Part shown: in pieces, positions 1 to 56,642 of the stretch
Numbering within the stretch: position 1 is the stretch's first letter
Layout of the letters: each line of letters starts with the position of its first letter
Source of the DNA: Levilactobacillus zymae DSM 19395
GTDB lineage: Bacteria; Bacillota; Bacilli; Lactobacillales; Lactobacillaceae
Assembly: GCF_001434115.1 (NCBI RefSeq)
Contig: NZ_AZDW01000029.1
Location: 1-56,642 of the forward strand
Length of the DNA stretch: 56,642 bases
Direction: 5' to 3'
The notes under the pieces: model-generated
Database searches by the model: none
What the model saw: only the letters and a program-made list of their open reading frames with translations
Told to the model about the DNA's origin: nothing
Position numbers and translations under genes: made by a program

Positions 1-2
1 AA

Positions 3-42
3 GGCGATTCATCACGTTCTTAAAAGAACGTGTCTTCTCGCC
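3..42. other. Hairpin at window edge
   Basis: A long hairpin: GGCGA (3-7) pairs with TCGCC (38-42), and CACGTTCTT (13-21) pairs with AAGAACGTG (24-32), with an internal loop between the helices. It probably belongs to the 3' end or untranslated region of a gene lying outside the window. No T-run follows, so it is not called a terminator. Confidence 0.35.
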
Positions 43-60
43 CAAATATTAATAAAGTTA

Positions 61-100
61 GGCCCCTTACTCAGCTGTGTGTTGAGTCAGGGGCCTTTTT
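61..100 (+). terminator. Rho-independent terminator
   Basis: A 15-bp GC-rich stem with one mismatch (61-75 with 81-95) and a short loop is followed by five T residues. It probably ends a transcript that enters from the left of the window, ahead of the exonuclease gene. Confidence 0.8.
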
Positions 101-202
101 GGTGACTATAAAGGATTTTATAGCCAATTTGCGAATGTATGTTCGCTTTAGGTGCGAGGTATGGTATCCTGAATTTAAACTGACCCTGGGGAGGGGAACG
201 AC

Positions 203-1318
203 ATGGCGCAAATCAGTCTGTTAGAGCGTATTGCACCGGGACAACGTAATTATTTCTACATTGTAGGCTATCCTGCCTACCGGTTCACGCCACAGCACCA
301 ATTGGCCGTGGCACCGGAGAACACTAAGATGGGCAACGTGACGCAGATCGACCGGGATGCGGCCCAACGGTACGTGGTGCGGTTTCAGACGGGCCAGCAG
401 ATTCTCTTGACGGATAAACGGGTGGCCCAAAATCGCGAATTTGCGACGGTCGCCGCCCTGACGCAATATCTACAGGAGCGGGGAATTGTGTTGCCAGCCG
501 CCGCTACTGGTGAGGTGACGCCGCCGATTTTTAAGTCCCTTCAGGTCACCCAACAACTCCCGCGGGAATACATAGTGGTGGACTGTGAGTTCGCGCAGTT
601 GTTTCAGACCCAACGGCAGGCGGACCAGATTCACCGCACGCAGACCACGGTGGCGGGGGTGAACTTTGGCGTGTTTCAGTTGAGCGCACTGGGGTATTGC
701 GGGGAACGGGCGACGGGCCTACGTTTCAACCGCTACGTCGACCGGCCGGAATTTGCGCCCGAGATGAAATTACGCGGCCTAGCGGAAACGGGGTTGACCC
801 TGACGACGTATACGCAACAGGCCGCACCGTTGACCGTGCTCCGGGCGTTCATCGCACAGGTGTTGGCGCAACACTTACCGCTAGTACTCTGGAATTACCA
901 TAACGATCTCAAGGCGTTGGCTGCGTTAGTGCGGTTGCACCTGACCGAACTTACCGAAGCGGAACGGGCCATTGTCCTGGCCCCGTTAACGATTTTTGAC
1001 GGGGAAAGCTACATGAGTCAGGTCCTCAACCGCCATAATCCGGGGCACAGTTCGGTCGAGTACCATTTGCCGCTCAACGGGGTCGCGGGCTTGTTAAACA
1101 TTGTGAACCCGCATCAGCATCACGCGTTGTGGGATGCCCAGACCACCCAGCTGGTGTTGGTGGAACTGGCGAAGCTACAGCAGCAAGCGGTCCGGGTGGT
1201 GCAGGTGCCCGAGTCGCCAGCGGTACCAGCCTCGGATACAGCAACCACAGTCTCCCAATCGCCACGGCGCTTTGCGTGGTGGCCGCACCATTCGCGGCGG
1301 GGCGTTCGGCGACGGTAA
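203..1318 (+). CDS. DEDDh-family 3'-5' exonuclease-like protein
   Basis: A 371-residue protein with the three exonuclease motifs of the DnaQ/RNase T fold in the right order: ExoI DxE in VVDCEF (about residue 126), ExoII in LWNYHNDLKAL (about residue 232), and ExoIII HxAxxD in HHALWDAQ (about residue 311). These would bind two metal ions and remove 3' nucleotides from DNA or RNA. The first 120 residues and the Pro/Arg-rich tail are not recognised. The ATG at 203 follows a GGGGAGGGG ribosome site at a good distance. The gene stands alone between two terminator-bounded units, so its substrate cannot be inferred from neighbours. DnaQ-like folding is well supported; the exact role is unknown. Confidence 0.7.
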   Translation: MAQISLLERIAPGQRNYFYIVGYPAYRFTPQHQLAVAPENTKMGNVTQIDRDAAQRYVVRFQTGQQILLTDKRVAQNREFATVAALTQYLQERGIVLPAAATGEVTPPIFKSLQVTQQLPREYIVVDCEFAQLFQTQRQADQIHRTQTTVAGVNFGVFQLSALGYCGERATGLRFNRYVDRPEFAPEMKLRGLAETGLTLTTYTQQAAPLTVLRAFIAQVLAQHLPLVLWNYHNDLKALAALVRLHLTELTEAERAIVLAPLTIFDGESYMSQVLNRHNPGHSSVEYHLPLNGVAGLLNIVNPHQHHALWDAQTTQLVLVELAKLQQQAVRVVQVPESPAVPASDTATTVSQSPRRFAWWPHHSRRGVRRR

Positions 1319-1480
1319 GGACTAAGGAATAATTATTTTGACTACCAGAATATGCCAAATTTGTGTAATGGTCTATGCGGATATTTGATGAAATTATTAA
1401 ATAATTCAATTAATGTTGGTTTATAAAAATAGTTTTAGTAAAACGGTTGATTTATTAAGCGGCGTGCGACATACTGGGGT

Positions 1481-1500
1481 TAGTTGGTTCGCTAAACTAG
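1481..1500. promoter_or_regulatory. XylR-type operator half-sites in xylR leader
   Basis: AGTTGGTT (1482-1489) and AAACT (1494-1498) form a dyad like the clearer XylR operators ahead of xylA and xylT, with a spacer about 2 nt shorter. It suggests autoregulation of xylR. The rest of the 316-bp gap 1319-1634 is AT-rich near 1320-1460 and shows no gene; a short hairpin lies around 1502-1517. Confidence 0.4.
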
Positions 1501-1634
1501 AACGGGGAGATGTTCCCGTGTGCAAAGTAAGGTAGACCCGCAATTGAGCCGGAGGTTGGTTAGTTGGGTAACGTAATGCCCCTAATTGGACCCCACCGCC
1601 AAGACACAAACGTTTAATAATGGAGGGACGTAGT

Positions 1635-2822
1635 ATGGTTCAGCGAAGTATGAATCGCAACCAGTTACACGACCAGAACTTAAAATTGGTCCTACAGCAA
1701 GTTTTTAATAATCATCCGACTTCTCGCATCGAAATCTCGCATCAATTACACCTGAACAAATCGACCGTTTCTTCCTTATATAACACGTTAATGGCGAAGG
1801 GGTATTTACGGGAACTGGGCTACGGCAACGCTTCAACGTCGGGTGGGCGCAAACCCACCTTGGTCGCCCTCAACCAGGACTACGGCTATACGCTGACCTT
1901 TGACTTGGGTTACCGCCACCTGCACGCGTTAGCGACCACACTGAACGGTAAGGTCTGGAAGTATGACCGCATCGAGACCCGGGGGCAATCGATCCACGAA
2001 ATGGTGGACCGCATTAACCACTACATCGCCATGGTCCAAAACGAAGACGCCTCAACCAACGGTCTGCTGGGCATCTGCTTCTCGATTCACGGGATCATCG
2101 ATGATAACAAAATCAAGACCTCGCCCTTCATCGACATGGACGGGGTGGACCTCGTTCAGCTCTTTACCATGACCTACGACGTACCCGTGGTGTTGGAGAA
2201 CGAAGCCAATTTATCGGCCATCTACGAACGGGACTTTAACGGGGCCCGGGACCTGAACAGTGCCGTCACCATCAGTATCCACCGTGGGATTGGGGCTGGG
2301 GTCATCTTGCACCGGGAGTTGTTCCGGGGCGAACATGGAGACGCCGGCGAAATCGGGCAGACGGTCACCAGCCTAGAAATTGACGGGCAGGGGCAAGCCA
2401 CGCCGGTCCGCGCCGAAGACATTAGTTCCGAAGACGCCATCATTCGCCAGGTCGAACAGCAGAAGGGACTCAAAAACCTCGACCGGGACGACATCGTACG
2501 GCTGTACCGCCAGCACGACACGGACTTGGCGTTGATCCTGCAACGGTTCACCATCGCCATTAGTAGTCTGCTCTACAACACCATGCGGACGCTCGATCCG
2601 GACGCGTTTTTCATCAACTCGCCACTGATCGAAGAGGTACCGGAGTTGTTGGAACAGATTCGGGCGGGGTATCGCCGGTTGGCCAAGCAGGACTTTCCCA
2701 TCAGCCTGACCACCAACGCCCGGTTGGCCACGGTCTTGGGTGGGTGCTCGTTGATTACCCACCAAGTCCTGGGATTAGAAGGTTACGCCTTACAATTCGA
2801 ACGCATTCCCGAAAATTTATAA
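1635..2822 (+). CDS. xylR: Xylose operon repressor, ROK family
   Basis: This protein has an N-terminal winged helix-turn-helix (ISHQLHLNKSTVSSLYNTL, residues about 33-51) followed by a ROK domain (residues about 80-380). It is expected to bind operators in the absence of xylose and release them when xylose binds. The ATG at 1635 is chosen because GGAGGG (1622-1627) sits 7 nt upstream; an in-frame ATG at 1620 lies immediately in front of that ribosome site and has none of its own. The gene is codirectional with xylA and ends in its own terminator. XylR-like dyads occur in its own leader and ahead of xylA, xylT1 and xylT2, which supports a local regulator role. Length is normal for the family. 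Confidence 0.9.
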   Translation: MVQRSMNRNQLHDQNLKLVLQQVFNNHPTSRIEISHQLHLNKSTVSSLYNTLMAKGYLRELGYGNASTSGGRKPTLVALNQDYGYTLTFDLGYRHLHALATTLNGKVWKYDRIETRGQSIHEMVDRINHYIAMVQNEDASTNGLLGICFSIHGIIDDNKIKTSPFIDMDGVDLVQLFTMTYDVPVVLENEANLSAIYERDFNGARDLNSAVTISIHRGIGAGVILHRELFRGEHGDAGEIGQTVTSLEIDGQGQATPVRAEDISSEDAIIRQVEQQKGLKNLDRDDIVRLYRQHDTDLALILQRFTIAISSLLYNTMRTLDPDAFFINSPLIEEVPELLEQIRAGYRRLAKQDFPISLTTNARLATVLGGCSLITHQVLGLEGYALQFERIPENL

Positions 2823-2830
2823 TCACCGTG

Positions 2831-2860
2831 AGACGTCCCCCAGCCGGGACGTCTTTTTTT
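2831..2860 (+). terminator. Terminator of xylR
   Basis: A perfect 9-bp stem AGACGTCCC/GGGACGTCT (2831-2839 with 2846-2854) is followed directly by a run of seven T residues. Confidence 0.92.
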
Positions 2861-2958
2861 GACCGATTTTAGACCGCCCGTTGCCGGGAACGCTACGGCC
2901 AACTAGGATTAGCCACGTCACCATTGTAAGCCATTACACAAAGTTGAAATTAATTTGC

Positions 2959-2995
2959 GGAAAACGCTTGCATTTATCGTGCTGGCTTGTATAAT
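2959..2995 (+). promoter_or_regulatory. xylA promoter with overlapping cre site
   Basis: The sequence GGAAAACGCTTGCA (2959-2972) matches the CcpA cre consensus TGWAARCGYTWNCW at all but the first position. It overlaps the -35 element TTGCAT (2968-2973). A perfect -10, TATAAT (2990-2995), follows after a 16-bp spacer. CcpA bound here would block RNA polymerase, giving catabolite repression by preferred sugars. Confidence 0.85.
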
Positions 2996-3005
2996 AGGAT
3001 TTGTA

Positions 3006-3030
3006 AGTTGGTTGTCGCAACGAACTAACT
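3006..3030. promoter_or_regulatory. XylR operator ahead of xylA
   Basis: An imperfect dyad centred at 3018 (AGTTGGTT on the left, GAACTAACT on the right) lies just downstream of the -10, where a bound repressor would block transcription. Its form agrees with known lactobacillar and Bacillus XylR operators. The xylA ribosome site AGGAGG begins at its right edge. Confidence 0.8.
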
Positions 3031-3049
3031 AGGAGGGTTTTAATTAATT

Positions 3050-4399
3050 ATGGCAGAAGAATATTGGAAAGGCGTCGACAAGATTCAATACGTCGGCCAC
3101 AAAGATAAAAAATCAGGCTTAGGCTTTCAATACTACAATCCGGACGAAGTAATTGGCGGTAAGAAGATGCGCGATTGGTTACGGTTCGCCGTAGCTTACT
3201 GGCACACGTTCGACCAACGCTTAGTGGACCCATTTGGTGATGGGACCGCGCAACGTCCTTACGACAAGTACTCCGACCCAATGGACTTGGCTTTAGCCAA
3301 GGTAGACGCAGCATTTGAATTTTACGACAAATTAGGTGTTGACTACCTTTGCTTCCATGACCGTGACTTAGCGCCAGAAGGTGACACGTTACGTGAAACC
3401 AACAAGAACCTGGACAAAGTCGTTGACAAGATCGTGGAATACCAAAAGACCAGTGGGATGAAGGTTTTGTGGAACACGTCAAACATGTTCACTAACCCTC
3501 GGTTCGTTGAAGGTGCCGCAACTTCACCTTACGCTGACATCTTTGCTTACTGTGCCGCTCAATTGAAGCACAGTTTGGAAATTGGTAAGCGGGTTGGCTC
3601 CGAAAACTATGTCTTCTGGGGCGGCCGTGAAGGTTACGAATCCTTATGGAACACCAACATGAAGGAAGAACAAGAACACGCAGCGAAGTTCTTCCACATG
3701 GCTAAGGACTACGCTAACGAAATTGGTTTCGACGCACAAATGTTGCTCGAACCAAAGCCAAAGGAACCAACGACTCACCAATACGACTTCGATGCCGCAA
3801 CCACGATTGCCTTCATGAAGGAATACGGGTTGGACAAAGACTTCAAGTTGAACCTTGAAGGCAACCACGCTAACTTGGCTGGTCACACTTACCAACACGA
3901 AATTCGCGTTGCCCGTGAAGCTGGCTTGTTAGGTTCCTTGGATGCCAACCAAGGTGACAAGTTGATTGGCTGGGATATTGATGAATACCCATCCAACTTG
4001 TACGAAACGACCGCAGCCATGACTGAAGTCGTTGAAAACGGCTCGATCGGCCCTCGCGGTGGGTTGAACTTCGATGCTAAGCCTCGTCGTTCTTCCTTCG
4101 AACCTAAGGACCTGTTCTACGGCCACATCGTCGGCATGGACAGCTTCGCCGCTGGTTTGCGGGTAGCCGTTGCCATGAAGGAAGACGGCTTCTTGGACAA
4201 CTTGGTCAAGAACCGTTACAGTTCTTACGAATCCGGTATCGGTGCAGAAATCGAAAACGGTACGGCGGACTTCAAGTCCCTCGAAAAGTACGCGATCGAC
4301 AAGCCACAATCTGAATTGTTGGCCGCAACGCATTCCGACCACTTGGAAGAAGTTAAGGATACGATCAACCACTACATCATCGACACGTTAAGCAAGTAA
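3050..4399 (+). CDS. xylA: Xylose isomerase
   Basis: This enzyme converts D-xylose to D-xylulose in the cytoplasm, the first step of xylose catabolism. The 449-residue length is typical. Diagnostic motifs are present: [10 protein letters not shown] with the catalytic His (about residue 102), [10 protein letters not shown] (about 187), the metal-binding [12 protein letters not shown] (about 233), [12 protein letters not shown] (about 267) and LDANQGD (about 297). Codon choice is strongly biased (for example GAA, AAG, GGT), as expected of a highly expressed gene. It has its own promoter with cre and XylR sites and its own terminator, so xylB downstream is probably transcribed partly by read-through or from a separate start. 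Confidence 0.97.
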
Positions 4400-4438
4400 T
4401 CTTTCGGTTACCTGTGGCGCGAAATAACAGTAAAAAAA

Positions 4439-4472
4439 TGGTGGACGGACGGGAAGTCCGTCCGCCATTTTT
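4439..4472 (+). terminator. Terminator after xylA
   Basis: A 12-bp GC-rich stem with one G-T pair (4439-4450 with 4456-4467) and a GGGAA loop is followed by five T residues. It lies between xylA and xylB. Confidence 0.9.
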
Positions 4473-4494
4473 AATCAGAACAAGTTTGAGGGAA

Positions 4495-4541
4495 CTGAAC
4501 CAGGCTCGGACTACGGTCAGAGTCTGACCGGCAAAGTTCAG
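4495..4541 (+). other. Two-step hairpin in xylA-xylB spacer
   Basis: CTGAAC (4495-4500) pairs with GTTCAG (4536-4541), enclosing a second stem CGGTCAGA/TCTGACCG (4514-4521 with 4523-4530). No T-run follows. It could be an mRNA stability or processing element protecting the xylB message; no clear promoter was found in this spacer. Confidence 0.35.
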
Positions 4542-4610
4542 CTCCGATTAAGAAACCATACATGCAATAACTAGTGAGCGCACATTCAAATACTGATTGG
4601 AGGAGCAATA

Positions 4611-6122
4611 ATGGGAAAATATGTACTTGGGGTGGACCTCGGCACCAGTGCCGTTAAGGTCTCGGCCCTCGACCACAGTGGTCAGATTGTCGCCCAGGAA
4701 AGCTTCGGCTACGACCTGATCCAACAACAACCCGGTTATAACGAACAGAACCCCGAAGACTGGGTTTCCGGCACGACCGTGGCCATCGTGCGGTTGATCC
4801 TGACCGACCACCTGGCCGCCGAAGACATTGAAGGCTTGAGTTTCTCGGGCCAAATGCACGGCTTAGTACTGTTGGACGAAAACAAGAAGGTCTTACGGCC
4901 AGCCATTCTCTGGAACGACACGCGGACCACGGCGCAACGTGAAGAGATCATGGACAAGATGGGCGACGAGTTCATCGACATCACCCGTAACCAACCGTTG
5001 GAAGGCTTTACGCTGACCAAGTTGTTGTGGGTCAAGGAAAACGAACCCGACATCTGGAAAAAGGCGAAGTACTTCGTCTTACCGAAGGATTACGTGCGTT
5101 ACCGGATGACCGGCAACCTAGCCATGGACTACTCCGACGCAACCGGGACGGTCCTGCTGGACGTGGCGAAGGGGCAATGGAGCCAACGCATCTGTGACGT
5201 CTTCGACATTCCGATGAGCATGTGCCCACCACTGATCAAGTCGATCGACTTGGCCGGCACGGTGACGCCCGCCTACGCCGAATTTTCTGGGTTGACCACG
5301 GCCACCAAGGTCTTTGGTGGGGCCGCCGACAACGCGGCCGGGGCCGTGGGGGCCGGCATCCTAGAGCCTAACATGGTGATGTCCAGTATCGGGACGTCCG
5401 GCGTGGTGCTGAAGTACGAAGACAACGCGGACGTGAACTACCACGGCGTGTTGCAGTTTGAGGACCACGCGATTCCCGATAAGTTCTACTCGATGGGCGT
5501 GACGCTGGCCGCAGGGTACTCCCTGAGTTGGTTTAAGAAGACCTTTGCGCCGGCCGAAGACTTTAACGACGTGGTGGCTAGTGCGGGTAAATCGACCGTG
5601 GGCGCCAACGGCTTACTTTACACGCCGTACATCGTGGGTGAACGGGCGCCGTACGCTGATGCCAACATCCGCGGGAGCTTTACCGGGATCGACGGTATTC
5701 ACCAACGCTACGACTTCGTGCGGGCCGTGCTGGAGGGCATCATCTTCTCGTTTAGAGACCTCTTCGACATCTACGAAGAAAACGGTGGGGACTTCGATAC
5801 GGTCGTCTCCATCGGGGGCGGGGCCAAGAGTCCGCTCTGGCTACAGATCCAGGCCGACATCTTTAACCGCAAGGTCGTCAGCTTGAAGAACGAACAAGGG
5901 CCTGGTATGGGGGCCGCCATGATGGCCGCCACCGGTCTCGGCTGGTTCGATTCGCTACAGGACTGTGCCAAGACCTTTGTCCACTTCGGTAAGGAATATC
6001 AACCGATTCCGGCTAACGTGGCGAAGTACCAGAAGCTCCACCAGATTTACAAGCAAGTTTACGGTCAGACCAAGCAGATCAGTGAAGAACTGCTGGACTA
6101 CCGTCGTGAAAATTTGAACTAA
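4611..6122 (+). CDS. xylB: Xylulokinase, FGGY family
   Basis: This enzyme phosphorylates D-xylulose with ATP to xylulose 5-phosphate, which feeds the phosphoketolase pathway of heterofermentative lactobacilli. Visible motifs are the N-terminal phosphate-binding loop [15 protein letters not shown] (residues about 6-20), the substrate-site MHGLVLLD (about 82) and ILWNDTRT (about 99), [13 protein letters not shown] (about 344), and the ATPase [11 protein letters not shown] (about 401). The 503-residue length fits the family. It starts with ATG after a GGAGGAG ribosome site and follows xylA, so the two form the classical isomerase-kinase pair. Confidence 0.96.
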
Positions 6123-6139
6123 GTATTGAATCGTTCGGC

Positions 6140-6171
6140 AAAAAGGTGCGGGTGTGAGCCCGGGCCTTTTT
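6140..6171 (+). terminator. Terminator after xylB
   Basis: An interrupted stem (AAAAAGG...CCTTTTT with an inner CGGG/CCCG) centred at 6156 ends in five T residues. The 241-bp gap that follows holds an AT-rich promoter-like stretch (about 6180-6235) with a weak cre-like TTAAGCGTTTATTT and several small GC hairpins (about 6320-6385). Confidence 0.75.
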
Positions 6172-6412
6172 GTCCTTAAAATTAAGCGTTTATTTGCCTA
6201 AATAAGAACGATTAAATATATATATGATTAAAAGTTCGCATTAATGAAACCGGGTTTGAACTAGATGGAGGTGACCGTTAAGTCCAAATTTCAGTAGTAC
6301 GATCGCAAGCGTGATTATTTTGGGACGCCAGCTGGTCATGCGGGCTGACCCGTTACGGGTGGATGGCCGATGGCCCACTCAGGATGATTTAGGTTAAAAG
6401 GAGGCAATTATC

Positions 6413-8455
6413 GTGAAAATCTATGTTGATGCGCAAGCAACACGAGAGGGTAATGGGACCCAGGAGGCCCCTTATCGCCTCATCAACGAAGCGGCGCAGG
6501 TCGCCGTTGCGGGGGATGAGATCCTGGTCTTTCCAGGAACTTATCGCGAATATGTCAATCCCGTTCACGGCGGCACGAACGACGCGCGGATTACATACCG
6601 CAGTGTGGAACCCCTGAAGGCAGTCATCACTGGGGGCGAAGCGGTTAAGAACTGGCAACCCTATCAAGGTAATGTCTGGGTCACCCGGATCAATAACGGA
6701 CTGTTCGGGTCCTATAACCCCTACACAACTTACGTGATGGGGGACTGGTACTTCGGTCCGGTCAATAAGCACACCGGGGCGGTTTACATGAACGACCGCC
6801 AGTTCTACGAAACGACTTCCGTAGCAGAATGTTTGGCCGCAGAAGTTTACGGTCGGTCGTGGGAACGTAAGAATTCCGTTTACAAGTGGTACACCGAACA
6901 AGACGAGGCCACGGACGAAACCGTGATTTACGCAAACTTCCAGGGGAAAGATCCTAATCACGAAGACGTGGAAATTAACGTGCGGCGGGAAGTTTTCATG
7001 CCACAAGCCACGGGCGTCAACAACATTACCGTGAGTGGCTTTACCGTCAATAAAGCGGCCACGACTTGGGCACCGCCGGCATCCTACCAAGACGGGATGA
7101 TTGGCCCGCACTGGTCCAAGGGCTGGATCATCGAAGACTGTGACATCAGTCATAGTCGCTGTGCCGGAATTTCTCTGGGGAAGTACGAGGATCCGGTGAA
7201 TAACCAATACTTTACCTACAAACACGTGAAGAGCCCAACGCAAATGGAACGTGATGCCGTTTGCCGGGGCCAGTACCATGGGTGGCTCAAGGAAAACATC
7301 GGTCACCACATCATCCGGCGGTGCAACATCCACCACTGTGAACAGGACGGCATCGTCGGCCGGCAAGGCGGCGTCTTCAGTCTTATCGAAGACAACCACA
7401 TTCACGATATCAACAACATGCAAGAATTAGCCGGGGCTGAAATTGCCGGGATCAAGATGCACGCGGCGATTGACGTGATCATTCGCCGCAACCACATCAA
7501 CGATTGCACCATGGGCATCTGGACCGACTGGGAAGCTCAGGGGACGCGCATCACGCAGAACCTGTTAGACCATAACTACGCGCCAAAAGGTACGGCGCAA
7601 CGCATCGTTGGTGCTATGCAAAGCCAAGACATCTTCGTCGAAGTTGGTCACGGGCCGACCCTGATCGATAATAACTTGTTGCTATCTAAGGCGTCCTTGC
7701 GGTTAGCCACGGAAGGGGTGGCCTGTGTGCACAACCTGATGCTGGGATCCATTACGTCGATTGGCGCCAACACCGACTTCTTCGTGGACGGCAAGAACCA
7801 ACCCCGGTTTACGCCTTACCACATCCAACACCGAACCGAAGTGGCGGGCTTCATGACCATCCTGCACGGGGATGACCGTTTCTACAACAACATCTTCGTG
7901 CAGAATTGGCCGGTGGAAGCGACCGATCACGAGACCTTGGTCGACCGGGAACCGGAAGATACTGAACAAGTGGGGACCAACGGGTTCGATGATTACCCGA
8001 CCTACGACGAATGGTACGCGCAGTTTGAACGTTTGGACGGAACGATTGCCAAGGAAAACGACATGAACGACTTGATGAGTGCCCACTTTGGTCACTTACC
8101 AGTCTGGGCGGCCGGCAACATGTACTTTAACGGTGCCAAGGCTTGGAAGAAAGAAACCGACAATTTCGTGAACACTAGTGACAAGGTAACCGTCGAATTG
8201 GTTGAAAACGATGATCAAGTCACCTTGAAGACTAACCTGTACGATTTGCTAGGTGACTACGCCGAGGGCATCATCACGACCGATACCTTGGGTGAAGCCT
8301 TCGAACCGGAACAACGGTACGAAGCGCCAAACGGTGATGACATCATCTTTAACCAGGATTACTTCGGGAACCACCGGGGTGTTTCAACGCTTCCAGGACC
8401 GTTCGTTTCTGGCGAGGACGCCCAAGCGGCTTTGTGGGAATCGCGAAGAGGCTAG
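6413..8455 (+). CDS. GH120 beta-xylosidase (right-handed beta-helix)
   Basis: A 680-residue cytoplasmic protein (no signal peptide) made of right-handed parallel beta-helix turns (repeated I/V-x-x-N/C-x-I patterns, residues about 205-460). It resembles the GH120 beta-xylosidases known from Thermoanaerobacterium and Lactobacillus brevis, which remove xylose from xylo-oligosaccharides with retention. The likely nucleophile is Asp372 in MGIWTDWEAQG; Glu410 in DIFVEVGHGP is a candidate acid/base, assigned only by family resemblance. The start is GTG, with AAAGGAGG 8 nt upstream. It follows xylB and precedes the xylose transporters, so released xylose would enter the xylA-xylB pathway directly. 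A pectate-lyase-like role is less likely in this locus. Confidence 0.82.
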   Translation: MKIYVDAQATREGNGTQEAPYRLINEAAQVAVAGDEILVFPGTYREYVNPVHGGTNDARITYRSVEPLKAVITGGEAVKNWQPYQGNVWVTRINNGLFGSYNPYTTYVMGDWYFGPVNKHTGAVYMNDRQFYETTSVAECLAAEVYGRSWERKNSVYKWYTEQDEATDETVIYANFQGKDPNHEDVEINVRREVFMPQATGVNNITVSGFTVNKAATTWAPPASYQDGMIGPHWSKGWIIEDCDISHSRCAGISLGKYEDPVNNQYFTYKHVKSPTQMERDAVCRGQYHGWLKENIGHHIIRRCNIHHCEQDGIVGRQGGVFSLIEDNHIHDINNMQELAGAEIAGIKMHAAIDVIIRRNHINDCTMGIWTDWEAQGTRITQNLLDHNYAPKGTAQRIVGAMQSQDIFVEVGHGPTLIDNNLLLSKASLRLATEGVACVHNLMLGSITSIGANTDFFVDGKNQPRFTPYHIQHRTEVAGFMTILHGDDRFYNNIFVQNWPVEATDHETLVDREPEDTEQVGTNGFDDYPTYDEWYAQFERLDGTIAKENDMNDLMSAHFGHLPVWAAGNMYFNGAKAWKKETDNFVNTSDKVTVELVENDDQVTLKTNLYDLLGDYAEGIITTDTLGEAFEPEQRYEAPNGDDIIFNQDYFGNHRGVSTLPGPFVSGEDAQAALWESRRG

Positions 8456-8483
8456 TTAATTGAATTAAGTAACCGTAAAACTC

Positions 8484-8526
8484 AAAATCCTTGTTGGCGA
8501 GTCACTGAGCCGACAAGGATTTTTTG
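8484..8526 (+). terminator. Terminator after the GH120 gene
   Basis: A stem of about 13 bp, AATCCTTGTTGGC with GCCGACAAGGATT, is followed by six T residues. Confidence 0.9.
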
Positions 8527-8660
8527 ACGCGATTGATAAATTTTGAAGGATTAAAGCCCATAAATCCCGTGGTTACGGGAATCCCGGTATGCTAACAAGT
8601 AAACCGTTACAACCTAAAATTAGACTTACAGAAAACTGTTGATAAAAATTTGTTGCTTTA

Positions 8661-8730
8661 AGAAAACGCTTCCAAAATTTAAAAAGATATGCTATAGTAT
8701 CTTCAAGGTTGGTAGTGCGAACCAACCAAC
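8661..8730 (+). promoter_or_regulatory. xylT1 control region: cre, -10 and XylR operator
   Basis: A cre site AGAAAACGCTTCCA (8661-8674) lies over the expected -35 position. A -10-like TATAGT (8694-8699) follows, then a XylR-type dyad GGTTGGTAGTGCGAACCAAC (8707-8726) with GGTTGGT/ACCAACC arms. The order cre, -10, operator is the same as at xylA, which argues for one regulon. Confidence 0.72.
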
Positions 8731-8803
8731 ATAGTGAGCGGCAGTCACCAACTTACAATTTGACTGGGAAAGTAACGTACGCAAACACTAAGGAGCAAAC
8801 ACT

Positions 8804-10171
8804 ATGCGAAAAGTATCTACAGGTTTTGTCTACTTCTTCGGCGCATTGGGCGGCCTACTCTTCGGGTACGACACCGGGGTTATCTCTGGGGCCATTTTGT
8901 TTATTCAACGGCAAATGCATTTGGGATCCTGGCAACAAGGTTGGGTCGTGAGTGCGGTTCTGTTAGGGGCCATTCTGGGGGCGGCCATCATTGGCCCGTC
9001 ATCTGACCGGTATGGTCGGCGTAAATTATTATTAGTTTCAGCTATTATCTTCTTTGTTGGGGCGATTGGCTCTGCGTTTTCGCCCGAGTTCTGGACGCTG
9101 ATCATCTCACGGGTCGTCTTAGGGATGGCCGTGGGGGCCGCATCAGCGTTGATTCCAACTTATCTGGCCGAATTGTCACCGGCTAGCAAGCGGGGGACCG
9201 TCTCTAGTCTGTTCCAGTTGATGGTTATGACCGGGATCTTCCTGGCTTACGTGACTAACTACACCTTCTCCGGCATGTATACCGGTTGGCGGTGGATGGT
9301 GGGGCTGGCCGCAGTTCCCGCTGCCTTACTGTTCTTAGGTGGGTTGATCTTACCAGAATCACCACGATACTTAGTTAAAACGGGCCACAGCGATGCCGCC
9401 CGCGAAGTTTTAGATACCATGAACAAGCATGATACGGCCGCGGTGGATGAAGAATTAGCTCAAATCCACGAACAAGCTAAAATCAAGAGTGGCGGCTGGT
9501 CCGAACTCTTCGGGAAGATGGTGCGGCCTTCCTTGGTAATTGGGATTGGCTTAGCTATTTTCCAACAAGTCATGGGGTGTAACACCGTGCTCTACTACGC
9601 GCCAACTATCTTCACCGACGTGGGGTTCGGAGTTTCGGCCGCATTGATTGCCCACATCGGAATCGGGATCTTTAACGTGATTGTCACCGCCATTGCCGTG
9701 GCCATCATGGATAAGATCGACCGGAGAAAGATGCTGAACATTGGGGCCTTAGGTATGGGGATTTCCCTGTTCATCATGAGTATCGCCATGAAGTTCTCCG
9801 GGGGTTCCTTTACCGCCGCCGTGGTCTGTGTGATTGCTCTGACCGTCTACATCGCGTTCTTCTCCGCTACTTGGGGTCCCGTGATGTGGGTCATGATTGG
9901 GGAAGTCTTCCCGTTGAACATTCGGGGACTCGGAAACTCCTTTGCCAGTGTGATCAACTGGTCGGCCAACATGGTCGTGTCCTTGACCTTCCCGTCCTTA
10001 CTGGACTTCTTCGGAACCGGGAGTTTATTCATCGGTTACGGGGTACTCTGCTTTGCTTCCATCTGGTTCGTTCAAAAGAAGGTTTTCGAAACGCGGAACC
10101 GTTCTTTGGAAGAAATCGAAGGGACGTTGCGGGAAAAGGCGGCGGAACACGAAGCTGCCGCTGCGCACTAA
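8804..10171 (+). CDS. xylT: D-xylose-proton symporter, sugar porter MFS (copy 1)
   Basis: A 455-residue, 12-helix sugar porter of the major facilitator superfamily that imports D-xylose with H+. Signature motifs are GYDTGVISGAILFI (residues about 21-34), SDRYGRRK (about 67), the loop PESPRYLV (about 185) and QQVMGCNTVLYYAPT (about 247). AAGGAG sits 8 nt ahead of the ATG. The next gene encodes a protein that is identical over long stretches (mostly conservative changes), so this is a recent tandem duplication. Each copy has its own promoter with cre and XylR sites and its own terminator. Pentose specificity is inferred from family and locus. Confidence 0.9.
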   Translation: MRKVSTGFVYFFGALGGLLFGYDTGVISGAILFIQRQMHLGSWQQGWVVSAVLLGAILGAAIIGPSSDRYGRRKLLLVSAIIFFVGAIGSAFSPEFWTLIISRVVLGMAVGAASALIPTYLAELSPASKRGTVSSLFQLMVMTGIFLAYVTNYTFSGMYTGWRWMVGLAAVPAALLFLGGLILPESPRYLVKTGHSDAAREVLDTMNKHDTAAVDEELAQIHEQAKIKSGGWSELFGKMVRPSLVIGIGLAIFQQVMGCNTVLYYAPTIFTDVGFGVSAALIAHIGIGIFNVIVTAIAVAIMDKIDRRKMLNIGALGMGISLFIMSIAMKFSGGSFTAAVVCVIALTVYIAFFSATWGPVMWVMIGEVFPLNIRGLGNSFASVINWSANMVVSLTFPSLLDFFGTGSLFIGYGVLCFASIWFVQKKVFETRNRSLEEIEGTLREKAAEHEAAAAH

Positions 10172-10188
10172 TTTTAGTTGAATCGTTG

Positions 10189-10217
10189 AGGTCGAGCCAG
10201 GGCGCTCGGCCTTTTTT
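10189..10217 (+). terminator. Terminator after xylT1
   Basis: A 9-bp stem (10189-10197 with 10204-10212, one G-T pair) is followed by six T residues. Confidence 0.85.
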
Positions 10218-10365
10218 GCTGAGTTTGAAAAATATTTTTTTCGAAAAGTATTAGCGGAATACCCGCTTTTCTTAAGGGGAAAGAACCTTGATAACTATTA
10301 GTTTTTTTCAATATGTTATCTGGAAATGTATGGATTTCTTTCGTATATTACTGCACAAATTTCAG

Positions 10366-10437
10366 ATATAGCGCTTTCATTTTTGCGGCAACCGCGCTAT
10401 ACTAATGTCATGGTTGGTTGCGTGCATCAACCAACTT
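10366..10437 (+). promoter_or_regulatory. xylT2 control region: cre, promoter and XylR operator
   Basis: A cre-like ATATAGCGCTTTCA (10366-10379) overlaps the -35 TTTCAT (10375-10380). The -10 TATACT (10398-10403) follows after 17 bp, then a XylR dyad with perfect 8-bp arms GTTGGTTG/CAACCAAC (10413-10420 and 10428-10435). This is the most symmetrical XylR operator in the window. The layout repeats that of xylA and xylT1. The 333-bp gap between the two xylT genes holds nothing else recognisable. Confidence 0.78.
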
Positions 10438-10504
10438 ACATATAAAGCCATTTCCGGTGACTTTAAATCTCACGGGCAACACCGCGAAAAGGGAGCAATA
10501 AAAG

Positions 10505-11878
10505 ATGCGAAAAGTATCGACTGGGTTTGTGTACTTCTTCGGTGCCCTCGGAGGACTACTCTTTGGGTACGATACCGGGGTTATCTCCGGGGCCATCCTG
10601 TTCATTCAAAAGCAAATGAACTTGGGATCCTGGCAACAGGGTTGGGTCGTTAGTGCCGTTTTATTGGGAGCCATTTTAGGGGCCGCCATCATTGGACCAT
10701 CGTCTGACCGGTTTGGTCGGCGGAAGCTTCTGCTATTATCTGCGATTATCTTCTTTGTTGGGGCCTTAGGGTCAGCGTTCTCACCAGAATTCTGGACGTT
10801 GATTATTTCCCGGATCATCTTAGGGATGGCCGTTGGGGCCGCTTCAGCGTTGATTCCAACTTACTTGGCTGAATTATCACCAGCCGATAAGCGGGGGACC
10901 GTTTCTAGTTTGTTCCAGTTGATGGTCATGACCGGGATTTTCCTGGCCTACGTCACCAACTACACCTTCTCCGGCATGTACACTGGCTGGCGTTGGATGT
11001 TAGGGTTTGCGGCGATTCCAGCTGCTCTGTTGTTCTTAGGTGGGTTAATCTTACCTGAATCACCACGGTTCTTGATCAAGCAAGGTCACATGGATACGGC
11101 GCGTGAAGTGCTGGACACCATGAATAAGCACGACCAAACCGCTGTGAACAAGGAAGTTGCCCAGATTCAAGAACAAGCCAAAATCAAGAGTGGTGGCTGG
11201 TCCGAACTCTTCAGTAAGATGGTTCGTCCTTCCCTGATTATCGGGATTGGCTTAGCTATTTTCCAACAAGTCATGGGTTGTAACACCGTGTTATACTACG
11301 CACCAACCATCTTCACCGACGTTGGGTTCGGGGTCTCAGCTGCCTTGTTAGCCCACATCGGGATCGGAATCTTTAACGTGATTGTCACCGCTGTGGCCGT
11401 GGCCATCATGGATAAGATCGACCGGAAAAAGATGTTGATCGGTGGGGCCATCGGGATGGGGGTTTCCCTGTTCATCATGAGTATCGCCATGAAGTTCTCT
11501 CACGGGTCCTTCACCGCCGCCGTGGTTTGTGTCATCGCCTTGACCGTTTACATCGCCTTCTTCTCCGCAACTTGGGGCCCGGTTATGTGGGTCATGATTG
11601 GGGAAGTCTTCCCATTGAACATTCGTGGGTTAGGGAACTCCTTTGCCAGTGTTATCAACTGGACGGCCAACATGGTCGTTTCCCTGACGTTCCCATCCTT
11701 ACTGGACTTCTTCGGTACCGGGAGCCTGTTCATCGGTTATGGGGTTCTCTGCTTTATCTCCATTTGGTTCGTGCACAAGATGGTCTTCGAAACGCGGAAC
11801 CGTTCTTTGGAAGAGATCGAAGCAACCTTACGGGCCAAGAGTGGCGAAAAGGAAGCCAAGTTCTCTGCACAAAACTAG
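10505..11878 (+). CDS. xylT: D-xylose-proton symporter, sugar porter MFS (copy 2)
   Basis: A 457-residue paralogue of the preceding transporter with the same 12-helix sugar-porter motifs (GYDTGVISGAILFI, SDRFGRRK, PESPRFLI, QQVMGCNTVLYYAPT). Differences from copy 1 cluster in the central cytoplasmic loop (residues about 190-220) and at the C-terminal tail, while substrate-channel helices are almost unchanged. The intergenic control regions differ in sequence although they have the same elements, so copies may differ in strength of repression. Silent-site divergence within the coding regions argues against an assembly artefact. Confidence 0.9.
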   Translation: MRKVSTGFVYFFGALGGLLFGYDTGVISGAILFIQKQMNLGSWQQGWVVSAVLLGAILGAAIIGPSSDRFGRRKLLLLSAIIFFVGALGSAFSPEFWTLIISRIILGMAVGAASALIPTYLAELSPADKRGTVSSLFQLMVMTGIFLAYVTNYTFSGMYTGWRWMLGFAAIPAALLFLGGLILPESPRFLIKQGHMDTAREVLDTMNKHDQTAVNKEVAQIQEQAKIKSGGWSELFSKMVRPSLIIGIGLAIFQQVMGCNTVLYYAPTIFTDVGFGVSAALLAHIGIGIFNVIVTAVAVAIMDKIDRKKMLIGGAIGMGVSLFIMSIAMKFSHGSFTAAVVCVIALTVYIAFFSATWGPVMWVMIGEVFPLNIRGLGNSFASVINWTANMVVSLTFPSLLDFFGTGSLFIGYGVLCFISIWFVHKMVFETRNRSLEEIEATLRAKSGEKEAKFSAQN

Positions 11879-11903
11879 TCTGAAATTTAATTGAATTACG
11901 CTT

Positions 11904-11933
11904 AAAGGTCATTCCAGAGAGGGTGGCCTTTTT
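11904..11933 (+). terminator. Terminator after xylT2
   Basis: An imperfect stem AAAGGTCA/TGGCCTTT with a long loop is followed by T residues; it is weaker than its neighbours. Confidence 0.6.
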
Positions 11934-12095
11934 GCACGTTAAGTGACCATAGAAGATGGAAAATAATTATCAGAGTATATAACTAGCTATCTAAATTAAA
12001 GCGTGGATAATAGTGACCAATAATGAAGTAGAAAAAGTGGTTGTTCCGTGACTGATTGGTTGTCACTATAAATAAATACCTTGTGAATTGTTATT

Positions 12096-12109
12096 CGTAA
12101 GCGTTTTCT
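12096..12109. promoter_or_regulatory. cre site ahead of the AraC-type regulator
   Basis: CGTAAGCGTTTTCT reads on the minus strand as AGAAAACGCTTACG, a close cre match. A -10-like TATGCT (12123-12128) lies downstream. A GGTTGGTTT stretch near 12151 resembles one arm of the XylR operator but lacks a good partner. Confidence 0.65.
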
Positions 12110-12229
12110 TTAAGCGCGAAATTATGCTAAAATTTAGACAATGAAAACGGTTGGTTTTTCTTTAAACTAGTCCCAGAATGACCAAAATAGGTTACGAATT
12201 GACAAAAATAGAATTAAAGATGAAAGGTG

Positions 12230-13144
12230 ATGGCTCCCGTGACGAATGATTTTGTAGCGATTCCGAGTTTAGAATCAAGTATTCGACTGTTTGGTGGTCA
12301 TATGCGAACCGTAGCGGGAGGCTGGAAGTTCTTTGGCCAGCAACACCAGTCATTTGAACTGATGTGTGTAGTTTCCGGACAACAGGTCACGGAGATGAAA
12401 AATTTACCACCCATGGTCTACGGGGCAGGCGAGGCGCTGATCATCTCGCCGGGGACCTGGCATATCAACGCTAATGCCAGCCAGACCACGCCGATGACCT
12501 ACATCACCTGTCATTTTGATATGGAAAATTTGAGCCTTAAATCTGAAATCATCAGTAACATTGCGAATTCCGTATATCGTGCGGATAGCTTTTTTGGCCA
12601 ACTCGCCTTCAAAACGGCTCAAGATTTTGTGCACATTAGTGCGGATAGGTCGCTATCGGGGGAGGAAAAGCGTCTGAAGTTACAGATCATCTTCCTCTCA
12701 TTTCTGTTCGCCATCGTGCATAATGGAAAAAAATTCAAGAAGAGTGACACTAATTATACCGACCGGGAAGCCCAATTGGCGCGGTCGTTGGCAACGTTGA
12801 TCGCCGACGATTTGAAATCGGATCAACCTAGCCTGAACAGTTTTGAGGAAAATTGTCAGCGACTTAGCATCAGCACCGGTTACGGGCACCGGGTCTTTCG
12901 CAAGGTGTACGGCATCACGCCACTGCACTATTTGGAAGACAAAAAGTACAGTAAAGCCAAGCGGCTCTTGGGGTCGCCCGAGTACACCATCGAACAGGTC
13001 GCCCAGATGGTCGGGGCTCAGAACCTTTCCGTTTTTAGTAAACAATTCAAGAAATGGTCGGGCATCACGCCCAGTAAATACCAGAAAAATGCCAAGAATA
13101 AGCGTCAAGTTCGGACCGTTAAGGGTGGCGGTTACTTCGAGTGA
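12230..13144 (+). CDS. AraC-family transcriptional regulator
   Basis: A protein of about 304 residues with an N-terminal cupin-like sensor (residues about 25-110; GAGEALIISPGTWH is the typical strand-turn) and a C-terminal pair of helix-turn-helix motifs (residues about 190-290; TIEQVAQMVGAQNLSVFSKQFKKWSGITPSKYQ). Such regulators usually activate sugar-uptake genes when the sugar binds. It sits between the xylT pair and the GPH transporter-GH43 pair, and the latter is the likely target. The start is uncertain: GTG 12227, ATG 12230 or GTG 12239 all lie near AAAGGTGATG, and 12239 has the best spacing. Confidence 0.88.
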   Translation: MAPVTNDFVAIPSLESSIRLFGGHMRTVAGGWKFFGQQHQSFELMCVVSGQQVTEMKNLPPMVYGAGEALIISPGTWHINANASQTTPMTYITCHFDMENLSLKSEIISNIANSVYRADSFFGQLAFKTAQDFVHISADRSLSGEEKRLKLQIIFLSFLFAIVHNGKKFKKSDTNYTDREAQLARSLATLIADDLKSDQPSLNSFEENCQRLSISTGYGHRVFRKVYGITPLHYLEDKKYSKAKRLLGSPEYTIEQVAQMVGAQNLSVFSKQFKKWSGITPSKYQKNAKNKRQVRTVKGGGYFE

Positions 13145-13270
13145 AAAAGGTCACGATTCGACAAAAAGCCGTCACTTCTGATTATAGATTTCCGGCTTGT
13201 ATTCGATTACACTAACTGTAGAGATTAGGAAATCAGTCATGGCCATGACGCTTATTTTTTTAATCTAACC

Positions 13271-13284
13271 GGAAAGCGCTTTCT
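13271..13284. promoter_or_regulatory. cre site ahead of the GPH transporter
   Basis: GGAAAGCGCTTTCT is nearly perfectly palindromic and fits the cre consensus. It lies 38 bp ahead of the transporter ATG, probably inside or just downstream of the promoter. Confidence 0.75.
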
Positions 13285-13321
13285 TTAAATTGAGGGTTTT
13301 ATTTGAAGGGAGTTCATACAG

Positions 13322-14800
13322 ATGGCAGCAAATACGGAATCAACACCCGCAAAGCCGGAGACGACCGATGAATTTGCTAAGTTATCTTGGCGTGAGCGAA
13401 TTAGTTATGGTGCTGGGGATTTAGCGCAGAACTTAATCTTCGGGACCGTTGGCTCAATGCTTTTGTTCTATCTCACCACGGTTTACGGTATTTCAGCCGC
13501 CGCTGGGGCCACCATTTTCTTAGTTGTTCGGTGGGTCAACGTGTTCTGGGATCCTTGGGTGGGTGCCTTTGTCGATAAGCACAATTTTAAAGCCGGTAAA
13601 TACAAACCTTACCTGATTTACGGTGGGATTCCACTGACGATCATGGCCGCCTTGCTCTTCTTACCAAGCGCAAGTCTCCGGGGCAACATCATGTACGCCT
13701 TTATTTCTTACCTGGCAACTGCTTTAATTTATTCGTTCGTTAACATTCCTTACGGGGCCTTAAACGCTTCGTTAACGCGGGATAACGACGAAGTTTCCAC
13801 GTTGACCACGGTCCGGATGACCGAAGCCAACATCGGGAACCTCTTGGTTTACACCTTCTTGCCATTATTTGTTCAAATGGCGTCACCAAATCTGCAATCC
13901 AAGGACATTGGGTTCTTTGGGATTCACATGCAATTAGGGGATTACACCTCACCTAAAGCCGGGAAGGCCTACTTCCTGGTCATGGCCATCTACATGATCA
14001 TTGGGTTCATCATGTTAATGTGCACTTACGGTGGGATTAAGGAACGGGTTCTTCCAACTAAGGAAGAAACGTCAACCGTTAAGTACTCTGACTTATGGTT
14101 CGAATTCAAGAACAACAAGCCGTTACAAGTTTTAGGCTTCTTCTTCCTGATTGGCTTTACCTTCATGTTCTTTGGGAACACCGTTTGGCCATTCTACATG
14201 CAATACAACATCGGCCACTCCGAATGGTTAGCTTCGATTAACTTGATTGGGTCGATTCCTGGGATTTTCTTAGTCTTCTTATGGCCAATCGTCCGCAAGA
14301 AGATTGGGAAGAAACAATTCTTCTACATTTTCTTACTCCTGTTCGTTATCGGGACCTTGGTTCTGTGGGTTTGGTCCATGCCAGCCTTCAAGAACAGCGT
14401 GGCCTTAGGGTACATCGGCCGGTTCTTGATGCAATGGGGGATCACCGCCGCTACTGGTTACATGTGGTCCTTAGTTCCCGAAGTCGTTTCTTACGGCGAA
14501 TACAAGTCCAAGAAGCGGGTTGCCGGGATCATCAACGCCATCATGGGGCTGTTCTTCAAGATTGGGTTGGCACTTGGGGGGATCATCCCTGGGTACATCA
14601 ACGCCTTCTTCAAGTTTGACGGGAACAGCGCAACCCAAAGTGCTGGTGCTTTGATGGGGATTCAATGGTCCATGATCTGGTTACCAATCATCTTGGCCTT
14701 CGTTGCCATGTGGGTCATGAGTCGTTACCCATTGACTGATAAGCAAGTCGTTGAGATTAACGAAACCTTGGAAAAGGAACGGCGTGAAAACGCAATTTAA
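13322..14800 (+). CDS. GPH-family xyloside/oligosaccharide:cation symporter (XylP-like)
   Basis: A 492-residue, 12-helix symporter of the glycoside-pentoside-hexuronide family. Family features include the N-terminal WRERISYGAGDLAQNLIFG (residues about 22-40), the loop DPWVGAFVDKHNFKAGKYKPYL (about 76-97, DPxxG and GKYKP) and the late motif VSYGEYKSKKRVAGI (about 385-399). Related proteins import isoprimeverose or xylo-oligosaccharides. The GH43 beta-xylosidase starts 36 bp downstream in the same transcript, so the pair would import and split xylo-oligosaccharides. Its strongly biased codon usage suggests high expression. The exact substrate is inferred. Confidence 0.87.
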   Translation: MAANTESTPAKPETTDEFAKLSWRERISYGAGDLAQNLIFGTVGSMLLFYLTTVYGISAAAGATIFLVVRWVNVFWDPWVGAFVDKHNFKAGKYKPYLIYGGIPLTIMAALLFLPSASLRGNIMYAFISYLATALIYSFVNIPYGALNASLTRDNDEVSTLTTVRMTEANIGNLLVYTFLPLFVQMASPNLQSKDIGFFGIHMQLGDYTSPKAGKAYFLVMAIYMIIGFIMLMCTYGGIKERVLPTKEETSTVKYSDLWFEFKNNKPLQVLGFFFLIGFTFMFFGNTVWPFYMQYNIGHSEWLASINLIGSIPGIFLVFLWPIVRKKIGKKQFFYIFLLLFVIGTLVLWVWSMPAFKNSVALGYIGRFLMQWGITAATGYMWSLVPEVVSYGEYKSKKRVAGIINAIMGLFFKIGLALGGIIPGYINAFFKFDGNSATQSAGALMGIQWSMIWLPIILAFVAMWVMSRYPLTDKQVVEINETLEKERRENAI

Positions 14801-14836
14801 CCCTGTATTTTAAGTTAGGAAAGGATGCATTTCGTT

Positions 14837-16462
14837 ATGAAAATTCAGAACCCCGTTTTACCTGGTTTTAACGCGGACCCCAGCTTCATTCGGGTCAACA
14901 ACACGTATTACATTGCGAACTCGACTTTCGAATGGTTCCCCGGTGTCCGGTTACACGAATCCCAAGATTTAGTGCACTGGAACCTGTTACCATCCCCGCT
15001 GTCGACCACGACGCTCCTGGACATGAAGGGCAACCCTTCATCCGGTGGGATCTGGGCACCAGACTTATCCTATGCAGACGGTAAATTCTGGTTGGTTTAC
15101 ACCGATGTTAAGGTCACGGAAGGTCCTTTCAAGGACGTCCAAAACTACCTGACCACGGCGACCGACATTCACGGCCCATGGACGGACCCGATCAAGCTGA
15201 ACAACTTAGGCTTCGATGCGTCCCTGTTCCACGATAAGAACGGCCGGAAGTACCTGGTTCAACAGACCTGGGATCACCGTGAATACCACCACCCATTCAA
15301 CGGGATTACCCTGACCGAATTTGACACCAAGACCATGAAACTCAAGCCAGAAACGGCTCGCAACATCTACAACGGCGACGACGTTAAGTTAGTCGAAGGA
15401 CCACACTTGTACCAAATCAACGGGTACTACTACCTGTTCGCCGCTGAAGGTGGGACCGTCTTTACCCACCAAGAAGTCGTCGCCCGTTCCAAGACGCTCG
15501 ACGAATTATCCTTCGAAGGCGAACCAGATGGGCCATTCATCACCAACATGGATACGCCGGACTTCTACTTACAAAAGCAAGGTCACGGGGCATTGGTTGA
15601 TACGCCAGAGGGCGAATGGTACTACGCATCGTTGGTTTCTCGTCCTTGGAACCATGCGACGGAATCGTCTCATGATCCACGGGGCTGGAGCACCTTAGGC
15701 CGTGAAACATCCATTCAAAAGGTTGAATGGGACGACCAAGGCTGGCCACGCGTGGTCGGCGGTCATGGTGGCCAAGTGGAAGTAGATGCGCCTAAGGGGG
15801 CCATCGAAACCAAGGCCCCGAAGGACCACTCCCAACACGATGACTTTGACAGCGACAAGCTGGACTTGAACTGGAACACCTTACGGCAACCCTTCACTGA
15901 TAAGTTAGGGACTGTGGGGAACGGGAAGTTGACCTTAGTCGGGAACCACTCCTTATCCAGCACGTTCGACGTTTCCATGATTGCGCGGCGTTGGCAAGCC
16001 TTCAACTTTGATGCGGAAACCAAGGTGAAGTTTGACCCAGCCCGTTACGAAAACATGGCCGGTCTGGTCAACTTCTACAACGACAAGCACTATTCCTGGA
16101 TCTACATCACCCGGGATGAAAAGCGCGGTCCCGTGATTGAAATTGCCCAAAACGACAACAACAATTACACGTCGTTCTTGAAGGACCAAGCCATCCAGAT
16201 TCCAGCCGGAACGGAATACGTTTGGTTCAAGACCAAGGTTCGCAAGCAATCGTACACTTACGAATACTCGTTTGACGGCATCGACTGGCACGAAATCCCA
16301 GTTGAATTAGACGCAGCGATTCTGTCTGACGATTACGTTCTGCAGACGTACGGTGGTTTCTTCACCGGGGCCTTCGTGGGCTTGGCTGCTGTCGACTACG
16401 CTGGTTACGGCCAGACTGCCGAATTCGACTACTTCGATTACAAGGAATTGGGCGACGATTAG
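14837..16462 (+). CDS. GH43 beta-xylosidase
   Basis: A 541-residue cytoplasmic glycosidase with an N-terminal five-bladed beta-propeller and a C-terminal beta-sandwich (from about residue 325), typical of the GH43 xylosidases. Inverting catalytic residues can be placed: base Asp in PGFNADPSF (residue about 14), the pKa-modulating Asp in LGFDASLF (about 127) and acid Glu in LVEGPHLY (about 187). ATG 14837 is preferred because it gives the family's usual MKIQNPVLPGFNADPS start and has GGAAAGG upstream; an in-frame ATG at 14825 abuts that site. It works with the GPH transporter and feeds xylose to xylA. With GH120 in the same locus, two unrelated xylosidases serve one pathway. Confidence 0.95.
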   Translation: MKIQNPVLPGFNADPSFIRVNNTYYIANSTFEWFPGVRLHESQDLVHWNLLPSPLSTTTLLDMKGNPSSGGIWAPDLSYADGKFWLVYTDVKVTEGPFKDVQNYLTTATDIHGPWTDPIKLNNLGFDASLFHDKNGRKYLVQQTWDHREYHHPFNGITLTEFDTKTMKLKPETARNIYNGDDVKLVEGPHLYQINGYYYLFAAEGGTVFTHQEVVARSKTLDELSFEGEPDGPFITNMDTPDFYLQKQGHGALVDTPEGEWYYASLVSRPWNHATESSHDPRGWSTLGRETSIQKVEWDDQGWPRVVGGHGGQVEVDAPKGAIETKAPKDHSQHDDFDSDKLDLNWNTLRQPFTDKLGTVGNGKLTLVGNHSLSSTFDVSMIARRWQAFNFDAETKVKFDPARYENMAGLVNFYNDKHYSWIYITRDEKRGPVIEIAQNDNNNYTSFLKDQAIQIPAGTEYVWFKTKVRKQSYTYEYSFDGIDWHEIPVELDAAILSDDYVLQTYGGFFTGAFVGLAAVDYAGYGQTAEFDYFDYKELGDD

Positions 16463-16496
16463 CCACTGATTCTACGCATAGGCTTCATGTAATTTA

Positions 16497-16540
16497 CCCA
16501 GTCAAAAAATGGCGTCCCGTGCACGGGGGCGCCATTTTTG
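16497..16540 (+). repeat. Terminator and left copy of a 44-bp direct repeat
   Basis: A strong terminator (AAAAAATGGCG.../...CGCCATTTTT) after the GH43 gene. The whole 44-bp block recurs at 20797-20840 with one difference (G versus A at the 30th-31st base), exactly 4300 bp away in direct orientation. The two copies bracket an AT-richer three-gene insert. Confidence 0.88.
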
Positions 16541-16588
16541 CGTACGGATAGGATTAATGATTACGCGAGAACAGGACGTTATCTGGGG

Positions 16589-16594
16589 TATAAT
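16589..16594 (+). promoter_or_regulatory. -10 element of the HTH-PfkB gene
   Basis: A perfect TATAAT, 37 bp ahead of the ATG. The -35 is not clear. It lies just inside the left repeat of the insert, so the insert has its own promoter. Confidence 0.55.
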
Positions 16595-16631
16595 GAATGG
16601 ATAATCAAACTAGAAATGGAGCCCTGTAAAA

Positions 16632-17696
16632 ATGACCTCACGTGAACAACAGATCTTGGAATGGATCAAACAAAACCCAATGATTAGTCAAAACGAGTTA
16701 GCAGAGCTAGCTGGTATTACGCGTTCGGGAATTGCAGCACACGTCTCAAACCTTGTTAAAAAAGGCTACCTTCAAGGAAAGGGATATATTGTTGCACCCG
16801 AAAGTTATGTGGTGGTTGTTGGGGGAATTACTTTGGATATCTTTGGTATTCCGGATGATGAGGTAATTGAAAAAAAGTCAAATTCTGGGGTTATCTATTC
16901 CGACGTTGGGGGACTGGGACGAAACATTGCGGTTAATTTAACGAAATTGGAGATACCTAATTACTTTATTTCGGTATATGGCCATGATTCTGCCGGTGAA
17001 GAATTTAAAAAAGATGCACTGGAGAAAAAATTGAATATTACCTATGCTAGTCAAATTTCGAGTATGCCAACATCACGTTACCTGTATATTAATCAGACAA
17101 GTGCTAAACGAATTTTTGGCGTAGATGATAGTCGAATTCATGATGAAATTACTCCTGAATTTTTAAAAAGTCGACTGACGATTTTACGAAATGCGAAGAT
17201 GATTGTGATAGATCCTAACCTTCCAGAAAAAACAATTGCTTGGTTGTATCATAATTTTCAGCAACCATTATTAGCAGATTCCATCAATAAAGTAACTCGG
17301 TTAAAACCAGGGATTGAAGCGTTGGATACATTGGTGTTAAATGCTGATGAATCTCAAGCTATTACGGGGATTAAAATTATTGATCGTCAATCGGCGGAGC
17401 AGTGTGCAGATAAATTACTCGCTATGGGAATTACAAACGTATTTATTTACGATGCAGAGGTTGGATTCCTTTATCAAAATCAGGAAGATACCATCTATGC
17501 ACCGGTCACCCTGACTAAGGTTTTAAACACAAACGGGGTTGGTGCGGCGGCATTGGCAGCTATTATCTATGCGCGACGCCAAGGATTGACCACAAAGCAA
17601 ACAGCGAAAGTTACTCGGGTGGCAGCGCAAAGTGCCATGACTACCTATCTGAACATTTACGAAGGAATGGCACCAGAACTTTTAGAAGACCATTAA
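16632..17696 (+). CDS. HTH-PfkB carbohydrate-kinase-like protein lacking the catalytic Asp
   Basis: A 354-residue protein: a winged helix-turn-helix (residues 1-55; SQNELAELAGITRSGIAAHV) joined to a PfkB/ribokinase fold (residues about 60-345; SDVGGLGRNIAVNL is the first PfkB signature). The second signature, normally DTTGAGDxF, reads NTNGVGAAAL, so the catalytic Asp is Ala305 and the anion-hole GAG is altered. Phosphotransfer is therefore doubtful, and a ligand-sensing transcription regulator is a reasonable alternative. It precedes a GH28 gene whose upstream region carries tandem palindromes. The gene is visibly AT-richer than the xylose locus and lies in the repeat-bounded insert. Live relatives include pseudouridine and fructokinase-type kinases with HTH extensions. 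Confidence 0.8.
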   Translation: MTSREQQILEWIKQNPMISQNELAELAGITRSGIAAHVSNLVKKGYLQGKGYIVAPESYVVVVGGITLDIFGIPDDEVIEKKSNSGVIYSDVGGLGRNIAVNLTKLEIPNYFISVYGHDSAGEEFKKDALEKKLNITYASQISSMPTSRYLYINQTSAKRIFGVDDSRIHDEITPEFLKSRLTILRNAKMIVIDPNLPEKTIAWLYHNFQQPLLADSINKVTRLKPGIEALDTLVLNADESQAITGIKIIDRQSAEQCADKLLAMGITNVFIYDAEVGFLYQNQEDTIYAPVTLTKVLNTNGVGAAALAAIIYARRQGLTTKQTAKVTRVAAQSAMTTYLNIYEGMAPELLEDH

Positions 17697-17707
17697 GTTT
17701 CAACTAG

Positions 17708-17735
17708 AGACCGGCGAAGAACGGGTCTTTTTTTT
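17708..17735 (+). terminator. Terminator after the HTH-PfkB gene
   Basis: A short stem AGACC/GGTCT with a partly paired loop is followed by a run of eight or more T residues. Confidence 0.75.
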
Positions 17736-17744
17736 AGCCTTTTT

Positions 17745-17780
17745 ATAAACAAATGTTTATCGACATAAATAAATGTTTAC
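17745..17780. promoter_or_regulatory. Tandem palindromic operators ahead of the GH28 gene
   Basis: ATAAACAAATGTTTAT (17745-17760) and ATAAATAAATGTTTAC (17765-17780) share 14 of 16 bases and start exactly 20 bp apart, two helical turns. The first has perfect 6-bp arms. This is the layout expected for cooperative binding of a dimeric regulator; the HTH-PfkB protein encoded just upstream is the natural candidate. Confidence 0.6.
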
Positions 17781-17816
17781 AAAAAGTTTTGGACGTGATA
17801 TTCTTTAATTGTGATA

Positions 17817-17830
17817 AGTAAGCGTTTACA
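17817..17830. promoter_or_regulatory. cre site ahead of the GH28 gene
   Basis: AGTAAGCGTTTACA reads on the minus strand as TGTAAACGCTTACT, a full match to the cre consensus. It indicates that the GH28-transporter pair is under CcpA control even though it lies in an apparently acquired segment. Confidence 0.82.
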
Positions 17831-17900
17831 TATTCTAACAAAATCATCAAACAGACGACGGTCACTTGATGAAAAATGGTGGTAAGAAAGCAGGGATAGC

Positions 17901-19202
17901 ATGTTAGTCATTAACGTTACACCGCAAGATGACATGCAAACAGCAATTGATAAAATCGCCGTAGCAGGCGGTGGACAGCTTAACGTAGAAGCAGGACAAC
18001 ATCTCACAGGGCCATTGGAACTCACAACAAATTTGACGATGAGTTTTCAGTCAGGAGCAGTTTTAAAGTTTAAGGATGATCCTAATTTGTACCCACCAGT
18101 TTGGACACGGTGGGAAGGAGTCGAGTGTTATGCGATGCATCCGTTAATGTACGCTAAGAATCAGCAAAACATTCAAATCCTTGGTGATGGGATTATTGAT
18201 GGCTCAGGTGCAGCATGGTGGCACAAGTTTAAACAGATTGAAACGAAGAACCGTACAACACCCCGAGAAGCGTATGAATGGCGGTTAGCCAAGCTAAATC
18301 CAGATTATCAAACCCGTACAGGTGGTGGTGGCCGGCCATCAACACAATTTTTGCGGCCACCGTTGGTTCAGTTTTGGCAATGTCGCGATATCTTAATGGA
18401 TGGTATTACCTTAAAAAACTCACCATTCTGGACGTTACACATGGTCTATACCCAACAAGTAACGATTAAAAATATGACATTTATTAATCCTGCAGATGCG
18501 ATTAACACTGATGCAATGGACATTGATTCTAGCGAGAATGTTACGGTTAGCCATTGTCTACTAGACGTTGGGGATGATGGAGTAACTTTAAAGTCAGGTT
18601 CCGGCGAAGATGGAATTCGGGTTAACCGACCAACTAAGCACGTAAAGGTTTCCGATTGTCGTATTTTGGCTAGTCATGGCGGCATTGCGATTGGTTCTGA
18701 AACGGCTGCTGGAATTAGTGATGTCGAAGTGTCAAATTGTCGTTTTGAGGGCACTCGTCGAGGAATTCGACTAAAGTCTCGCCGTACTCGTGGGGGAACT
18801 ATTCAAAACATTAAGCTTCATGATTTAAAAATGGATGCGTGCTGGTGCCCAATTTCTTTGGAACAGTACTTTGCACCAGGCGTTTTGCCGCAAGAAGAAG
18901 CAACCGTTTTGTCGTTACAACCACAACCTGTAGATGAAACGACGCCACACATTAAAGATATAAAAATTAGTGGGATTACTGCAACAAACGTTCGAGCAAC
19001 GGCGGCATTCATCGTAGGTTTACCGGAAGCAAACATTCAGAATGTGACTATCCAAGACTTTCAATGGACGTTAGCGCCTGAGGATAAGCTCTTACCAACT
19101 GAACGAGCGGAAGAAACTGGTGGTCGATTTCATGATGCTGACCGAGGAGTTAAGACAATTAATGTGTCTAATTTAGTAGTAAACGGTGAACGGGTAGGCT
19201 AA
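17901..19202 (+). CDS. GH28-family glycosidase (polygalacturonase-like)
   Basis: A 433-residue right-handed beta-helix enzyme. The GH28 catalytic motifs are present in order: NTDAMDI (about residue 199), VGDDGVTLKSG (about 223), ASHGGIAIGSE (about 256) and RRGIRLKSRR (about 285). These hold the three Asp residues that hydrolyse galacturonic-acid-type bonds with inversion. No signal peptide is seen, so it should act on short oligosaccharides inside the cell, in line with the transporter encoded 25 bp downstream. The substrate could be oligogalacturonides, a rhamnogalacturonan fragment or a plant xylogalacturonan. It has the AT-rich composition of the insert, and the ribosome site is weak (CAGGGAT). 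Confidence 0.9.
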   Translation: MLVINVTPQDDMQTAIDKIAVAGGGQLNVEAGQHLTGPLELTTNLTMSFQSGAVLKFKDDPNLYPPVWTRWEGVECYAMHPLMYAKNQQNIQILGDGIIDGSGAAWWHKFKQIETKNRTTPREAYEWRLAKLNPDYQTRTGGGGRPSTQFLRPPLVQFWQCRDILMDGITLKNSPFWTLHMVYTQQVTIKNMTFINPADAINTDAMDIDSSENVTVSHCLLDVGDDGVTLKSGSGEDGIRVNRPTKHVKVSDCRILASHGGIAIGSETAAGISDVEVSNCRFEGTRRGIRLKSRRTRGGTIQNIKLHDLKMDACWCPISLEQYFAPGVLPQEEATVLSLQPQPVDETTPHIKDIKISGITATNVRATAAFIVGLPEANIQNVTIQDFQWTLAPEDKLLPTERAEETGGRFHDADRGVKTINVSNLVVNGERVG

Positions 19203-19227
19203 TCCAAAGATAGGAAGTTGGAGAAAA

Positions 19228-20748
19228 ATGGAGACTCAAAAGAAGCGTTGGGTGTATACCCCGCATAAAATTTCTGTTTGGCGGTCAATCGGGTACGGTA
19301 TCAATGACATGAACGGGGCATCATGGGGAACGTTAGTCGGTTCTTACTTAATGTTCTTCTTAACGACTTATGGTAAGCTATCAGCGGCTTCGGTAGGGAT
19401 GTTGTTCTTAATCGGAAAGTTCCTTAACGCCATTATGTCTATGCTAGCTGGATCCGTTTCGGACCGGTTATACGCTACTAAACTGGGGCGTCGATTTGGT
19501 CGTCGACACTTACTATTATTGGTTGGGGCAATTATGACGATTTTGTTCTTCCCAATGCTGTTTATGGTGGTACCGGGAAGTTTCTGGTGGTATTTAATTG
19601 CGTTTGTTATGGTTGAAACTGCTAACGTGATTATTGGAACCGCTTACGAAACGTTGGCCACTGAAATGACGCCTAATGCGGATGATCGAGTAAAGATGTC
19701 TTCAATTCGATTGTTTATTTCGGCGTTTGCCACCTTCTCGGTATCTGCTTTGCCCGCAACGTTGTTAGCCGTCTTGGGTCAAGGCGCACGGGCTTACACG
19801 ATTTCAGGAATTGTATTTGGGATTGTGTTTGCCATCTCAACCTTAATTACGTACCGTGCCACTTGGGAACATTCTCCGGAAGAAGTTGCAGAATTTGAAA
19901 AGGGATCTAATACACACGAAGAAAATAGCTTTATGGGTTCCTTGCGAGATTACTGGGAGATGTTACGAAATAAATCAGCACGGTATATGGTGTCGATTTA
20001 CTTCATGACTTACTTTGCTAAAGACTGTTTCTCAACGGCTTTTCTATACTATGTCGTTTTCGTTTTAGGACTTTCTCAGACGATTGGTCAAGGAATCTCG
20101 TCACTGTCGTTTGTAGGGATGTTAGTGGTTCCAGTAGCTGCATTTATGTTAATTAAGACCAAGAATCCGAAGATTAATTGGTCAACATCGTTTAGTCTAA
20201 TCTTTGTTGTAATGGCCGGTTTCTTCGTTCTATCACTGCAACATGCCAATTTAGGTAAGGGCACTACGATTATTACTTTAATTGTATTAGGTGTTCTTTG
20301 GCAGATTGGCCGTCAGTTCCTAGAATACACAGCTTGGCAAGTTATTCCATTGGTACCTGACGTTGATACAATTGTATCTGGAAAATTACGGACCGGGACT
20401 TTCGCAGCTGTACAATCCTTTACGCGACAATTGACGGGGGCTTTAGGGTCAGCTTTACTGGGATTCATTCTTCAGTGGGGTGGTTTTAAAGAGGGTGCTT
20501 TACATCAAACTGCCCAAGCTCAAAACGCCATTATGGTTGTACTAATTGTAGTACCAGTTATCTCTATTGCAATTGCATGGTGGATGGTTTCTCGCTTTAA
20601 TTTGAATCAACGGACACATAAGATTTTGCACGATGAAATCGATCGGCTTGATGCTGGTGGAGACAAGGCGGATGTTACGCCAGAAACCAAAGCTGTTGTT
20701 GAAAACTTAACTGGCTATAAGTGGAGTCAAGTTTGGCAAGGCAAGTAA
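19228..20748 (+). CDS. GPH-family sugar:cation symporter
   Basis: A 506-residue, 12-helix transporter of the glycoside-pentoside-hexuronide family, clearly different in sequence from the XylP-like protein at 13322. Features include IGYGINDMNGASWGT (residues about 22-36), SDRLYATKLGRRFGRRH (about 77-93) and a long C-terminal cytoplasmic tail. It follows the GH28 gene with GGAAG as ribosome site and should import the oligosaccharide or glycoside that GH28 cuts. Its substrate is inferred only from this pairing. Composition matches the rest of the insert. Confidence 0.87.
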   Translation: METQKKRWVYTPHKISVWRSIGYGINDMNGASWGTLVGSYLMFFLTTYGKLSAASVGMLFLIGKFLNAIMSMLAGSVSDRLYATKLGRRFGRRHLLLLVGAIMTILFFPMLFMVVPGSFWWYLIAFVMVETANVIIGTAYETLATEMTPNADDRVKMSSIRLFISAFATFSVSALPATLLAVLGQGARAYTISGIVFGIVFAISTLITYRATWEHSPEEVAEFEKGSNTHEENSFMGSLRDYWEMLRNKSARYMVSIYFMTYFAKDCFSTAFLYYVVFVLGLSQTIGQGISSLSFVGMLVVPVAAFMLIKTKNPKINWSTSFSLIFVVMAGFFVLSLQHANLGKGTTIITLIVLGVLWQIGRQFLEYTAWQVIPLVPDVDTIVSGKLRTGTFAAVQSFTRQLTGALGSALLGFILQWGGFKEGALHQTAQAQNAIMVVLIVVPVISIAIAWWMVSRFNLNQRTHKILHDEIDRLDAGGDKADVTPETKAVVENLTGYKWSQVWQGK

Positions 20749-20796
20749 AATTGAATGTCAAACTATGTTAAATGCATCTTAGTGTTAAAAAGAAAA

Positions 20797-20840
20797 CCCA
20801 GTCAAAAAATGGCGTCCCGTGCACGGAGGCGCCATTTTTG
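20797..20840 (+). repeat. Terminator and right copy of the 44-bp direct repeat
   Basis: 43 of 44 bases are identical to 16497-16540, including the stem and the T-run, so it also ends the GH28-transporter transcript. It closes the 4.3-kb insert. Confidence 0.88.
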
Positions 20841-20850
20841 TATACCAACT

Positions 20851-20883
20851 AAAAAGGGGCCTCACCGTTAATGGTGAAGCTCC
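20851..20883 (-). terminator. Terminator of the UspA gene
   Basis: Read on the minus strand, GGAGCTTCACC pairs with GGTGAGGCCCC (a bulge and mismatches) and is followed by five T residues. Confidence 0.8.
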
Positions 20884-20894
20884 TGTAATGGTGT

Positions 20895-21407
20895 TTACAA
20901 CTTGGGTTGTTCCTGATTTTCCGCCGTGACCTGGTGCATGTTGACCGGTTGGCGGTCTAGGTCGGTTCGGACCACGAAGACGTCGACGGGGGCCATGCGG
21001 CTGACGTACGCCGTCACGGACCCTTCGACCATCCGGGCCACGGCACTCATCCCCGTGGCCCCCAACATAATCAGATCGTTGTGGTGGTCCTTGATGAACT
21101 CACTAGCGATGACGGTCTTGGGATTACCGAACCGCACGTGGGGCGCGATGTCGTGAAAGCCGGTGGCCGCACCGGTGGTTTCGACCAACGACTGCAAGTA
21201 GCCCACCGCGTCCTTGGTCAATTCATGGATCACGTCGCCGGGCATCGACCCGCTGGCGTAGAAACCGTAGTGGTTGATCCGTAAGACGTTGAGCAGGTCG
21301 ATGTGCGCGTGGTGTTGTTGGGCCACGGTGACCGCCTTTTTTAACGCGAGTTCCGCTTGGACGGAGCCGTCGATGGGGACCAGAATATTTTGATAGTCAG
21401 ATTGCAT
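20895..21407 (-). CDS. Universal stress protein, UspA family
   Basis: A 170-residue single UspA domain: N-terminal ILVPIDGS (residues about 9-16), central MLGATGMSA (about 116) and the ATP-binding-type GxxG(x9)G(S/T) region GATGMSAVARMVEGSVT. The role is stress survival of unknown mechanism; such proteins often bind ATP. It lies 14 bp after the PEBP-like gene on the same strand, so the two are probably cotranscribed and end at the terminator near 20851. Confidence 0.9.
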   Translation of the reverse strand: MQSDYQNILVPIDGSVQAELALKKAVTVAQQHHAHIDLLNVLRINHYGFYASGSMPGDVIHELTKDAVGYLQSLVETTGAATGFHDIAPHVRFGNPKTVIASEFIKDHHNDLIMLGATGMSAVARMVEGSVTAYVSRMAPVDVFVVRTDLDRQPVNMHQVTAENQEQPKL

Positions 21408-21421
21408 ACTGAACCTTCCTT

Positions 21422-21931
21422 TTAGACCCGCCCACGTAACGTGATGGTGGCGGTGTCGAGCACGTGACCGTTGATTTGGTGTAACAGGTCGTTTAACCAG
21501 AAACCGTCTTGCAGGTCCAGCTTGGTGTTCAGCGCGTAGACCGTCAGACTGTAGTCGTGGTCTTGGTCCGGTGGAAAGGGACCGGTGTAGTTTTGGAAAA
21601 TCGCCGGGTCGGTGTTGCCCACCAAAGCCCCGGCGTTACTGTTGCGACCGTGAACGTGGGAAATCGCGTTGGTCCGGGATACGTCGGCCGTGATTTCGCG
21701 GGTCGTGCCCGGGAAGTTAGCGGCGACCCAGTGAATCCAAGGGAAGCCGGAAACGGGGACGGCATCGAAGTCAATTAAGTTCAACGCTAACGTTTGGGTC
21801 TTCTTGGGGATTTTACTGAGACTGATGGGAAATGATTTAACCGGGGTGCCCTGATAAACGTCATCCCCCGTGGCATGCTTACTGAATTCATCGGCGAGGT
21901 AGCCGTTATCGGTCGGTACAAAGATACGCAT
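21422..21931 (-). CDS. YbhB/YbcL-type phosphatidylethanolamine-binding (PEBP) protein
   Basis: A 169-residue member of the bacterial PEBP/Raf-kinase-inhibitor-like family, with the ligand-site motifs DFDAVPVSGFPWIHWVA (residues about 50-66) and GPFPPDQDHDYSLTVYAL (about 122-139). Bacterial function is uncertain. The ATG at 21931 is chosen because AGGAGG lies 5-6 nt upstream; the longer reading frame to 21964 has no ribosome site. It is the first gene of a small minus-strand operon with the UspA gene. Confidence 0.88.
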   Translation of the reverse strand: MRIFVPTDNGYLADEFSKHATGDDVYQGTPVKSFPISLSKIPKKTQTLALNLIDFDAVPVSGFPWIHWVAANFPGTTREITADVSRTNAISHVHGRNSNAGALVGNTDPAIFQNYTGPFPPDQDHDYSLTVYALNTKLDLQDGFWLNDLLHQINGHVLDTATITLRGRV

Positions 21932-22133
21932 GAAATCCCTCCTATAAGGTCTAATTACTTTCATTATACCGCAGGTGGTGGCGGAACCGCGAACGAATTA
22001 GCTATGCAACTTTATGTATAAAAATCCGTATAGTAAAAATAATCCGCATAAATTATTAAAATACACTTGATTTTTGATTAAAATGGCGTAAGCTTGGTTT
22101 AATCATTTTTTCAGAGAAAGGATTTGACCCAGG

Positions 22134-23300
22134 ATGACTCCCCAAGCCAAAATTGAAATTTTACAACATTTGATCCAGATTCCGTCCGTGAACGCCCACG
22201 AGGCCGACGTGGCCGACTATCTCGCTAGTCTCTTCGCCCCGTACCCGCAGGCACAAGTCGAACGCCTGACCTATGCCCCGGGCCGCGATAACCTGGTGGT
22301 CACGATCGGTAACATGACCGGACCACGCTTGGGATTGTCCGGGCACATGGACGTGGTGGCCCCCGGCGATGAAAGTGCGTGGACCCGCGCGCCGTTTGGC
22401 GGCGAAGTCGTAGGCGACCAACTCTTCGGGCGGGGGGCGTCGGACATGAAGAGCGGACTAGCCGCCATCGTGATCACCATGCTGGAGTTCCTGGAACAGG
22501 GGACGCCGCTGGCCGGGAGCGTGCGGTTGTTAGCCACGGTCGGCGAGGAGACCGGCGAATACGGAGCGGCTCAGCTGACCGATGCCGGGTATGCCGACCA
22601 TCTCGCCGGTCTGGTGATTGCCGAACCCAGCGGCCTGGACCAGGTGGTTTACACGGCGCGGGGCGTCATCGACTATAAGGTGGTCTCCACGGGCAAAGGT
22701 GTCCACAGCGCGAGCCCGGAACTGGGGATCAACGCGATTACGAATTTAATGAAGTTTTACAACGCCGTGGGGCCGTTGATGGCCCAACACACTAAGACCG
22801 ACCCCGTCTTGGGCGGCCTGTTGCACAACGTTGACCTAATTTCCGGTGGGGAACAGATCAATTCGATTCCGGCCCACGCCGAACTGATGGCCAATATGCG
22901 GACGATTCCGGCGTACCCGAACCAGGTGATTTACGATGAGTTAGAAGGCCTAGTGGCGCAGCTCAACCAGGAGCCGGGCGTTCAATTGGACCTGTCGTAC
23001 AGCTTCCCCGAAGAAGCTATTCCGGGCAACCCGAACGCGCCGTTGGTCCAACTGGCAAAGCAGATCAGTGACCAGGTTTGCGGTCACGACACTAAGGTAG
23101 TGGGGTCCGGGGGCGCCAACGACGGGGCGGAGTTCTTACGGGCCAAGGGCGATTTCACCAGCATCGAAATCGGCCCCGGCAGCAATACCTCGCACCAACC
23201 CGACGAGTACATTGCCATTCAAGACTACTTACAAGCCATCGACTTTTACGAGGCCTTGGTGCCGGCGTTCTTTGCGGCTCAGACCAAGGTGCACGCCTAA
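22134..23300 (+). CDS. M20-family ArgE/DapE deacylase or dipeptidase
   Basis: A 388-residue zinc metallopeptidase. Metal ligands and catalytic residues are visible: LGLSGHMDVVAPGDE (His and Asp, residues about 63-77), RGASDMKSG (about 101), GEETGEYG (Glu pair, about 138) and the C-terminal His in SNTSHQPDEY. It has the usual dimerisation domain (residues about 180-290) inserted in the catalytic one. The family includes succinyl-diaminopimelate desuccinylase, acetylornithine deacetylase and small peptidases; in lactobacilli the name ArgE/DapE is usual. It is a single-gene unit with its own terminator, so the substrate cannot be fixed from context. Confidence 0.88.
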   Translation: MTPQAKIEILQHLIQIPSVNAHEADVADYLASLFAPYPQAQVERLTYAPGRDNLVVTIGNMTGPRLGLSGHMDVVAPGDESAWTRAPFGGEVVGDQLFGRGASDMKSGLAAIVITMLEFLEQGTPLAGSVRLLATVGEETGEYGAAQLTDAGYADHLAGLVIAEPSGLDQVVYTARGVIDYKVVSTGKGVHSASPELGINAITNLMKFYNAVGPLMAQHTKTDPVLGGLLHNVDLISGGEQINSIPAHAELMANMRTIPAYPNQVIYDELEGLVAQLNQEPGVQLDLSYSFPEEAIPGNPNAPLVQLAKQISDQVCGHDTKVVGSGGANDGAEFLRAKGDFTSIEIGPGSNTSHQPDEYIAIQDYLQAIDFYEALVPAFFAAQTKVHA

Positions 23301-23304
23301 CGCC

Positions 23305-23349
23305 ATTTAGCGGTTCTTCCCTAATTCCGGGAAGGACCGCTAAATTTTT
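23305..23349 (+). terminator. Terminator after the M20 gene
   Basis: A 16-bp stem (ATTTAGCGGT...ACCGCTAAAT with an inner CTTCCC/GGGAAG) is followed by five T residues. Confidence 0.93.
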
Positions 23350-23451
23350 GCTAAAAAAAGGGCGCAATTTGGTAAAGTTTTGCCGGAAAACTTGGCAGGG
23401 TCGCACCGAGCGACTATATTAGAGCTTAATTCATTAAGGGGAGCGAAAAAT

Positions 23452-24198
23452 GTGACAACGCAACAACGCGACCGATGGCTGGTGGGCTACCACCTCGGGG
23501 TGACCGCCCTGACCCTGTTGTCCGTGCTCAACGTCGGCTTATTACTGGGCCAATGGGGGCCAGTCGGGGTGGAACGGCAGGTCAGCAACGGACTATTGGT
23601 GATCTTTGCGATCGACTACTTCGTGCGGTTAGCCCGGGCCCAGAACCGGAAAATTTTTCTCATTCAGGCGGCGTTTGACCTCTTGGGCATCATCCCCATG
23701 CACCCGGTCTTCGCCTGCTTTCGGTTAGGGCGCTTAGTCCGCCTGATTCGGGCCCACCACCTGTTCTGGCGGTTGGGCCTCGACGGCGCTTGGACTAAAG
23801 CCTATCACCGGTTCATTTACAGTACCGGCTTCATCTACCTGTTTTCAATCAGCGTGGCCATCATCGTCCTCAGCGCGTTTCTCTTCTCGGTGGTCGAGCG
23901 GCAAAGCCTGGCCAATTCCCTGTGGTGGGCGGTCACCACGGCTACCACGGTGGGGTATGGGGACCAGACGCCCCACACCGCCATCGGGAAAATCATCGCG
24001 AGCGTTTTGATGTTTGGCGGCATTGGGTTTATCGGGTTGTTGACCAGCACCATCACGGACTTCTTTACCACCCAGGCCCAACCGACCACGCCCGCCCAAC
24101 CGGAGGACCTGACCGCGTTACTACACAAGATCGACACGTTGACGGCGAAGGTCGACCAGCTCCAAGCTCAGGTTCGGCAGCTCGACCGGCACCGCTAA
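23452..24198 (+). CDS. Voltage-gated-type potassium channel
   Basis: A 248-residue membrane protein with about six helices. The S4-like helix carries regularly spaced Arg (RLGRLVRLIRAHH, residues about 95-107), and the pore loop has the K+ selectivity filter TTATTVGYGDQTP (about 159-171). The C-terminal 40 residues form a coiled coil (LHKIDTLTAKVDQLQAQVRQL) that may help tetramerisation. The start is taken as GTG 23452, 7-8 nt after AAGGGGAG; an upstream frame to 23380 lacks a ribosome site. Neighbours give no hint of regulation. Confidence 0.9.
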   Translation: MTTQQRDRWLVGYHLGVTALTLLSVLNVGLLLGQWGPVGVERQVSNGLLVIFAIDYFVRLARAQNRKIFLIQAAFDLLGIIPMHPVFACFRLGRLVRLIRAHHLFWRLGLDGAWTKAYHRFIYSTGFIYLFSISVAIIVLSAFLFSVVERQSLANSLWWAVTTATTVGYGDQTPHTAIGKIIASVLMFGGIGFIGLLTSTITDFFTTQAQPTTPAQPEDLTALLHKIDTLTAKVDQLQAQVRQLDRHR

Positions 24199-24229
24199 AA
24201 AAAACGGCCCGCTGTCAAAGGACAACGGG
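24197..24229 (-). terminator. Terminator of the membrane-anchored Ser-rich protein gene
   Basis: On the minus strand, CCCGTTGTC pairs with GACAGCGGG (24221-24229 with 24208-24216), followed by CCG and eight T residues. It sits between two converging genes. Confidence 0.8.
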
Positions 24230-24239
24230 ACGCGCTAGT

Positions 24240-24872
24240 TTAACGGACGAATTGTAAATTGTAATTCCCCTGACCATCGGACGTGATGGTGTAGGTCGAG
24301 TATCCGGCCTGTAGCCACTGATTCTTCGAGGCCTGCGCCCAGTTCTGGGCGTCGTTGACCGATGAGAAGGTGTGGGTGGTGTCAAATGAGGTCGGATTAC
24401 TGCTACTACTGCTCTTGGTGGCCGAACTTTGGCTGGTGGTCGACGAACTAGCCGTCGAGGATTTTTGGACCTCGGCTTGATCGAGCAACTTTTGTTCTCT
24501 AGCCTGAGTAGCACTGTTACTTTCGGCATTAACGATGGCCTGCAGCTTTTGGTGCTGGGATGCGGTCAGGGTACCGTTGGTCAAATACTTGCGGTATTTG
24601 GCTTGAAAACTCTCGTAAGCGGACGATTCGGACGCCGACGAGGACTTCGTTGTGAGCGAGGACTCGGCGCTGGACGCGGTGGCGGTGTCCGAGGATGATG
24701 AGGATTTATGGGTATTGATGACCAGCACCAACACGATGGCGATGGTCAGCGTCAGTAAGGTCATGATCCAGGGCCACCATCGGCGTTGACGCCGCCGTCG
24801 CCGAGGAGTGGGTTGATCGTCCGCATTAAAATTATAGCGTTGTACGCGTGATTTTGGGTCTTGGTTGTTCAA
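24240..24872 (-). CDS. Membrane-anchored protein with Ser-rich stalk, unknown function
   Basis: A protein of about 210 residues, not recognised. It starts with a basic cytoplasmic segment (RRRRRQRRWW), one transmembrane helix (residues about 37-56), a long Ser/Thr/Ala stalk outside the cell, an Arg/Lys/Glu-rich helical stretch (about 85-120), a second Ser-rich linker, and a small globular end of about 45 residues (SSVNDAQNWAQASKNQWL). Similar layouts occur in lactobacillar cell-surface proteins. The TTG at 24872 is preferred because GGAGG lies 8 nt upstream; the ATG at 24887 overlaps that ribosome site. Confidence 0.7.
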   Translation of the reverse strand: MNNQDPKSRVQRYNFNADDQPTPRRRRRQRRWWPWIMTLLTLTIAIVLVLVINTHKSSSSSDTATASSAESSLTTKSSSASESSAYESFQAKYRKYLTNGTLTASQHQKLQAIVNAESNSATQAREQKLLDQAEVQKSSTASSSTTSQSSATKSSSSSNPTSFDTTHTFSSVNDAQNWAQASKNQWLQAGYSTYTITSDGQGNYNLQFVR

Positions 24873-25072
24873 CTGAAAAACCTCCATGTCCAGAAACGGT
24901 AAATTGGTCGTGAGGCGACCAAGCCAGCATGGCGTGACTGTCGGTGAAACGACTATCTGATCACACCCAGAACGGGCATCAAAAATCTAATGAGTTAGCG
25001 TCATAATAGCATGCGAGGCGTTCCCCTAACTTAAAATCCGGGGAATCCCGACCGTTTCTTTGTTGTGAATCC

Positions 25073-25104
25073 AAAAAACGAGTTTACCGCCACGACGGTA
25101 AACT
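25073..25104 (-). terminator. Terminator-like hairpin in the leader of the minus-strand gene
   Basis: Read on the minus strand, AGTTTACCG/CGGTAAACT forms a perfect 9-bp stem with CG and six T residues behind it. No gene on that strand ends nearby; the next minus-strand start (24872) lies about 200 nt downstream. It may therefore be an attenuator or the end of a small antisense transcript. The remaining intergenic stretch 24888-25247 shows nothing else clear. Confidence 0.5.
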
Positions 25105-25247
25105 ACCACACCCTTCATCTTACCGCAAAAGCCCCACGGAGAGAAACCAAAACCACCATTTTTCTCATTTTAGATGGCCGAAAGTGGGGGAAAGCGGTCA
25201 ATTATTGTATGATGGAGACATAAAGTTGAAAAGGTGGTTTTTAAATC

Positions 25248-26111
25248 ATGCATAATGAGATTCCAGCCTTACCATTAAACAATGGCAATCGCATTCCCCA
25301 ACTCGGCCTGGGGGTCTTTCAGGTCGACAACGCCGAAGATACCAAGAACGCCGTGAAGTGGGCGTTAGCGGCCGGCTACCGGCACATCGACACGGCGGCC
25401 TACTACGGTAACGAACAGTGGGTGGGCGAAGCCATCCGCGAAAGTGGTCTCAAACGCGAAGACGTTTTTGTGACCTCGAAATTGTGGAACAACGAGCGAG
25501 GCTACGACCAGACCAAGGCGGCCTTTCAGGCAACGCTTGATAAGCTGGGTTTTGAATACCTCGACATGTTCCTGATCCACTGGCCGGCACCGGGCTACGA
25601 AGAAAGTTGGCGGGCCATGGAAGACCTGTACAAGGCCGGCAAGATCAAGAACATCGGGGTCTCCAACTTCCAGCAACATCAACTGGAACACCTGATGGAA
25701 AAGGCCACGGTCAAGCCGGTGGTCGACCAGATTGAAACGCACCCGTACTTCCAACAAAAAGAGTTGCACGCCTATCTGGAAACGCAGGGTATCTTACACG
25801 AGGCCTGGAGTCCGCTAGGCGGCGGCCGCAACAACGCCTTACACGACGCCGTGATCAACGAAATTGCGGCGGCCCACGACGTTAGTGCGGCGCAGGTCAT
25901 CTTGCGTTGGCACGTCCAACGCGAGGAAATCGTGATCCCGAAGTCCACGCATGAAGCGCGGATTGCGGAAAACCGCGACATCTTTGCCTTTGGCTTGGAC
26001 GAAGACGAAATGCACCAAATCAGTGACTTAGACGCCGGTAAGCGGGTCGGCCCGAATCCAGACGATGACGCCTGGTTGAAGCAGTCCCAGACTTACGCGG
26101 GCCGCAAATAG
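25248..26111 (+). CDS. Aldo/keto reductase (2,5-diketogluconate reductase type)
   Basis: A 287-residue NADPH-dependent oxidoreductase of the AKR superfamily with a (beta/alpha)8 barrel. The tetrad is visible: Asp in GYRHIDTAAYYGNE (residue about 48), Tyr (about 53), Lys in FVTSKLWN (about 78) and His in LIHWPAPG (about 109). The NADPH-site IPKSTHEARIAEN lies near residue 240. The substrate is unknown; carbonyls such as methylglyoxal or sugar-derived ketones are usual. It is a single-gene unit, followed by one copy of the structured intergenic repeat and by a bidirectional terminator. Confidence 0.92.
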   Translation: MHNEIPALPLNNGNRIPQLGLGVFQVDNAEDTKNAVKWALAAGYRHIDTAAYYGNEQWVGEAIRESGLKREDVFVTSKLWNNERGYDQTKAAFQATLDKLGFEYLDMFLIHWPAPGYEESWRAMEDLYKAGKIKNIGVSNFQQHQLEHLMEKATVKPVVDQIETHPYFQQKELHAYLETQGILHEAWSPLGGGRNNALHDAVINEIAAAHDVSAAQVILRWHVQREEIVIPKSTHEARIAENRDIFAFGLDEDEMHQISDLDAGKRVGPNPDDDAWLKQSQTYAGRK

Positions 26112-26154
26112 CGCGAAGCTTTAGGTAAGATAAAGCTGGTCGCCCTCCGGCGCT

Positions 26155-26278
26155 CAGGGGCTGGAACGCCAGTGGGCACAACTTCAAGCCTCGAAAGGCC
26201 CACGAGTCTTGAAGATTGGCCTTATTCTAGGTCGGGAAAGAACCCCGGCCAAGAATAATTTCACCGGCTGAGCCCCTG
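26155..26278 (+). repeat. Structured intergenic repeat, copy A
   Basis: A 124-nt element with three helices around a junction. The closing helix is CAGGGGCT/AGCCCCTG, continued by GCCAGTG/CACCGGC (one mismatch). The second hairpin is CTTCAAG/CTTGAAG. The third is TTATTCT/AGAATAA, with an inner GGTCGGG/CCCGGCC. It shares GTGGGC, a GACCTT-like segment and AATTTCAC with the copies at 29628, 29867 and 36633. It follows the aldo/keto reductase gene. Confidence 0.8.
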
Positions 26279-26409
26279 CTCGCCTCCGGGCTGGACGTTA
26301 GCAATTCCGGCCTACGATTGGTTTAGAGATAACGTCGTTTTTACTTTAGTAGCCGCTCAGCAAAGCAGCAAAAGTAAACACTCTACTAATTTGAAGACTT
26401 ATAATTAGC

Positions 26410-26449
26410 AAAATGGCGATCCTTCGGTAACCGGGGGAGCGTCATTTTT
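26410..26449. terminator. Bidirectional terminator
   Basis: An imperfect stem (AAAATGGCGATCC with GGGGAGCGTCATTTTT) has T runs in both directions, serving the aldo/keto reductase gene and the converging membrane-protein gene. Confidence 0.75.
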
Positions 26450-26453
26450 AGAT

Positions 26454-26852
26454 TCAACGGTATTTAGGGATGCCCTTGGCTTTCGCTTCGGCGCTGAGCT
26501 TATCCCCGATGATATTGGTCGCGGTAATCGGGACCTTGGTGAACGGGCTGAAGAGCCGGGGCTTGTCCGGGTTAGGGACGTCCTGATTCTCCCGCAAATT
26601 GGGCACCCAGGATTTCAAGTCGGCATAGTGATAACCGAGTTTTTGTGCGTAGTAGATAATTTCACGGTAGGTGACGTTTTTAAAGTAGAAGTAGTACGCC
26701 AGTCCGGCGGCCACGAAGTACCACAGAATGGTCCATTGCAGGCCAATCTTGCTGGGGGCTAAGAAGCCGGTGGTCACGGCGACCACGACGAAGGCCACGT
26801 AAAGGACCACGGCGGCAATCGCCCAGCGTAATTTGTGCGTCAAGTTAATCAT
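26454..26852 (-). CDS. Small membrane protein, unknown function
   Basis: A 132-residue protein, not recognised. Two transmembrane helices (residues about 9-31 and 38-55) form a short hairpin, followed by a cytoplasmic or external domain of about 75 residues with RENQDVPNPDKPRLFSPF. The ATG at 26852 follows GGAAGTGAG; a longer frame to 26906 has no ribosome site. It is a monocistronic gene converging on the aldo/keto reductase gene. Confidence 0.75.
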   Translation of the reverse strand: MINLTHKLRWAIAAVVLYVAFVVVAVTTGFLAPSKIGLQWTILWYFVAAGLAYYFYFKNVTYREIIYYAQKLGYHYADLKSWVPNLRENQDVPNPDKPRLFSPFTKVPITATNIIGDKLSAEAKAKGIPKYR

Positions 26853-26957
26853 CTCACTTCCGGTTGAGTTGTTCCCAGTGTAAGGGGCGCACCCCGGTAA
26901 ATTCAAGCGATTTGGTCAAATTTAAAGGGGAATCCTCGAAATTTGGGCTTAGTCGTG

Positions 26958-26963
26958 TATAAT
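26958..26963 (+). promoter_or_regulatory. -10 element in the long gap ahead of the GNAT gene
   Basis: A TATAAT in the 417-bp gap 26853-27269. If used, it gives a leader of about 300 nt before the GNAT start. No riboswitch was recognised in that leader; it contains the palindrome at 27114-27192. Confidence 0.45.
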
Positions 26964-27113
26964 AGCACAGTATTATATCTGTGTATTATCTTAGTTGAGG
27001 CAAAATAGTTAATCTAAGAGATGCAGGACGTAATTCTATGAATCTGATGTAGGTGAGTAATTCTTTGATTAGGGTTACGCAATGAGAATTAAACGTTTGT
27101 TTCATCACCTGCT

Positions 27114-27192
27114 AGTCAGTTACTAGGACCCGCTTTGAGGCTAGATGATGACTATTTGTTGAGGATTGATTCCAAAGCGGCCATTTCTGACT
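27114..27192. repeat. Intergenic inverted repeat
   Basis: AGTCAG (27114-27119) and CCGCTTTG (27130-27137) pair with CAAAGCGG (27173-27180) and CTGACT (27187-27192), around a 35-nt loop. There is no T-run. The right side resembles the outer arm of structured repeat copy C (TTTCTGACTGGCCC), so it may be a decayed relative of that element. Confidence 0.4.
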
Positions 27193-27269
27193 GGCCCGGA
27201 AGCGTTTATTAAAGGCAAGTCCTAGTTATCAAATTGTTGTGAGCCGCTGAGAAATGAGAGGTAGACGAA

Positions 27270-27806
27270 TTGAAGTTAAGCTTTGAAACGATTCAACCAA
27301 CGGATTTTGACCAAGTCGATCAGGTTGTGACGGACGCCTTTGCGCCGGTCAACGAAAGTCACGGACGGGAGGTCGCTTTCCTTCACCAGCTGCGAACCAC
27401 TTACGATTACCAACCAAGTTTTGAAATGGTCGCTAAGCCCGACACGGAACAAGTCGTGGCCCACGGGATGTTAACGCCCGTCACGGTGCGTGGAGACCGC
27501 CACACCACTAAGATTCTGGCCTTGGCGCCGTTAGCCGTGCACCCCGATTGGCAAGCCCAAGGGGTGGGCAGTCGGCTACTGAGTGAGTTAGAAGTCCGGG
27601 CGCGCCTAGAAGGTTACCCGGCCATCAGCGTGGTGGGCGATTCTAACTACTACGGGCAACGTGGATACGTGATGGCCGAAGAATTTTCGATCCATAACAG
27701 TCGGATGGTGCCCATGGGTAACCACTTGATCAAACCGTTGACGCCCGGGGCCTTGGCCCACGTCGGCGGGATGTTAGAATATCCGGCGGCCTTCGATAAA
27801 ATTTAA
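27270..27806 (+). CDS. GNAT-family N-acetyltransferase
   Basis: A 178-residue acetyl-CoA-dependent acetyltransferase. The acyl-CoA-binding motif A is LAPLAVHPDWQAQGVGSRLLSE (residues about 90-111, with the Q/R-x-x-G-x-G signature), and motif B is in YYGQRGYVMAEEF (about 128-140). YgiG/YhbS-like members acetylate small molecules or protein N-termini; the substrate here is unknown. The start is TTG with GAGAGGTAG upstream. It stands alone ahead of the T-box leader. Confidence 0.85.
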   Translation: MKLSFETIQPTDFDQVDQVVTDAFAPVNESHGREVAFLHQLRTTYDYQPSFEMVAKPDTEQVVAHGMLTPVTVRGDRHTTKILALAPLAVHPDWQAQGVGSRLLSELEVRARLEGYPAISVVGDSNYYGQRGYVMAEEFSIHNSRMVPMGNHLIKPLTPGALAHVGGMLEYPAAFDKI

Positions 27807-27866
27807 ATTAAAGGTTGACGGCCTTTTCTCATCGTGCTATCATTCTAGTCAATCAAATAACGAACG

Positions 27867-28121
27867 CTAACTTCCATTACAAGTAGCGGATTATCTGGGT
27901 GTCAGAAAGTCGGTGGGTGCTGCGAACCGATCAGGGTAATTTCGACGAAATACAGTGGAACGTCCTGGTCCGCCAGGCGGAGAAACTAGAACCGTTACCT
28001 TCTAGAGAGTGGATTAGCTGGGCCCTTAGGCGGACTGGCTAGTCAAGCTGGGTGGTACCACGGTAGAAGTCAATCAATCGTCCCTGTTGCAAGGAAACTT
28101 GCGGCAGGGACGATTTTTTTA
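27867..28121 (+). promoter_or_regulatory. T-box leader with probable Tyr specifier
   Basis: The T-box core GGGTGGTACCACGG (28050-28063) is followed by a strong terminator (ATCGTCCCTG.../...CAGGGACGAT, T7, 28077-28118). Upstream, stem I can be drawn with TTCCA (about 27882-27886) pairing TGGAA (27956-27960). The bulge opposite holds GAAATACAG, so UAC (27951-27953) is the probable specifier, read by tRNA-Tyr. Uncharged tRNA-Tyr would stabilise the antiterminator and switch on the transporter downstream. Specifier assignment is by hand alignment. Confidence 0.88.
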
Positions 28122-28146
28122 TTGAGAGAACGAGGAGAGTGGTCGT

Positions 28147-29586
28147 ATGAAACAAGCAAAGCAGTGGCAACCCGTTAAATTAGGGGAAGCCTTGATCGTG
28201 TTACTTCTGATGTTGGTGATTATGGGAACCGGGGTCATTAAGTTTGGCTTGTCCCCCCAAACGCCGGTCATGTTGGTCATTGCCCTGGTCATCTTGTGGG
28301 CGCGGGTCCGCGGCGCCGACTGGGAAAAGATTCACGGCGGTATCATTGACGGTATCAAGACCGGAATCATCCCCATCTTCATTTTCATCCTGATTGGGGC
28401 GCTGATCAGTGTCTGGATTCAAGCCGGGATTATTCCGTCCATGATGGTGGTTGGGTTTCACTTAATCTCCGCCAAATGGTTCGTGCCGTCGGTCTTTCTG
28501 GTGTGTGCCATCATCGGGTCGTCCATCGGGAGTGCCTTTACCATCATCTCGACCGTGGGAATTGCTCTGTTCGGGATGGGCGCGACCATGGGGATGAACC
28601 CCGCGTTAGTCGCCGGGGCCATCATCTCTGGGGCCATCTTCGGTGATAAGACCTCGCCGCTATCCGACTCGACCAACTTGGCGTCCGCCGTGGCCGAAGC
28701 CGACCTGTTCAGCCACATCCGTAACCTGATGTGGTCCACGATTCCGGCCTTCCTGGTGTCGCTGGTGATTTACGCCGTCATCGGGACCGGTGCCGCCAGT
28801 GACAACGGCATGAGCAAAATCGCTACGACCGTCAACACGTTACAGACGCACTTCACCATCAGTTGGTGGGCCGCTTTGCCACTGGTCATCATGGTCGTTT
28901 GTGCCGTGATGAAGGTGCCGGCCATCGCTACGCTGTTCTTAAACATCGGGGTGGCCATCGTAATGATTTTTGTGGAACAGCCTAAGACCTCATTGTCCGG
29001 GTTAGCCACGACCATCGAATCCGGGTTCGTGTCCAAGACCGGGAACGCCAGTGTCGACGCCCTGTTATCCCGGGGTGGGGTCAGTTCGATGATGGGGACG
29101 GTTTCCCTGATCATCTTGACCCTGTCATTAGGGGGCTTACTGATGAAGTTCGACCTGATCCAAACGGCGATGACGCCACTGGTCAACCATCTGACCAAGT
29201 CTGGATCTCTGGTCACCGCTGCCATCTTAGGGGGCATCGGGGTCAACATCTTCGTCGGCGAACAGTACTTATCCGTGATCTTACCCGGCAAGGCCTTCAA
29301 GCAAGCCTTTAACCAACGCGGGTTAGCCAACTTAGCGTTAAGCCGGGTCTTGGAAGATGGCGGGACCGTCATCAACTACCTGATTCCTTGGGGCGTGGCC
29401 GGGGCCTTTGCGGCCAACACGCTGGGCGTCTCGACGCTGGCTTACCTGCCATTCTGCTTCTTCAGTCTATTGTCGCCAATCTTCTCGATCATCAGTGGGT
29501 TCACAGGCATTGGCTTGAAGCGGCAAGCGCCCGCTGCGGCCACCAACGCCACCACGGCCGTTACGCCGGAAGCTTCTGGTCGGTAG
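28147..29586 (+). CDS. NhaC-family antiporter, probable tyrosine transporter
   Basis: A 479-residue membrane protein with 11-12 helices of the NhaC family (Na+/H+ antiporter type), with the family segments IFGDKTSPLSDSTNLAS (residues about 165-181) and NIFVGEQYLSVILPGKAF (about 365-382). Control by a Tyr-type T-box argues that it moves tyrosine rather than only ions; NhaC-like transporters under Tyr T-boxes have been predicted in other Lactobacillales. The aromatic biosynthesis operon begins about 0.8 kb downstream. The gene begins with ATG after GAGGAGAG. A structured repeat copy lies 41 bp after its stop. Confidence 0.85.
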   Translation: MKQAKQWQPVKLGEALIVLLLMLVIMGTGVIKFGLSPQTPVMLVIALVILWARVRGADWEKIHGGIIDGIKTGIIPIFIFILIGALISVWIQAGIIPSMMVVGFHLISAKWFVPSVFLVCAIIGSSIGSAFTIISTVGIALFGMGATMGMNPALVAGAIISGAIFGDKTSPLSDSTNLASAVAEADLFSHIRNLMWSTIPAFLVSLVIYAVIGTGAASDNGMSKIATTVNTLQTHFTISWWAALPLVIMVVCAVMKVPAIATLFLNIGVAIVMIFVEQPKTSLSGLATTIESGFVSKTGNASVDALLSRGGVSSMMGTVSLIILTLSLGGLLMKFDLIQTAMTPLVNHLTKSGSLVTAAILGGIGVNIFVGEQYLSVILPGKAFKQAFNQRGLANLALSRVLEDGGTVINYLIPWGVAGAFAANTLGVSTLAYLPFCFFSLLSPIFSIISGFTGIGLKRQAPAAATNATTAVTPEASGR

Positions 29587-29627
29587 AGTTGTTAGATCTG
29601 TCGTTGTTGGTCGCCTTACCGGTCGGT

Positions 29628-29757
29628 CCCAGTGGGGCTGGAACGTGGTGGGCACGACTTGAAGCCTCACCCAACCCGTGAGTCTTCAAGCTCGACCTTT
29701 CTGTAAGCCGGGAAACCCACCCGCCTAACAGAAATTTCACCACTGAGCCCCATTGGG
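29628..29757 (+). repeat. Structured intergenic repeat, copy B
   Basis: A 130-nt element. The closing helix is CCCAGTGGGGCT/AGCCCCATTGGG (one G-T pair), continued by GTGGTG/CACCAC. The second hairpin is CTTGAAGCCTCAC/GTGAGTCTTCAAG with small mismatches. The third is TTTCTGT/ACAGAAA. Relative to copy A the second helix is CTTGAAG/CTTCAAG instead of CTTCAAG/CTTGAAG, a compensated change. It follows the NhaC gene. Confidence 0.8.
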
Positions 29758-29866
29758 ATCTCCCTCTCGGCTAAGATTGGTGATTCCTCCCAGATGGCGG
29801 GAGCACTTAACGGTGGGGGACTGGGGTACCAACTTTTCCTGAGAGTAGCGCAACGGCGCCGACTGG

Positions 29867-29981
29867 CGTTCCAGTAGTGAAATTATCCTTAAGCGACGTT
29901 TCTTGTCGCTTTAGGATAAGGTCGAGTTCTGGAGACCGCCGGGGTTGGGCGGGCTTCAGAATCGTGCCCACTACTGGAACG
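29867..29981 (-). repeat. Structured intergenic repeat, copy D (inverted)
   Basis: On the minus strand it has the same plan: closing helix CGTTCCAGTAGTG/CACTACTGGAACG (13 bp), second hairpin TTCTG/CAGAA with an inner CGCC/GGCG, and third hairpin TTATCCT/AGGATAA continued by AGCGAC/GTCGCT. Conserved single-stranded GTGGGCACGA, CTCGACC and AATTTCAC match the other copies. It points towards copy B, between the NhaC gene and the aromatic operon. Partly paired GC-rich flanks extend it to about 29858-29991. Confidence 0.75.
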
Positions 29982-30085
29982 CTGGCTCGGCAGAGTGCAG
30001 CGGCTGGCACCACGACAGCCGACCGGCAAGGCGGCTCACCAACGACTAGCCTCCACAAAAAAAGAAAATTAAAATGAAATTAGCA

Positions 30086-30114
30086 TTGACATTGTAAAAT
30101 GAGAATGTTTTAAT
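30086..30114 (+). promoter_or_regulatory. Promoter of the aromatic operon
   Basis: TTGACA (30086-30091) is a perfect -35; TTTAAT (30109-30114) follows after 17 bp. Transcription would start near 30121, leaving about 30 nt before the leader peptide and about 310 nt before the first structural gene. Confidence 0.7.
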
Positions 30115-30149
30115 ATAACCAATCACTTAAACGGAAAGGACAGATAATC

Positions 30150-30209
30150 ATGACAACCTTACAGTTACCAACGACCGCGTATTATTTTGGCTTAGTTTAC
30201 TTTAGGTAG
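30150..30209 (+). CDS. Tyr/Phe-rich leader peptide of the aromatic operon
   Basis: A 19-codon reading frame, MTTLQLPTTAYYFGLVYFR then TAG. Its ribosome site GGAAAGGA (30133-30140) is excellent, with 9-nt spacing. Five of the last nine residues are Tyr or Phe (YYF at codons 11-13, YF at 17-18), the end products of the operon that follows. Hairpins and a terminator follow directly. This is the arrangement of enterobacterial pheA- and trp-type leader peptides, in which a ribosome stalled for lack of charged tRNA changes RNA folding. It is too short for most gene callers. A direct function for the peptide itself is not implied. Confidence 0.8.
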   Translation: MTTLQLPTTAYYFGLVYFR

Positions 30210-30212
30210 CGT

Positions 30213-30393
30213 CCGTATCGCATTCCAGATACGGGCGGCACACACGTCCGTGTCTAGAGTTAGCGAAGTCATGATTGTCTTTGGCCAGCTAGACACGTTT
30301 CACCTAGCTAGGCTAAATCCAATTTCTCTCGAGAAAAAATCCGTCTTAGGGCGGGGATTAGGTCAGCTAGATGAATCTCTAGCTGGCCTTTTT
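30213..30393 (+). terminator. Attenuator with alternative hairpins
   Basis: Segments in order: hairpin CCGTATC/GATACGG (30213-30219 with 30228-30234) just after the leader stop; CGTGTCTAG (30249-30257), which can pair with CTAGACACG (30289-30297); GGCCAGCTAGA (30283-30293), a perfect complement of TCTAGCTGGCC (30378-30388); CTAGCT...CTAAATCC (30304-30320), which can pair with GGATTAGGTCAGCTAG (30355-30370). The terminator is GGTCAGCTAGA/TCTAGCTGGCC (30361-30371 with 30378-30388) followed by T5. The pairings exclude each other, as expected of transcription attenuation. Confidence 0.75.
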
Positions 30394-30429
30394 GTTTGCT
30401 TTTACCGTCAAATCAAGGGAGAGAGTTCT

Positions 30430-31923
30430 ATGAATAAACGCACGTTATCACTCAGCCTATACCTGAACTACTTCGTTCACGGGATTGGGTTGATCATCCT
30501 GACCCAAAACATGCAGGCGCTCAGCCAGCATTGGAATTCACCGCTGGCCACCGTGTCCTACGTCTTCTCGGGTATCGGGATCGGCCGGATCTTCGCCTAC
30601 TTCATCTTCGGTAACTTGTCCGACCGCTTCGGCCGCAAGGTCTTCGTCAACATCGGGATGCTCAGCTACCTGGTCTTCTTCTTGGGCATGGCGTTCGTCA
30701 GCAACATCCAAGTGGCCTACGCCTTAGCTATTGTTGCCGGGATCGCCAATTCGGCGTTAGATTCCGGGACCTACGCGACCTTCATCGAAATGGGGGGCAA
30801 TCAGGGTTCCGCCAACATTTTGATCAAAGCCTTCATGTCCATCGGGGAATTCATCTTGCCCCTGTTCATCGCCACGCTGGAAGCCAACCAGGCATGGTAC
30901 GGCTGGTCCTTCATGTTAGCCGCCGCGGTCCTGGTCTTCAACCTGTTCTTCTTGAACCGGCAGACCTTCCCACAACGGAACCTGGCCGACGACGCCACGG
31001 CGGTCGCCGCTCAACAGTTACCCAAGTCCCGCCGGATCCTTGCCTCGTTAGGCTTGGCGGGTTACGGGTACACCTCAATGGCTCTGATGATTCTTTACAC
31101 CCAGTGGATTAGTCTGTTCGTCACCAAGACTTACGGCTTCGGTCCGGTCTTAGCGCACCTGTTGTTGTCGCTGTACAGTATCGGCTCCATCACCGGGGTC
31201 ATCGTGATTTTCATTCTTCTGCGGGCCGGCTTCGCGGAACGCAAGTTGTTGGTCGGCATGAACGTGGGCTCCCTGGTGACCCTCGCGGTGGTCTGCTACG
31301 CGGCCGTGCCGTGGTTGTCGATGATCGCCTCGTTTACCTTCGGGTTCTTAGCCGCCGGGGGCGCGATGCAAATCGGGTTAAACATCTTCTTGCGGTTGTA
31401 CCCGCACATCAAGGGGACGATTACCGGGACGTTCTTCACGTTCGGCAGTGTGGCGGCCTTCACGATTCCGCTGATCACCGGTTGGTTGTCCAAGCAAAGC
31501 ATTGCCGCGGCGATGCGGTCCGACTTAGTGGTCGCCGTTGCCGGGTTGATTTGTGTGGCGGTCACCGCCTGGGCGTTACGACCGACGCATTCGTTAGAAG
31601 CCGACCGCAAGACCATCAACCAAATCGACCAAAAGATCGTCCGCTTGTTGAATCAACGGTTCGAGACCGTTACCGACATTAGCGACCTGAAGCAACAGGC
31701 CCACTTGCCGGTCTTGGACCAGAGCCGAGAAGACCGGGTCTTGGACCGGGTCGCTCAACGCAGTAATCAAGCGGCGCACACGCCGTACCTACAAGCCATT
31801 TACCAAGCTATTATGAGTAATTCGCGGGCTTACCAGACCGCCCGTAAGACTACCACGCACCACGTGACCCCGGCCGCACCACAGGCTAGCGGGCTAACCA
31901 ATAAGGAGGATTTACATGATTAA
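30430..31923 (+). CDS. MFS transporter fused to a type II chorismate mutase (AroQ)
   Basis: A 497-residue fusion. Residues about 1-385 are a 12-helix major facilitator (motif A GNLSDRFGRKVF near residue 61). Residues about 390-470 are an AroQ chorismate mutase. All E. coli active-site positions can be matched: Arg393 (R11), Arg in LLNQRF (R28), Lys in DLKQQ (K39), Asp, Arg and Glu in VLDQSRED (D48, R51, E52), and Ser and Gln in SNSRAYQT (S84, Q88). The mutase makes prephenate on the cytoplasmic side. The carrier's substrate is unknown: aromatic amino acid, shikimate or prephenate. ATG 30430 follows AAGGGAGAGAG. It overlaps aroC by 8 bp and is the first gene after the attenuator. Confidence 0.87.
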   Translation: MNKRTLSLSLYLNYFVHGIGLIILTQNMQALSQHWNSPLATVSYVFSGIGIGRIFAYFIFGNLSDRFGRKVFVNIGMLSYLVFFLGMAFVSNIQVAYALAIVAGIANSALDSGTYATFIEMGGNQGSANILIKAFMSIGEFILPLFIATLEANQAWYGWSFMLAAAVLVFNLFFLNRQTFPQRNLADDATAVAAQQLPKSRRILASLGLAGYGYTSMALMILYTQWISLFVTKTYGFGPVLAHLLLSLYSIGSITGVIVIFILLRAGFAERKLLVGMNVGSLVTLAVVCYAAVPWLSMIASFTFGFLAAGGAMQIGLNIFLRLYPHIKGTITGTFFTFGSVAAFTIPLITGWLSKQSIAAAMRSDLVVAVAGLICVAVTAWALRPTHSLEADRKTINQIDQKIVRLLNQRFETVTDISDLKQQAHLPVLDQSREDRVLDRVAQRSNQAAHTPYLQAIYQAIMSNSRAYQTARKTTTHHVTPAAPQASGLTNKEDLHD

Positions 31924-33085
31924 TTACGTAACCGCAGGCGAATCACACGGCCCCCAATTAACGGGCATTCTGACCGGCATTCCCGCCGGTTTGACCTTAG
32001 ACATCGACGCCATCAACGCGGGCCTGAGTGCCCGGCAAGGTGGCTTCGGCCGGGGCAACCGGCAACAGATCGAACACGACCAGGTCACCGTGGTCGGCGG
32101 CCTGCGCCACGGCGTCACGTTAGGCTCGCCGTTAGCGTTGACCATTCAAAACCGCGACCACGCCCACTGGGCCAAGATCATGAACCCGACCAGCCCGGCC
32201 ACTCCGGAAAATACCCTCCGGCAGGTGACTCGGCCGCGACCCGGTCACGCCGATTTGGTCGGGGGCATGAAGTACGGCCACCGCGATTTGCGCAACGTTT
32301 TGGAACGCTCCTCGGCCAGAGAAACCGCCATGCGGGTGGCTATTGGGCAGATTTGTAAACAACTCTTAGCCCAACTGGACATCCACTTGGTGGGGTACGT
32401 CCAACAAATCGGTCAGGTCAAGACCGACCCGCAAGCCGGGCTAGACGTGGCCGACCTGGAACACGCCATCACCCAAAACGACCTGCGCATCACCGATAAC
32501 ACCAAGGTCGACGAGATCCACGAGTTGATTACCGCGACGCGCAAGGCCGGCGATACGCTGGGCGGCGTGATTCGGGTAGTCGCCACCCACGTGCCGGCCG
32601 GCTTGGGAAGCTACACCAACTGGGACACCAAGTTGGATGGCAAACTCGCCGCGGCCGTGATGGGCGTCAACGCCATGAAGGGGGTCGAGATTGGCGACGG
32701 CTTCGCGGCCGCGGCCAGTCACGGTAGCCAGGTGATGGACGAGATCGACTGGAACGCCGAAGATGGCTGGTCACGGTTGACCAACCACCTGGGCGGGTTC
32801 GAAGGCGGGATGACCAACGGCATGCCAATCATCGTCAAGGCGGCCATGAAGCCGATTCCGACCCTCTACAAGCCGCTACAGAGCGTCGACATTGCCACCA
32901 AGGAAGTCAAGAAGGCTAGCGTGGAACGCTCCGATACCACTGCCATCGTGCCGGCGTCCATCGTGGTCGAAAGTGTGGTGGCCATCGAATTGGCCAAGGC
33001 AATCACGGAAACGTTTGACGGCAGTAACCTCGAGCGGCTGAAGCGGACCATCGCCGAGTACCGCGACGAGCTCCAACGCTACTAA
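31916..33085 (+). CDS. aroC: Chorismate synthase
   Basis: This enzyme converts 5-enolpyruvylshikimate 3-phosphate to chorismate, using reduced FMN. The 389-residue protein has all three family signatures: GESHGPQLTGI (residues about 8-18), the central GHADLVGGMKYGHRDLRNVLERSSARETA region (about 113-141, given here as GHADL to RETA), and a C-terminal RSDTTAIVPA (about 337). Start overlaps the end of the MFS-mutase gene, indicating translational coupling. The operon makes chorismate and then prephenate, although the mutase gene precedes the synthase gene. Confidence 0.97.
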   Translation: MINYVTAGESHGPQLTGILTGIPAGLTLDIDAINAGLSARQGGFGRGNRQQIEHDQVTVVGGLRHGVTLGSPLALTIQNRDHAHWAKIMNPTSPATPENTLRQVTRPRPGHADLVGGMKYGHRDLRNVLERSSARETAMRVAIGQICKQLLAQLDIHLVGYVQQIGQVKTDPQAGLDVADLEHAITQNDLRITDNTKVDEIHELITATRKAGDTLGGVIRVVATHVPAGLGSYTNWDTKLDGKLAAAVMGVNAMKGVEIGDGFAAAASHGSQVMDEIDWNAEDGWSRLTNHLGGFEGGMTNGMPIIVKAAMKPIPTLYKPLQSVDIATKEVKKASVERSDTTAIVPASIVVESVVAIELAKAITETFDGSNLERLKRTIAEYRDELQRY

Positions 33086-33094
33086 GGGGCGACC

Positions 33095-33622
33095 ATGAAA
33101 ATTCATACCCTGGGGCCCAGAGCGACCGATAGTTACGCCGCGGCCCAGCATTATAACCAAGTCGCGTACGCCGGGGCGGCCACCATCGTGGGGCATTCCA
33201 GCTTCGAAGAGATTTTGACCGACCTCGACGCGTACGCGCACGACGAATTGGTGATTCCGGCGGCCTTCAAGTCGCCCACGTTGCACGCCAGCTGGGGCGA
33301 CGTCCATTATGCGTTGCTCGACCACTGGACCTTAAAGACCAGTTTCATCACGGCCCTGGATCCGCTGGTGGTGGTGCAACGGTTAGATGCCGACAACCGC
33401 ATCGGATACACCCACGCGGCCACGGCCCAACTGCTCCAGCGAATCGTCAGTCAGGTGGACGTGCAGACCGCCACCAGCAAGTATTTAGCGTATCGCGCCT
33501 ATCAGGATAACCGGGGCGCCTACGTGTTGACCAACGAAAAAAACGTCAGCTTAGGGGCTGACGAACGACTATTAAAACGCCTCACGCCCAGCATGGTGTG
33601 GTGCGTCTATCAAATTAAGTAA
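33095..33622 (+). CDS. Prephenate dehydratase-like / BacA-like protein
   Basis: A 175-residue protein with the fold of the prephenate dehydratase catalytic domain: N-terminal IHTLGPRATDSYAAA corresponds to the family's LGPxGTxSExAA, followed by HSSFEEIL and DELVIPAAF, and a second lobe with TSKYLAYRAYQ and AYVLTNEKN. It has no ACT domain and lacks a clear TRF catalytic motif, and its length is close to BacA, the prephenate decarboxylase of bacilysin synthesis. It could make phenylpyruvate for Phe, act as a decarboxylase-like enzyme, or be inactive. It sits between aroC and aroA in the same operon, so a prephenate substrate is likely. Confidence 0.65.
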   Translation: MKIHTLGPRATDSYAAAQHYNQVAYAGAATIVGHSSFEEILTDLDAYAHDELVIPAAFKSPTLHASWGDVHYALLDHWTLKTSFITALDPLVVVQRLDADNRIGYTHAATAQLLQRIVSQVDVQTATSKYLAYRAYQDNRGAYVLTNEKNVSLGADERLLKRLTPSMVWCVYQIK

Positions 33623-33634
33623 GGGTGAGACCAG

Positions 33635-34948
33635 ATGATCAAAACATTAATGCGCCGGCCAACGACCGGTTTACACGGCGCCATCACGGTGCCCGGCGAT
33701 AAGAGTATTTCCCATCGCGGGCTGATCTTGGGGGCCATTAGTACGGGGACCACGCGGTTGACCCACTTCTTAACGGCCGCGGATTGCTTGTCGACGTTAA
33801 ACGCGTTACACGCGTTGGGCGTGCCGATTCAGCGCGACGGTACCACGGTCACGGTGACCGGCCAGGGCTTACACGGCTTACGGGCCGCCAATCAGCCCCT
33901 CGATATGGGGAACGCCGGGACCGCCACGCGCTTGATGACCGGGTTACTGGCCGGCCAAAACTTCGACGCGACGTTGGTGGGGGATGCGTCGTTGAGCCAA
34001 CGCCCGATGGCCCGGGTCCAGCAACCGTTGGCTACCATGGGTGCGCAGATTGACCTGACGGCCGGCCACCTGCCAATGCAAATTCACGGCCGGGCGTTAC
34101 ACGCCACGCACGTCGAGATGCAAGTGGCCAGCGCCCAGGTCAAGAGTTCCTTGATCTTAGCGGCCTTACAGGCGGACGGTCCCAGCACCATTGTCGAAAA
34201 GCTCCCGACCCGCGACCACACCGAACGGCTCTTGCGGGCGTTTGGCGGTGACTTGACCACGGCGGCGGACGGACACACCATAACGGTCCAGCCCCAACCG
34301 CACCTGACCGGCCAAAACATCACGGTGCCCGGAGACGTCTCCTCAGCGGCCTTTTTCTTGACGGCGGCCAGCATCGTTCCCGGTTCGCAAATTACTCTCA
34401 AGGACGTGGGCTTAAATCCCACCCGGACGGGGATCATCGACGTGCTCCAACGGATGGGCGGCCACCTCGACATCCGGCCGACCGACCAGCCGGGGGAACC
34501 GCTGGGTGACATCACGGTCAGCGCCGCGCAGTTACACTCCATCAAATTGACGGCCGCCGATATTCCGGCGGTGATCGACGAGTTGCCGCTGGTGGCCTTA
34601 CTGGCCGCCACGGCCGACGGGGTCAGCGAAATCAGTGGGGCCGAGGAGCTGCGGGTCAAGGAGACCGACCGCATCGCCACCATCGTGACCGAACTACGGA
34701 AATTGGGCGTGCAGATCACCGAAAAACCGGACGGCTTTATCATCGACGGGCGGCCAACCTGGCGGGTCACCGACGCGCAATTTGACAGCCACGGCGACCA
34801 CCGCATCGGCATGATGATGGCCATCGCGGCCCTGCGGTTGACCACGCCGACCACCTTAGCGGACGCCGGGGCCATCAACATTTCCTACCCCAGCTTCTTT
34901 GACGACCTGACCCACTTGACTACCGAAACGGAGGCCACTCATGCCTAA
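33635..34948 (+). CDS. aroA: 3-phosphoshikimate 1-carboxyvinyltransferase (EPSP synthase)
   Basis: This enzyme joins shikimate 3-phosphate and phosphoenolpyruvate to form EPSP. The 437-residue protein shows VPGDKSISHRGLILGAIS (residues about 19-36), GNAGTATRLMTGLLAG (about 91-106, the PEP/glyphosate site), LPTRDHTERLL (about 190) and EELRVKETDRI (about 337-347). The tyrA start lies inside its last codons (8-bp overlap). The gene order aroC, PDT-like, aroA, tyrA, aroK gives one transcript. Confidence 0.96.
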   Translation: MIKTLMRRPTTGLHGAITVPGDKSISHRGLILGAISTGTTRLTHFLTAADCLSTLNALHALGVPIQRDGTTVTVTGQGLHGLRAANQPLDMGNAGTATRLMTGLLAGQNFDATLVGDASLSQRPMARVQQPLATMGAQIDLTAGHLPMQIHGRALHATHVEMQVASAQVKSSLILAALQADGPSTIVEKLPTRDHTERLLRAFGGDLTTAADGHTITVQPQPHLTGQNITVPGDVSSAAFFLTAASIVPGSQITLKDVGLNPTRTGIIDVLQRMGGHLDIRPTDQPGEPLGDITVSAAQLHSIKLTAADIPAVIDELPLVALLAATADGVSEISGAEELRVKETDRIATIVTELRKLGVQITEKPDGFIIDGRPTWRVTDAQFDSHGDHRIGMMMAIAALRLTTPTTLADAGAINISYPSFFDDLTHLTTETEATHA

Positions 34949-36038
34949 AATCTTGATTAAGGGCCTCGGCCTGATTGGTAGTTCGCTAGCGTTAGCGATT
35001 CGCGCGGCGCACCCGGACGACCGGCTGGTGGGCTGTGACGTCAACGGGGACAGCCTCGACTACGCGGTGGCCCAACACCTGATCGACGAACGGGCGGACG
35101 ACTTCATGGCCGCCGCACCGACCGCCGACGTGATTATTCTGGCCGGCCCGGTCAGCGTGATCTGTGACGACTTGGCGTTGCTGGCGTCGTTGACGCTCAA
35201 ACCCGACGTCTTGATCACCGACGTGGGGAGCACCAAGCAAACCGTCTTACGGGCCGCTAAGCCCTTGCAACAGCGCGGCGTGACCTTTATCGGCGGCCAC
35301 CCCATGGCCGGGTCGCACAAGTCCGGGGTCACCGCCGGACGCGCCGATTTATTCGAAAACGCGTTTTACTTTCTGGTGCCGGGCCTCGCGCCGAGTAGCG
35401 CGGTGACCCGGCTACAGGACCTCTTAGTCGGCGCTCACGTCAAATGGTTGACGGTCACGCCGACCCAACACGACCGCATCGTGGGCCAGCTGAGTCACTT
35501 ACCCCACATCGTGGCCGCCGCGCTGGTCAACCAGACGCAAGCCGCGTTGGCGGACTCGCCGTTGGGGCTGCGGTTAGCGGCCGGGGGCTTCAAGAGCATC
35601 ACTCGGATCGCCTCGTCGGACCCGACCATGTGGACCGCCATCCTACTGAACAACGGCGCATTAGTGGCCGACCAGTTACGAGCCTACCAGGCGGAACTGA
35701 ACCGGATGGAAACGGCGATTACCACCCGAGATGCCGCGCAGATTAACGCGTTTTTCACCCACGCGAAGACCACCCGCGACCACCTGGGGCCCGACCGGTT
35801 GGGGAGCCTACCTAATTTTTTTGATTTATTCCTGAACGTGCCCGACCAGGTTGGCGCCATTGCGGACGTCACCCACCGCTTGGCTACGGCCCACCTGAGC
35901 TTAGTCAATATTCATATTTTAGAGATTCGTGAAGAAGTCGACGGGGTCTTGCAGCTGACCTTCGGGGAAGCCGCGACCCGCGACCAGGCCGCCGAGCTAT
36001 TACAGGCCGCCGATTACCAGATTGTGAGGAGGAGTTAA
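34941..36038 (+). CDS. tyrA: Prephenate dehydrogenase with C-terminal ACT domain
   Basis: This enzyme oxidises and decarboxylates prephenate to 4-hydroxyphenylpyruvate, the precursor of tyrosine. The 365-residue protein starts with the NAD-binding GLGLIGSSLALAIR (residues about 8-21), has the catalytic-His region IGGHPMAGSHKSG (about 117-129) and ends with an ACT domain (residues about 294-360; NVPDQVGAIADVTHRLA), usually the site of Tyr feedback. Thus the pathway is controlled both by the enzyme and by the leader attenuator. Coupled to aroA by overlap. Confidence 0.95.
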   Translation: MPKILIKGLGLIGSSLALAIRAAHPDDRLVGCDVNGDSLDYAVAQHLIDERADDFMAAAPTADVIILAGPVSVICDDLALLASLTLKPDVLITDVGSTKQTVLRAAKPLQQRGVTFIGGHPMAGSHKSGVTAGRADLFENAFYFLVPGLAPSSAVTRLQDLLVGAHVKWLTVTPTQHDRIVGQLSHLPHIVAAALVNQTQAALADSPLGLRLAAGGFKSITRIASSDPTMWTAILLNNGALVADQLRAYQAELNRMETAITTRDAAQINAFFTHAKTTRDHLGPDRLGSLPNFFDLFLNVPDQVGAIADVTHRLATAHLSLVNIHILEIREEVDGVLQLTFGEAATRDQAAELLQAADYQIVRRS

Positions 36039-36039
36039 C

Positions 36040-36567
36040 ATGCAGGCAATTTTGATTGGCTTCATGGGCAGTGGGAAGACCACCGTGGGGCAGTTATTAG
36101 CCACGGAACTGGGGACCCACCACGCCGACTTGGACGACATGATCGTCCAACGCGCCGGGAAGACCATTAGTACGATTTTTGAGGAACGGGGCGAAGCCTA
36201 CTTTCGCCAGCTCGAACAACAGACCCTCCGCGACGCCATCGCCCAACCGGGAATCCTCTCCACGGGGGGCGGCACGCCCACGATTGCGGCCAACGCGGCG
36301 ATCTTAAAGGCCAGCCCGGTACCCGTCATTTGTTTGACGGCCAGCGACCAGACGATTCTGGGACGCGTGGCGCAGGACACCGGCCGGCCCCTGGTCGACG
36401 AATTAGGCAGCCAAGGGTTAATGGCCCTGAAGCAAAAGCGCGCGGCCCTGTACCGCGCGGCGGCCGACGTTCTGGTGGCCACGGACAACCTGACCCCGGA
36501 ACAAATCGTGGCCGAGATCAAGACCCGGATTTTACGGCCGGTACACCGACTGGCGGCCAACGGGTAA
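36040..36567 (+). CDS. aroK: Shikimate kinase
   Basis: This enzyme phosphorylates shikimate at O3 with ATP. The 175-residue protein has the P-loop GFMGSGKTTVGQ (residues about 6-17), DLDDMI (about 32), the substrate-binding RGEAYFRQLE (about 48-57) and STGGGTP (about 72). It follows tyrA by one base and is the last gene of the operon. No terminator follows directly; structured repeat copy C lies 65 bp after the stop. Confidence 0.95.
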   Translation: MQAILIGFMGSGKTTVGQLLATELGTHHADLDDMIVQRAGKTISTIFEERGEAYFRQLEQQTLRDAIAQPGILSTGGGTPTIAANAAILKASPVPVICLTASDQTILGRVAQDTGRPLVDELGSQGLMALKQKRAALYRAAADVLVATDNLTPEQIVAEIKTRILRPVHRLAANG

Positions 36568-36632
36568 AGCAATTTAAACTCTGATGACTAGAGTCCGTCT
36601 TAAATAATTAATTTGGAGTATTCAGCGCCTCC

Positions 36633-36773
36633 GGGCCAGTCAGAAATGGGCTGGAACGGAGTGGGCGCGGCTTCAAGCCCGCAGTTCAGGTCTTGAAGAC
36701 CGACCTTTGTCTAGGCTGGCAAGGAACGCCAACCAACACAAATTTCACTCCTGAGCCCATTTCTGACTGGCCC
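36633..36773 (+). repeat. Structured intergenic repeat, copy C
   Basis: A 141-nt element whose outer arms are a perfect 20-bp inverted repeat (36633-36652 with 36754-36773). The helix continues with GGAGTG/CACTCC after the unpaired GGAAC/TG. The second hairpin is CTTCAAG/CTTGAAG, the third TTTGT/ACAAA with an inner GGCTGG/CCAACC. Conserved GTGGGC, CGACCTT and AATTTCAC match the other copies. It follows aroK. Confidence 0.82.
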
Positions 36774-37044
36774 TCCAGCTTACACGAGTTATAACAATAA
36801 TTAAACTAGATTCTTTTCAGCAAAGGGTAAGGGCTGGTCATTTAAATCGGCGATTGGGTTAGGCCCTAGGAGCATCGTTTTGGTTACGTGGTCGAATAGC
36901 TGGACATGGATGGTGAAATAGTTTATTTATAGAAGATGAAGTTTTTACTCGTTGGCGTTTAATAAAAGTAGTAAAAGAAAATATAGCGGATACAAAAACG
37001 ATATCGAAACGGACTATTCACCGTGTAAAGAAAGGTTGATGAAT
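36774..37044. other. AT-rich intergenic stretch
   Basis: The 477-bp gap between aroK and the next candidate gene holds repeat copy C and then this AT-rich stretch. Here the only reading frame (from about 36952) lacks a ribosome site and has unusual composition. No promoter could be fixed with confidence. Confidence 0.4.
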
Positions 37045-37161
37045 ATGGCACAAACCACCCTAGAACAAAGCTTGTTAGAATTAGACCAGTTGTTAGATGG
37101 CCATAACCCTGGGGCAATCATCCATGAACGTTGCTTACCAGCGTCTCCAGCGGAAAAATGA
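37045..37161 (+). CDS. Possible small protein, 38 residues
   Basis: A 38-codon frame, unrecognised, predicted to be mainly one amphipathic, Leu-rich helix (LEQSLLELDQLLDGH) with a short Pro-containing tail. The ATG at 37045 has AAAGAAAGG about 9 nt upstream; the in-frame ATG at 37039 is too close to it. A strong bidirectional terminator follows 24 bp after the stop, which supports a real short transcript. It could also be the remnant of a larger gene. Confidence 0.4.
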   Translation: MAQTTLEQSLLELDQLLDGHNPGAIIHERCLPASPAEK

Positions 37162-37185
37162 CTGATAGCGCATTATTCTGAAGTT

Positions 37186-37233
37186 AAAAGGGCAACGTTA
37201 TCATGAAATCTTTCATGACGACGTTGCCCTTTT
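37186..37233. terminator. Bidirectional terminator
   Basis: AAAAGGGCAACGT pairs perfectly with ACGTTGCCCTTTT, enclosing a second stem TCATGAAA/TTTCATGA. It can terminate both the small gene and the converging GNAT gene. Confidence 0.85.
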
Positions 37234-37301
37234 GAAGTTACCGGACGATTATCTCGACATCAGAAATCGTGGAAAGCTCACATGATCAACGGCAAAACGT
37301 T

Positions 37302-37787
37302 CTAGTTGAGCGTCTTCACCAGGTCGTACCAGGTTTCCCCGGCGTGAGTGGAACTCGACACGCCGACCTTGACGTACCCGTTCTTCTGGTAGAAGGGGAT
37401 CCGGTCGGCCAGGCAGGTCAAGGCGATGGTGTCGCAGTGGTGGGCTTGCGCGACCCGGGCCAGGGCGGTCAACAATTGACTGCCGATCCCGCGCCCCTGG
37501 GCCGCCGGTGAGACCGCCACGGTCAGAATCATCTGGTGACCGCCGGTGGGCCGGTTGGTCGGCGCGTCGTCGTACATCCAGTCTTCGACTAACGGTTGGT
37601 CGACGATGGGGCCGCAAATGAAGCCCAGTACCTGGTCGCCGTCTTTGGCCACCAGAAAGGTTTCGGGGAAGGCCTTCAGCCGCGCGGCGTAGGCGGCCGG
37701 ACTGCCGGCCTCGGCGGGGGTGAACCCGGCGTTTTCAATGGTGAGGATGGCGGGAAGGTCCGCCGCAGTAGCTTGACTGATTTGCAA
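37302..37787 (-). CDS. GNAT-family N-acetyltransferase
   Basis: An acetyl-CoA-dependent acetyltransferase of about 161 residues. Motif A is TVAVSPAAQGRGIGSQLL (Q-G-R-G-I-G at the pantetheine pyrophosphate site) and motif B/C includes ALTCLADRIPFYQKNGYVKVG. It resembles the serotonin/arylalkylamine-type acetyltransferases common in Firmicutes, but the substrate is unknown. TTG 37787 is preferred, with GAAAGAAG a short way upstream and the family's usual start; the open frame extends to a GTG at 37859 without a ribosome site. Confidence 0.82.
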   Translation of the reverse strand: MQISQATAADLPAILTIENAGFTPAEAGSPAAYAARLKAFPETFLVAKDGDQVLGFICGPIVDQPLVEDWMYDDAPTNRPTGGHQMILTVAVSPAAQGRGIGSQLLTALARVAQAHHCDTIALTCLADRIPFYQKNGYVKVGVSSSTHAGETWYDLVKTLN

Positions 37788-38122
37788 AAAATCGCTTCTT
37801 TCTTCAACTAAAGTACTGAGATTATGTTCCCTAGTGTACCGCGAGTTCGGGACGGTCACCAGTTAATTTTGGCGGGAGGAGGTGATGTGGGGGCGTAATT
37901 GAACAACCGGGGTTCGTAAAGTATGGCATACAAGCGACCACCTTTAAGGACGTTTTATAGACCCGGGATGGGCCTTTTTTGCTACACTTTGGGCGATTAA
38001 GAAAGGAGCGAAGTAACTACAGAAAGCCGAAGTTGGGTGCGCGTGACGGCGCAATGGACCCGGACAATGTGGCGCCCGGATTGAACCACTGATCACCCAT
38101 CCGTTGAAAGGAAGTTTTTTTC

Positions 38123-39742
38123 ATGGCGGAAACGACGACCAAGAAGCGTAAGCTGATCCAATACGCCAACGGACGATCACTAGAGGAAATCAACGGCACC
38201 GTGGATGTGCCGCACAATATTAGTTTTATGAAGGCCTTGTTCATGTATTCGGGGCCCGGGGCCTTAGTTGCCGTGGGGTACATGGATCCCGGCAACTGGT
38301 CGACGTCGATTACCGGGGGGCAAAACTTCCAGTACCTGTTAATGTCTGTCATCTTGATTTCAAGTTTAGTCGCGATGCTGTTGCAGTACATGGCAGCCAA
38401 ACTTGGAATCGTGAGTCAAATGGACTTGGCCCAAGCCATTCGGGCGCGAACCAGTAAAGCCCTGGGCATTGTCTTATGGATCATGACCGAATTCGCCATC
38501 ATGGCGACCGATATCGCCGAAGTTATCGGGGCGGCGATTGCGTTATACCTGCTGTTCCATATTCCGTTGATCATCGCGGTGTTCATTACCGTTTTTGATG
38601 TGTTGCTTTTGCTCTTATTGACCAAGATTGGTTTTCGGAAGATCGAAGCGATTGTGGTCTGCCTGATTATGGTGATTCTGGTGGTCTTCGCCTACCAAGT
38701 CGCCTTGTCTAATCCTAACTGGGGTGGCGTTTTCGCCGGCCTGATTCCGACCGGCAAGACGTTTGCGGCCAGTCCGACCGTGGGCGGGTCCAACCCGCTA
38801 CAGGGGGCGCTGGGCATCATTGGGGCGACCGTCATGCCGCACAACTTGTACCTGCACTCCGCCATTTCGCAAACCCGGAAGATCGACCACAATTCTGAAA
38901 AGGACATTGCGCGGACGGTCCGCTTTGCCAGCTGGGATTCCAACATCCAACTGACGCTGGCCTTCTTCGTTAACGCGCTGCTGTTGATCATGGGGGTCGC
39001 CGTCTTCAAGTCCGGCGCCGTCAAGGATCCGTCGTTCTTCGGGCTGTTTCAAGCGCTGTCCGATACGGCGACCATGAGTAACGGCGTGTTGGCCTCGGTC
39101 GCCAAGACCGGGATTTTATCCACCTTGTTCGCCGTCGCTTTGTTGGCCTCTGGGCAAAACTCCACGATTACCGGGACCTTGACCGGGCAGGTCATCATGG
39201 AAGGCTTCGTCCACATGCGGATGCCGCTGTGGTTGCGGCGCTTAGTTACCCGGGTCATTTCCGTGATTCCCGTACTGATCTGCGTGTCCATGACTAGCGG
39301 CAAGAGTGCCATTGACGAACACGTGGCCTTAAACGATTTGATGAACAATTCGCAAGTCTTTCTGGCCTTTGCCTTGCCATTCTCGATGCTGCCGTTATTG
39401 ATGATGACCGACAGTAAGTTGGAAATGGGAAAGTTCAAGAATTCCTTATGGGTCAAGGCGTTAGGCTGGTTGTCCGTGATTGGGTTGACCGTGCTGAACA
39501 TGCAGGGCTTACCCGACCAAATCACCGGCTTCTTCGGGGACAACCCGACGGCGGCCCAAACGGCATTGGCGCACGGCATCGCTGACTTCCTGATTGTCGT
39601 GATTCTGGCCTTACTGCTCTGGACGATCGTTGAGTTGCACCACGGCAATAAGCAGTTAGCCGCCCATCTGAAGGCGGAAGGGCAACCGTCCGCCGTAGAA
39701 GCGGCGATGACCGAAGGCGTGGAGAACCACGAGGAAGATTAA
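38123..39742 (+). CDS. mntH: Nramp-family Mn2+ transporter MntH (copy 1)
   Basis: A 539-residue proton-coupled divalent-metal importer with 11 helices. The metal-binding helix 1 motif is GYMDPGNWSTSITGG (residues about 52-66) and helix 6 carries GATVMPHNLYLHSA (about 232-245). Lactobacilli use Mn2+ in large amounts in place of superoxide dismutase. A second gene with nearly the same protein begins 0.4 kb downstream. The ATG has GAAAGGAAG upstream. The 260-bp region before it has a weak terminator-like CCCGGGATGGG with T6 (about 37962-37980) and GC-rich hairpins; no clear MntR box was found there. Confidence 0.95.
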   Translation: MAETTTKKRKLIQYANGRSLEEINGTVDVPHNISFMKALFMYSGPGALVAVGYMDPGNWSTSITGGQNFQYLLMSVILISSLVAMLLQYMAAKLGIVSQMDLAQAIRARTSKALGIVLWIMTEFAIMATDIAEVIGAAIALYLLFHIPLIIAVFITVFDVLLLLLLTKIGFRKIEAIVVCLIMVILVVFAYQVALSNPNWGGVFAGLIPTGKTFAASPTVGGSNPLQGALGIIGATVMPHNLYLHSAISQTRKIDHNSEKDIARTVRFASWDSNIQLTLAFFVNALLLIMGVAVFKSGAVKDPSFFGLFQALSDTATMSNGVLASVAKTGILSTLFAVALLASGQNSTITGTLTGQVIMEGFVHMRMPLWLRRLVTRVISVIPVLICVSMTSGKSAIDEHVALNDLMNNSQVFLAFALPFSMLPLLMMTDSKLEMGKFKNSLWVKALGWLSVIGLTVLNMQGLPDQITGFFGDNPTAAQTALAHGIADFLIVVILALLLWTIVELHHGNKQLAAHLKAEGQPSAVEAAMTEGVENHEED

Positions 39743-39799
39743 GGTAACCAGCCCCCGATATCTGGGGGCGGCCATTTTGACCGGTGTCACCATCTAGGA

Positions 39800-39839
39800 G
39801 TGTGACCGTTGACGGAAAACGTCAGCGGTCACACTTTTT
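39800..39839 (+). terminator. Terminator after mntH copy 1
   Basis: A 15-bp stem with one mismatch (39800-39814 with 39820-39834), loop GAAAA, then T5. Confidence 0.95.
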
Positions 39840-39862
39840 GTTATGGAACAATAAGTAGGAAG

Positions 39863-39878
39863 TTTAGGGTCCCTTAAA
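39863..39878. promoter_or_regulatory. MntR-like box, distal
   Basis: TTTAGGGTCCCTTAAA is an imperfect palindrome with TTTAGG/CCTTAAA halves, like DtxR/MntR-family operators. It is 180 bp upstream of a sister site and shares its first ten bases (TTTAGGGTC plus flanking AAG). Confidence 0.5.
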
Positions 39879-39917
39879 AATGAGTTGGTATTATCAAAAA
39901 AATATCGACCGAATTTT

Positions 39918-39979
39918 CGTGGGGATTTCCGGCAGAAAGGCCGGTTTAGCGGCGAGGAGTCTACGCCGAAATGGCCACG
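39918..39979 (+). other. Possible three-way RNA junction between the mntH genes
   Basis: CGTGG (39918-39922) pairs with CCACG (39975-39979) and encloses two hairpins, CCGGC/GCCGG (39929-39944) and CGGCG/CGCCG (39950-39968). It does not match the yybP-ykoY manganese riboswitch as far as can be judged. It lies upstream of the mntH2 promoter, so it would be in a transcript only if a further promoter exists near the distal MntR-like box. Confidence 0.3.
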
Positions 39980-40042
39980 TTGGTTCCGCTTTCAAGTAAA
40001 AATAAATAGTTTAAAAAATAATCTTATTCAACGCAAACTAAG

Positions 40043-40093
40043 TTTAGGGTCAACTAAAAAAGTCTTTGCACGAGTTTAGATTTAATGTACAAT
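40043..40093 (+). promoter_or_regulatory. mntH2 promoter with MntR-like box
   Basis: The MntR-like palindrome TTTAGGGTCAACTAAA (40043-40058) lies just upstream of -35 TTTGCA (40065-40070); -10 TACAAT (40088-40093) follows after 17 bp. Mn-loaded MntR bound here should hinder polymerase. Confidence 0.65.
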
Positions 40094-40133
40094 GGGGCTG
40101 TTGTTAAGTTGTAAAGAGAGAGGGTTTTTTGTC

Positions 40134-41750
40134 GTGTCGGATAACGCTGTGAAGAAACACAAGTTGATTCAATACGCCAACGGTCGGTCGTTGGAAGAAA
40201 TCAACGGTACCGTGAAAGTGCCACGTAACATTAGCTTTGGTAAGGCGCTGTTTATGTATTCTGGTCCGGGTGCCCTGGTTGCCGTGGGGTACATGGATCC
40301 CGGGAACTGGTCCACGTCGATCACCGGGGGGCAAAACTTCCAGTACTTATTGATGTCTGTTATCTTGATTTCAAGTTTAGTTGCGATGTTACTACAATAC
40401 ATGGCGGCCAAACTTGGGATCGTGAGTCAGATGGATTTGGCCCAGGCCATTCGGGCGCGCACCAGTAAAGCGTTGGGTATCGTGCTCTGGATCATGACGG
40501 AATTAGCCATTATGGCCACGGATATCGCCGAAGTTATCGGGGCGGCGATCGCGTTATATCTATTATTCAATATTCCCTTAGTTATTTCCGTGTTCATTAC
40601 TGTCTTTGACGTTTTGCTCTTACTGCTGCTGACCAAGATTGGCTTCCGGAAAATCGAAGCCATCGTGGTTTGTCTGATTCTGGTCATCCTGGTGGTCTTC
40701 GCCTACCAAGTGGCCTTGTCCAACCCTAACTGGGGCGGCGTCTTTGCGGGCTTAGTGCCCACCGGTGCTACTTTCGCGGAAAAGCCAGTGATTGGCGGGA
40801 ACAATCCGTTACAAGGAGCCTTAGGAATCATCGGGGCGACCGTGATGCCGCATAACTTGTACCTGCACTCGGCCATTTCCCAAACGCGGGAAATCGATCA
40901 CAACGATGAAGCCGACATCGCCCGGACTGTGCGTTTTGCCAGCTGGGACTCCAACATTCAGCTGACGTTGGCCTTCTTCGTCAACGCGTTACTGTTAATC
41001 ATGGGGGTTGCCGTCTTCAAGTCCGGTTCCGTCAAGGATCCATCGTTCTTCGGCCTGTTCCAAGCCTTGTCCGATACGTCGACCATGAGTAACGGGGTCT
41101 TAGCCGGGGTCGCCAAGACCGGGATCTTATCGACCTTGTTCGCCGTAGCGCTGTTAGCCTCCGGGCAAAACTCCACGATTACCGGGACCTTAACCGGTCA
41201 GGTCATCATGGAAGGGTTCGTCCACATGCGGATGCCACTTTGGTTACGGCGTTTAGTTACCCGGTTGATTTCCGTGATTCCCGTGCTGATCTGTGTCATG
41301 ATGACCAGTGGGAAGAGCGCCATCGCCGAGCATACCGCGTTAAATGACCTAATGAATAACTCACAAGTCTTCCTGGCGTTTGCCTTGCCATTCTCGATGC
41401 TGCCGTTGTTGATGATGACCGACAGTAAACTAGAAATGGGGAAGTTTAAGAACGCCATGTGGGTCAAGATTCTCGGGTGGGTCTCCGTTGTGGGACTGAC
41501 CGTCTTGAACATGAAGGGCTTGCCAGATCAAATCGCCGCCTTCTTCGGGGACAACCCAACGGCCGCTCAAACCAATACCGCCAATCTAATTGCTTATCTG
41601 TTAATTGCCGCAATCTTAGCGCTCTTGGTTTGGACCATCGTGGAACTGCACCAAGGCAACAAGCGGTTAGCTAACCACTTGAAGTCTGAAGGGGTTGAGT
41701 CCGCCGTGGAAGCTGCCAAGGTTGATGGTGTTGAAAACCAAGAAGCATAA
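40134..41750 (+). CDS. mntH: Nramp-family Mn2+ transporter MntH (copy 2)
   Basis: A 538-residue paralogue of the preceding MntH, nearly identical through most helices (GYMDPGNWSTSITGG, GATVMPHNLYLHSA). It differs mainly at the extreme N-terminus, the loop near residues 210-222 and the C-terminal tail. The GTG at 40134 is chosen because AGAGAGAGGG (40115-40124) lies 9 nt upstream; the frame upstream to 40092 starts in the -10 element. It is followed 12 bp later by a UspA gene, so these two are cotranscribed. Confidence 0.94.
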   Translation: MSDNAVKKHKLIQYANGRSLEEINGTVKVPRNISFGKALFMYSGPGALVAVGYMDPGNWSTSITGGQNFQYLLMSVILISSLVAMLLQYMAAKLGIVSQMDLAQAIRARTSKALGIVLWIMTELAIMATDIAEVIGAAIALYLLFNIPLVISVFITVFDVLLLLLLTKIGFRKIEAIVVCLILVILVVFAYQVALSNPNWGGVFAGLVPTGATFAEKPVIGGNNPLQGALGIIGATVMPHNLYLHSAISQTREIDHNDEADIARTVRFASWDSNIQLTLAFFVNALLLIMGVAVFKSGSVKDPSFFGLFQALSDTSTMSNGVLAGVAKTGILSTLFAVALLASGQNSTITGTLTGQVIMEGFVHMRMPLWLRRLVTRLISVIPVLICVMMTSGKSAIAEHTALNDLMNNSQVFLAFALPFSMLPLLMMTDSKLEMGKFKNAMWVKILGWVSVVGLTVLNMKGLPDQIAAFFGDNPTAAQTNTANLIAYLLIAAILALLVWTIVELHQGNKRLANHLKSEGVESAVEAAKVDGVENQEA

Positions 41751-41762
41751 GGGGCGATAGGA

Positions 41763-42194
41763 ATGGCAACGAAATTTAACCGTATTTTAGTCGGGGTTGA
41801 CGATTCGGCCGATGCGCTGTTAGCATTTGAGTATGCGTTGCATCAGGCGAAGCGTGACGATGCGGAATTGTACATTGTGTCCGTGTTGGAAAGCGACGAC
41901 ATGAGTGTCTACGAAGCCTTGAGCAAAGACTTCGTGCACGGGGAGCGTCAGGCGCTGGAACAACACATTCAGGACTATCAACGTCAGGCTAAGGAAGCCG
42001 GCCTCACGAAAGTTCACGCGTTGGTCGCGGACGGGGAACCGGGAGAAACCATCGTTAAAGATGTGATCCCGCACGTTCAACCAGATTTGTTAATCATTGG
42101 CTCGGAAGCTAAGAAGGGTGTTCGGCGCCACTTCGGGAGTCAAGCCGCTTACATGGCGAAGTACTCACCGATTTCGGTCTTGGTCATCCGGTAA
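41763..42194 (+). CDS. Universal stress protein, UspA family
   Basis: A 143-residue UspA domain with RILVGVDDSADALLAFEYAL (residues about 7-26), DLLIIGSEAKKGVRRHFGSQAAYMAKYSPISVLVIR at the C-terminus, containing a GxxG-like ATP-binding region. It is cotranscribed with mntH2, as often seen in lactobacilli. The role is probably linked to metal or oxidative stress, by context only. Confidence 0.9.
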   Translation: MATKFNRILVGVDDSADALLAFEYALHQAKRDDAELYIVSVLESDDMSVYEALSKDFVHGERQALEQHIQDYQRQAKEAGLTKVHALVADGEPGETIVKDVIPHVQPDLLIIGSEAKKGVRRHFGSQAAYMAKYSPISVLVIR

Positions 42195-42224
42195 TTAGCT
42201 GTTAAAATTAAATTAGCATCACTT

Positions 42225-42276
42225 GTGGCGGTCTAAGTCATGTTCAATTCGAACATGGCTTAGGCCGCCACTTTTT
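42225..42276 (+). terminator. Terminator after the UspA gene
   Basis: A long stem of about 21 bp (GTGGCGGTCTAAG.../...CTTAGGCCGCCAC) with loop AATTC, followed by T5. Confidence 0.95.
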
Positions 42277-42307
42277 AGACAAACTTAGTTAAAAGGGGAT
42301 AAAAAAC

Positions 42308-42937
42308 ATGACATCAACCAAGCAACAGGCGTTTCGCCGGGGGTTACACCTCGAATATTTCTCAACGGCCTGGATGACCTTTGAGTTTCTGGTCGGGTTT
42401 ACTTCGGGGGTCAAGGCGGGTTCCATCCTGCTGATTGCCTTCGGGTTGGACAGCTTTTTGGAAATCATCTCGGGCAGCACCTTGATCTGGCGGCTCCGCA
42501 AGTCGGTGACGGGCACGGCTAGCGATGCGGAAATCGCGCGGGCCGAGCAGCGGTCGTCGTTAATCGTGGGGACGGTCCTGCTGTTGCTTTCACTCTACGT
42601 CATCGGGGTGTCGGTGTACAACCTGGCCACGCACCAGTTGGCGGATACCAGTTGGTCGGGGATCGCGATTGCCGTGGCCTCAGTGATCCTAATGCCACTG
42701 TTGACCGTGGGTAAACGTAAAATCGGCCACCAGATTGACTCGCCGGCGTTGATTGAGGACGGCATGTGCAATATCACCTGCGCTTACATGGCCGGCACGG
42801 TCTTGGTGGGGGCAATCTTGACCGCCGCCTTTGGCTGGTGGTGGGCCGATTCCGTGGCCGCATTGGTCCTGGTCTACTTCATCGCCAGCGAGGGCTGGGA
42901 AGCCTTTCAAAATGGCCGGGGTAAGGACGAACAGTGA
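42308..42937 (+). CDS. Cation-efflux (CDF)-like membrane protein
   Basis: A 209-residue protein with five to six helices related to the transmembrane domain of cation diffusion facilitators (Co/Zn/Cd resistance type). Acidic intramembrane residues that may bind metal lie in FGLDSFLEIISG (residues about 45-56) and LIEDGMCNI (about 149-157). The usual C-terminal metal-sensing domain is missing, so it is shorter than standard CDF proteins. The neighbouring mntH genes suggest a link with divalent metals, but no direct evidence exists. Confidence 0.75.
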   Translation: MTSTKQQAFRRGLHLEYFSTAWMTFEFLVGFTSGVKAGSILLIAFGLDSFLEIISGSTLIWRLRKSVTGTASDAEIARAEQRSSLIVGTVLLLLSLYVIGVSVYNLATHQLADTSWSGIAIAVASVILMPLLTVGKRKIGHQIDSPALIEDGMCNITCAYMAGTVLVGAILTAAFGWWWADSVAALVLVYFIASEGWEAFQNGRGKDEQ

Positions 42938-42951
42938 GCTAGCTGGACAAC

Positions 42952-42990
42952 AAAAAACGACCGATTCGCCCACACGGGAATCGGTCGTTT
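42952..42990 (-). terminator. Terminator of guaC, probably bidirectional
   Basis: ACGACCGATTC/GAATCGGTCGT (11 bp) with T6 on the minus strand and T3 on the plus strand, between converging genes. Confidence 0.88.
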
Positions 42991-43005
42991 CGTCTCATTT
43001 CGGAT

Positions 43006-43992
43006 TTAATAGTGGTCGCCGTTGGTGATGGAGTTCTTGACGATCACGTAGTCGACGGTGCGAATGTCCAGCAGGTTGCGGCCACCGGCGTAAGAAATCG
43101 AGGACTGTAAGTCTTGGTGGATTTCCTGTAAGGTGTCGGCGATGTCGCCACGGTAAGGCACCAGCATCTGCTTGCCTTCCACGTTGCGGTAGGCGCCCTT
43201 CTGCTTCTCGGACGCGGAGCCCCAGTATTGCTTGTAAACGCGACCGTCGATGGTCAACTTACTCCCCGGCGATTGTTCGTGGCCGGCTAACATGGACCCA
43301 ATCATTACCATGCTGGCGCCAAAACGCACAGACTTGGCGATGTCGCCGTCGTAGCGAATCCCCCCGTCGGCGATAATTGGTTTCCGGGCCGCCTTAGCGC
43401 AGAGCCGGAGGGCGGCGAGCTGCCAGCCCCCGGTCCCAAAACCGGTCTTCAGCTTGGTGATGCAGGCCTTACCGGGGCCGATACCGACCTTGGTGGCGTC
43501 GGCGCCCGCGTTTTCCAATTCCCGGACAGCTTCGGGCGTTCCGACATTACCGGCAATCACGAAACTGGCGGGCAGGGTGGCCTTGATCTTCTTGATCATC
43601 CGAATCACGGAATCGGCGTGCCCGTGGGCGATGTCGATGGTAATGTATTCGGGGACCAGGTCGGCCGCCGCGAGTTCGTCGATGAAGGCGTGCTCGTCGG
43701 GCTTGACGCCGACACTGATCGAGGCGAACAGGTGCTTAGCGTGCATGCGTTCGATGAAACCGCGCCGTTCCTGGGGTTGGAAGCGATGCATCACGTAGAA
43801 GTAGTCGTTTTGCGCCAGCCAGGTGGCCAGTTCTTCGTTGATGACGGTTTCCATGTTGGCGGGAACCACGGGAATTCTAAACTTGCGGCCGCCAAAGGTA
43901 ATCGTGGTGTCGGCGTCGGACCGGCTGTCGAGGATACACTTGTTGGGAATCAGTTGGATGTCTTCGTAATCAAATACTTCGGATGGATGCAT
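43006..43992 (-). CDS. guaC: GMP reductase
   Basis: This NADPH-dependent enzyme deaminates GMP to IMP, allowing purine interconversion. The 328-residue barrel protein shows [18 protein letters not shown] (residues about 128-145), the catalytic-Cys loop [13 protein letters not shown] (about 147-159) and [17 protein letters not shown] (about 200-216). It lacks the CBS domains of IMP dehydrogenase, which settles the choice between them. It is 25 bp downstream of purA on the same strand, forming a purine-balance operon. Confidence 0.94.
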
Positions 43993-44017
43993 CGCTGGTC
44001 AACTCCTAATTAATGGA

Positions 44018-45301
44018 TTAGTCCCAGATGGACTGTAAAATGTTGGTTTGTTCACGGTCGGGGCCCACGGATAAGGTAGCCACGGGGACGCCGACGAGTT
44101 CTTCAAGCCGCTTGACGTAGTTGCGGGCGTTTTCGGGTAATTCCGCCAATGACCGGCAACCGGTGATGTCTTCGGTCCAACCCGGTAATTCTTCGTAGAC
44201 CGGTTGGCAAGCCGAGAGGTCCTTCAAGCTAGCGGGGTAGTGGTAAATCGTTTCGCCGTTAAGTTCGTAGGCCTTGCAGATCTTGACGGTCTTCAGGCCG
44301 GTCAGGACGTCTAAACAGTTCAAGGACAGGTGGGTCAAGCCGGAAACGCGCTTGGCGTGCCGGAGTACCACGCTGTCGAACCAGCCGATCCGGCGAGGCC
44401 GCTTAGTAACCGTGCCGTATTCGTGGCCGGTCTCCCGGATGGTGTCGCCAATCTCGTCGTGAAGTTCGGTTGGGAATGGCCCATCACCGACCCGGGACGT
44501 GTAGGCCTTGCAGACGCCGACGACTTGGTTGATCTTAGTCGGGCCGACCCCGGAGCCGATGGTCACGCCCCCAGCGACAGGGTTTGAGGAAGTGACGAAC
44601 GGATAAGTCCCGTGGTCGATGTCGAGCATGACCCCTTGAGCGCCTTCGAACAGCACGTTCTTGCCGGCGTCGATGGCATCGTTGATCACCACGGAGGTGT
44701 CGGTGACGTGGGCCTTCAATTGCTGCCCATATTGATAGTAGGTTTCGAAAATATCGTCAAAATTGAGGGGTTGTTCGTCGTAGAGTTTGACGAACAACTC
44801 ATTTTTTTCGGCCAAGTTTTGCTTGAGCTTCGCGGCAAAGATGTCGTGGTCAAGCAAATCGGCCACCCGGATACCGACCCGTTCGGCTTTATCCATGTAA
44901 GCCGGGCCGATTCCCTTGTTGGTGGTCCCAATCTTGTTGGTCTTGGTCTTTTCTTGGCACTTGTCCAAGAGAATGTGGTACGGCAAGATGACGTGGGCCC
45001 GGTCGGAAATCCGGAGATTGTCCGTGGCGACGCCGTTGTCGTTGAGGTACTGCAGTTCTTCAACTAAGGACTTCGGGTTCAGGACCACACCGTTACCAAT
45101 CACACTGGTCTTATCCGCGTAGAAAATCCCGGACGGAATCAAGCGTAATTTGAACGTTTGGCCGTTGAAGACGATGGTGTGACCGGCGTTGTCGCCCCCT
45201 TGGTAGCGCGCGATAACGTCCGCTTTTTCACTCAGAAAATCAGTGATTTTGCCCTTTCCTTCATCGCCCCATTGACTACCAACTACTACTGTTGATGACA
45301 T
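44018..45301 (-). CDS. purA: Adenylosuccinate synthetase
   Basis: This enzyme joins IMP and aspartate, using GTP, to make adenylosuccinate, the first step to AMP. The 427-residue protein begins [19 protein letters not shown] (residues about 5-23, P-loop), followed by GGDNAGHT (about 37), [14 protein letters not shown] (about 125) and the GTP-site RRIGWFDSV (about 302). The ATG at 45301 has GAGGTG upstream. Divergent from purB, with PurBoxes in the shared region. Confidence 0.97.
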
Positions 45302-45328
45302 AACAACACCTCATCGTTTTATTTTTGC

Positions 45329-45399
45329 TAAGCCGAACGACCCAGCAAGAATTAATTTACCATGTTCGGAATTAAAAAGCAAGCCGAAAGCGAACGATT
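45329..45399 (-). promoter_or_regulatory. PurBox cluster ahead of purA
   Basis: Three matches to the PurR motif AWWWCCGAACWWT core: TAAGCCGAACGAC (45329-45341), AATTCCGAACATG on the minus strand (45361-45373) and AAAGCGAACGATT (45387-45399, one core change). Purine-responsive PurR control of purA is likely. Confidence 0.65.
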
Positions 45400-45498
45400 A
45401 TAAATTATTTTCTATTATCATTCTATTTATTGCGGGACATCACTAAAAGCTAAGACTAGTTTATCGGCAAAAATACCCAGTTTTAGGATAATCTATGC

Positions 45499-45547
45499 TA
45501 TAATAGCAGACGGAGATTTACCGAATAATTATTAAAACGTTCGTGTT
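45499..45547 (+). promoter_or_regulatory. purB promoter -10 and PurBox pair
   Basis: A TATAAT (45499-45504) is followed by PurBox-like TTTACCGAATAAT (45517-45529) and, on the minus strand, AACACGAACGTTT (45535-45547). The -35 is unclear. The location downstream of the -10 would suit regulation by PurR. Confidence 0.55.
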
Positions 45548-45575
45548 TTACCGTAAATTTAAGGAGGAACCCCCC

Positions 45576-46871
45576 ATGTTATCACGTTATACGCGTCCCG
45601 AGATGGGCAAGATTTGGTCGTTACAGAACCAGTATGCGTCCTGGTTAGCCGTAGAAATCGCGATTGACGAGGCCTGGGCCAAGTTAGGCGAGGTCCCGGT
45701 GGCCGATGCCGAGAAGATTCGCGCCAACGCCACCTTCGACGTGGACCGCATCGCCGAGATTGAAGCCGTGACCCACCATGACGTGGTCGCCTTTACCCGC
45801 GCCGTGTCCGAATCATTGGGTGCCGAACGTAAGTGGATCCACTTTGGTGTCACTAGTACCGACGTGGTCGACACCGCGCAGGGGTACCGCTTGAAGCAGG
45901 CTAACACCCAACTGCGGCAGGGCATCGTGACGCTGATTGCCACGTTAAAGACCATGTCGCTGAAGTATAAGGATACGGTGATGATCGGCCGGACTCACGG
46001 GGTGCAAGCCGAACCGACCACCTTTGGGTTGAAAATTGCCCGCTGGTACGCGGAAATGCAACGGAACTTGGACCGCTTCGACCGGGCCGCTAAGGGCGTT
46101 GAGACCGGTAAGATCAGTGGCGCCGTGGGGACGTTTGCCAACGTGCCGCCCGAGGTGGAAGCCTACGTTTGCGACCGGCTGGGCATTACCGCGCAGCCCA
46201 TCGCCAGTCAGGTGCTCCCCCGCGACCTGCACGCCGACTACATTGCCACGTTGGCGTTGATTGGGACCAGTATTGAAGAATTTGCCACGGAAATCCGGAG
46301 TCTCCAACGCTCGGAGATCCACGAAGTCGAGGAACACTTCAATCCCGGCCAGAAGGGGTCGTCGGCCATGCCGCATAAGCGTAACCCCATCGGGTCGGAA
46401 AACGTGACCGGTTTGGCGCGGGTCCTGCGGGGCAACGTCATTACGGCCTACGAAAACGTCAGCCTGTGGCACGAACGCGACATCTCGCATTCGTCGGCCG
46501 AACGGATTATCTTGCCGGAGACCACCACGCTACTGGACTACATGCTGCACCGTTTCAACCGAATCTTGACCAACCTGGACGTGTTCCCCAAGACCATGCT
46601 GGCCAACATGAACCGGACCTACGGCTTGATTTACAGCCAACGCCTGTTACTGAAGTTGATTGAGGCCGGGATGAGTCGTGAGGACGCCTACGACCTGGTC
46701 CAACCGTTGACCGCTAAGGCCTGGGACGAACAAACCCAGTTCCGGCCGTTGGTGGAAGCCAGCGCGGGGATTCGCGACCGGCTCACGCCAGATCAGATTG
46801 AAGACGCCTTCGATTACCACTACCATCTGCGCCGGGTGGACGTGATTTTTAAACGCTTAGGCCTAGAATAG
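45576..46871 (+). CDS. purB: Adenylosuccinate lyase
   Basis: This enzyme cleaves fumarate from adenylosuccinate and from SAICAR, acting twice in purine synthesis. The 431-residue protein carries the fumarase/aspartase signature GSSAMPHKRNP (residues about 261-271), TSTDVVDTA (about 87) and GRTHGVQAEPTTFG (about 137). The ATG at 45576 follows AAGGAGGAACCC; the frame extending to 45543 has no ribosome site. Transcribed away from purA. Confidence 0.97.
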   Translation: MLSRYTRPEMGKIWSLQNQYASWLAVEIAIDEAWAKLGEVPVADAEKIRANATFDVDRIAEIEAVTHHDVVAFTRAVSESLGAERKWIHFGVTSTDVVDTAQGYRLKQANTQLRQGIVTLIATLKTMSLKYKDTVMIGRTHGVQAEPTTFGLKIARWYAEMQRNLDRFDRAAKGVETGKISGAVGTFANVPPEVEAYVCDRLGITAQPIASQVLPRDLHADYIATLALIGTSIEEFATEIRSLQRSEIHEVEEHFNPGQKGSSAMPHKRNPIGSENVTGLARVLRGNVITAYENVSLWHERDISHSSAERIILPETTTLLDYMLHRFNRILTNLDVFPKTMLANMNRTYGLIYSQRLLLKLIEAGMSREDAYDLVQPLTAKAWDEQTQFRPLVEASAGIRDRLTPDQIEDAFDYHYHLRRVDVIFKRLGLE

Positions 46872-46880
46872 TTTACTGAA

Positions 46881-46919
46881 CGCCGCCATCTCGTTGCCTT
46901 TCGGGATGGCGGCGCTTTC
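46881..46919 (+). terminator. Terminator after purB
   Basis: A perfect 10-bp stem CGCCGCCATC/GATGGCGGCG with a 14-nt loop, followed by CTTTCT. A TATAAT at about 46930 starts the next unit. Confidence 0.8.
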
Positions 46920-46969
46920 TGTCTGCGGCTATAATGAATTTTATAAGACAACGCGAGGAGGCCTGAGAA

Positions 46970-48532
46970 ATGACGCAAAGACGAACAACGGCATTTAAAA
47001 AACTACTGGCAACCTTCAAGGGGGTGCCCAAGGGGGGCGAACGGGTCTATTGGCAGGCGGCACTGAGCTTCTTCGGCTACCGGTACCTGGCGATGCGGGT
47101 TGAAACGGTGGTCCGCCAACGCTTAGGGACCCAACGACCGGAAGTGGTCTGGCAGGACGCCACGCACCGGCAACGCCTTCAAACGGCCCTCCAGGAAGAA
47201 TTAGGCTTTTACCTGGAACCCCAACTCTGGCCGGAGCAGTTCTTGGCGGCGATGCACCACCTGCATGGCCACGATTTAAGCATGCGGCTGACGGGGGCCT
47301 TACAACAGGCCATGGACCAGATTGCCGCTTCGACCACGCCCACGTCGCGCCCGACCTTCGTGCATTTGTTCGACGGCGTGGACTTAGACAGCTTGCAGTT
47401 CGGGGGGACGGCGGAACAGCGAATTGAAAACGTCAGCCGGTTGTTCCTACGAGTTTATCAGTTACCGGTCGACGACTGGGGGGCCGTGTACGAGGACCTG
47501 TTACAGTGTGCGGCGGCCCAGGTGCGTCTGCCCGCGGGGAGCTTTTACACCCCCCGGTCGGTCTCGACCCTGCAGGCGGGCCTGGTCGACCAGGGCCAAG
47601 CGGTGACGGCGGTGTACGACCCGACCATGGGCACGGGGTCGTCGCTGATTCTGGCGGGGCAACGCTTGGAGGTTACCGCGTATTACGGGCAGGAGTTGAT
47701 GCCTCGGACGGCGAGCTTGGGGCAGCTTAACCTTTTGGTTCACGGGGTGTCCTACCGGGATGGTCAGGTGGCCGTGGGGGACGTCTTAACGGCGGACCAG
47801 TTGGCCGGTCGGAAATTTGCGGCCATCGTGGCCACCCCCCCGGTCGCGGCCCACTGGGACCCGCACTACCTAGCGAATGACCCGCGGTTTACAGCCTACG
47901 AACAGTTTGCGCCCAAATCCAAGGCCGATTGGGCGTTCGTCGAACACATGCTGGCCCATTTGACGGATCAGGGGTGTCTGGCAGTGGTTCTGCCGGTGGG
48001 CAGCCTGTTCCGACAGGAGGCCGAGGGCGTGATTCGCCAGCAAATCGTCGAACGGGACAACTTGTTGGACGCGGTGATTAGTCTTCCCGCTAAAATTGCC
48101 CAGTTGGCGGCCAGCGCGGTGGTCGTTTTTCGGCGCGGTCGGACGACCCGGGACGTGTGGTTACTGGATGCGACCGGGTTCGGCACGAAACAAGACGGGA
48201 AACCCGACCTGGCGGCAACGGCGGTCACGGCCATCTTGGACCGGTACCACCAACGGCAGGAGGAACCCCACCTGGCGCACTTGGCGACCCTGGCGGAACT
48301 CCGCAAGAACGCGTTTGACCTCAGTGTGGCGCGGTACGTGGCGCCGGCGAATCGGCAACCGGCAGTAGACGTGCCGGCGACGTTGCGGGAGATTCAGGCG
48401 ACGAAGCGCGAATTGGCGCAGCTAGACGACGAGTATAACCGGTTGTTGGCCCAGCTGGTGCAGAGCCAGGATGCGGCGACGCCAGAAACTCTGGCGATGT
48501 TGCGTGAGATGGGTAAACATGATCAAACATAG
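46970..48532 (+). CDS. Orphan HsdM-like protein with degenerate catalytic motif
   Basis: A 520-residue relative of the type I modification subunit HsdM along its whole length: FYTPRSVSTLQAGLV (residues about 195), SAM-binding motif I YDPTMGTGSSL (from about 216), YYGQELMPRTASLGQLNLL (about 240), APKSKADWAFVEHML (about 316). Where HsdM has the catalytic NPPY, this has TPPV (Thr289 to Val292), so both the Asn and the aromatic residue are lost. N6-adenine methylation is therefore unlikely, while SAM binding may persist. It is GC-rich like the chromosome core and unlike the active hsd operon 4.3 kb downstream, so it seems an old resident. It has its own promoter and terminator. Confidence 0.8.
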   Translation: MTQRRTTAFKKLLATFKGVPKGGERVYWQAALSFFGYRYLAMRVETVVRQRLGTQRPEVVWQDATHRQRLQTALQEELGFYLEPQLWPEQFLAAMHHLHGHDLSMRLTGALQQAMDQIAASTTPTSRPTFVHLFDGVDLDSLQFGGTAEQRIENVSRLFLRVYQLPVDDWGAVYEDLLQCAAAQVRLPAGSFYTPRSVSTLQAGLVDQGQAVTAVYDPTMGTGSSLILAGQRLEVTAYYGQELMPRTASLGQLNLLVHGVSYRDGQVAVGDVLTADQLAGRKFAAIVATPPVAAHWDPHYLANDPRFTAYEQFAPKSKADWAFVEHMLAHLTDQGCLAVVLPVGSLFRQEAEGVIRQQIVERDNLLDAVISLPAKIAQLAASAVVVFRRGRTTRDVWLLDATGFGTKQDGKPDLAATAVTAILDRYHQRQEEPHLAHLATLAELRKNAFDLSVARYVAPANRQPAVDVPATLREIQATKRELAQLDDEYNRLLAQLVQSQDAATPETLAMLREMGKHDQT

Positions 48533-48534
48533 CT

Positions 48535-48567
48535 AAAGGCCCCCAGCCGATTGGTTTGGGGGCCTTT
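48535..48567. terminator. Bidirectional terminator
   Basis: AAAGGCCCCCA pairs with TTGGGGGCCTTT between the HsdM-like gene and the converging surface-protein gene. Confidence 0.8.
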
Positions 48568-48589
48568 AATGATTACGGCAGCGGGTGCG

Positions 48590-50869
48590 TTATTGGCGTT
48601 TTCGGTAGTAAGCCACTAGGGTTGCTAGAAGTAGGCTCCCGCCGAGCAGTTGGGTGAACCGGGCTAGTCGTTCGTGAGTCTGGGGGAGTTGCCGAGCGGT
48701 TGCTGGTAAGGCCGCTGGTGTGCGGTGGGTCGTAGGGTGCTTGACCGTGGTAGGTGCCGGAAAGCGTGGCACCGTCCCCTTTGCCGTTTGTGTGGCGTGG
48801 ATGATAGCAGTCGACGTTGGTGACGTAACGGGAGTCGTGGACTTAACGGGATGCGTAATCTTCGCGTTAGCGTTCCCGGTCAGGGGATGGGAAGTCGGCG
48901 TTGCCGTAACGGTTGGCGTTGGGGTGACTTGGGGCGCGGGTTGCGGGTTAGGTTCTGGTTGTGGGGTCGGTTTTTGTTGCGGATTTGGTTTTGGCTGCGG
49001 GTTCGGTTCTGGCTGCGGGTTCGGTTCTGGCTGCGGGTTCGGTTCTGGCTGCGGGTTCGGTTTTGGCTGCGGGTTCGGCTCTGGCTGCGTGTTGGGCTTT
49101 GGTTGCGGATTTGGCTCCGGCTGCGGATTTGGCTCTGGTTGCGGGTTGGGCTCTGGTTGCGGGTTCGGTTCTGGTTGCGGGTTGGGCTTTGGATGCGGAT
49201 TTGGCTCCGGTTGCGGGTTCGGTTTTGGTTGCGGATTCGGCTCCGGCTGCGGATTTGGCTCTGGCTGCGGATTCGGCTCCGGCTGCGGATTCGGCTCCGG
49301 CTGCGGATTCGGCTCCGGCTGCGGATTCGGCTCTGGTTGCGGATTTGGCTCTGGTTGCGGATTTGGTTCTGGTTGCGGGTTCGGCTTTGGTTGTGGATTT
49401 GGCTCTGGTTGTGGGTCCGGTTCTGGTTGCGGATTCGGCTTTGGCTGCGGGTTAGGTTCTGGTTGCGGGTTAGGTTCTGGTTGCGGATTCGGTTTTGGCT
49501 GCGGGTTAGGTTCTGGTTGCGGGTTAGGTTCTGGTTGCGGATTTGGCTCTGGCTGCGGATTTGGTTCTGGTTGCGGGTTCGGTTCTGGCTGTGGGTTAGG
49601 TTTTGGCTGCGGGTTAGGTTCTGGTTCCGGGGTTGGCTTAGGTTCCGGCTCCGGTTTTGGCGGAATCAATTGATTATTCAAATGAAACACAAAATCGGCC
49701 GAGTAGCTGGACCCGGACCACGGATCGCCGTTGGGGATGGCGGAAAACCAGTAGGTCCCGTTGGGCGTGGTGGGCGTCGCCGTCACGATGTATTCGCCGT
49801 TCGTCTGGGTCACTTTAAAGTCGTCCGTGGCGTCATCGTCCATATCGTCGTTCGGTCTAGTACCGGATAACCGATAAATTGTTAACGGGAAACCCGCGGC
49901 GGGGGCTAAGGCCAAGGTTTGGGCGTCGCCCACCGTGCCCGCCGAATGGTCTCTGAGCTTACCGGTGAAGTTGTGCGTGATCAGCTGCGTGAGGTTTAGT
50001 GCGGGCTGGGTGGCCGTCGTGGTGAGCGTCCCGATATCAAAGGACTGATCGTCATCGATGCCGGCGTCTTTGAGGGCCGTTAGAATGTGGTTTTGGGCAT
50101 AGTCGAATTGGCCTTTGAGGTCGCCACCCGGTAAGTAGCCGGTAAAATCGTTGTTCGTGACGGCTAATCTGTGAGCCCAAGTGATGTTATGCACGTCGGT
50201 GACGTCCGCCTGATCCCGGACGAACCCCGGATAGAAGTTGATGGGGCCGCTGAGATGATTGCTGACCAGGTTGGCGTACATTAATTTGGGATATTGGTCA
50301 AAGTGGGGCATGCCGCCCGTCAGACCTAGACCGCTTAGGGATAACCCCGTCAGTTCTGGGTTTTGGGGAAGAAGCTGGTCTATGTAGGCTTGCGCGTTGA
50401 CGTTTAGGCCGAGTTCCGGACCCACTAAGGGTTCGCCGTCGTCCGTCATGGGACTGTACTGGATGACGACCTTCTGGAGGTGGGGGGCAAACGCCAGCGA
50501 CAGGTGTTTAAGCTGGGTGAGGTCGACGCGGTCGGGATCTTGAAGCGTGAATTCGGTGATATTTTTAAATTGTTCGATCCCGGTCAAATCGTGGATGAAG
50601 CCCGGCTTCACTTCGGGGTAGTCCGGAAAGTCAACGTGGGGCCAGACTTGATTATCATCGGGACCGTCATTTGCCGGCGGGATGGGGGCCGATGGTATGG
50701 CGATATCGGGGGTTAAAATCTGGGTATTGGCGTCGGTGAGGGCGGGCACCTTATCGACGTAGTCCGCGAGGTTGTCGTCCGTAATCGTGATATCCGGATA
50801 CAGGGGTTCTTCTTCTCCTTCGTCACCAACTTTAATCTGTCGGAGTTGTTCCTGAGCGACCCGTTCCAA
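48590..50869 (-). CDS. Pro-rich LPXTG-type surface protein, 5' end (signal peptide) missing
   Basis: The C-terminus has a full sortase signal: LPQTHE, a hydrophobic helix and the tail YYRKRQ. Before it lies a long spacer of about 40 hexapeptides P(E/K)PNPQ (codons about 49650 to 48940), and before that a leucine-rich-repeat-like region ([19 protein letters not shown]). The open frame continues upstream to a TGA at about 51024 and encodes a mature-type segment ([19 protein letters not shown]) but offers no ATG, no ribosome site and no signal peptide. Thus the 5' end appears deleted or replaced, and the protein is probably not exported. The TTG at 50869 is only a nominal start. An adhesin-like original role is likely. 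Confidence 0.7.
48940..49655 (-). repeat. 18-bp tandem repeats coding for P(E/K)PNPQ
   Basis: About 40 units of an 18-bp period inside the surface-protein gene, with Glu/Lys alternation at the second residue and synonymous third-base changes. Similar Pro-rich spacers carry LPXTG proteins through the wall. The repeats create long open frames on the other strand with no coding value. Confidence 0.9.
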
Positions 50870-51221
50870 CCAAACGCGCAGGGTGTCGTCGTGAATCCAA
50901 GTTTTAGCGTTGCCCAGCTTGGCCTTGGCGGGCGCAGTTGGGGTGGGCGTCGCTGGGGCCGGAGCCTGACTGGTGGCGGCCGCCCGGGGAAGCGTGACGA
51001 CGGGGGCTTGTAAAGGGTAAAATCACAATCACGGATAGTTTATTATATGCAACGTTTCACGACCCCATTATAGAATGATGCTAGTCAATGGCAAGCTAAA
51101 CTACTTATAAATATTATGATGAAGGAATGTATAGGCAATAATTGCTTCCGTTTTATAACGGCATTCATGAAGAAAACTAAGTCTGTACCGGAAAGAGCAG
51201 ACCGCCCACAGTTAAAGCTGT

Positions 51222-51227
51222 ATAATG
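51222..51227 (+). promoter_or_regulatory. -10 element of the hsd operon
   Basis: TATAAT 37 bp ahead of the hsdR ATG. The gap 51025-51263 has otherwise only AT-rich sequence with an inverted repeat CCGTT/AACGG (about 51149-51161). Confidence 0.5.
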
Positions 51228-51263
51228 AAACCAACTATAAATTAATGAAAAGTGGGGTGCCTC

Positions 51264-54152
51264 ATGGCTAGTGAATACCAGTCAGAAGCGGCGCTGGAAG
51301 TACAGTTTATGAAACGGTTAAATGCGCTAGGCTATTCGACAGTTCAGTTGCCGGATGAAGCCGCGGTTTTAGCTCATTTTCGGGACATTCTAAATCAACG
51401 AAATGCTCAAAGACTGAAAAATCAGCCGCTTAGTGATGTAGAATTTACACGCGTTTTGCATGAGATGGTGGGTTCGCGGACGCTTTACGATATCGGTCAG
51501 CTGCTACGGGGATCCGATGTTCAACCGTCTGGAAAGATTACCATCACTCGTGACGATAATTCCGAAGTTTACCTGGAATTTTTTGATGGCAAGACGGTGG
51601 ATAATAATATTTTTGAAGTGGCTCATCAAATTACTGTGCACGCTCAGTACACCAACCGGTATGATGTCACGATTTTGATTAATGGTCTTCCGTTAGTGCA
51701 GATTGAGTTAAAGCGCCGTGGGGTGGAATTTACGCAGGCGTTTAACCAGATTATTCGTTATCGGGATGAATCCTTTCGCCAACTATTTCGGTTCGTTCAA
51801 TTGTTTGTGGTGACGAATGGGGATGAGACGCGGTATTTTGCTAATGGGGATGGTAAATTAAATCCTAATTTTATGTTTTACTGGACGGATCAGCAGAATC
51901 ATTGGCTAAACGACATTGATGCGTTTACGGCGTCATTCTTCGCTAAGAAACGACTACATAGTCTAATCGCACAATATACGATTTTTGATAACGCCAACCA
52001 GAAAATGTTAATTATGCGGCCGTATCAAATTTACGCGGCTGAGGCGATTATTGACCAAGCAGAACATCATCCACATGACAACGGTTACGTTTGGCATACG
52101 ACCGGATCCGGGAAAACAATTACGGCGTTTAAGGCTAGTCGGTTAATTGCGCAACGAACAGACGCCCAAAAGGTGATTTTTTTAATTGACCGTCAGGATT
52201 TGGATAAACAAACGGCGGATAATTTTAATGCCTATCTACCCAAGGGCGTGGGCAACGAACCAGCTTTGGACCGGACTAAAAATACACATACGCTCATTAA
52301 ACAACTGAAGAGTCAAGATAACTCGTTGATTATTACCACAATTCAGAAAATGAATAATGCTATCACCGGTAATAAATATCGTGATGTTTTGACACCGTAC
52401 CATGACGCACACGTGGTGTTTATTGAGGACGAGGCCCATCGCAGCCAGTTCGGCAAAATGCGAACAGAAATCGACCGCTGGTTCCAGAACGCTCAACATT
52501 TTGGGTTTACGGGGACACCAATTTTTCCCGAAAACGTGGGCGTGGACGGCCGGACAACGGAAACGCTGTATGGAAAATGTCTCCATAAATATCTGATTAA
52601 GGATGCCATTCGGGATCATAACGTTTTAGGATTTTCCATCCAGTACATTAATACGCTTAAGGCCAAAGCGGGAATTACCGATGGGAACGAGTACTTTGCG
52701 CGGATTGATAAACGCGAGGTGATGGAGGCCGATGCCCGGTTGGAGATGATCGTGCAACATATTCTGTTGAATCACGATCAGGTAACCCAGAATCGGCGCT
52801 ATAATGCCATCTTAGCGGTTAGCGATACGGAAGTTGCGTTAAAATACTACCATTTATTCCGGCAATTAGACCCGAATCATCGACTAAAGGTCGCCACGAT
52901 TTTTACCTGGACGGCAAATGAAGATAATTCGGACGAGAAGCAATACGCGGATCAAACAACCGGGAAGATGCGGGTCAAAACGTCACGCCACGGCTTAGAC
53001 GCTGCTATTGATGACTATAATCAACAATATGGAACCAGTTTTAATACGGAAAATTTTAAGGATTACTTTGCGGACGTGTCTAAGCGGATGAAGGCCCATA
53101 ACGCCCAAACGCCGGACGACAATATTGATATTTTAATTGTGGTAAATATGTTTCTAACGGGATTCGATTCACCACGTTTATCAACCCTGTACGTCGATAA
53201 GAAATTACAATGGCATAATCTGATTCAAGCCTTCTCACGGACTAATCGTATCGAAAAGGAAACAAAGCCTTTTGGAAACATTATTGCCTACCGAAACATT
53301 AAGCAATATACCGATGATGCGGTTGAATTGTTCTCCGAAGGGTCATCGAAGGCATTCTTTGTACCAAGCTATGACGAACTTAAGCAGGCTTTCGATGATG
53401 CAATTGAAAAATTACATGCTGTAGCGCCGACGCCAAGCGCGGTGGATGACTTACACAACCAGGGTAATGATGAATTAAAGAGCTTCGTACTGGCTTTTCG
53501 TGACGTTTTACGGCTGCATAATAAGATTCGGGTCTACGAGCCCTTTAACTGGAACGATGTTAAGGATATGACGCCCCAGGATTTACAATCTTATCGTAGC
53601 AAGTACGCGACGGCCTATGACGAATTACAACGTGGCGCCGAGCAAGGAGAGACCGGGTCGATTTTAGACGATATCGACTTTGAAATCGAATTATTGGCGA
53701 CGGATGTGATTGATGTCCAGTATATTAGTAATTTGATCAAGACCATTAGTCTGGATGATGATGAAAACATGCAGGCTGATCGGCGCAAGATTAAACATCT
53801 ACTGGATAATGCGGACAGTCCAGCCTTGAAACTCAAGGCCGACTTACTGGCGGCCTTCCTAGATGAAGTAGTGCCGACGTTAAAGCCGGGTGCTAATGTA
53901 GGTAGTGAACTTAATAAATATCTGATTCAAAAACAACAGGAAGCAATTGGTACCTTCTCCGAAGAAGTTAAATTACCGCGGGAAGTTGTTGAACAACAGA
54001 TGGAAAGTTATGAATTTTATGGCACACCAGATTCACGTAGCCTAACGCACGAATTAACCAAGGCTGGGTTTAAATTTGGTGAAAAGATCACCTTAAAGAA
54101 AAAGGTGACCACGTTTGTGAAACACGCATTGAAGAAATTTGCGTTAATTTAG
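51264..54152 (+). CDS. hsdR: Type I restriction enzyme, R subunit
   Basis: A 962-residue motor-nuclease subunit that translocates and cuts unmethylated DNA. The N-terminal nuclease domain shows the PD-(D/E)xK motif LVQIELKRRGVEF (residues about 146-158). Helicase motifs follow: Walker A TTGSGKTITAFK (about 287), DEAH-type IEDEAHRSQF (about 391), and FTGTPIFPEN (about 420). The C-terminal helical part, which binds the methylase, is complete. ATG 51264 is preferred over GTG 51252. AT-richer than the preceding chromosomal genes, as is common for horizontally moved restriction systems. Operon order: hsdR, hsdM, hsdS. Confidence 0.95.
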   Translation: MASEYQSEAALEVQFMKRLNALGYSTVQLPDEAAVLAHFRDILNQRNAQRLKNQPLSDVEFTRVLHEMVGSRTLYDIGQLLRGSDVQPSGKITITRDDNSEVYLEFFDGKTVDNNIFEVAHQITVHAQYTNRYDVTILINGLPLVQIELKRRGVEFTQAFNQIIRYRDESFRQLFRFVQLFVVTNGDETRYFANGDGKLNPNFMFYWTDQQNHWLNDIDAFTASFFAKKRLHSLIAQYTIFDNANQKMLIMRPYQIYAAEAIIDQAEHHPHDNGYVWHTTGSGKTITAFKASRLIAQRTDAQKVIFLIDRQDLDKQTADNFNAYLPKGVGNEPALDRTKNTHTLIKQLKSQDNSLIITTIQKMNNAITGNKYRDVLTPYHDAHVVFIEDEAHRSQFGKMRTEIDRWFQNAQHFGFTGTPIFPENVGVDGRTTETLYGKCLHKYLIKDAIRDHNVLGFSIQYINTLKAKAGITDGNEYFARIDKREVMEADARLEMIVQHILLNHDQVTQNRRYNAILAVSDTEVALKYYHLFRQLDPNHRLKVATIFTWTANEDNSDEKQYADQTTGKMRVKTSRHGLDAAIDDYNQQYGTSFNTENFKDYFADVSKRMKAHNAQTPDDNIDILIVVNMFLTGFDSPRLSTLYVDKKLQWHNLIQAFSRTNRIEKETKPFGNIIAYRNIKQYTDDAVELFSEGSSKAFFVPSYDELKQAFDDAIEKLHAVAPTPSAVDDLHNQGNDELKSFVLAFRDVLRLHNKIRVYEPFNWNDVKDMTPQDLQSYRSKYATAYDELQRGAEQGETGSILDDIDFEIELLATDVIDVQYISNLIKTISLDDDENMQADRRKIKHLLDNADSPALKLKADLLAAFLDEVVPTLKPGANVGSELNKYLIQKQQEAIGTFSEEVKLPREVVEQQMESYEFYGTPDSRSLTHELTKAGFKFGEKITLKKKVTTFVKHALKKFALI

Positions 54153-54174
54153 TTGAATAGGAGTTTTTAAACAC

Positions 54175-55770
54175 ATGGCAGATACACACATTACGCAGGC
54201 GCAGCAACAGGCTGACATGCAAAAGCGACTCTGGGCGATTGCTAACGATTTACGTGGAAACATGGACGCCAGCGAGTACCGAAATTACATGTTAGGTTTA
54301 ATTTTCTACCGCTTTTTGTCGGGTAAAGTGGACAGTTACGCGGGGGAGTTACTCGCTAACGATGATTTAACGTTTACTCAGGCCTACGCGGATGAAGACA
54401 TGCAGGCAGAACTGCGAGAAGAAATTTTGTCTACCTTAGGGTTCTTTATCGAACCGCAATACCTTTACAGTACGTTGATTACGGATATCCAGGCTGGCGA
54501 CTTTGACATTGAAAAGTTGGAAAACGCCTTGAATAAAGTTCAAGAATCCACGATTGGTCGCGATTCCGAAGATGATTTCCGCGGACTGTTTGCCGATATG
54601 GACTTGCATTCTAGTCGTTTGGGTAAGGATACGGCGCAACGTAGCGAACTCATGGCGAAGGTTATGCTGAATCTGGCAGATATTCCGTTCGATGTGAGCG
54701 ACTTGAAGATTGACGTGTTAGGGGATGCCTACGAGTATCTGATTGGACAATTCGCGGCAACCGCCGGAAAAAAAGCGGGAGAGTTCTATACGCCCCAACA
54801 AGTATCGAAAATCTTAGCGGGAATTGTGACGTTGGGCCATGATCGGCTGAAGAGTGCTTATGACCCCACAATGGGTTCAGGCTCTCTGCTGTTACGTGTG
54901 GGAGATAGTGTGCCGATTGGGGAATACTATGGACAGGAACTTAACGGGACGACCTATAACCTGGCAAGAATGAACTTGTTAATGCACGGCGTAAATTATG
55001 CGCGTTTTGACGTTTACAATGGTGATACGTTAGAGGATGACCACTTTGATAGTATGGTTTTTGATGCGGTGGTAGCTAATCCGCCGTATTCGGCGCACTG
55101 GGATCCGGAAGGAAAGCTAGAAGACGAACGCTTCCGAAAGTATGGTAAAACGGCGCCGAAGTCCAAGGCTGATTTCGCTTTTGTAGAGCACATGTTGTAT
55201 CATCTGGCGAATGACGGGACCATGGCGGTCGTTTTACCGCACGGGGTCCTATTCCGGGGCGCAGCGGAAGGTAAGATTCGCCAATACATGATTGAACAAG
55301 ATAACGTGTTGGACGCGGTGATTGGCTTACCGGCGAACCTGTTCTACGGAACATCGATTCCAACGGCCATTTTAGTGTTTAAGAAGAATCGGTCAAAGAA
55401 GGACATTCTATTTATCGATGCGTCGAAGGAATTTGAGAAAGGTAAAAATCAAAATAACTTAACGGATGCACAGGTCGATAAGATTGTTAAGACCTATGCG
55501 GACCGGCAAGATATTGATAAGTTTGCGCACGTTGCGCAGTACGATGAAATTGTCGAGAACGAATTTAACTTAAACATTCCACGCTACGTAGATACGTTTG
55601 AGGAAGAACCACCGGTAGATGTGGATAAGCTAGTGGCCGATATTCAGCAAACGGACCAGGAACTTAACCAGTCGATGGCGGAATTCAGTAAGATGTTGAA
55701 CGACTTAGAAGGCCAAAATCCTGACGCTCAACAGCAGCTTACGAAGATTAAGGAGCTGTTTGGCCAATGA
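54175..55770 (+). CDS. hsdM: Type I modification methylase, M subunit
   Basis: A 531-residue N6-adenine methyltransferase subunit. N-terminal HsdM domain (residues about 10-140), then FYTPQQVSKILAGIV (about 203), SAM motif I DPTMGSGSLL (about 231) and the catalytic motif IV NPPYSAHW (residues 302-309). Two copies with one HsdS form the methylase; HsdR binding gives the nuclease. It overlaps the hsdS start by ATGA. It is the intact counterpart of the degenerate paralogue at 46970. Confidence 0.96.
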   Translation: MADTHITQAQQQADMQKRLWAIANDLRGNMDASEYRNYMLGLIFYRFLSGKVDSYAGELLANDDLTFTQAYADEDMQAELREEILSTLGFFIEPQYLYSTLITDIQAGDFDIEKLENALNKVQESTIGRDSEDDFRGLFADMDLHSSRLGKDTAQRSELMAKVMLNLADIPFDVSDLKIDVLGDAYEYLIGQFAATAGKKAGEFYTPQQVSKILAGIVTLGHDRLKSAYDPTMGSGSLLLRVGDSVPIGEYYGQELNGTTYNLARMNLLMHGVNYARFDVYNGDTLEDDHFDSMVFDAVVANPPYSAHWDPEGKLEDERFRKYGKTAPKSKADFAFVEHMLYHLANDGTMAVVLPHGVLFRGAAEGKIRQYMIEQDNVLDAVIGLPANLFYGTSIPTAILVFKKNRSKKDILFIDASKEFEKGKNQNNLTDAQVDKIVKTYADRQDIDKFAHVAQYDEIVENEFNLNIPRYVDTFEEEPPVDVDKLVADIQQTDQELNQSMAEFSKMLNDLEGQNPDAQQQLTKIKELFGQ

Positions 55771-56642
55771 GTGAGAAGATGACGCCCAATGTGCGGTTTA
55801 AGGGATTTTCGGACGATTGGGAACAGCGTAAGTTAGGGGATGCAGTGAATGTAGTCGGTGGAGGAACTCCTAAATCTAGTAACCCGCAATTCTGGGATGG
55901 AGAAATCGAATGGTTTACGCCAACGGAAATAGGAACAACAAAGTATGTTTCTAAGTCCGTTAGGAGAATATCAATTGATGGGCTTCAACATAGTTCAGCG
56001 AAGATTTTGCCCAAGAATACAATTTTATATACTTCGCGAGCATCTATTGGAGATGTTGCTATTACAAAAAACAAAGTTACCACTAACCAAGGATTTCAGT
56101 CGTGGATTCCTAAAAGTGAAGAGACTGAATTTTTCTATTATTTAGCACAAAGAATAAAAGGGACAGCTTTAAGATTGGCATCAGGATCTACTTTCAAAGA
56201 AATTAGTTCATCAAATATTAAAGGAATCAAAGTTGTTATTCCATCACAAAGCATTGAAAAGCAAAAGATTGGAAAAATGTTAGGTATCTTAGACGCCACT
56301 ATCGCTTCCAATCAGAAAAAGGTTGATCAGTTAAAAACGCTTAAAAAACTTTTCCTACAAAAAATCTTTGACCAGGAATGGCGGTTTAGAGGTTTTACTG
56401 ACCCTTGGGAACAGCGTAAGTTAAAAGATATTTCAAAATATTCAAATGGTGGCAGTTTCGAAAAAGACGTTGTCAGTACTGGAAAGTATGAACTTATAAC
56501 TCTAAAATCCGTTGATATTTACGGTAATTTGATTAATTCTGGTAAATTTATCGATAAGTCCGTTACGACTTTGAAAAAAGGAACGCTTCCTGAATTATTC
56601 ACCAGAAACTCCAAAATCCCCATCAAACACATGATTCAAGTG
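55767..56642 (+). CDS. hsdS: Type I specificity subunit HsdS (partial, runs off the window)
   Basis: The ATG at 55767 overlaps the hsdM stop. 292 codons are visible and open to the end of the window. It has the usual plan: TRD1 (residues about 15-165), central conserved region with coiled-coil helix (about 170-205, SIEKQKIGKMLGILDATIAS), then TRD2. The introductory segments of both TRDs repeat: GFSDDWEQRKLGD at the start and GFTDPWEQRKLKD at about residue 210, with a 19-bp identical DNA stretch. TRDs recognise the two halves of the target. The composition is very AT-rich. The last 20 codons (after TLKKGT) look unlike the usual TRD, so a frame or assembly break near 56595 cannot be excluded. 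Confidence 0.9.
   Translation, partial: MSEKMTPNVRFKGFSDDWEQRKLGDAVNVVGGGTPKSSNPQFWDGEIEWFTPTEIGTTKYVSKSVRRISIDGLQHSSAKILPKNTILYTSRASIGDVAITKNKVTTNQGFQSWIPKSEETEFFYYLAQRIKGTALRLASGSTFKEISSSNIKGIKVVIPSQSIEKQKIGKMLGILDATIASNQKKVDQLKTLKKLFLQKIFDQEWRFRGFTDPWEQRKLKDISKYSNGGSFEKDVVSTGKYELITLKSVDIYGNLINSGKFIDKSVTTLKKGTLPELFTRNSKIPIKHMIQV
55817..55835 (+). repeat. hsdS direct repeat, copy 1
   Basis: TTGGGAACAGCGTAAGTTA, identical to 56405-56423. It codes for WEQRKL at the start of TRD1. Such repeats permit domain exchange between hsdS genes. Confidence 0.85.
56405..56423 (+). repeat. hsdS direct repeat, copy 2
   Basis: Second copy of the 19-bp sequence, at the start of TRD2, 588 bp after the first. 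Confidence 0.85.

Follow-up and report, generated by a model that had tools for sequence, protein, structure and literature searches.

Among the closest described counterparts of the element analyzed here are the supermotifs of L. plantarum (LPSM), presented in the available excerpts of PMC5643018, citing Wels et al. 2009 (J Bacteriol), as intergenic, cruciform sequences of 800-1000 nt that occur in many copies, are transcribed as stable RNA and were not found in other Lactobacillus species. The element, hereafter the fold-back repeat, is likewise intergenic, cruciform-like and multi-copy, but differs from that excerpted account in its presence in 14 of 40 genera instead of L. plantarum only and, in a comparison made by description, in that a module was resolved here where the supermotifs are given as wholes of 800-1000 nt. 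High copy number, intergenic location and inverted pairs also recall the REP/BIME/REPIN sequences and their RAYT (Y1) partners; however, in the excerpted sources REPs are palindromes of 20-40 bp, while the model of the fold-back repeat has 138 positions and a three-way junction, and there is no Y1 partner that tracks its copies. Bacterial MITEs, in the portion of PMC10969869 available, are similarly short, non-coding and multi-copy, although in our element terminal inverted repeats were found on the units of one subfamily (B) only, the compensated core is common to subfamilies with unlike flanks, and no partner transposase was seen. The excerpts returned by the literature search held no recognisable description of the fold-back repeat, PMC5643018 being the one lead; the available part of PMC2267715 does not concern it.

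The window analyzed in this study is a stretch of 56,642 nucleotides from Levilactobacillus zymae DSM 19395 (contig NZ_AZDW01000029.1; genome G000). A first-pass annotation of its letters had described four intergenic copies of an element with a conserved three-helix fold. All four copies were present where it placed them, in agreement with the cores recovered by cmsearch, and all of them contained what had been listed as shared, namely GTGGGC, a GACCTT-like segment, AATTTCAC and the pairing helices. The features of the window that belong to the repeat are given below, together with their state in two relatives, G034 and G001, whose flanks are 92-93% and 87-91% identical to G000, respectively.

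26111-26400, plus strand: segment carrying copy 1, lying between the stop codon of the aldo/keto reductase gene and its terminator; absent in G001
26144-26288, plus strand: copy 1 (subfamily C), P1 and three-way junction (cmsearch with model R1, 113.6 bits)
27181-27204, no strand assigned: leftover single arm of a deleted copy; full copy here in G034 and G001
29600-29626 and 30019-30046, no strand assigned: outer inverted arms of the copy 2/3 doublet (by eye)
about 29600-30046, no strand assigned: inverted doublet formed by copies 2 and 3 (from the sequence), flipped as a block in G034 and G001
29621-29763, plus strand: copy 2 (subfamily A; cmsearch, 125.5 bits)
29854-29996, minus strand: copy 3, diverged doublet partner of copy 2 (cmsearch, 83.4 bits)
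36588-36869, plus strand: B-type carrier of copy 4, with CTAGAGTCCGTCTTAAAT as its left end and a decayed right end
36634-36771, plus strand: copy 4 (subfamily B; cmsearch, 150.5 bits)

The proposed fold was borne out in each copy when compared with 200 dinucleotide shuffles of its own sequence (z = -5.3, -6.5, -10.4 and -8.0 for copies 1 to 4, with 0/200 shuffles folding as well). The module comprises approximately 140-180 nt. A long stem (P1) closes a three-way junction from which two similarly built hairpins emerge, each consisting of 7 bp, a single mismatch, additional pairs and a loop of some 7 nt. P1, the outer stem, is variable in sequence and reaches up to about 20 bp, and the element is larger than first described. 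P1 contains a conserved internal loop (5' GGAAC / 3' TG), followed by GTG/CAC and then by the junction. Outside P1, a TTCC/TCC loop was recognised by eye, as was P0, which is a short stem. The GG of GTGGG pairs with the CC of GACC and leads into hairpin H2, where 3 bp and a bulge are followed by 7 bp, a single mismatch, additional pairs and a loop of some 7 nt. In hairpin H3, an A.A mismatch separates 7 bp from a second run of up to 7 bp, which ends in a loop of similar size (about 7). The bases that precede CAC are mostly ATTT, with ACGA or ATGA in some copies of alignment A1. Unpaired junction bases, the A.A mismatch and hairpin lengths are all conserved, and the subfamilies, which we label A, B, C and D, follow a common plan and differ in P1 and flanks.

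BLAST with copy 2 detected 42 places in G000; alignment A1, with 28 copies, showed double changes at 35 of 49 pairs (RNAalifold); and a covariance model, R1, matched G000 at least 72 times at E ≤ 0.01 (150 of 880 candidates scored). The original observation is right and its extent was understated, four copies being a small sample of the at least 72 in the genome. The annotation had proposed searches of the Lactobacillaceae with a covariance model and of Rfam as checks. With R1, matches were found in 33 of 35 genomes of the genus (94 candidates scored per genome) and in 87 of 301 genomes of the family, belonging to 14 of 40 genera (10 candidates scored per genome, stricter filters). With a second model, R2, built from the larger alignment A3, matches across the order were found in 9 of 246 genomes, all nine of the same family (13 candidates scored per genome, stricter filters), while at least 134 places were detected in the complete genome G019 (150 of 703 candidates scored) and at least 38 in G034 (150 of 617). 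A pattern scan of named genomes returned at least 105 stretches, the 80 matches listed belonging to Levilactobacillus, Lacticaseibacillus, Schleiferilactobacillus, Companilactobacillus, Pediococcus, a Limosilactobacillus MAG and Lactobacillus sp. MAGs. The element had no match in Rfam: there were 0 matches in the window at the gathering score (Rfam 15), and at E up to 5 a set of four loci gave 5 matches, 0 of them on the element. Among plasmid sequences, neither the B consensus nor a G019 doublet had a match, while L098, an element of another genus, was found in 4 records and an L. plantarum doublet in 26; phage sequences contained no match to the B consensus, L098 or the L104 doublet. On contig C1 of G019, 0 of the at least 134 matches fell between 0.93 and 1.72 Mb. 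Exclusion of the repeat from this part of the chromosome was discarded as an explanation, given five matches at 1.12-1.14 Mb in G034.

The compensated changes between copies had been taken as a sign that selection keeps the fold, and covariation remained strong in the larger alignment. A3 consisted of 127 matches (125 distinct) fitted to R1, hence leaning towards structure; 94.3% of its cells pair, double-sided changes occur at 49 of 51 pairs, and its covariation score was 0.592, vs. 0.168 when shuffled and at most 0.081 with partners slid. The fold is real and maintained. Wobble pairs were scarce: omitting columns 32/283 and 52/277, which held 125 G.U cells between them and were judged not to be true helix, the plus strand of A3 contained 5620 Watson-Crick, 56 G.U and 128 A.C cells, a wobble share of 1.0% if the plus strand folds and of 2.2% if the minus strand does, vs. 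6.2% in a small control of tRNAs from the same set of loci (n = 21; 318 Watson-Crick, 21 G.U, 6 A.C and 12 other). The minus strand gave the better fold in 67 of 71 own copies and in 106 of 125 wider ones. Should a single strand be the relevant one, the opposite of that folded in the first-pass annotation is thus the more likely, but related copies weigh heavily here, three H3 pairs supplying 58 of the 128 A.C cells.

The tempo of these changes was evaluated in 55 pairs formed by a copy and its nearest relative (27 from alignment A4 and 28 from A5, at 85-98.5% identity and not all orthologues). There were 83 double changes, 74 of them from Watson-Crick to Watson-Crick, vs. about 9 predicted under independence, and 137 single changes vs. 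about 286 predicted, distributed as 42 G.U, 52 A.C and 43 other. Compensation proceeds quickly, and no wobble step is favoured on the way. Such a pattern bears on the possibility that the copies are passive palindromes whose arms are made to agree by template switching during replication, or by hairpin exchange among copies, producing covariation with no selection on the fold. The speed of the double changes, which include transversions, and the lack of wobble preference among single changes agree with this explanation, and so do the inversions and the deletions of hairpins or arms presented below, which show the arms interacting as DNA; exchange of hairpins among copies would likewise yield double changes. 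Arm correction alone, however, would not account for the fixed lengths of the hairpins or for the conservation of the A.A mismatch and of the bases at the junction, and module types persist across genera; we judge passive palindromes quite improbable, though still a live alternative.

Gene context was analyzed for 70 own copies, after removal of two partial hits, the longest non-overlapping frames serving as a crude set of genes. Copies lay between convergent genes in 21 cases and between divergent genes in 7, and those between genes on the same strand were in sense orientation in 20 cases and antisense in 18; 4 of the 70 had no downstream neighbour in the stretch and 4 overlapped a called frame. 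In the window, copy 1 comes after an aldo/keto reductase gene, copy 2 after a Na+/H+ antiporter gene and copy 4 after a shikimate kinase gene. The orientation counts fit avoidance of promoters better than a stranded role in 3'-UTRs, and a sense-strand 3'-UTR element, at which the pairs of a plus copy followed by a minus copy had hinted, was rejected on the 20 vs. 18 count. Of the two roles suggested at first, a 3'-UTR element or a mobile non-coding element, the latter fits better.

Several other features of the window were recorded in passing. A candidate T-box leader (27890-28130, plus strand) precedes the Na+/H+ antiporter gene; it had no match at the Rfam gathering score, and contains a terminator and, at 28051-28063, GGTGGTACCACGG, which we take to be the T-box motif. 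Ahead of the chorismate/shikimate gene cluster, a small frame at 30150-30209 (plus strand; MTTLQLPTTAYYFGLVYFR, by eye) looks, from its run of aromatic residues, like a candidate attenuator leader peptide. Judging from its matches, the single frame at 30421-31923 (plus strand) is an apparent fusion, in which residues 13-349 correspond to a major facilitator transporter and residues 396-472 to a type II chorismate mutase. The 50-base stretches at 16496-16545 and 20796-20845 are 94% alike and look like the same intrinsic terminator twice; the frames at 38123-39742 and 40092-41750 (plus strand), 81% alike over their first 300 bases, likely represent a tandem gene duplication; and an 18-base unit is repeated head-to-tail at least 37 times at 48807-49700, within a frame of 759 codons on the minus strand (48590-50869).

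Copies tend to be paired in a fixed arrangement. Considering as neighbours matches at most 700 bp apart, in sets partly related by descent, 48 of the 50 close neighbours in G019 were tail-to-tail (plus then minus), with one ++ pair, one -- pair and none in the minus-then-plus order. The same arrangement was found in 17 of 18 close neighbours from 49 loci (1 tandem, 0 head-to-head), in 6 of 7 from G000 (1 tandem) and in 3 of 3 from G034. The tail-to-tail gaps of G019 fall into two classes (57-84 bp and 119-321 bp), and inspection by eye of 19 aligned doublets showed two different module types paired in each class, 10 of 10 wider and 5 of 9 narrow doublets carrying GCCTTACCGG, or a sequence close to it, at each end; several doublets lay just outside gene terminators (by eye).

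The comparison of relatives showed that doublets are turned around in place and that copies are gained or lost. The copy 2/3 doublet is reversed both in G034 (84%) and in G001 (82%). At the site of copy 1, the counterparts of 24900-26110 and 26401-27184 adjoin in G001, where the end of the gene runs into the terminator with no copy 1 segment, while G034 has about 60 unrelated bases; copy 4 had no counterpart at its site within the stretches of G034 and G001 compared, and at 27181 both relatives retain the full copy of which G000 keeps one arm. Over a 19.9-kb stretch with four doublets, in which the flanks of G019 and G018 are 93-96% alike, two doublets are inverted (598 bp at 85% and 291 bp at 81%), another lacks a hairpin, and the last belongs to a collinear block. 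A fifth G019 place, where a single module was detected, has no equivalent in G018, but the site there is not cleanly empty. By eye, loci L071 and L073 also look like one site in two species with its doublet reversed, and a B unit of G034 lacks a whole hairpin, hairpins or arms being deleted at three places overall. A clean empty site with target duplication was found neither in the relatives compared, including G018, nor in the plasmid comparisons, and the comparison of strains revealed no fresh insertion, one copy being kept at 99.4-100% in six L. salivarius plasmids.

These rearrangements, together with the wobble counts, bear on the proposal that the element acts as RNA. A functional structured RNA would require that transcribed copies, in 3'-UTRs or free, protect or process transcripts or bind a protein. 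The strong covariation (0.592 vs. 0.168), the conserved unpaired junction bases, the better fold of the minus strand and the position of copy 1 between a stop codon and a terminator are consistent with it, as is the description of probable relatives in L. plantarum as stable, transcribed RNA (PMC5643018, excerpts). Nevertheless, the sense bias is absent (20 vs. 18), doublets place both orientations side by side and invert, wobble is scarce compared to tRNAs (1.0 or 2.2% vs. 6.2%), and several G019 doublets stand outside gene terminators. The maintained fold claimed in the first-pass annotation stands, but action as RNA does not follow from it, in view of the scarce wobble, the lack of wobble preference in single changes, the absence of sense bias and the inversion of doublets; we consider a functional RNA unlikely, while still deserving attention.

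Subfamily B differs from the rest in its carrier. Its copies sit in a unit of 289 bp with 18-bp terminal repeats (CTAGGGCCTGTCTTAAAA) and CTAG at both ends; with up to 4 mismatches, both terminal repeats were recovered for 9 of the 72 own copies and at least one for 20 of 72, while none were seen on the other subfamilies, whose flanks differ. In the carrier of copy 4, CTAGAGTCCGTCTTAAAT departs from the terminal repeat by 3 to 4 changes, and CTAG is found at 36866-36869 (by eye). The B units could suggest an ordinary miniature transposon, in which a DDE transposase acts on the terminal repeats and the folded core is mere cargo. Against this, the exact 15-base end of B has 27 matches, in 4 of 33 genomes of the genus, vs. 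33 of 35 for the module, and cargo would not need a compensated fold. A partner insertion sequence with B-unit ends was sought and none was found at the 8 loci read among the 27 exact matches, nor was any seen among the 30 near matches to the B end in G000, which were read in part. The B carrier looks local and the module widespread, and an ordinary miniature transposon appears very unlikely as a general explanation. A RAYT/Y1 transposase (PF01797) was also rejected as mobiliser, since its presence does not track copies: Y1 is absent from 11 of 33 genomes of the genus, including G000 and G019, and present in G012 and G025, both with no detected copies.

Taken together, we give an even chance to the fold-back repeat being a mobile element of Lactobacillaceae that is structured, non-coding and non-autonomous, and is kept for its fold. 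This reading is based on the compensated fold, the scarce wobble, the breadth of distribution, the tail-to-tail rule, the inversions, the presence or absence of copies between relatives, the loss of hairpins, the terminal repeats of B, and the excess of convergent over divergent contexts (21 vs. 7). A whole doublet would constitute a cruciform-like fold-back, and the spreading form could be a single strand in its folded state, DNA exposed during replication being the likeliest candidate, whose shape and conserved junction bases would be recognised by a putative trans-acting enzyme. Working copies would have to keep the fold, with paired changes accumulating in active lineages, while single changes would collect in dead copies; recombination between the two halves of a doublet would result in inversion, and selection against damage would leave copies mostly at gene ends. 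Counted against a mobile repeat are the lack of a mobiliser, of a clean empty site and of a strain-level insertion among the sequences compared, as well as the better fold of the minus strand and the excess of A.C over G.U on the plus strand, both of which would be expected of a minus-strand RNA. The A.A mismatch and the conserved bases at the junction could also be RNA motifs, and the probable relatives in L. plantarum, being described as transcribed in the excerpts of PMC5643018, suggest by analogy that action as RNA may be possible. More tentatively, and with somewhat less than an even chance, the mobile repeat may represent a family-wide class of mobile DNA, in which the conserved unit would be a single-stranded fold, with paired three-way-junction modules, near-strict Watson-Crick arms, a putative spreading enzyme, and flips and hairpin loss in place.

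A probable link with L. plantarum is provided by the L104 doublet (genome G281), which spans about 754 bp between perfect 20-bp arms and is flanked by a gene whose protein is 99% identical to L. plantarum proteins. Likened by description to the excerpted account, the supermotifs are probably the L. plantarum members of the fold-back repeat; the repeat may then not be wholly new, but is much wider than reported in the available excerpts of PMC5643018. If the supermotifs belong here, a puzzle of one species becomes a comparative one. Very strong covariation in an element whose action as RNA is in doubt calls for caution in covariation-based RNA discovery, and the repeat offers a test system for the mobilisation of folded single strands. 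In common food and gut bacteria, it may form much of the structured intergenic DNA.
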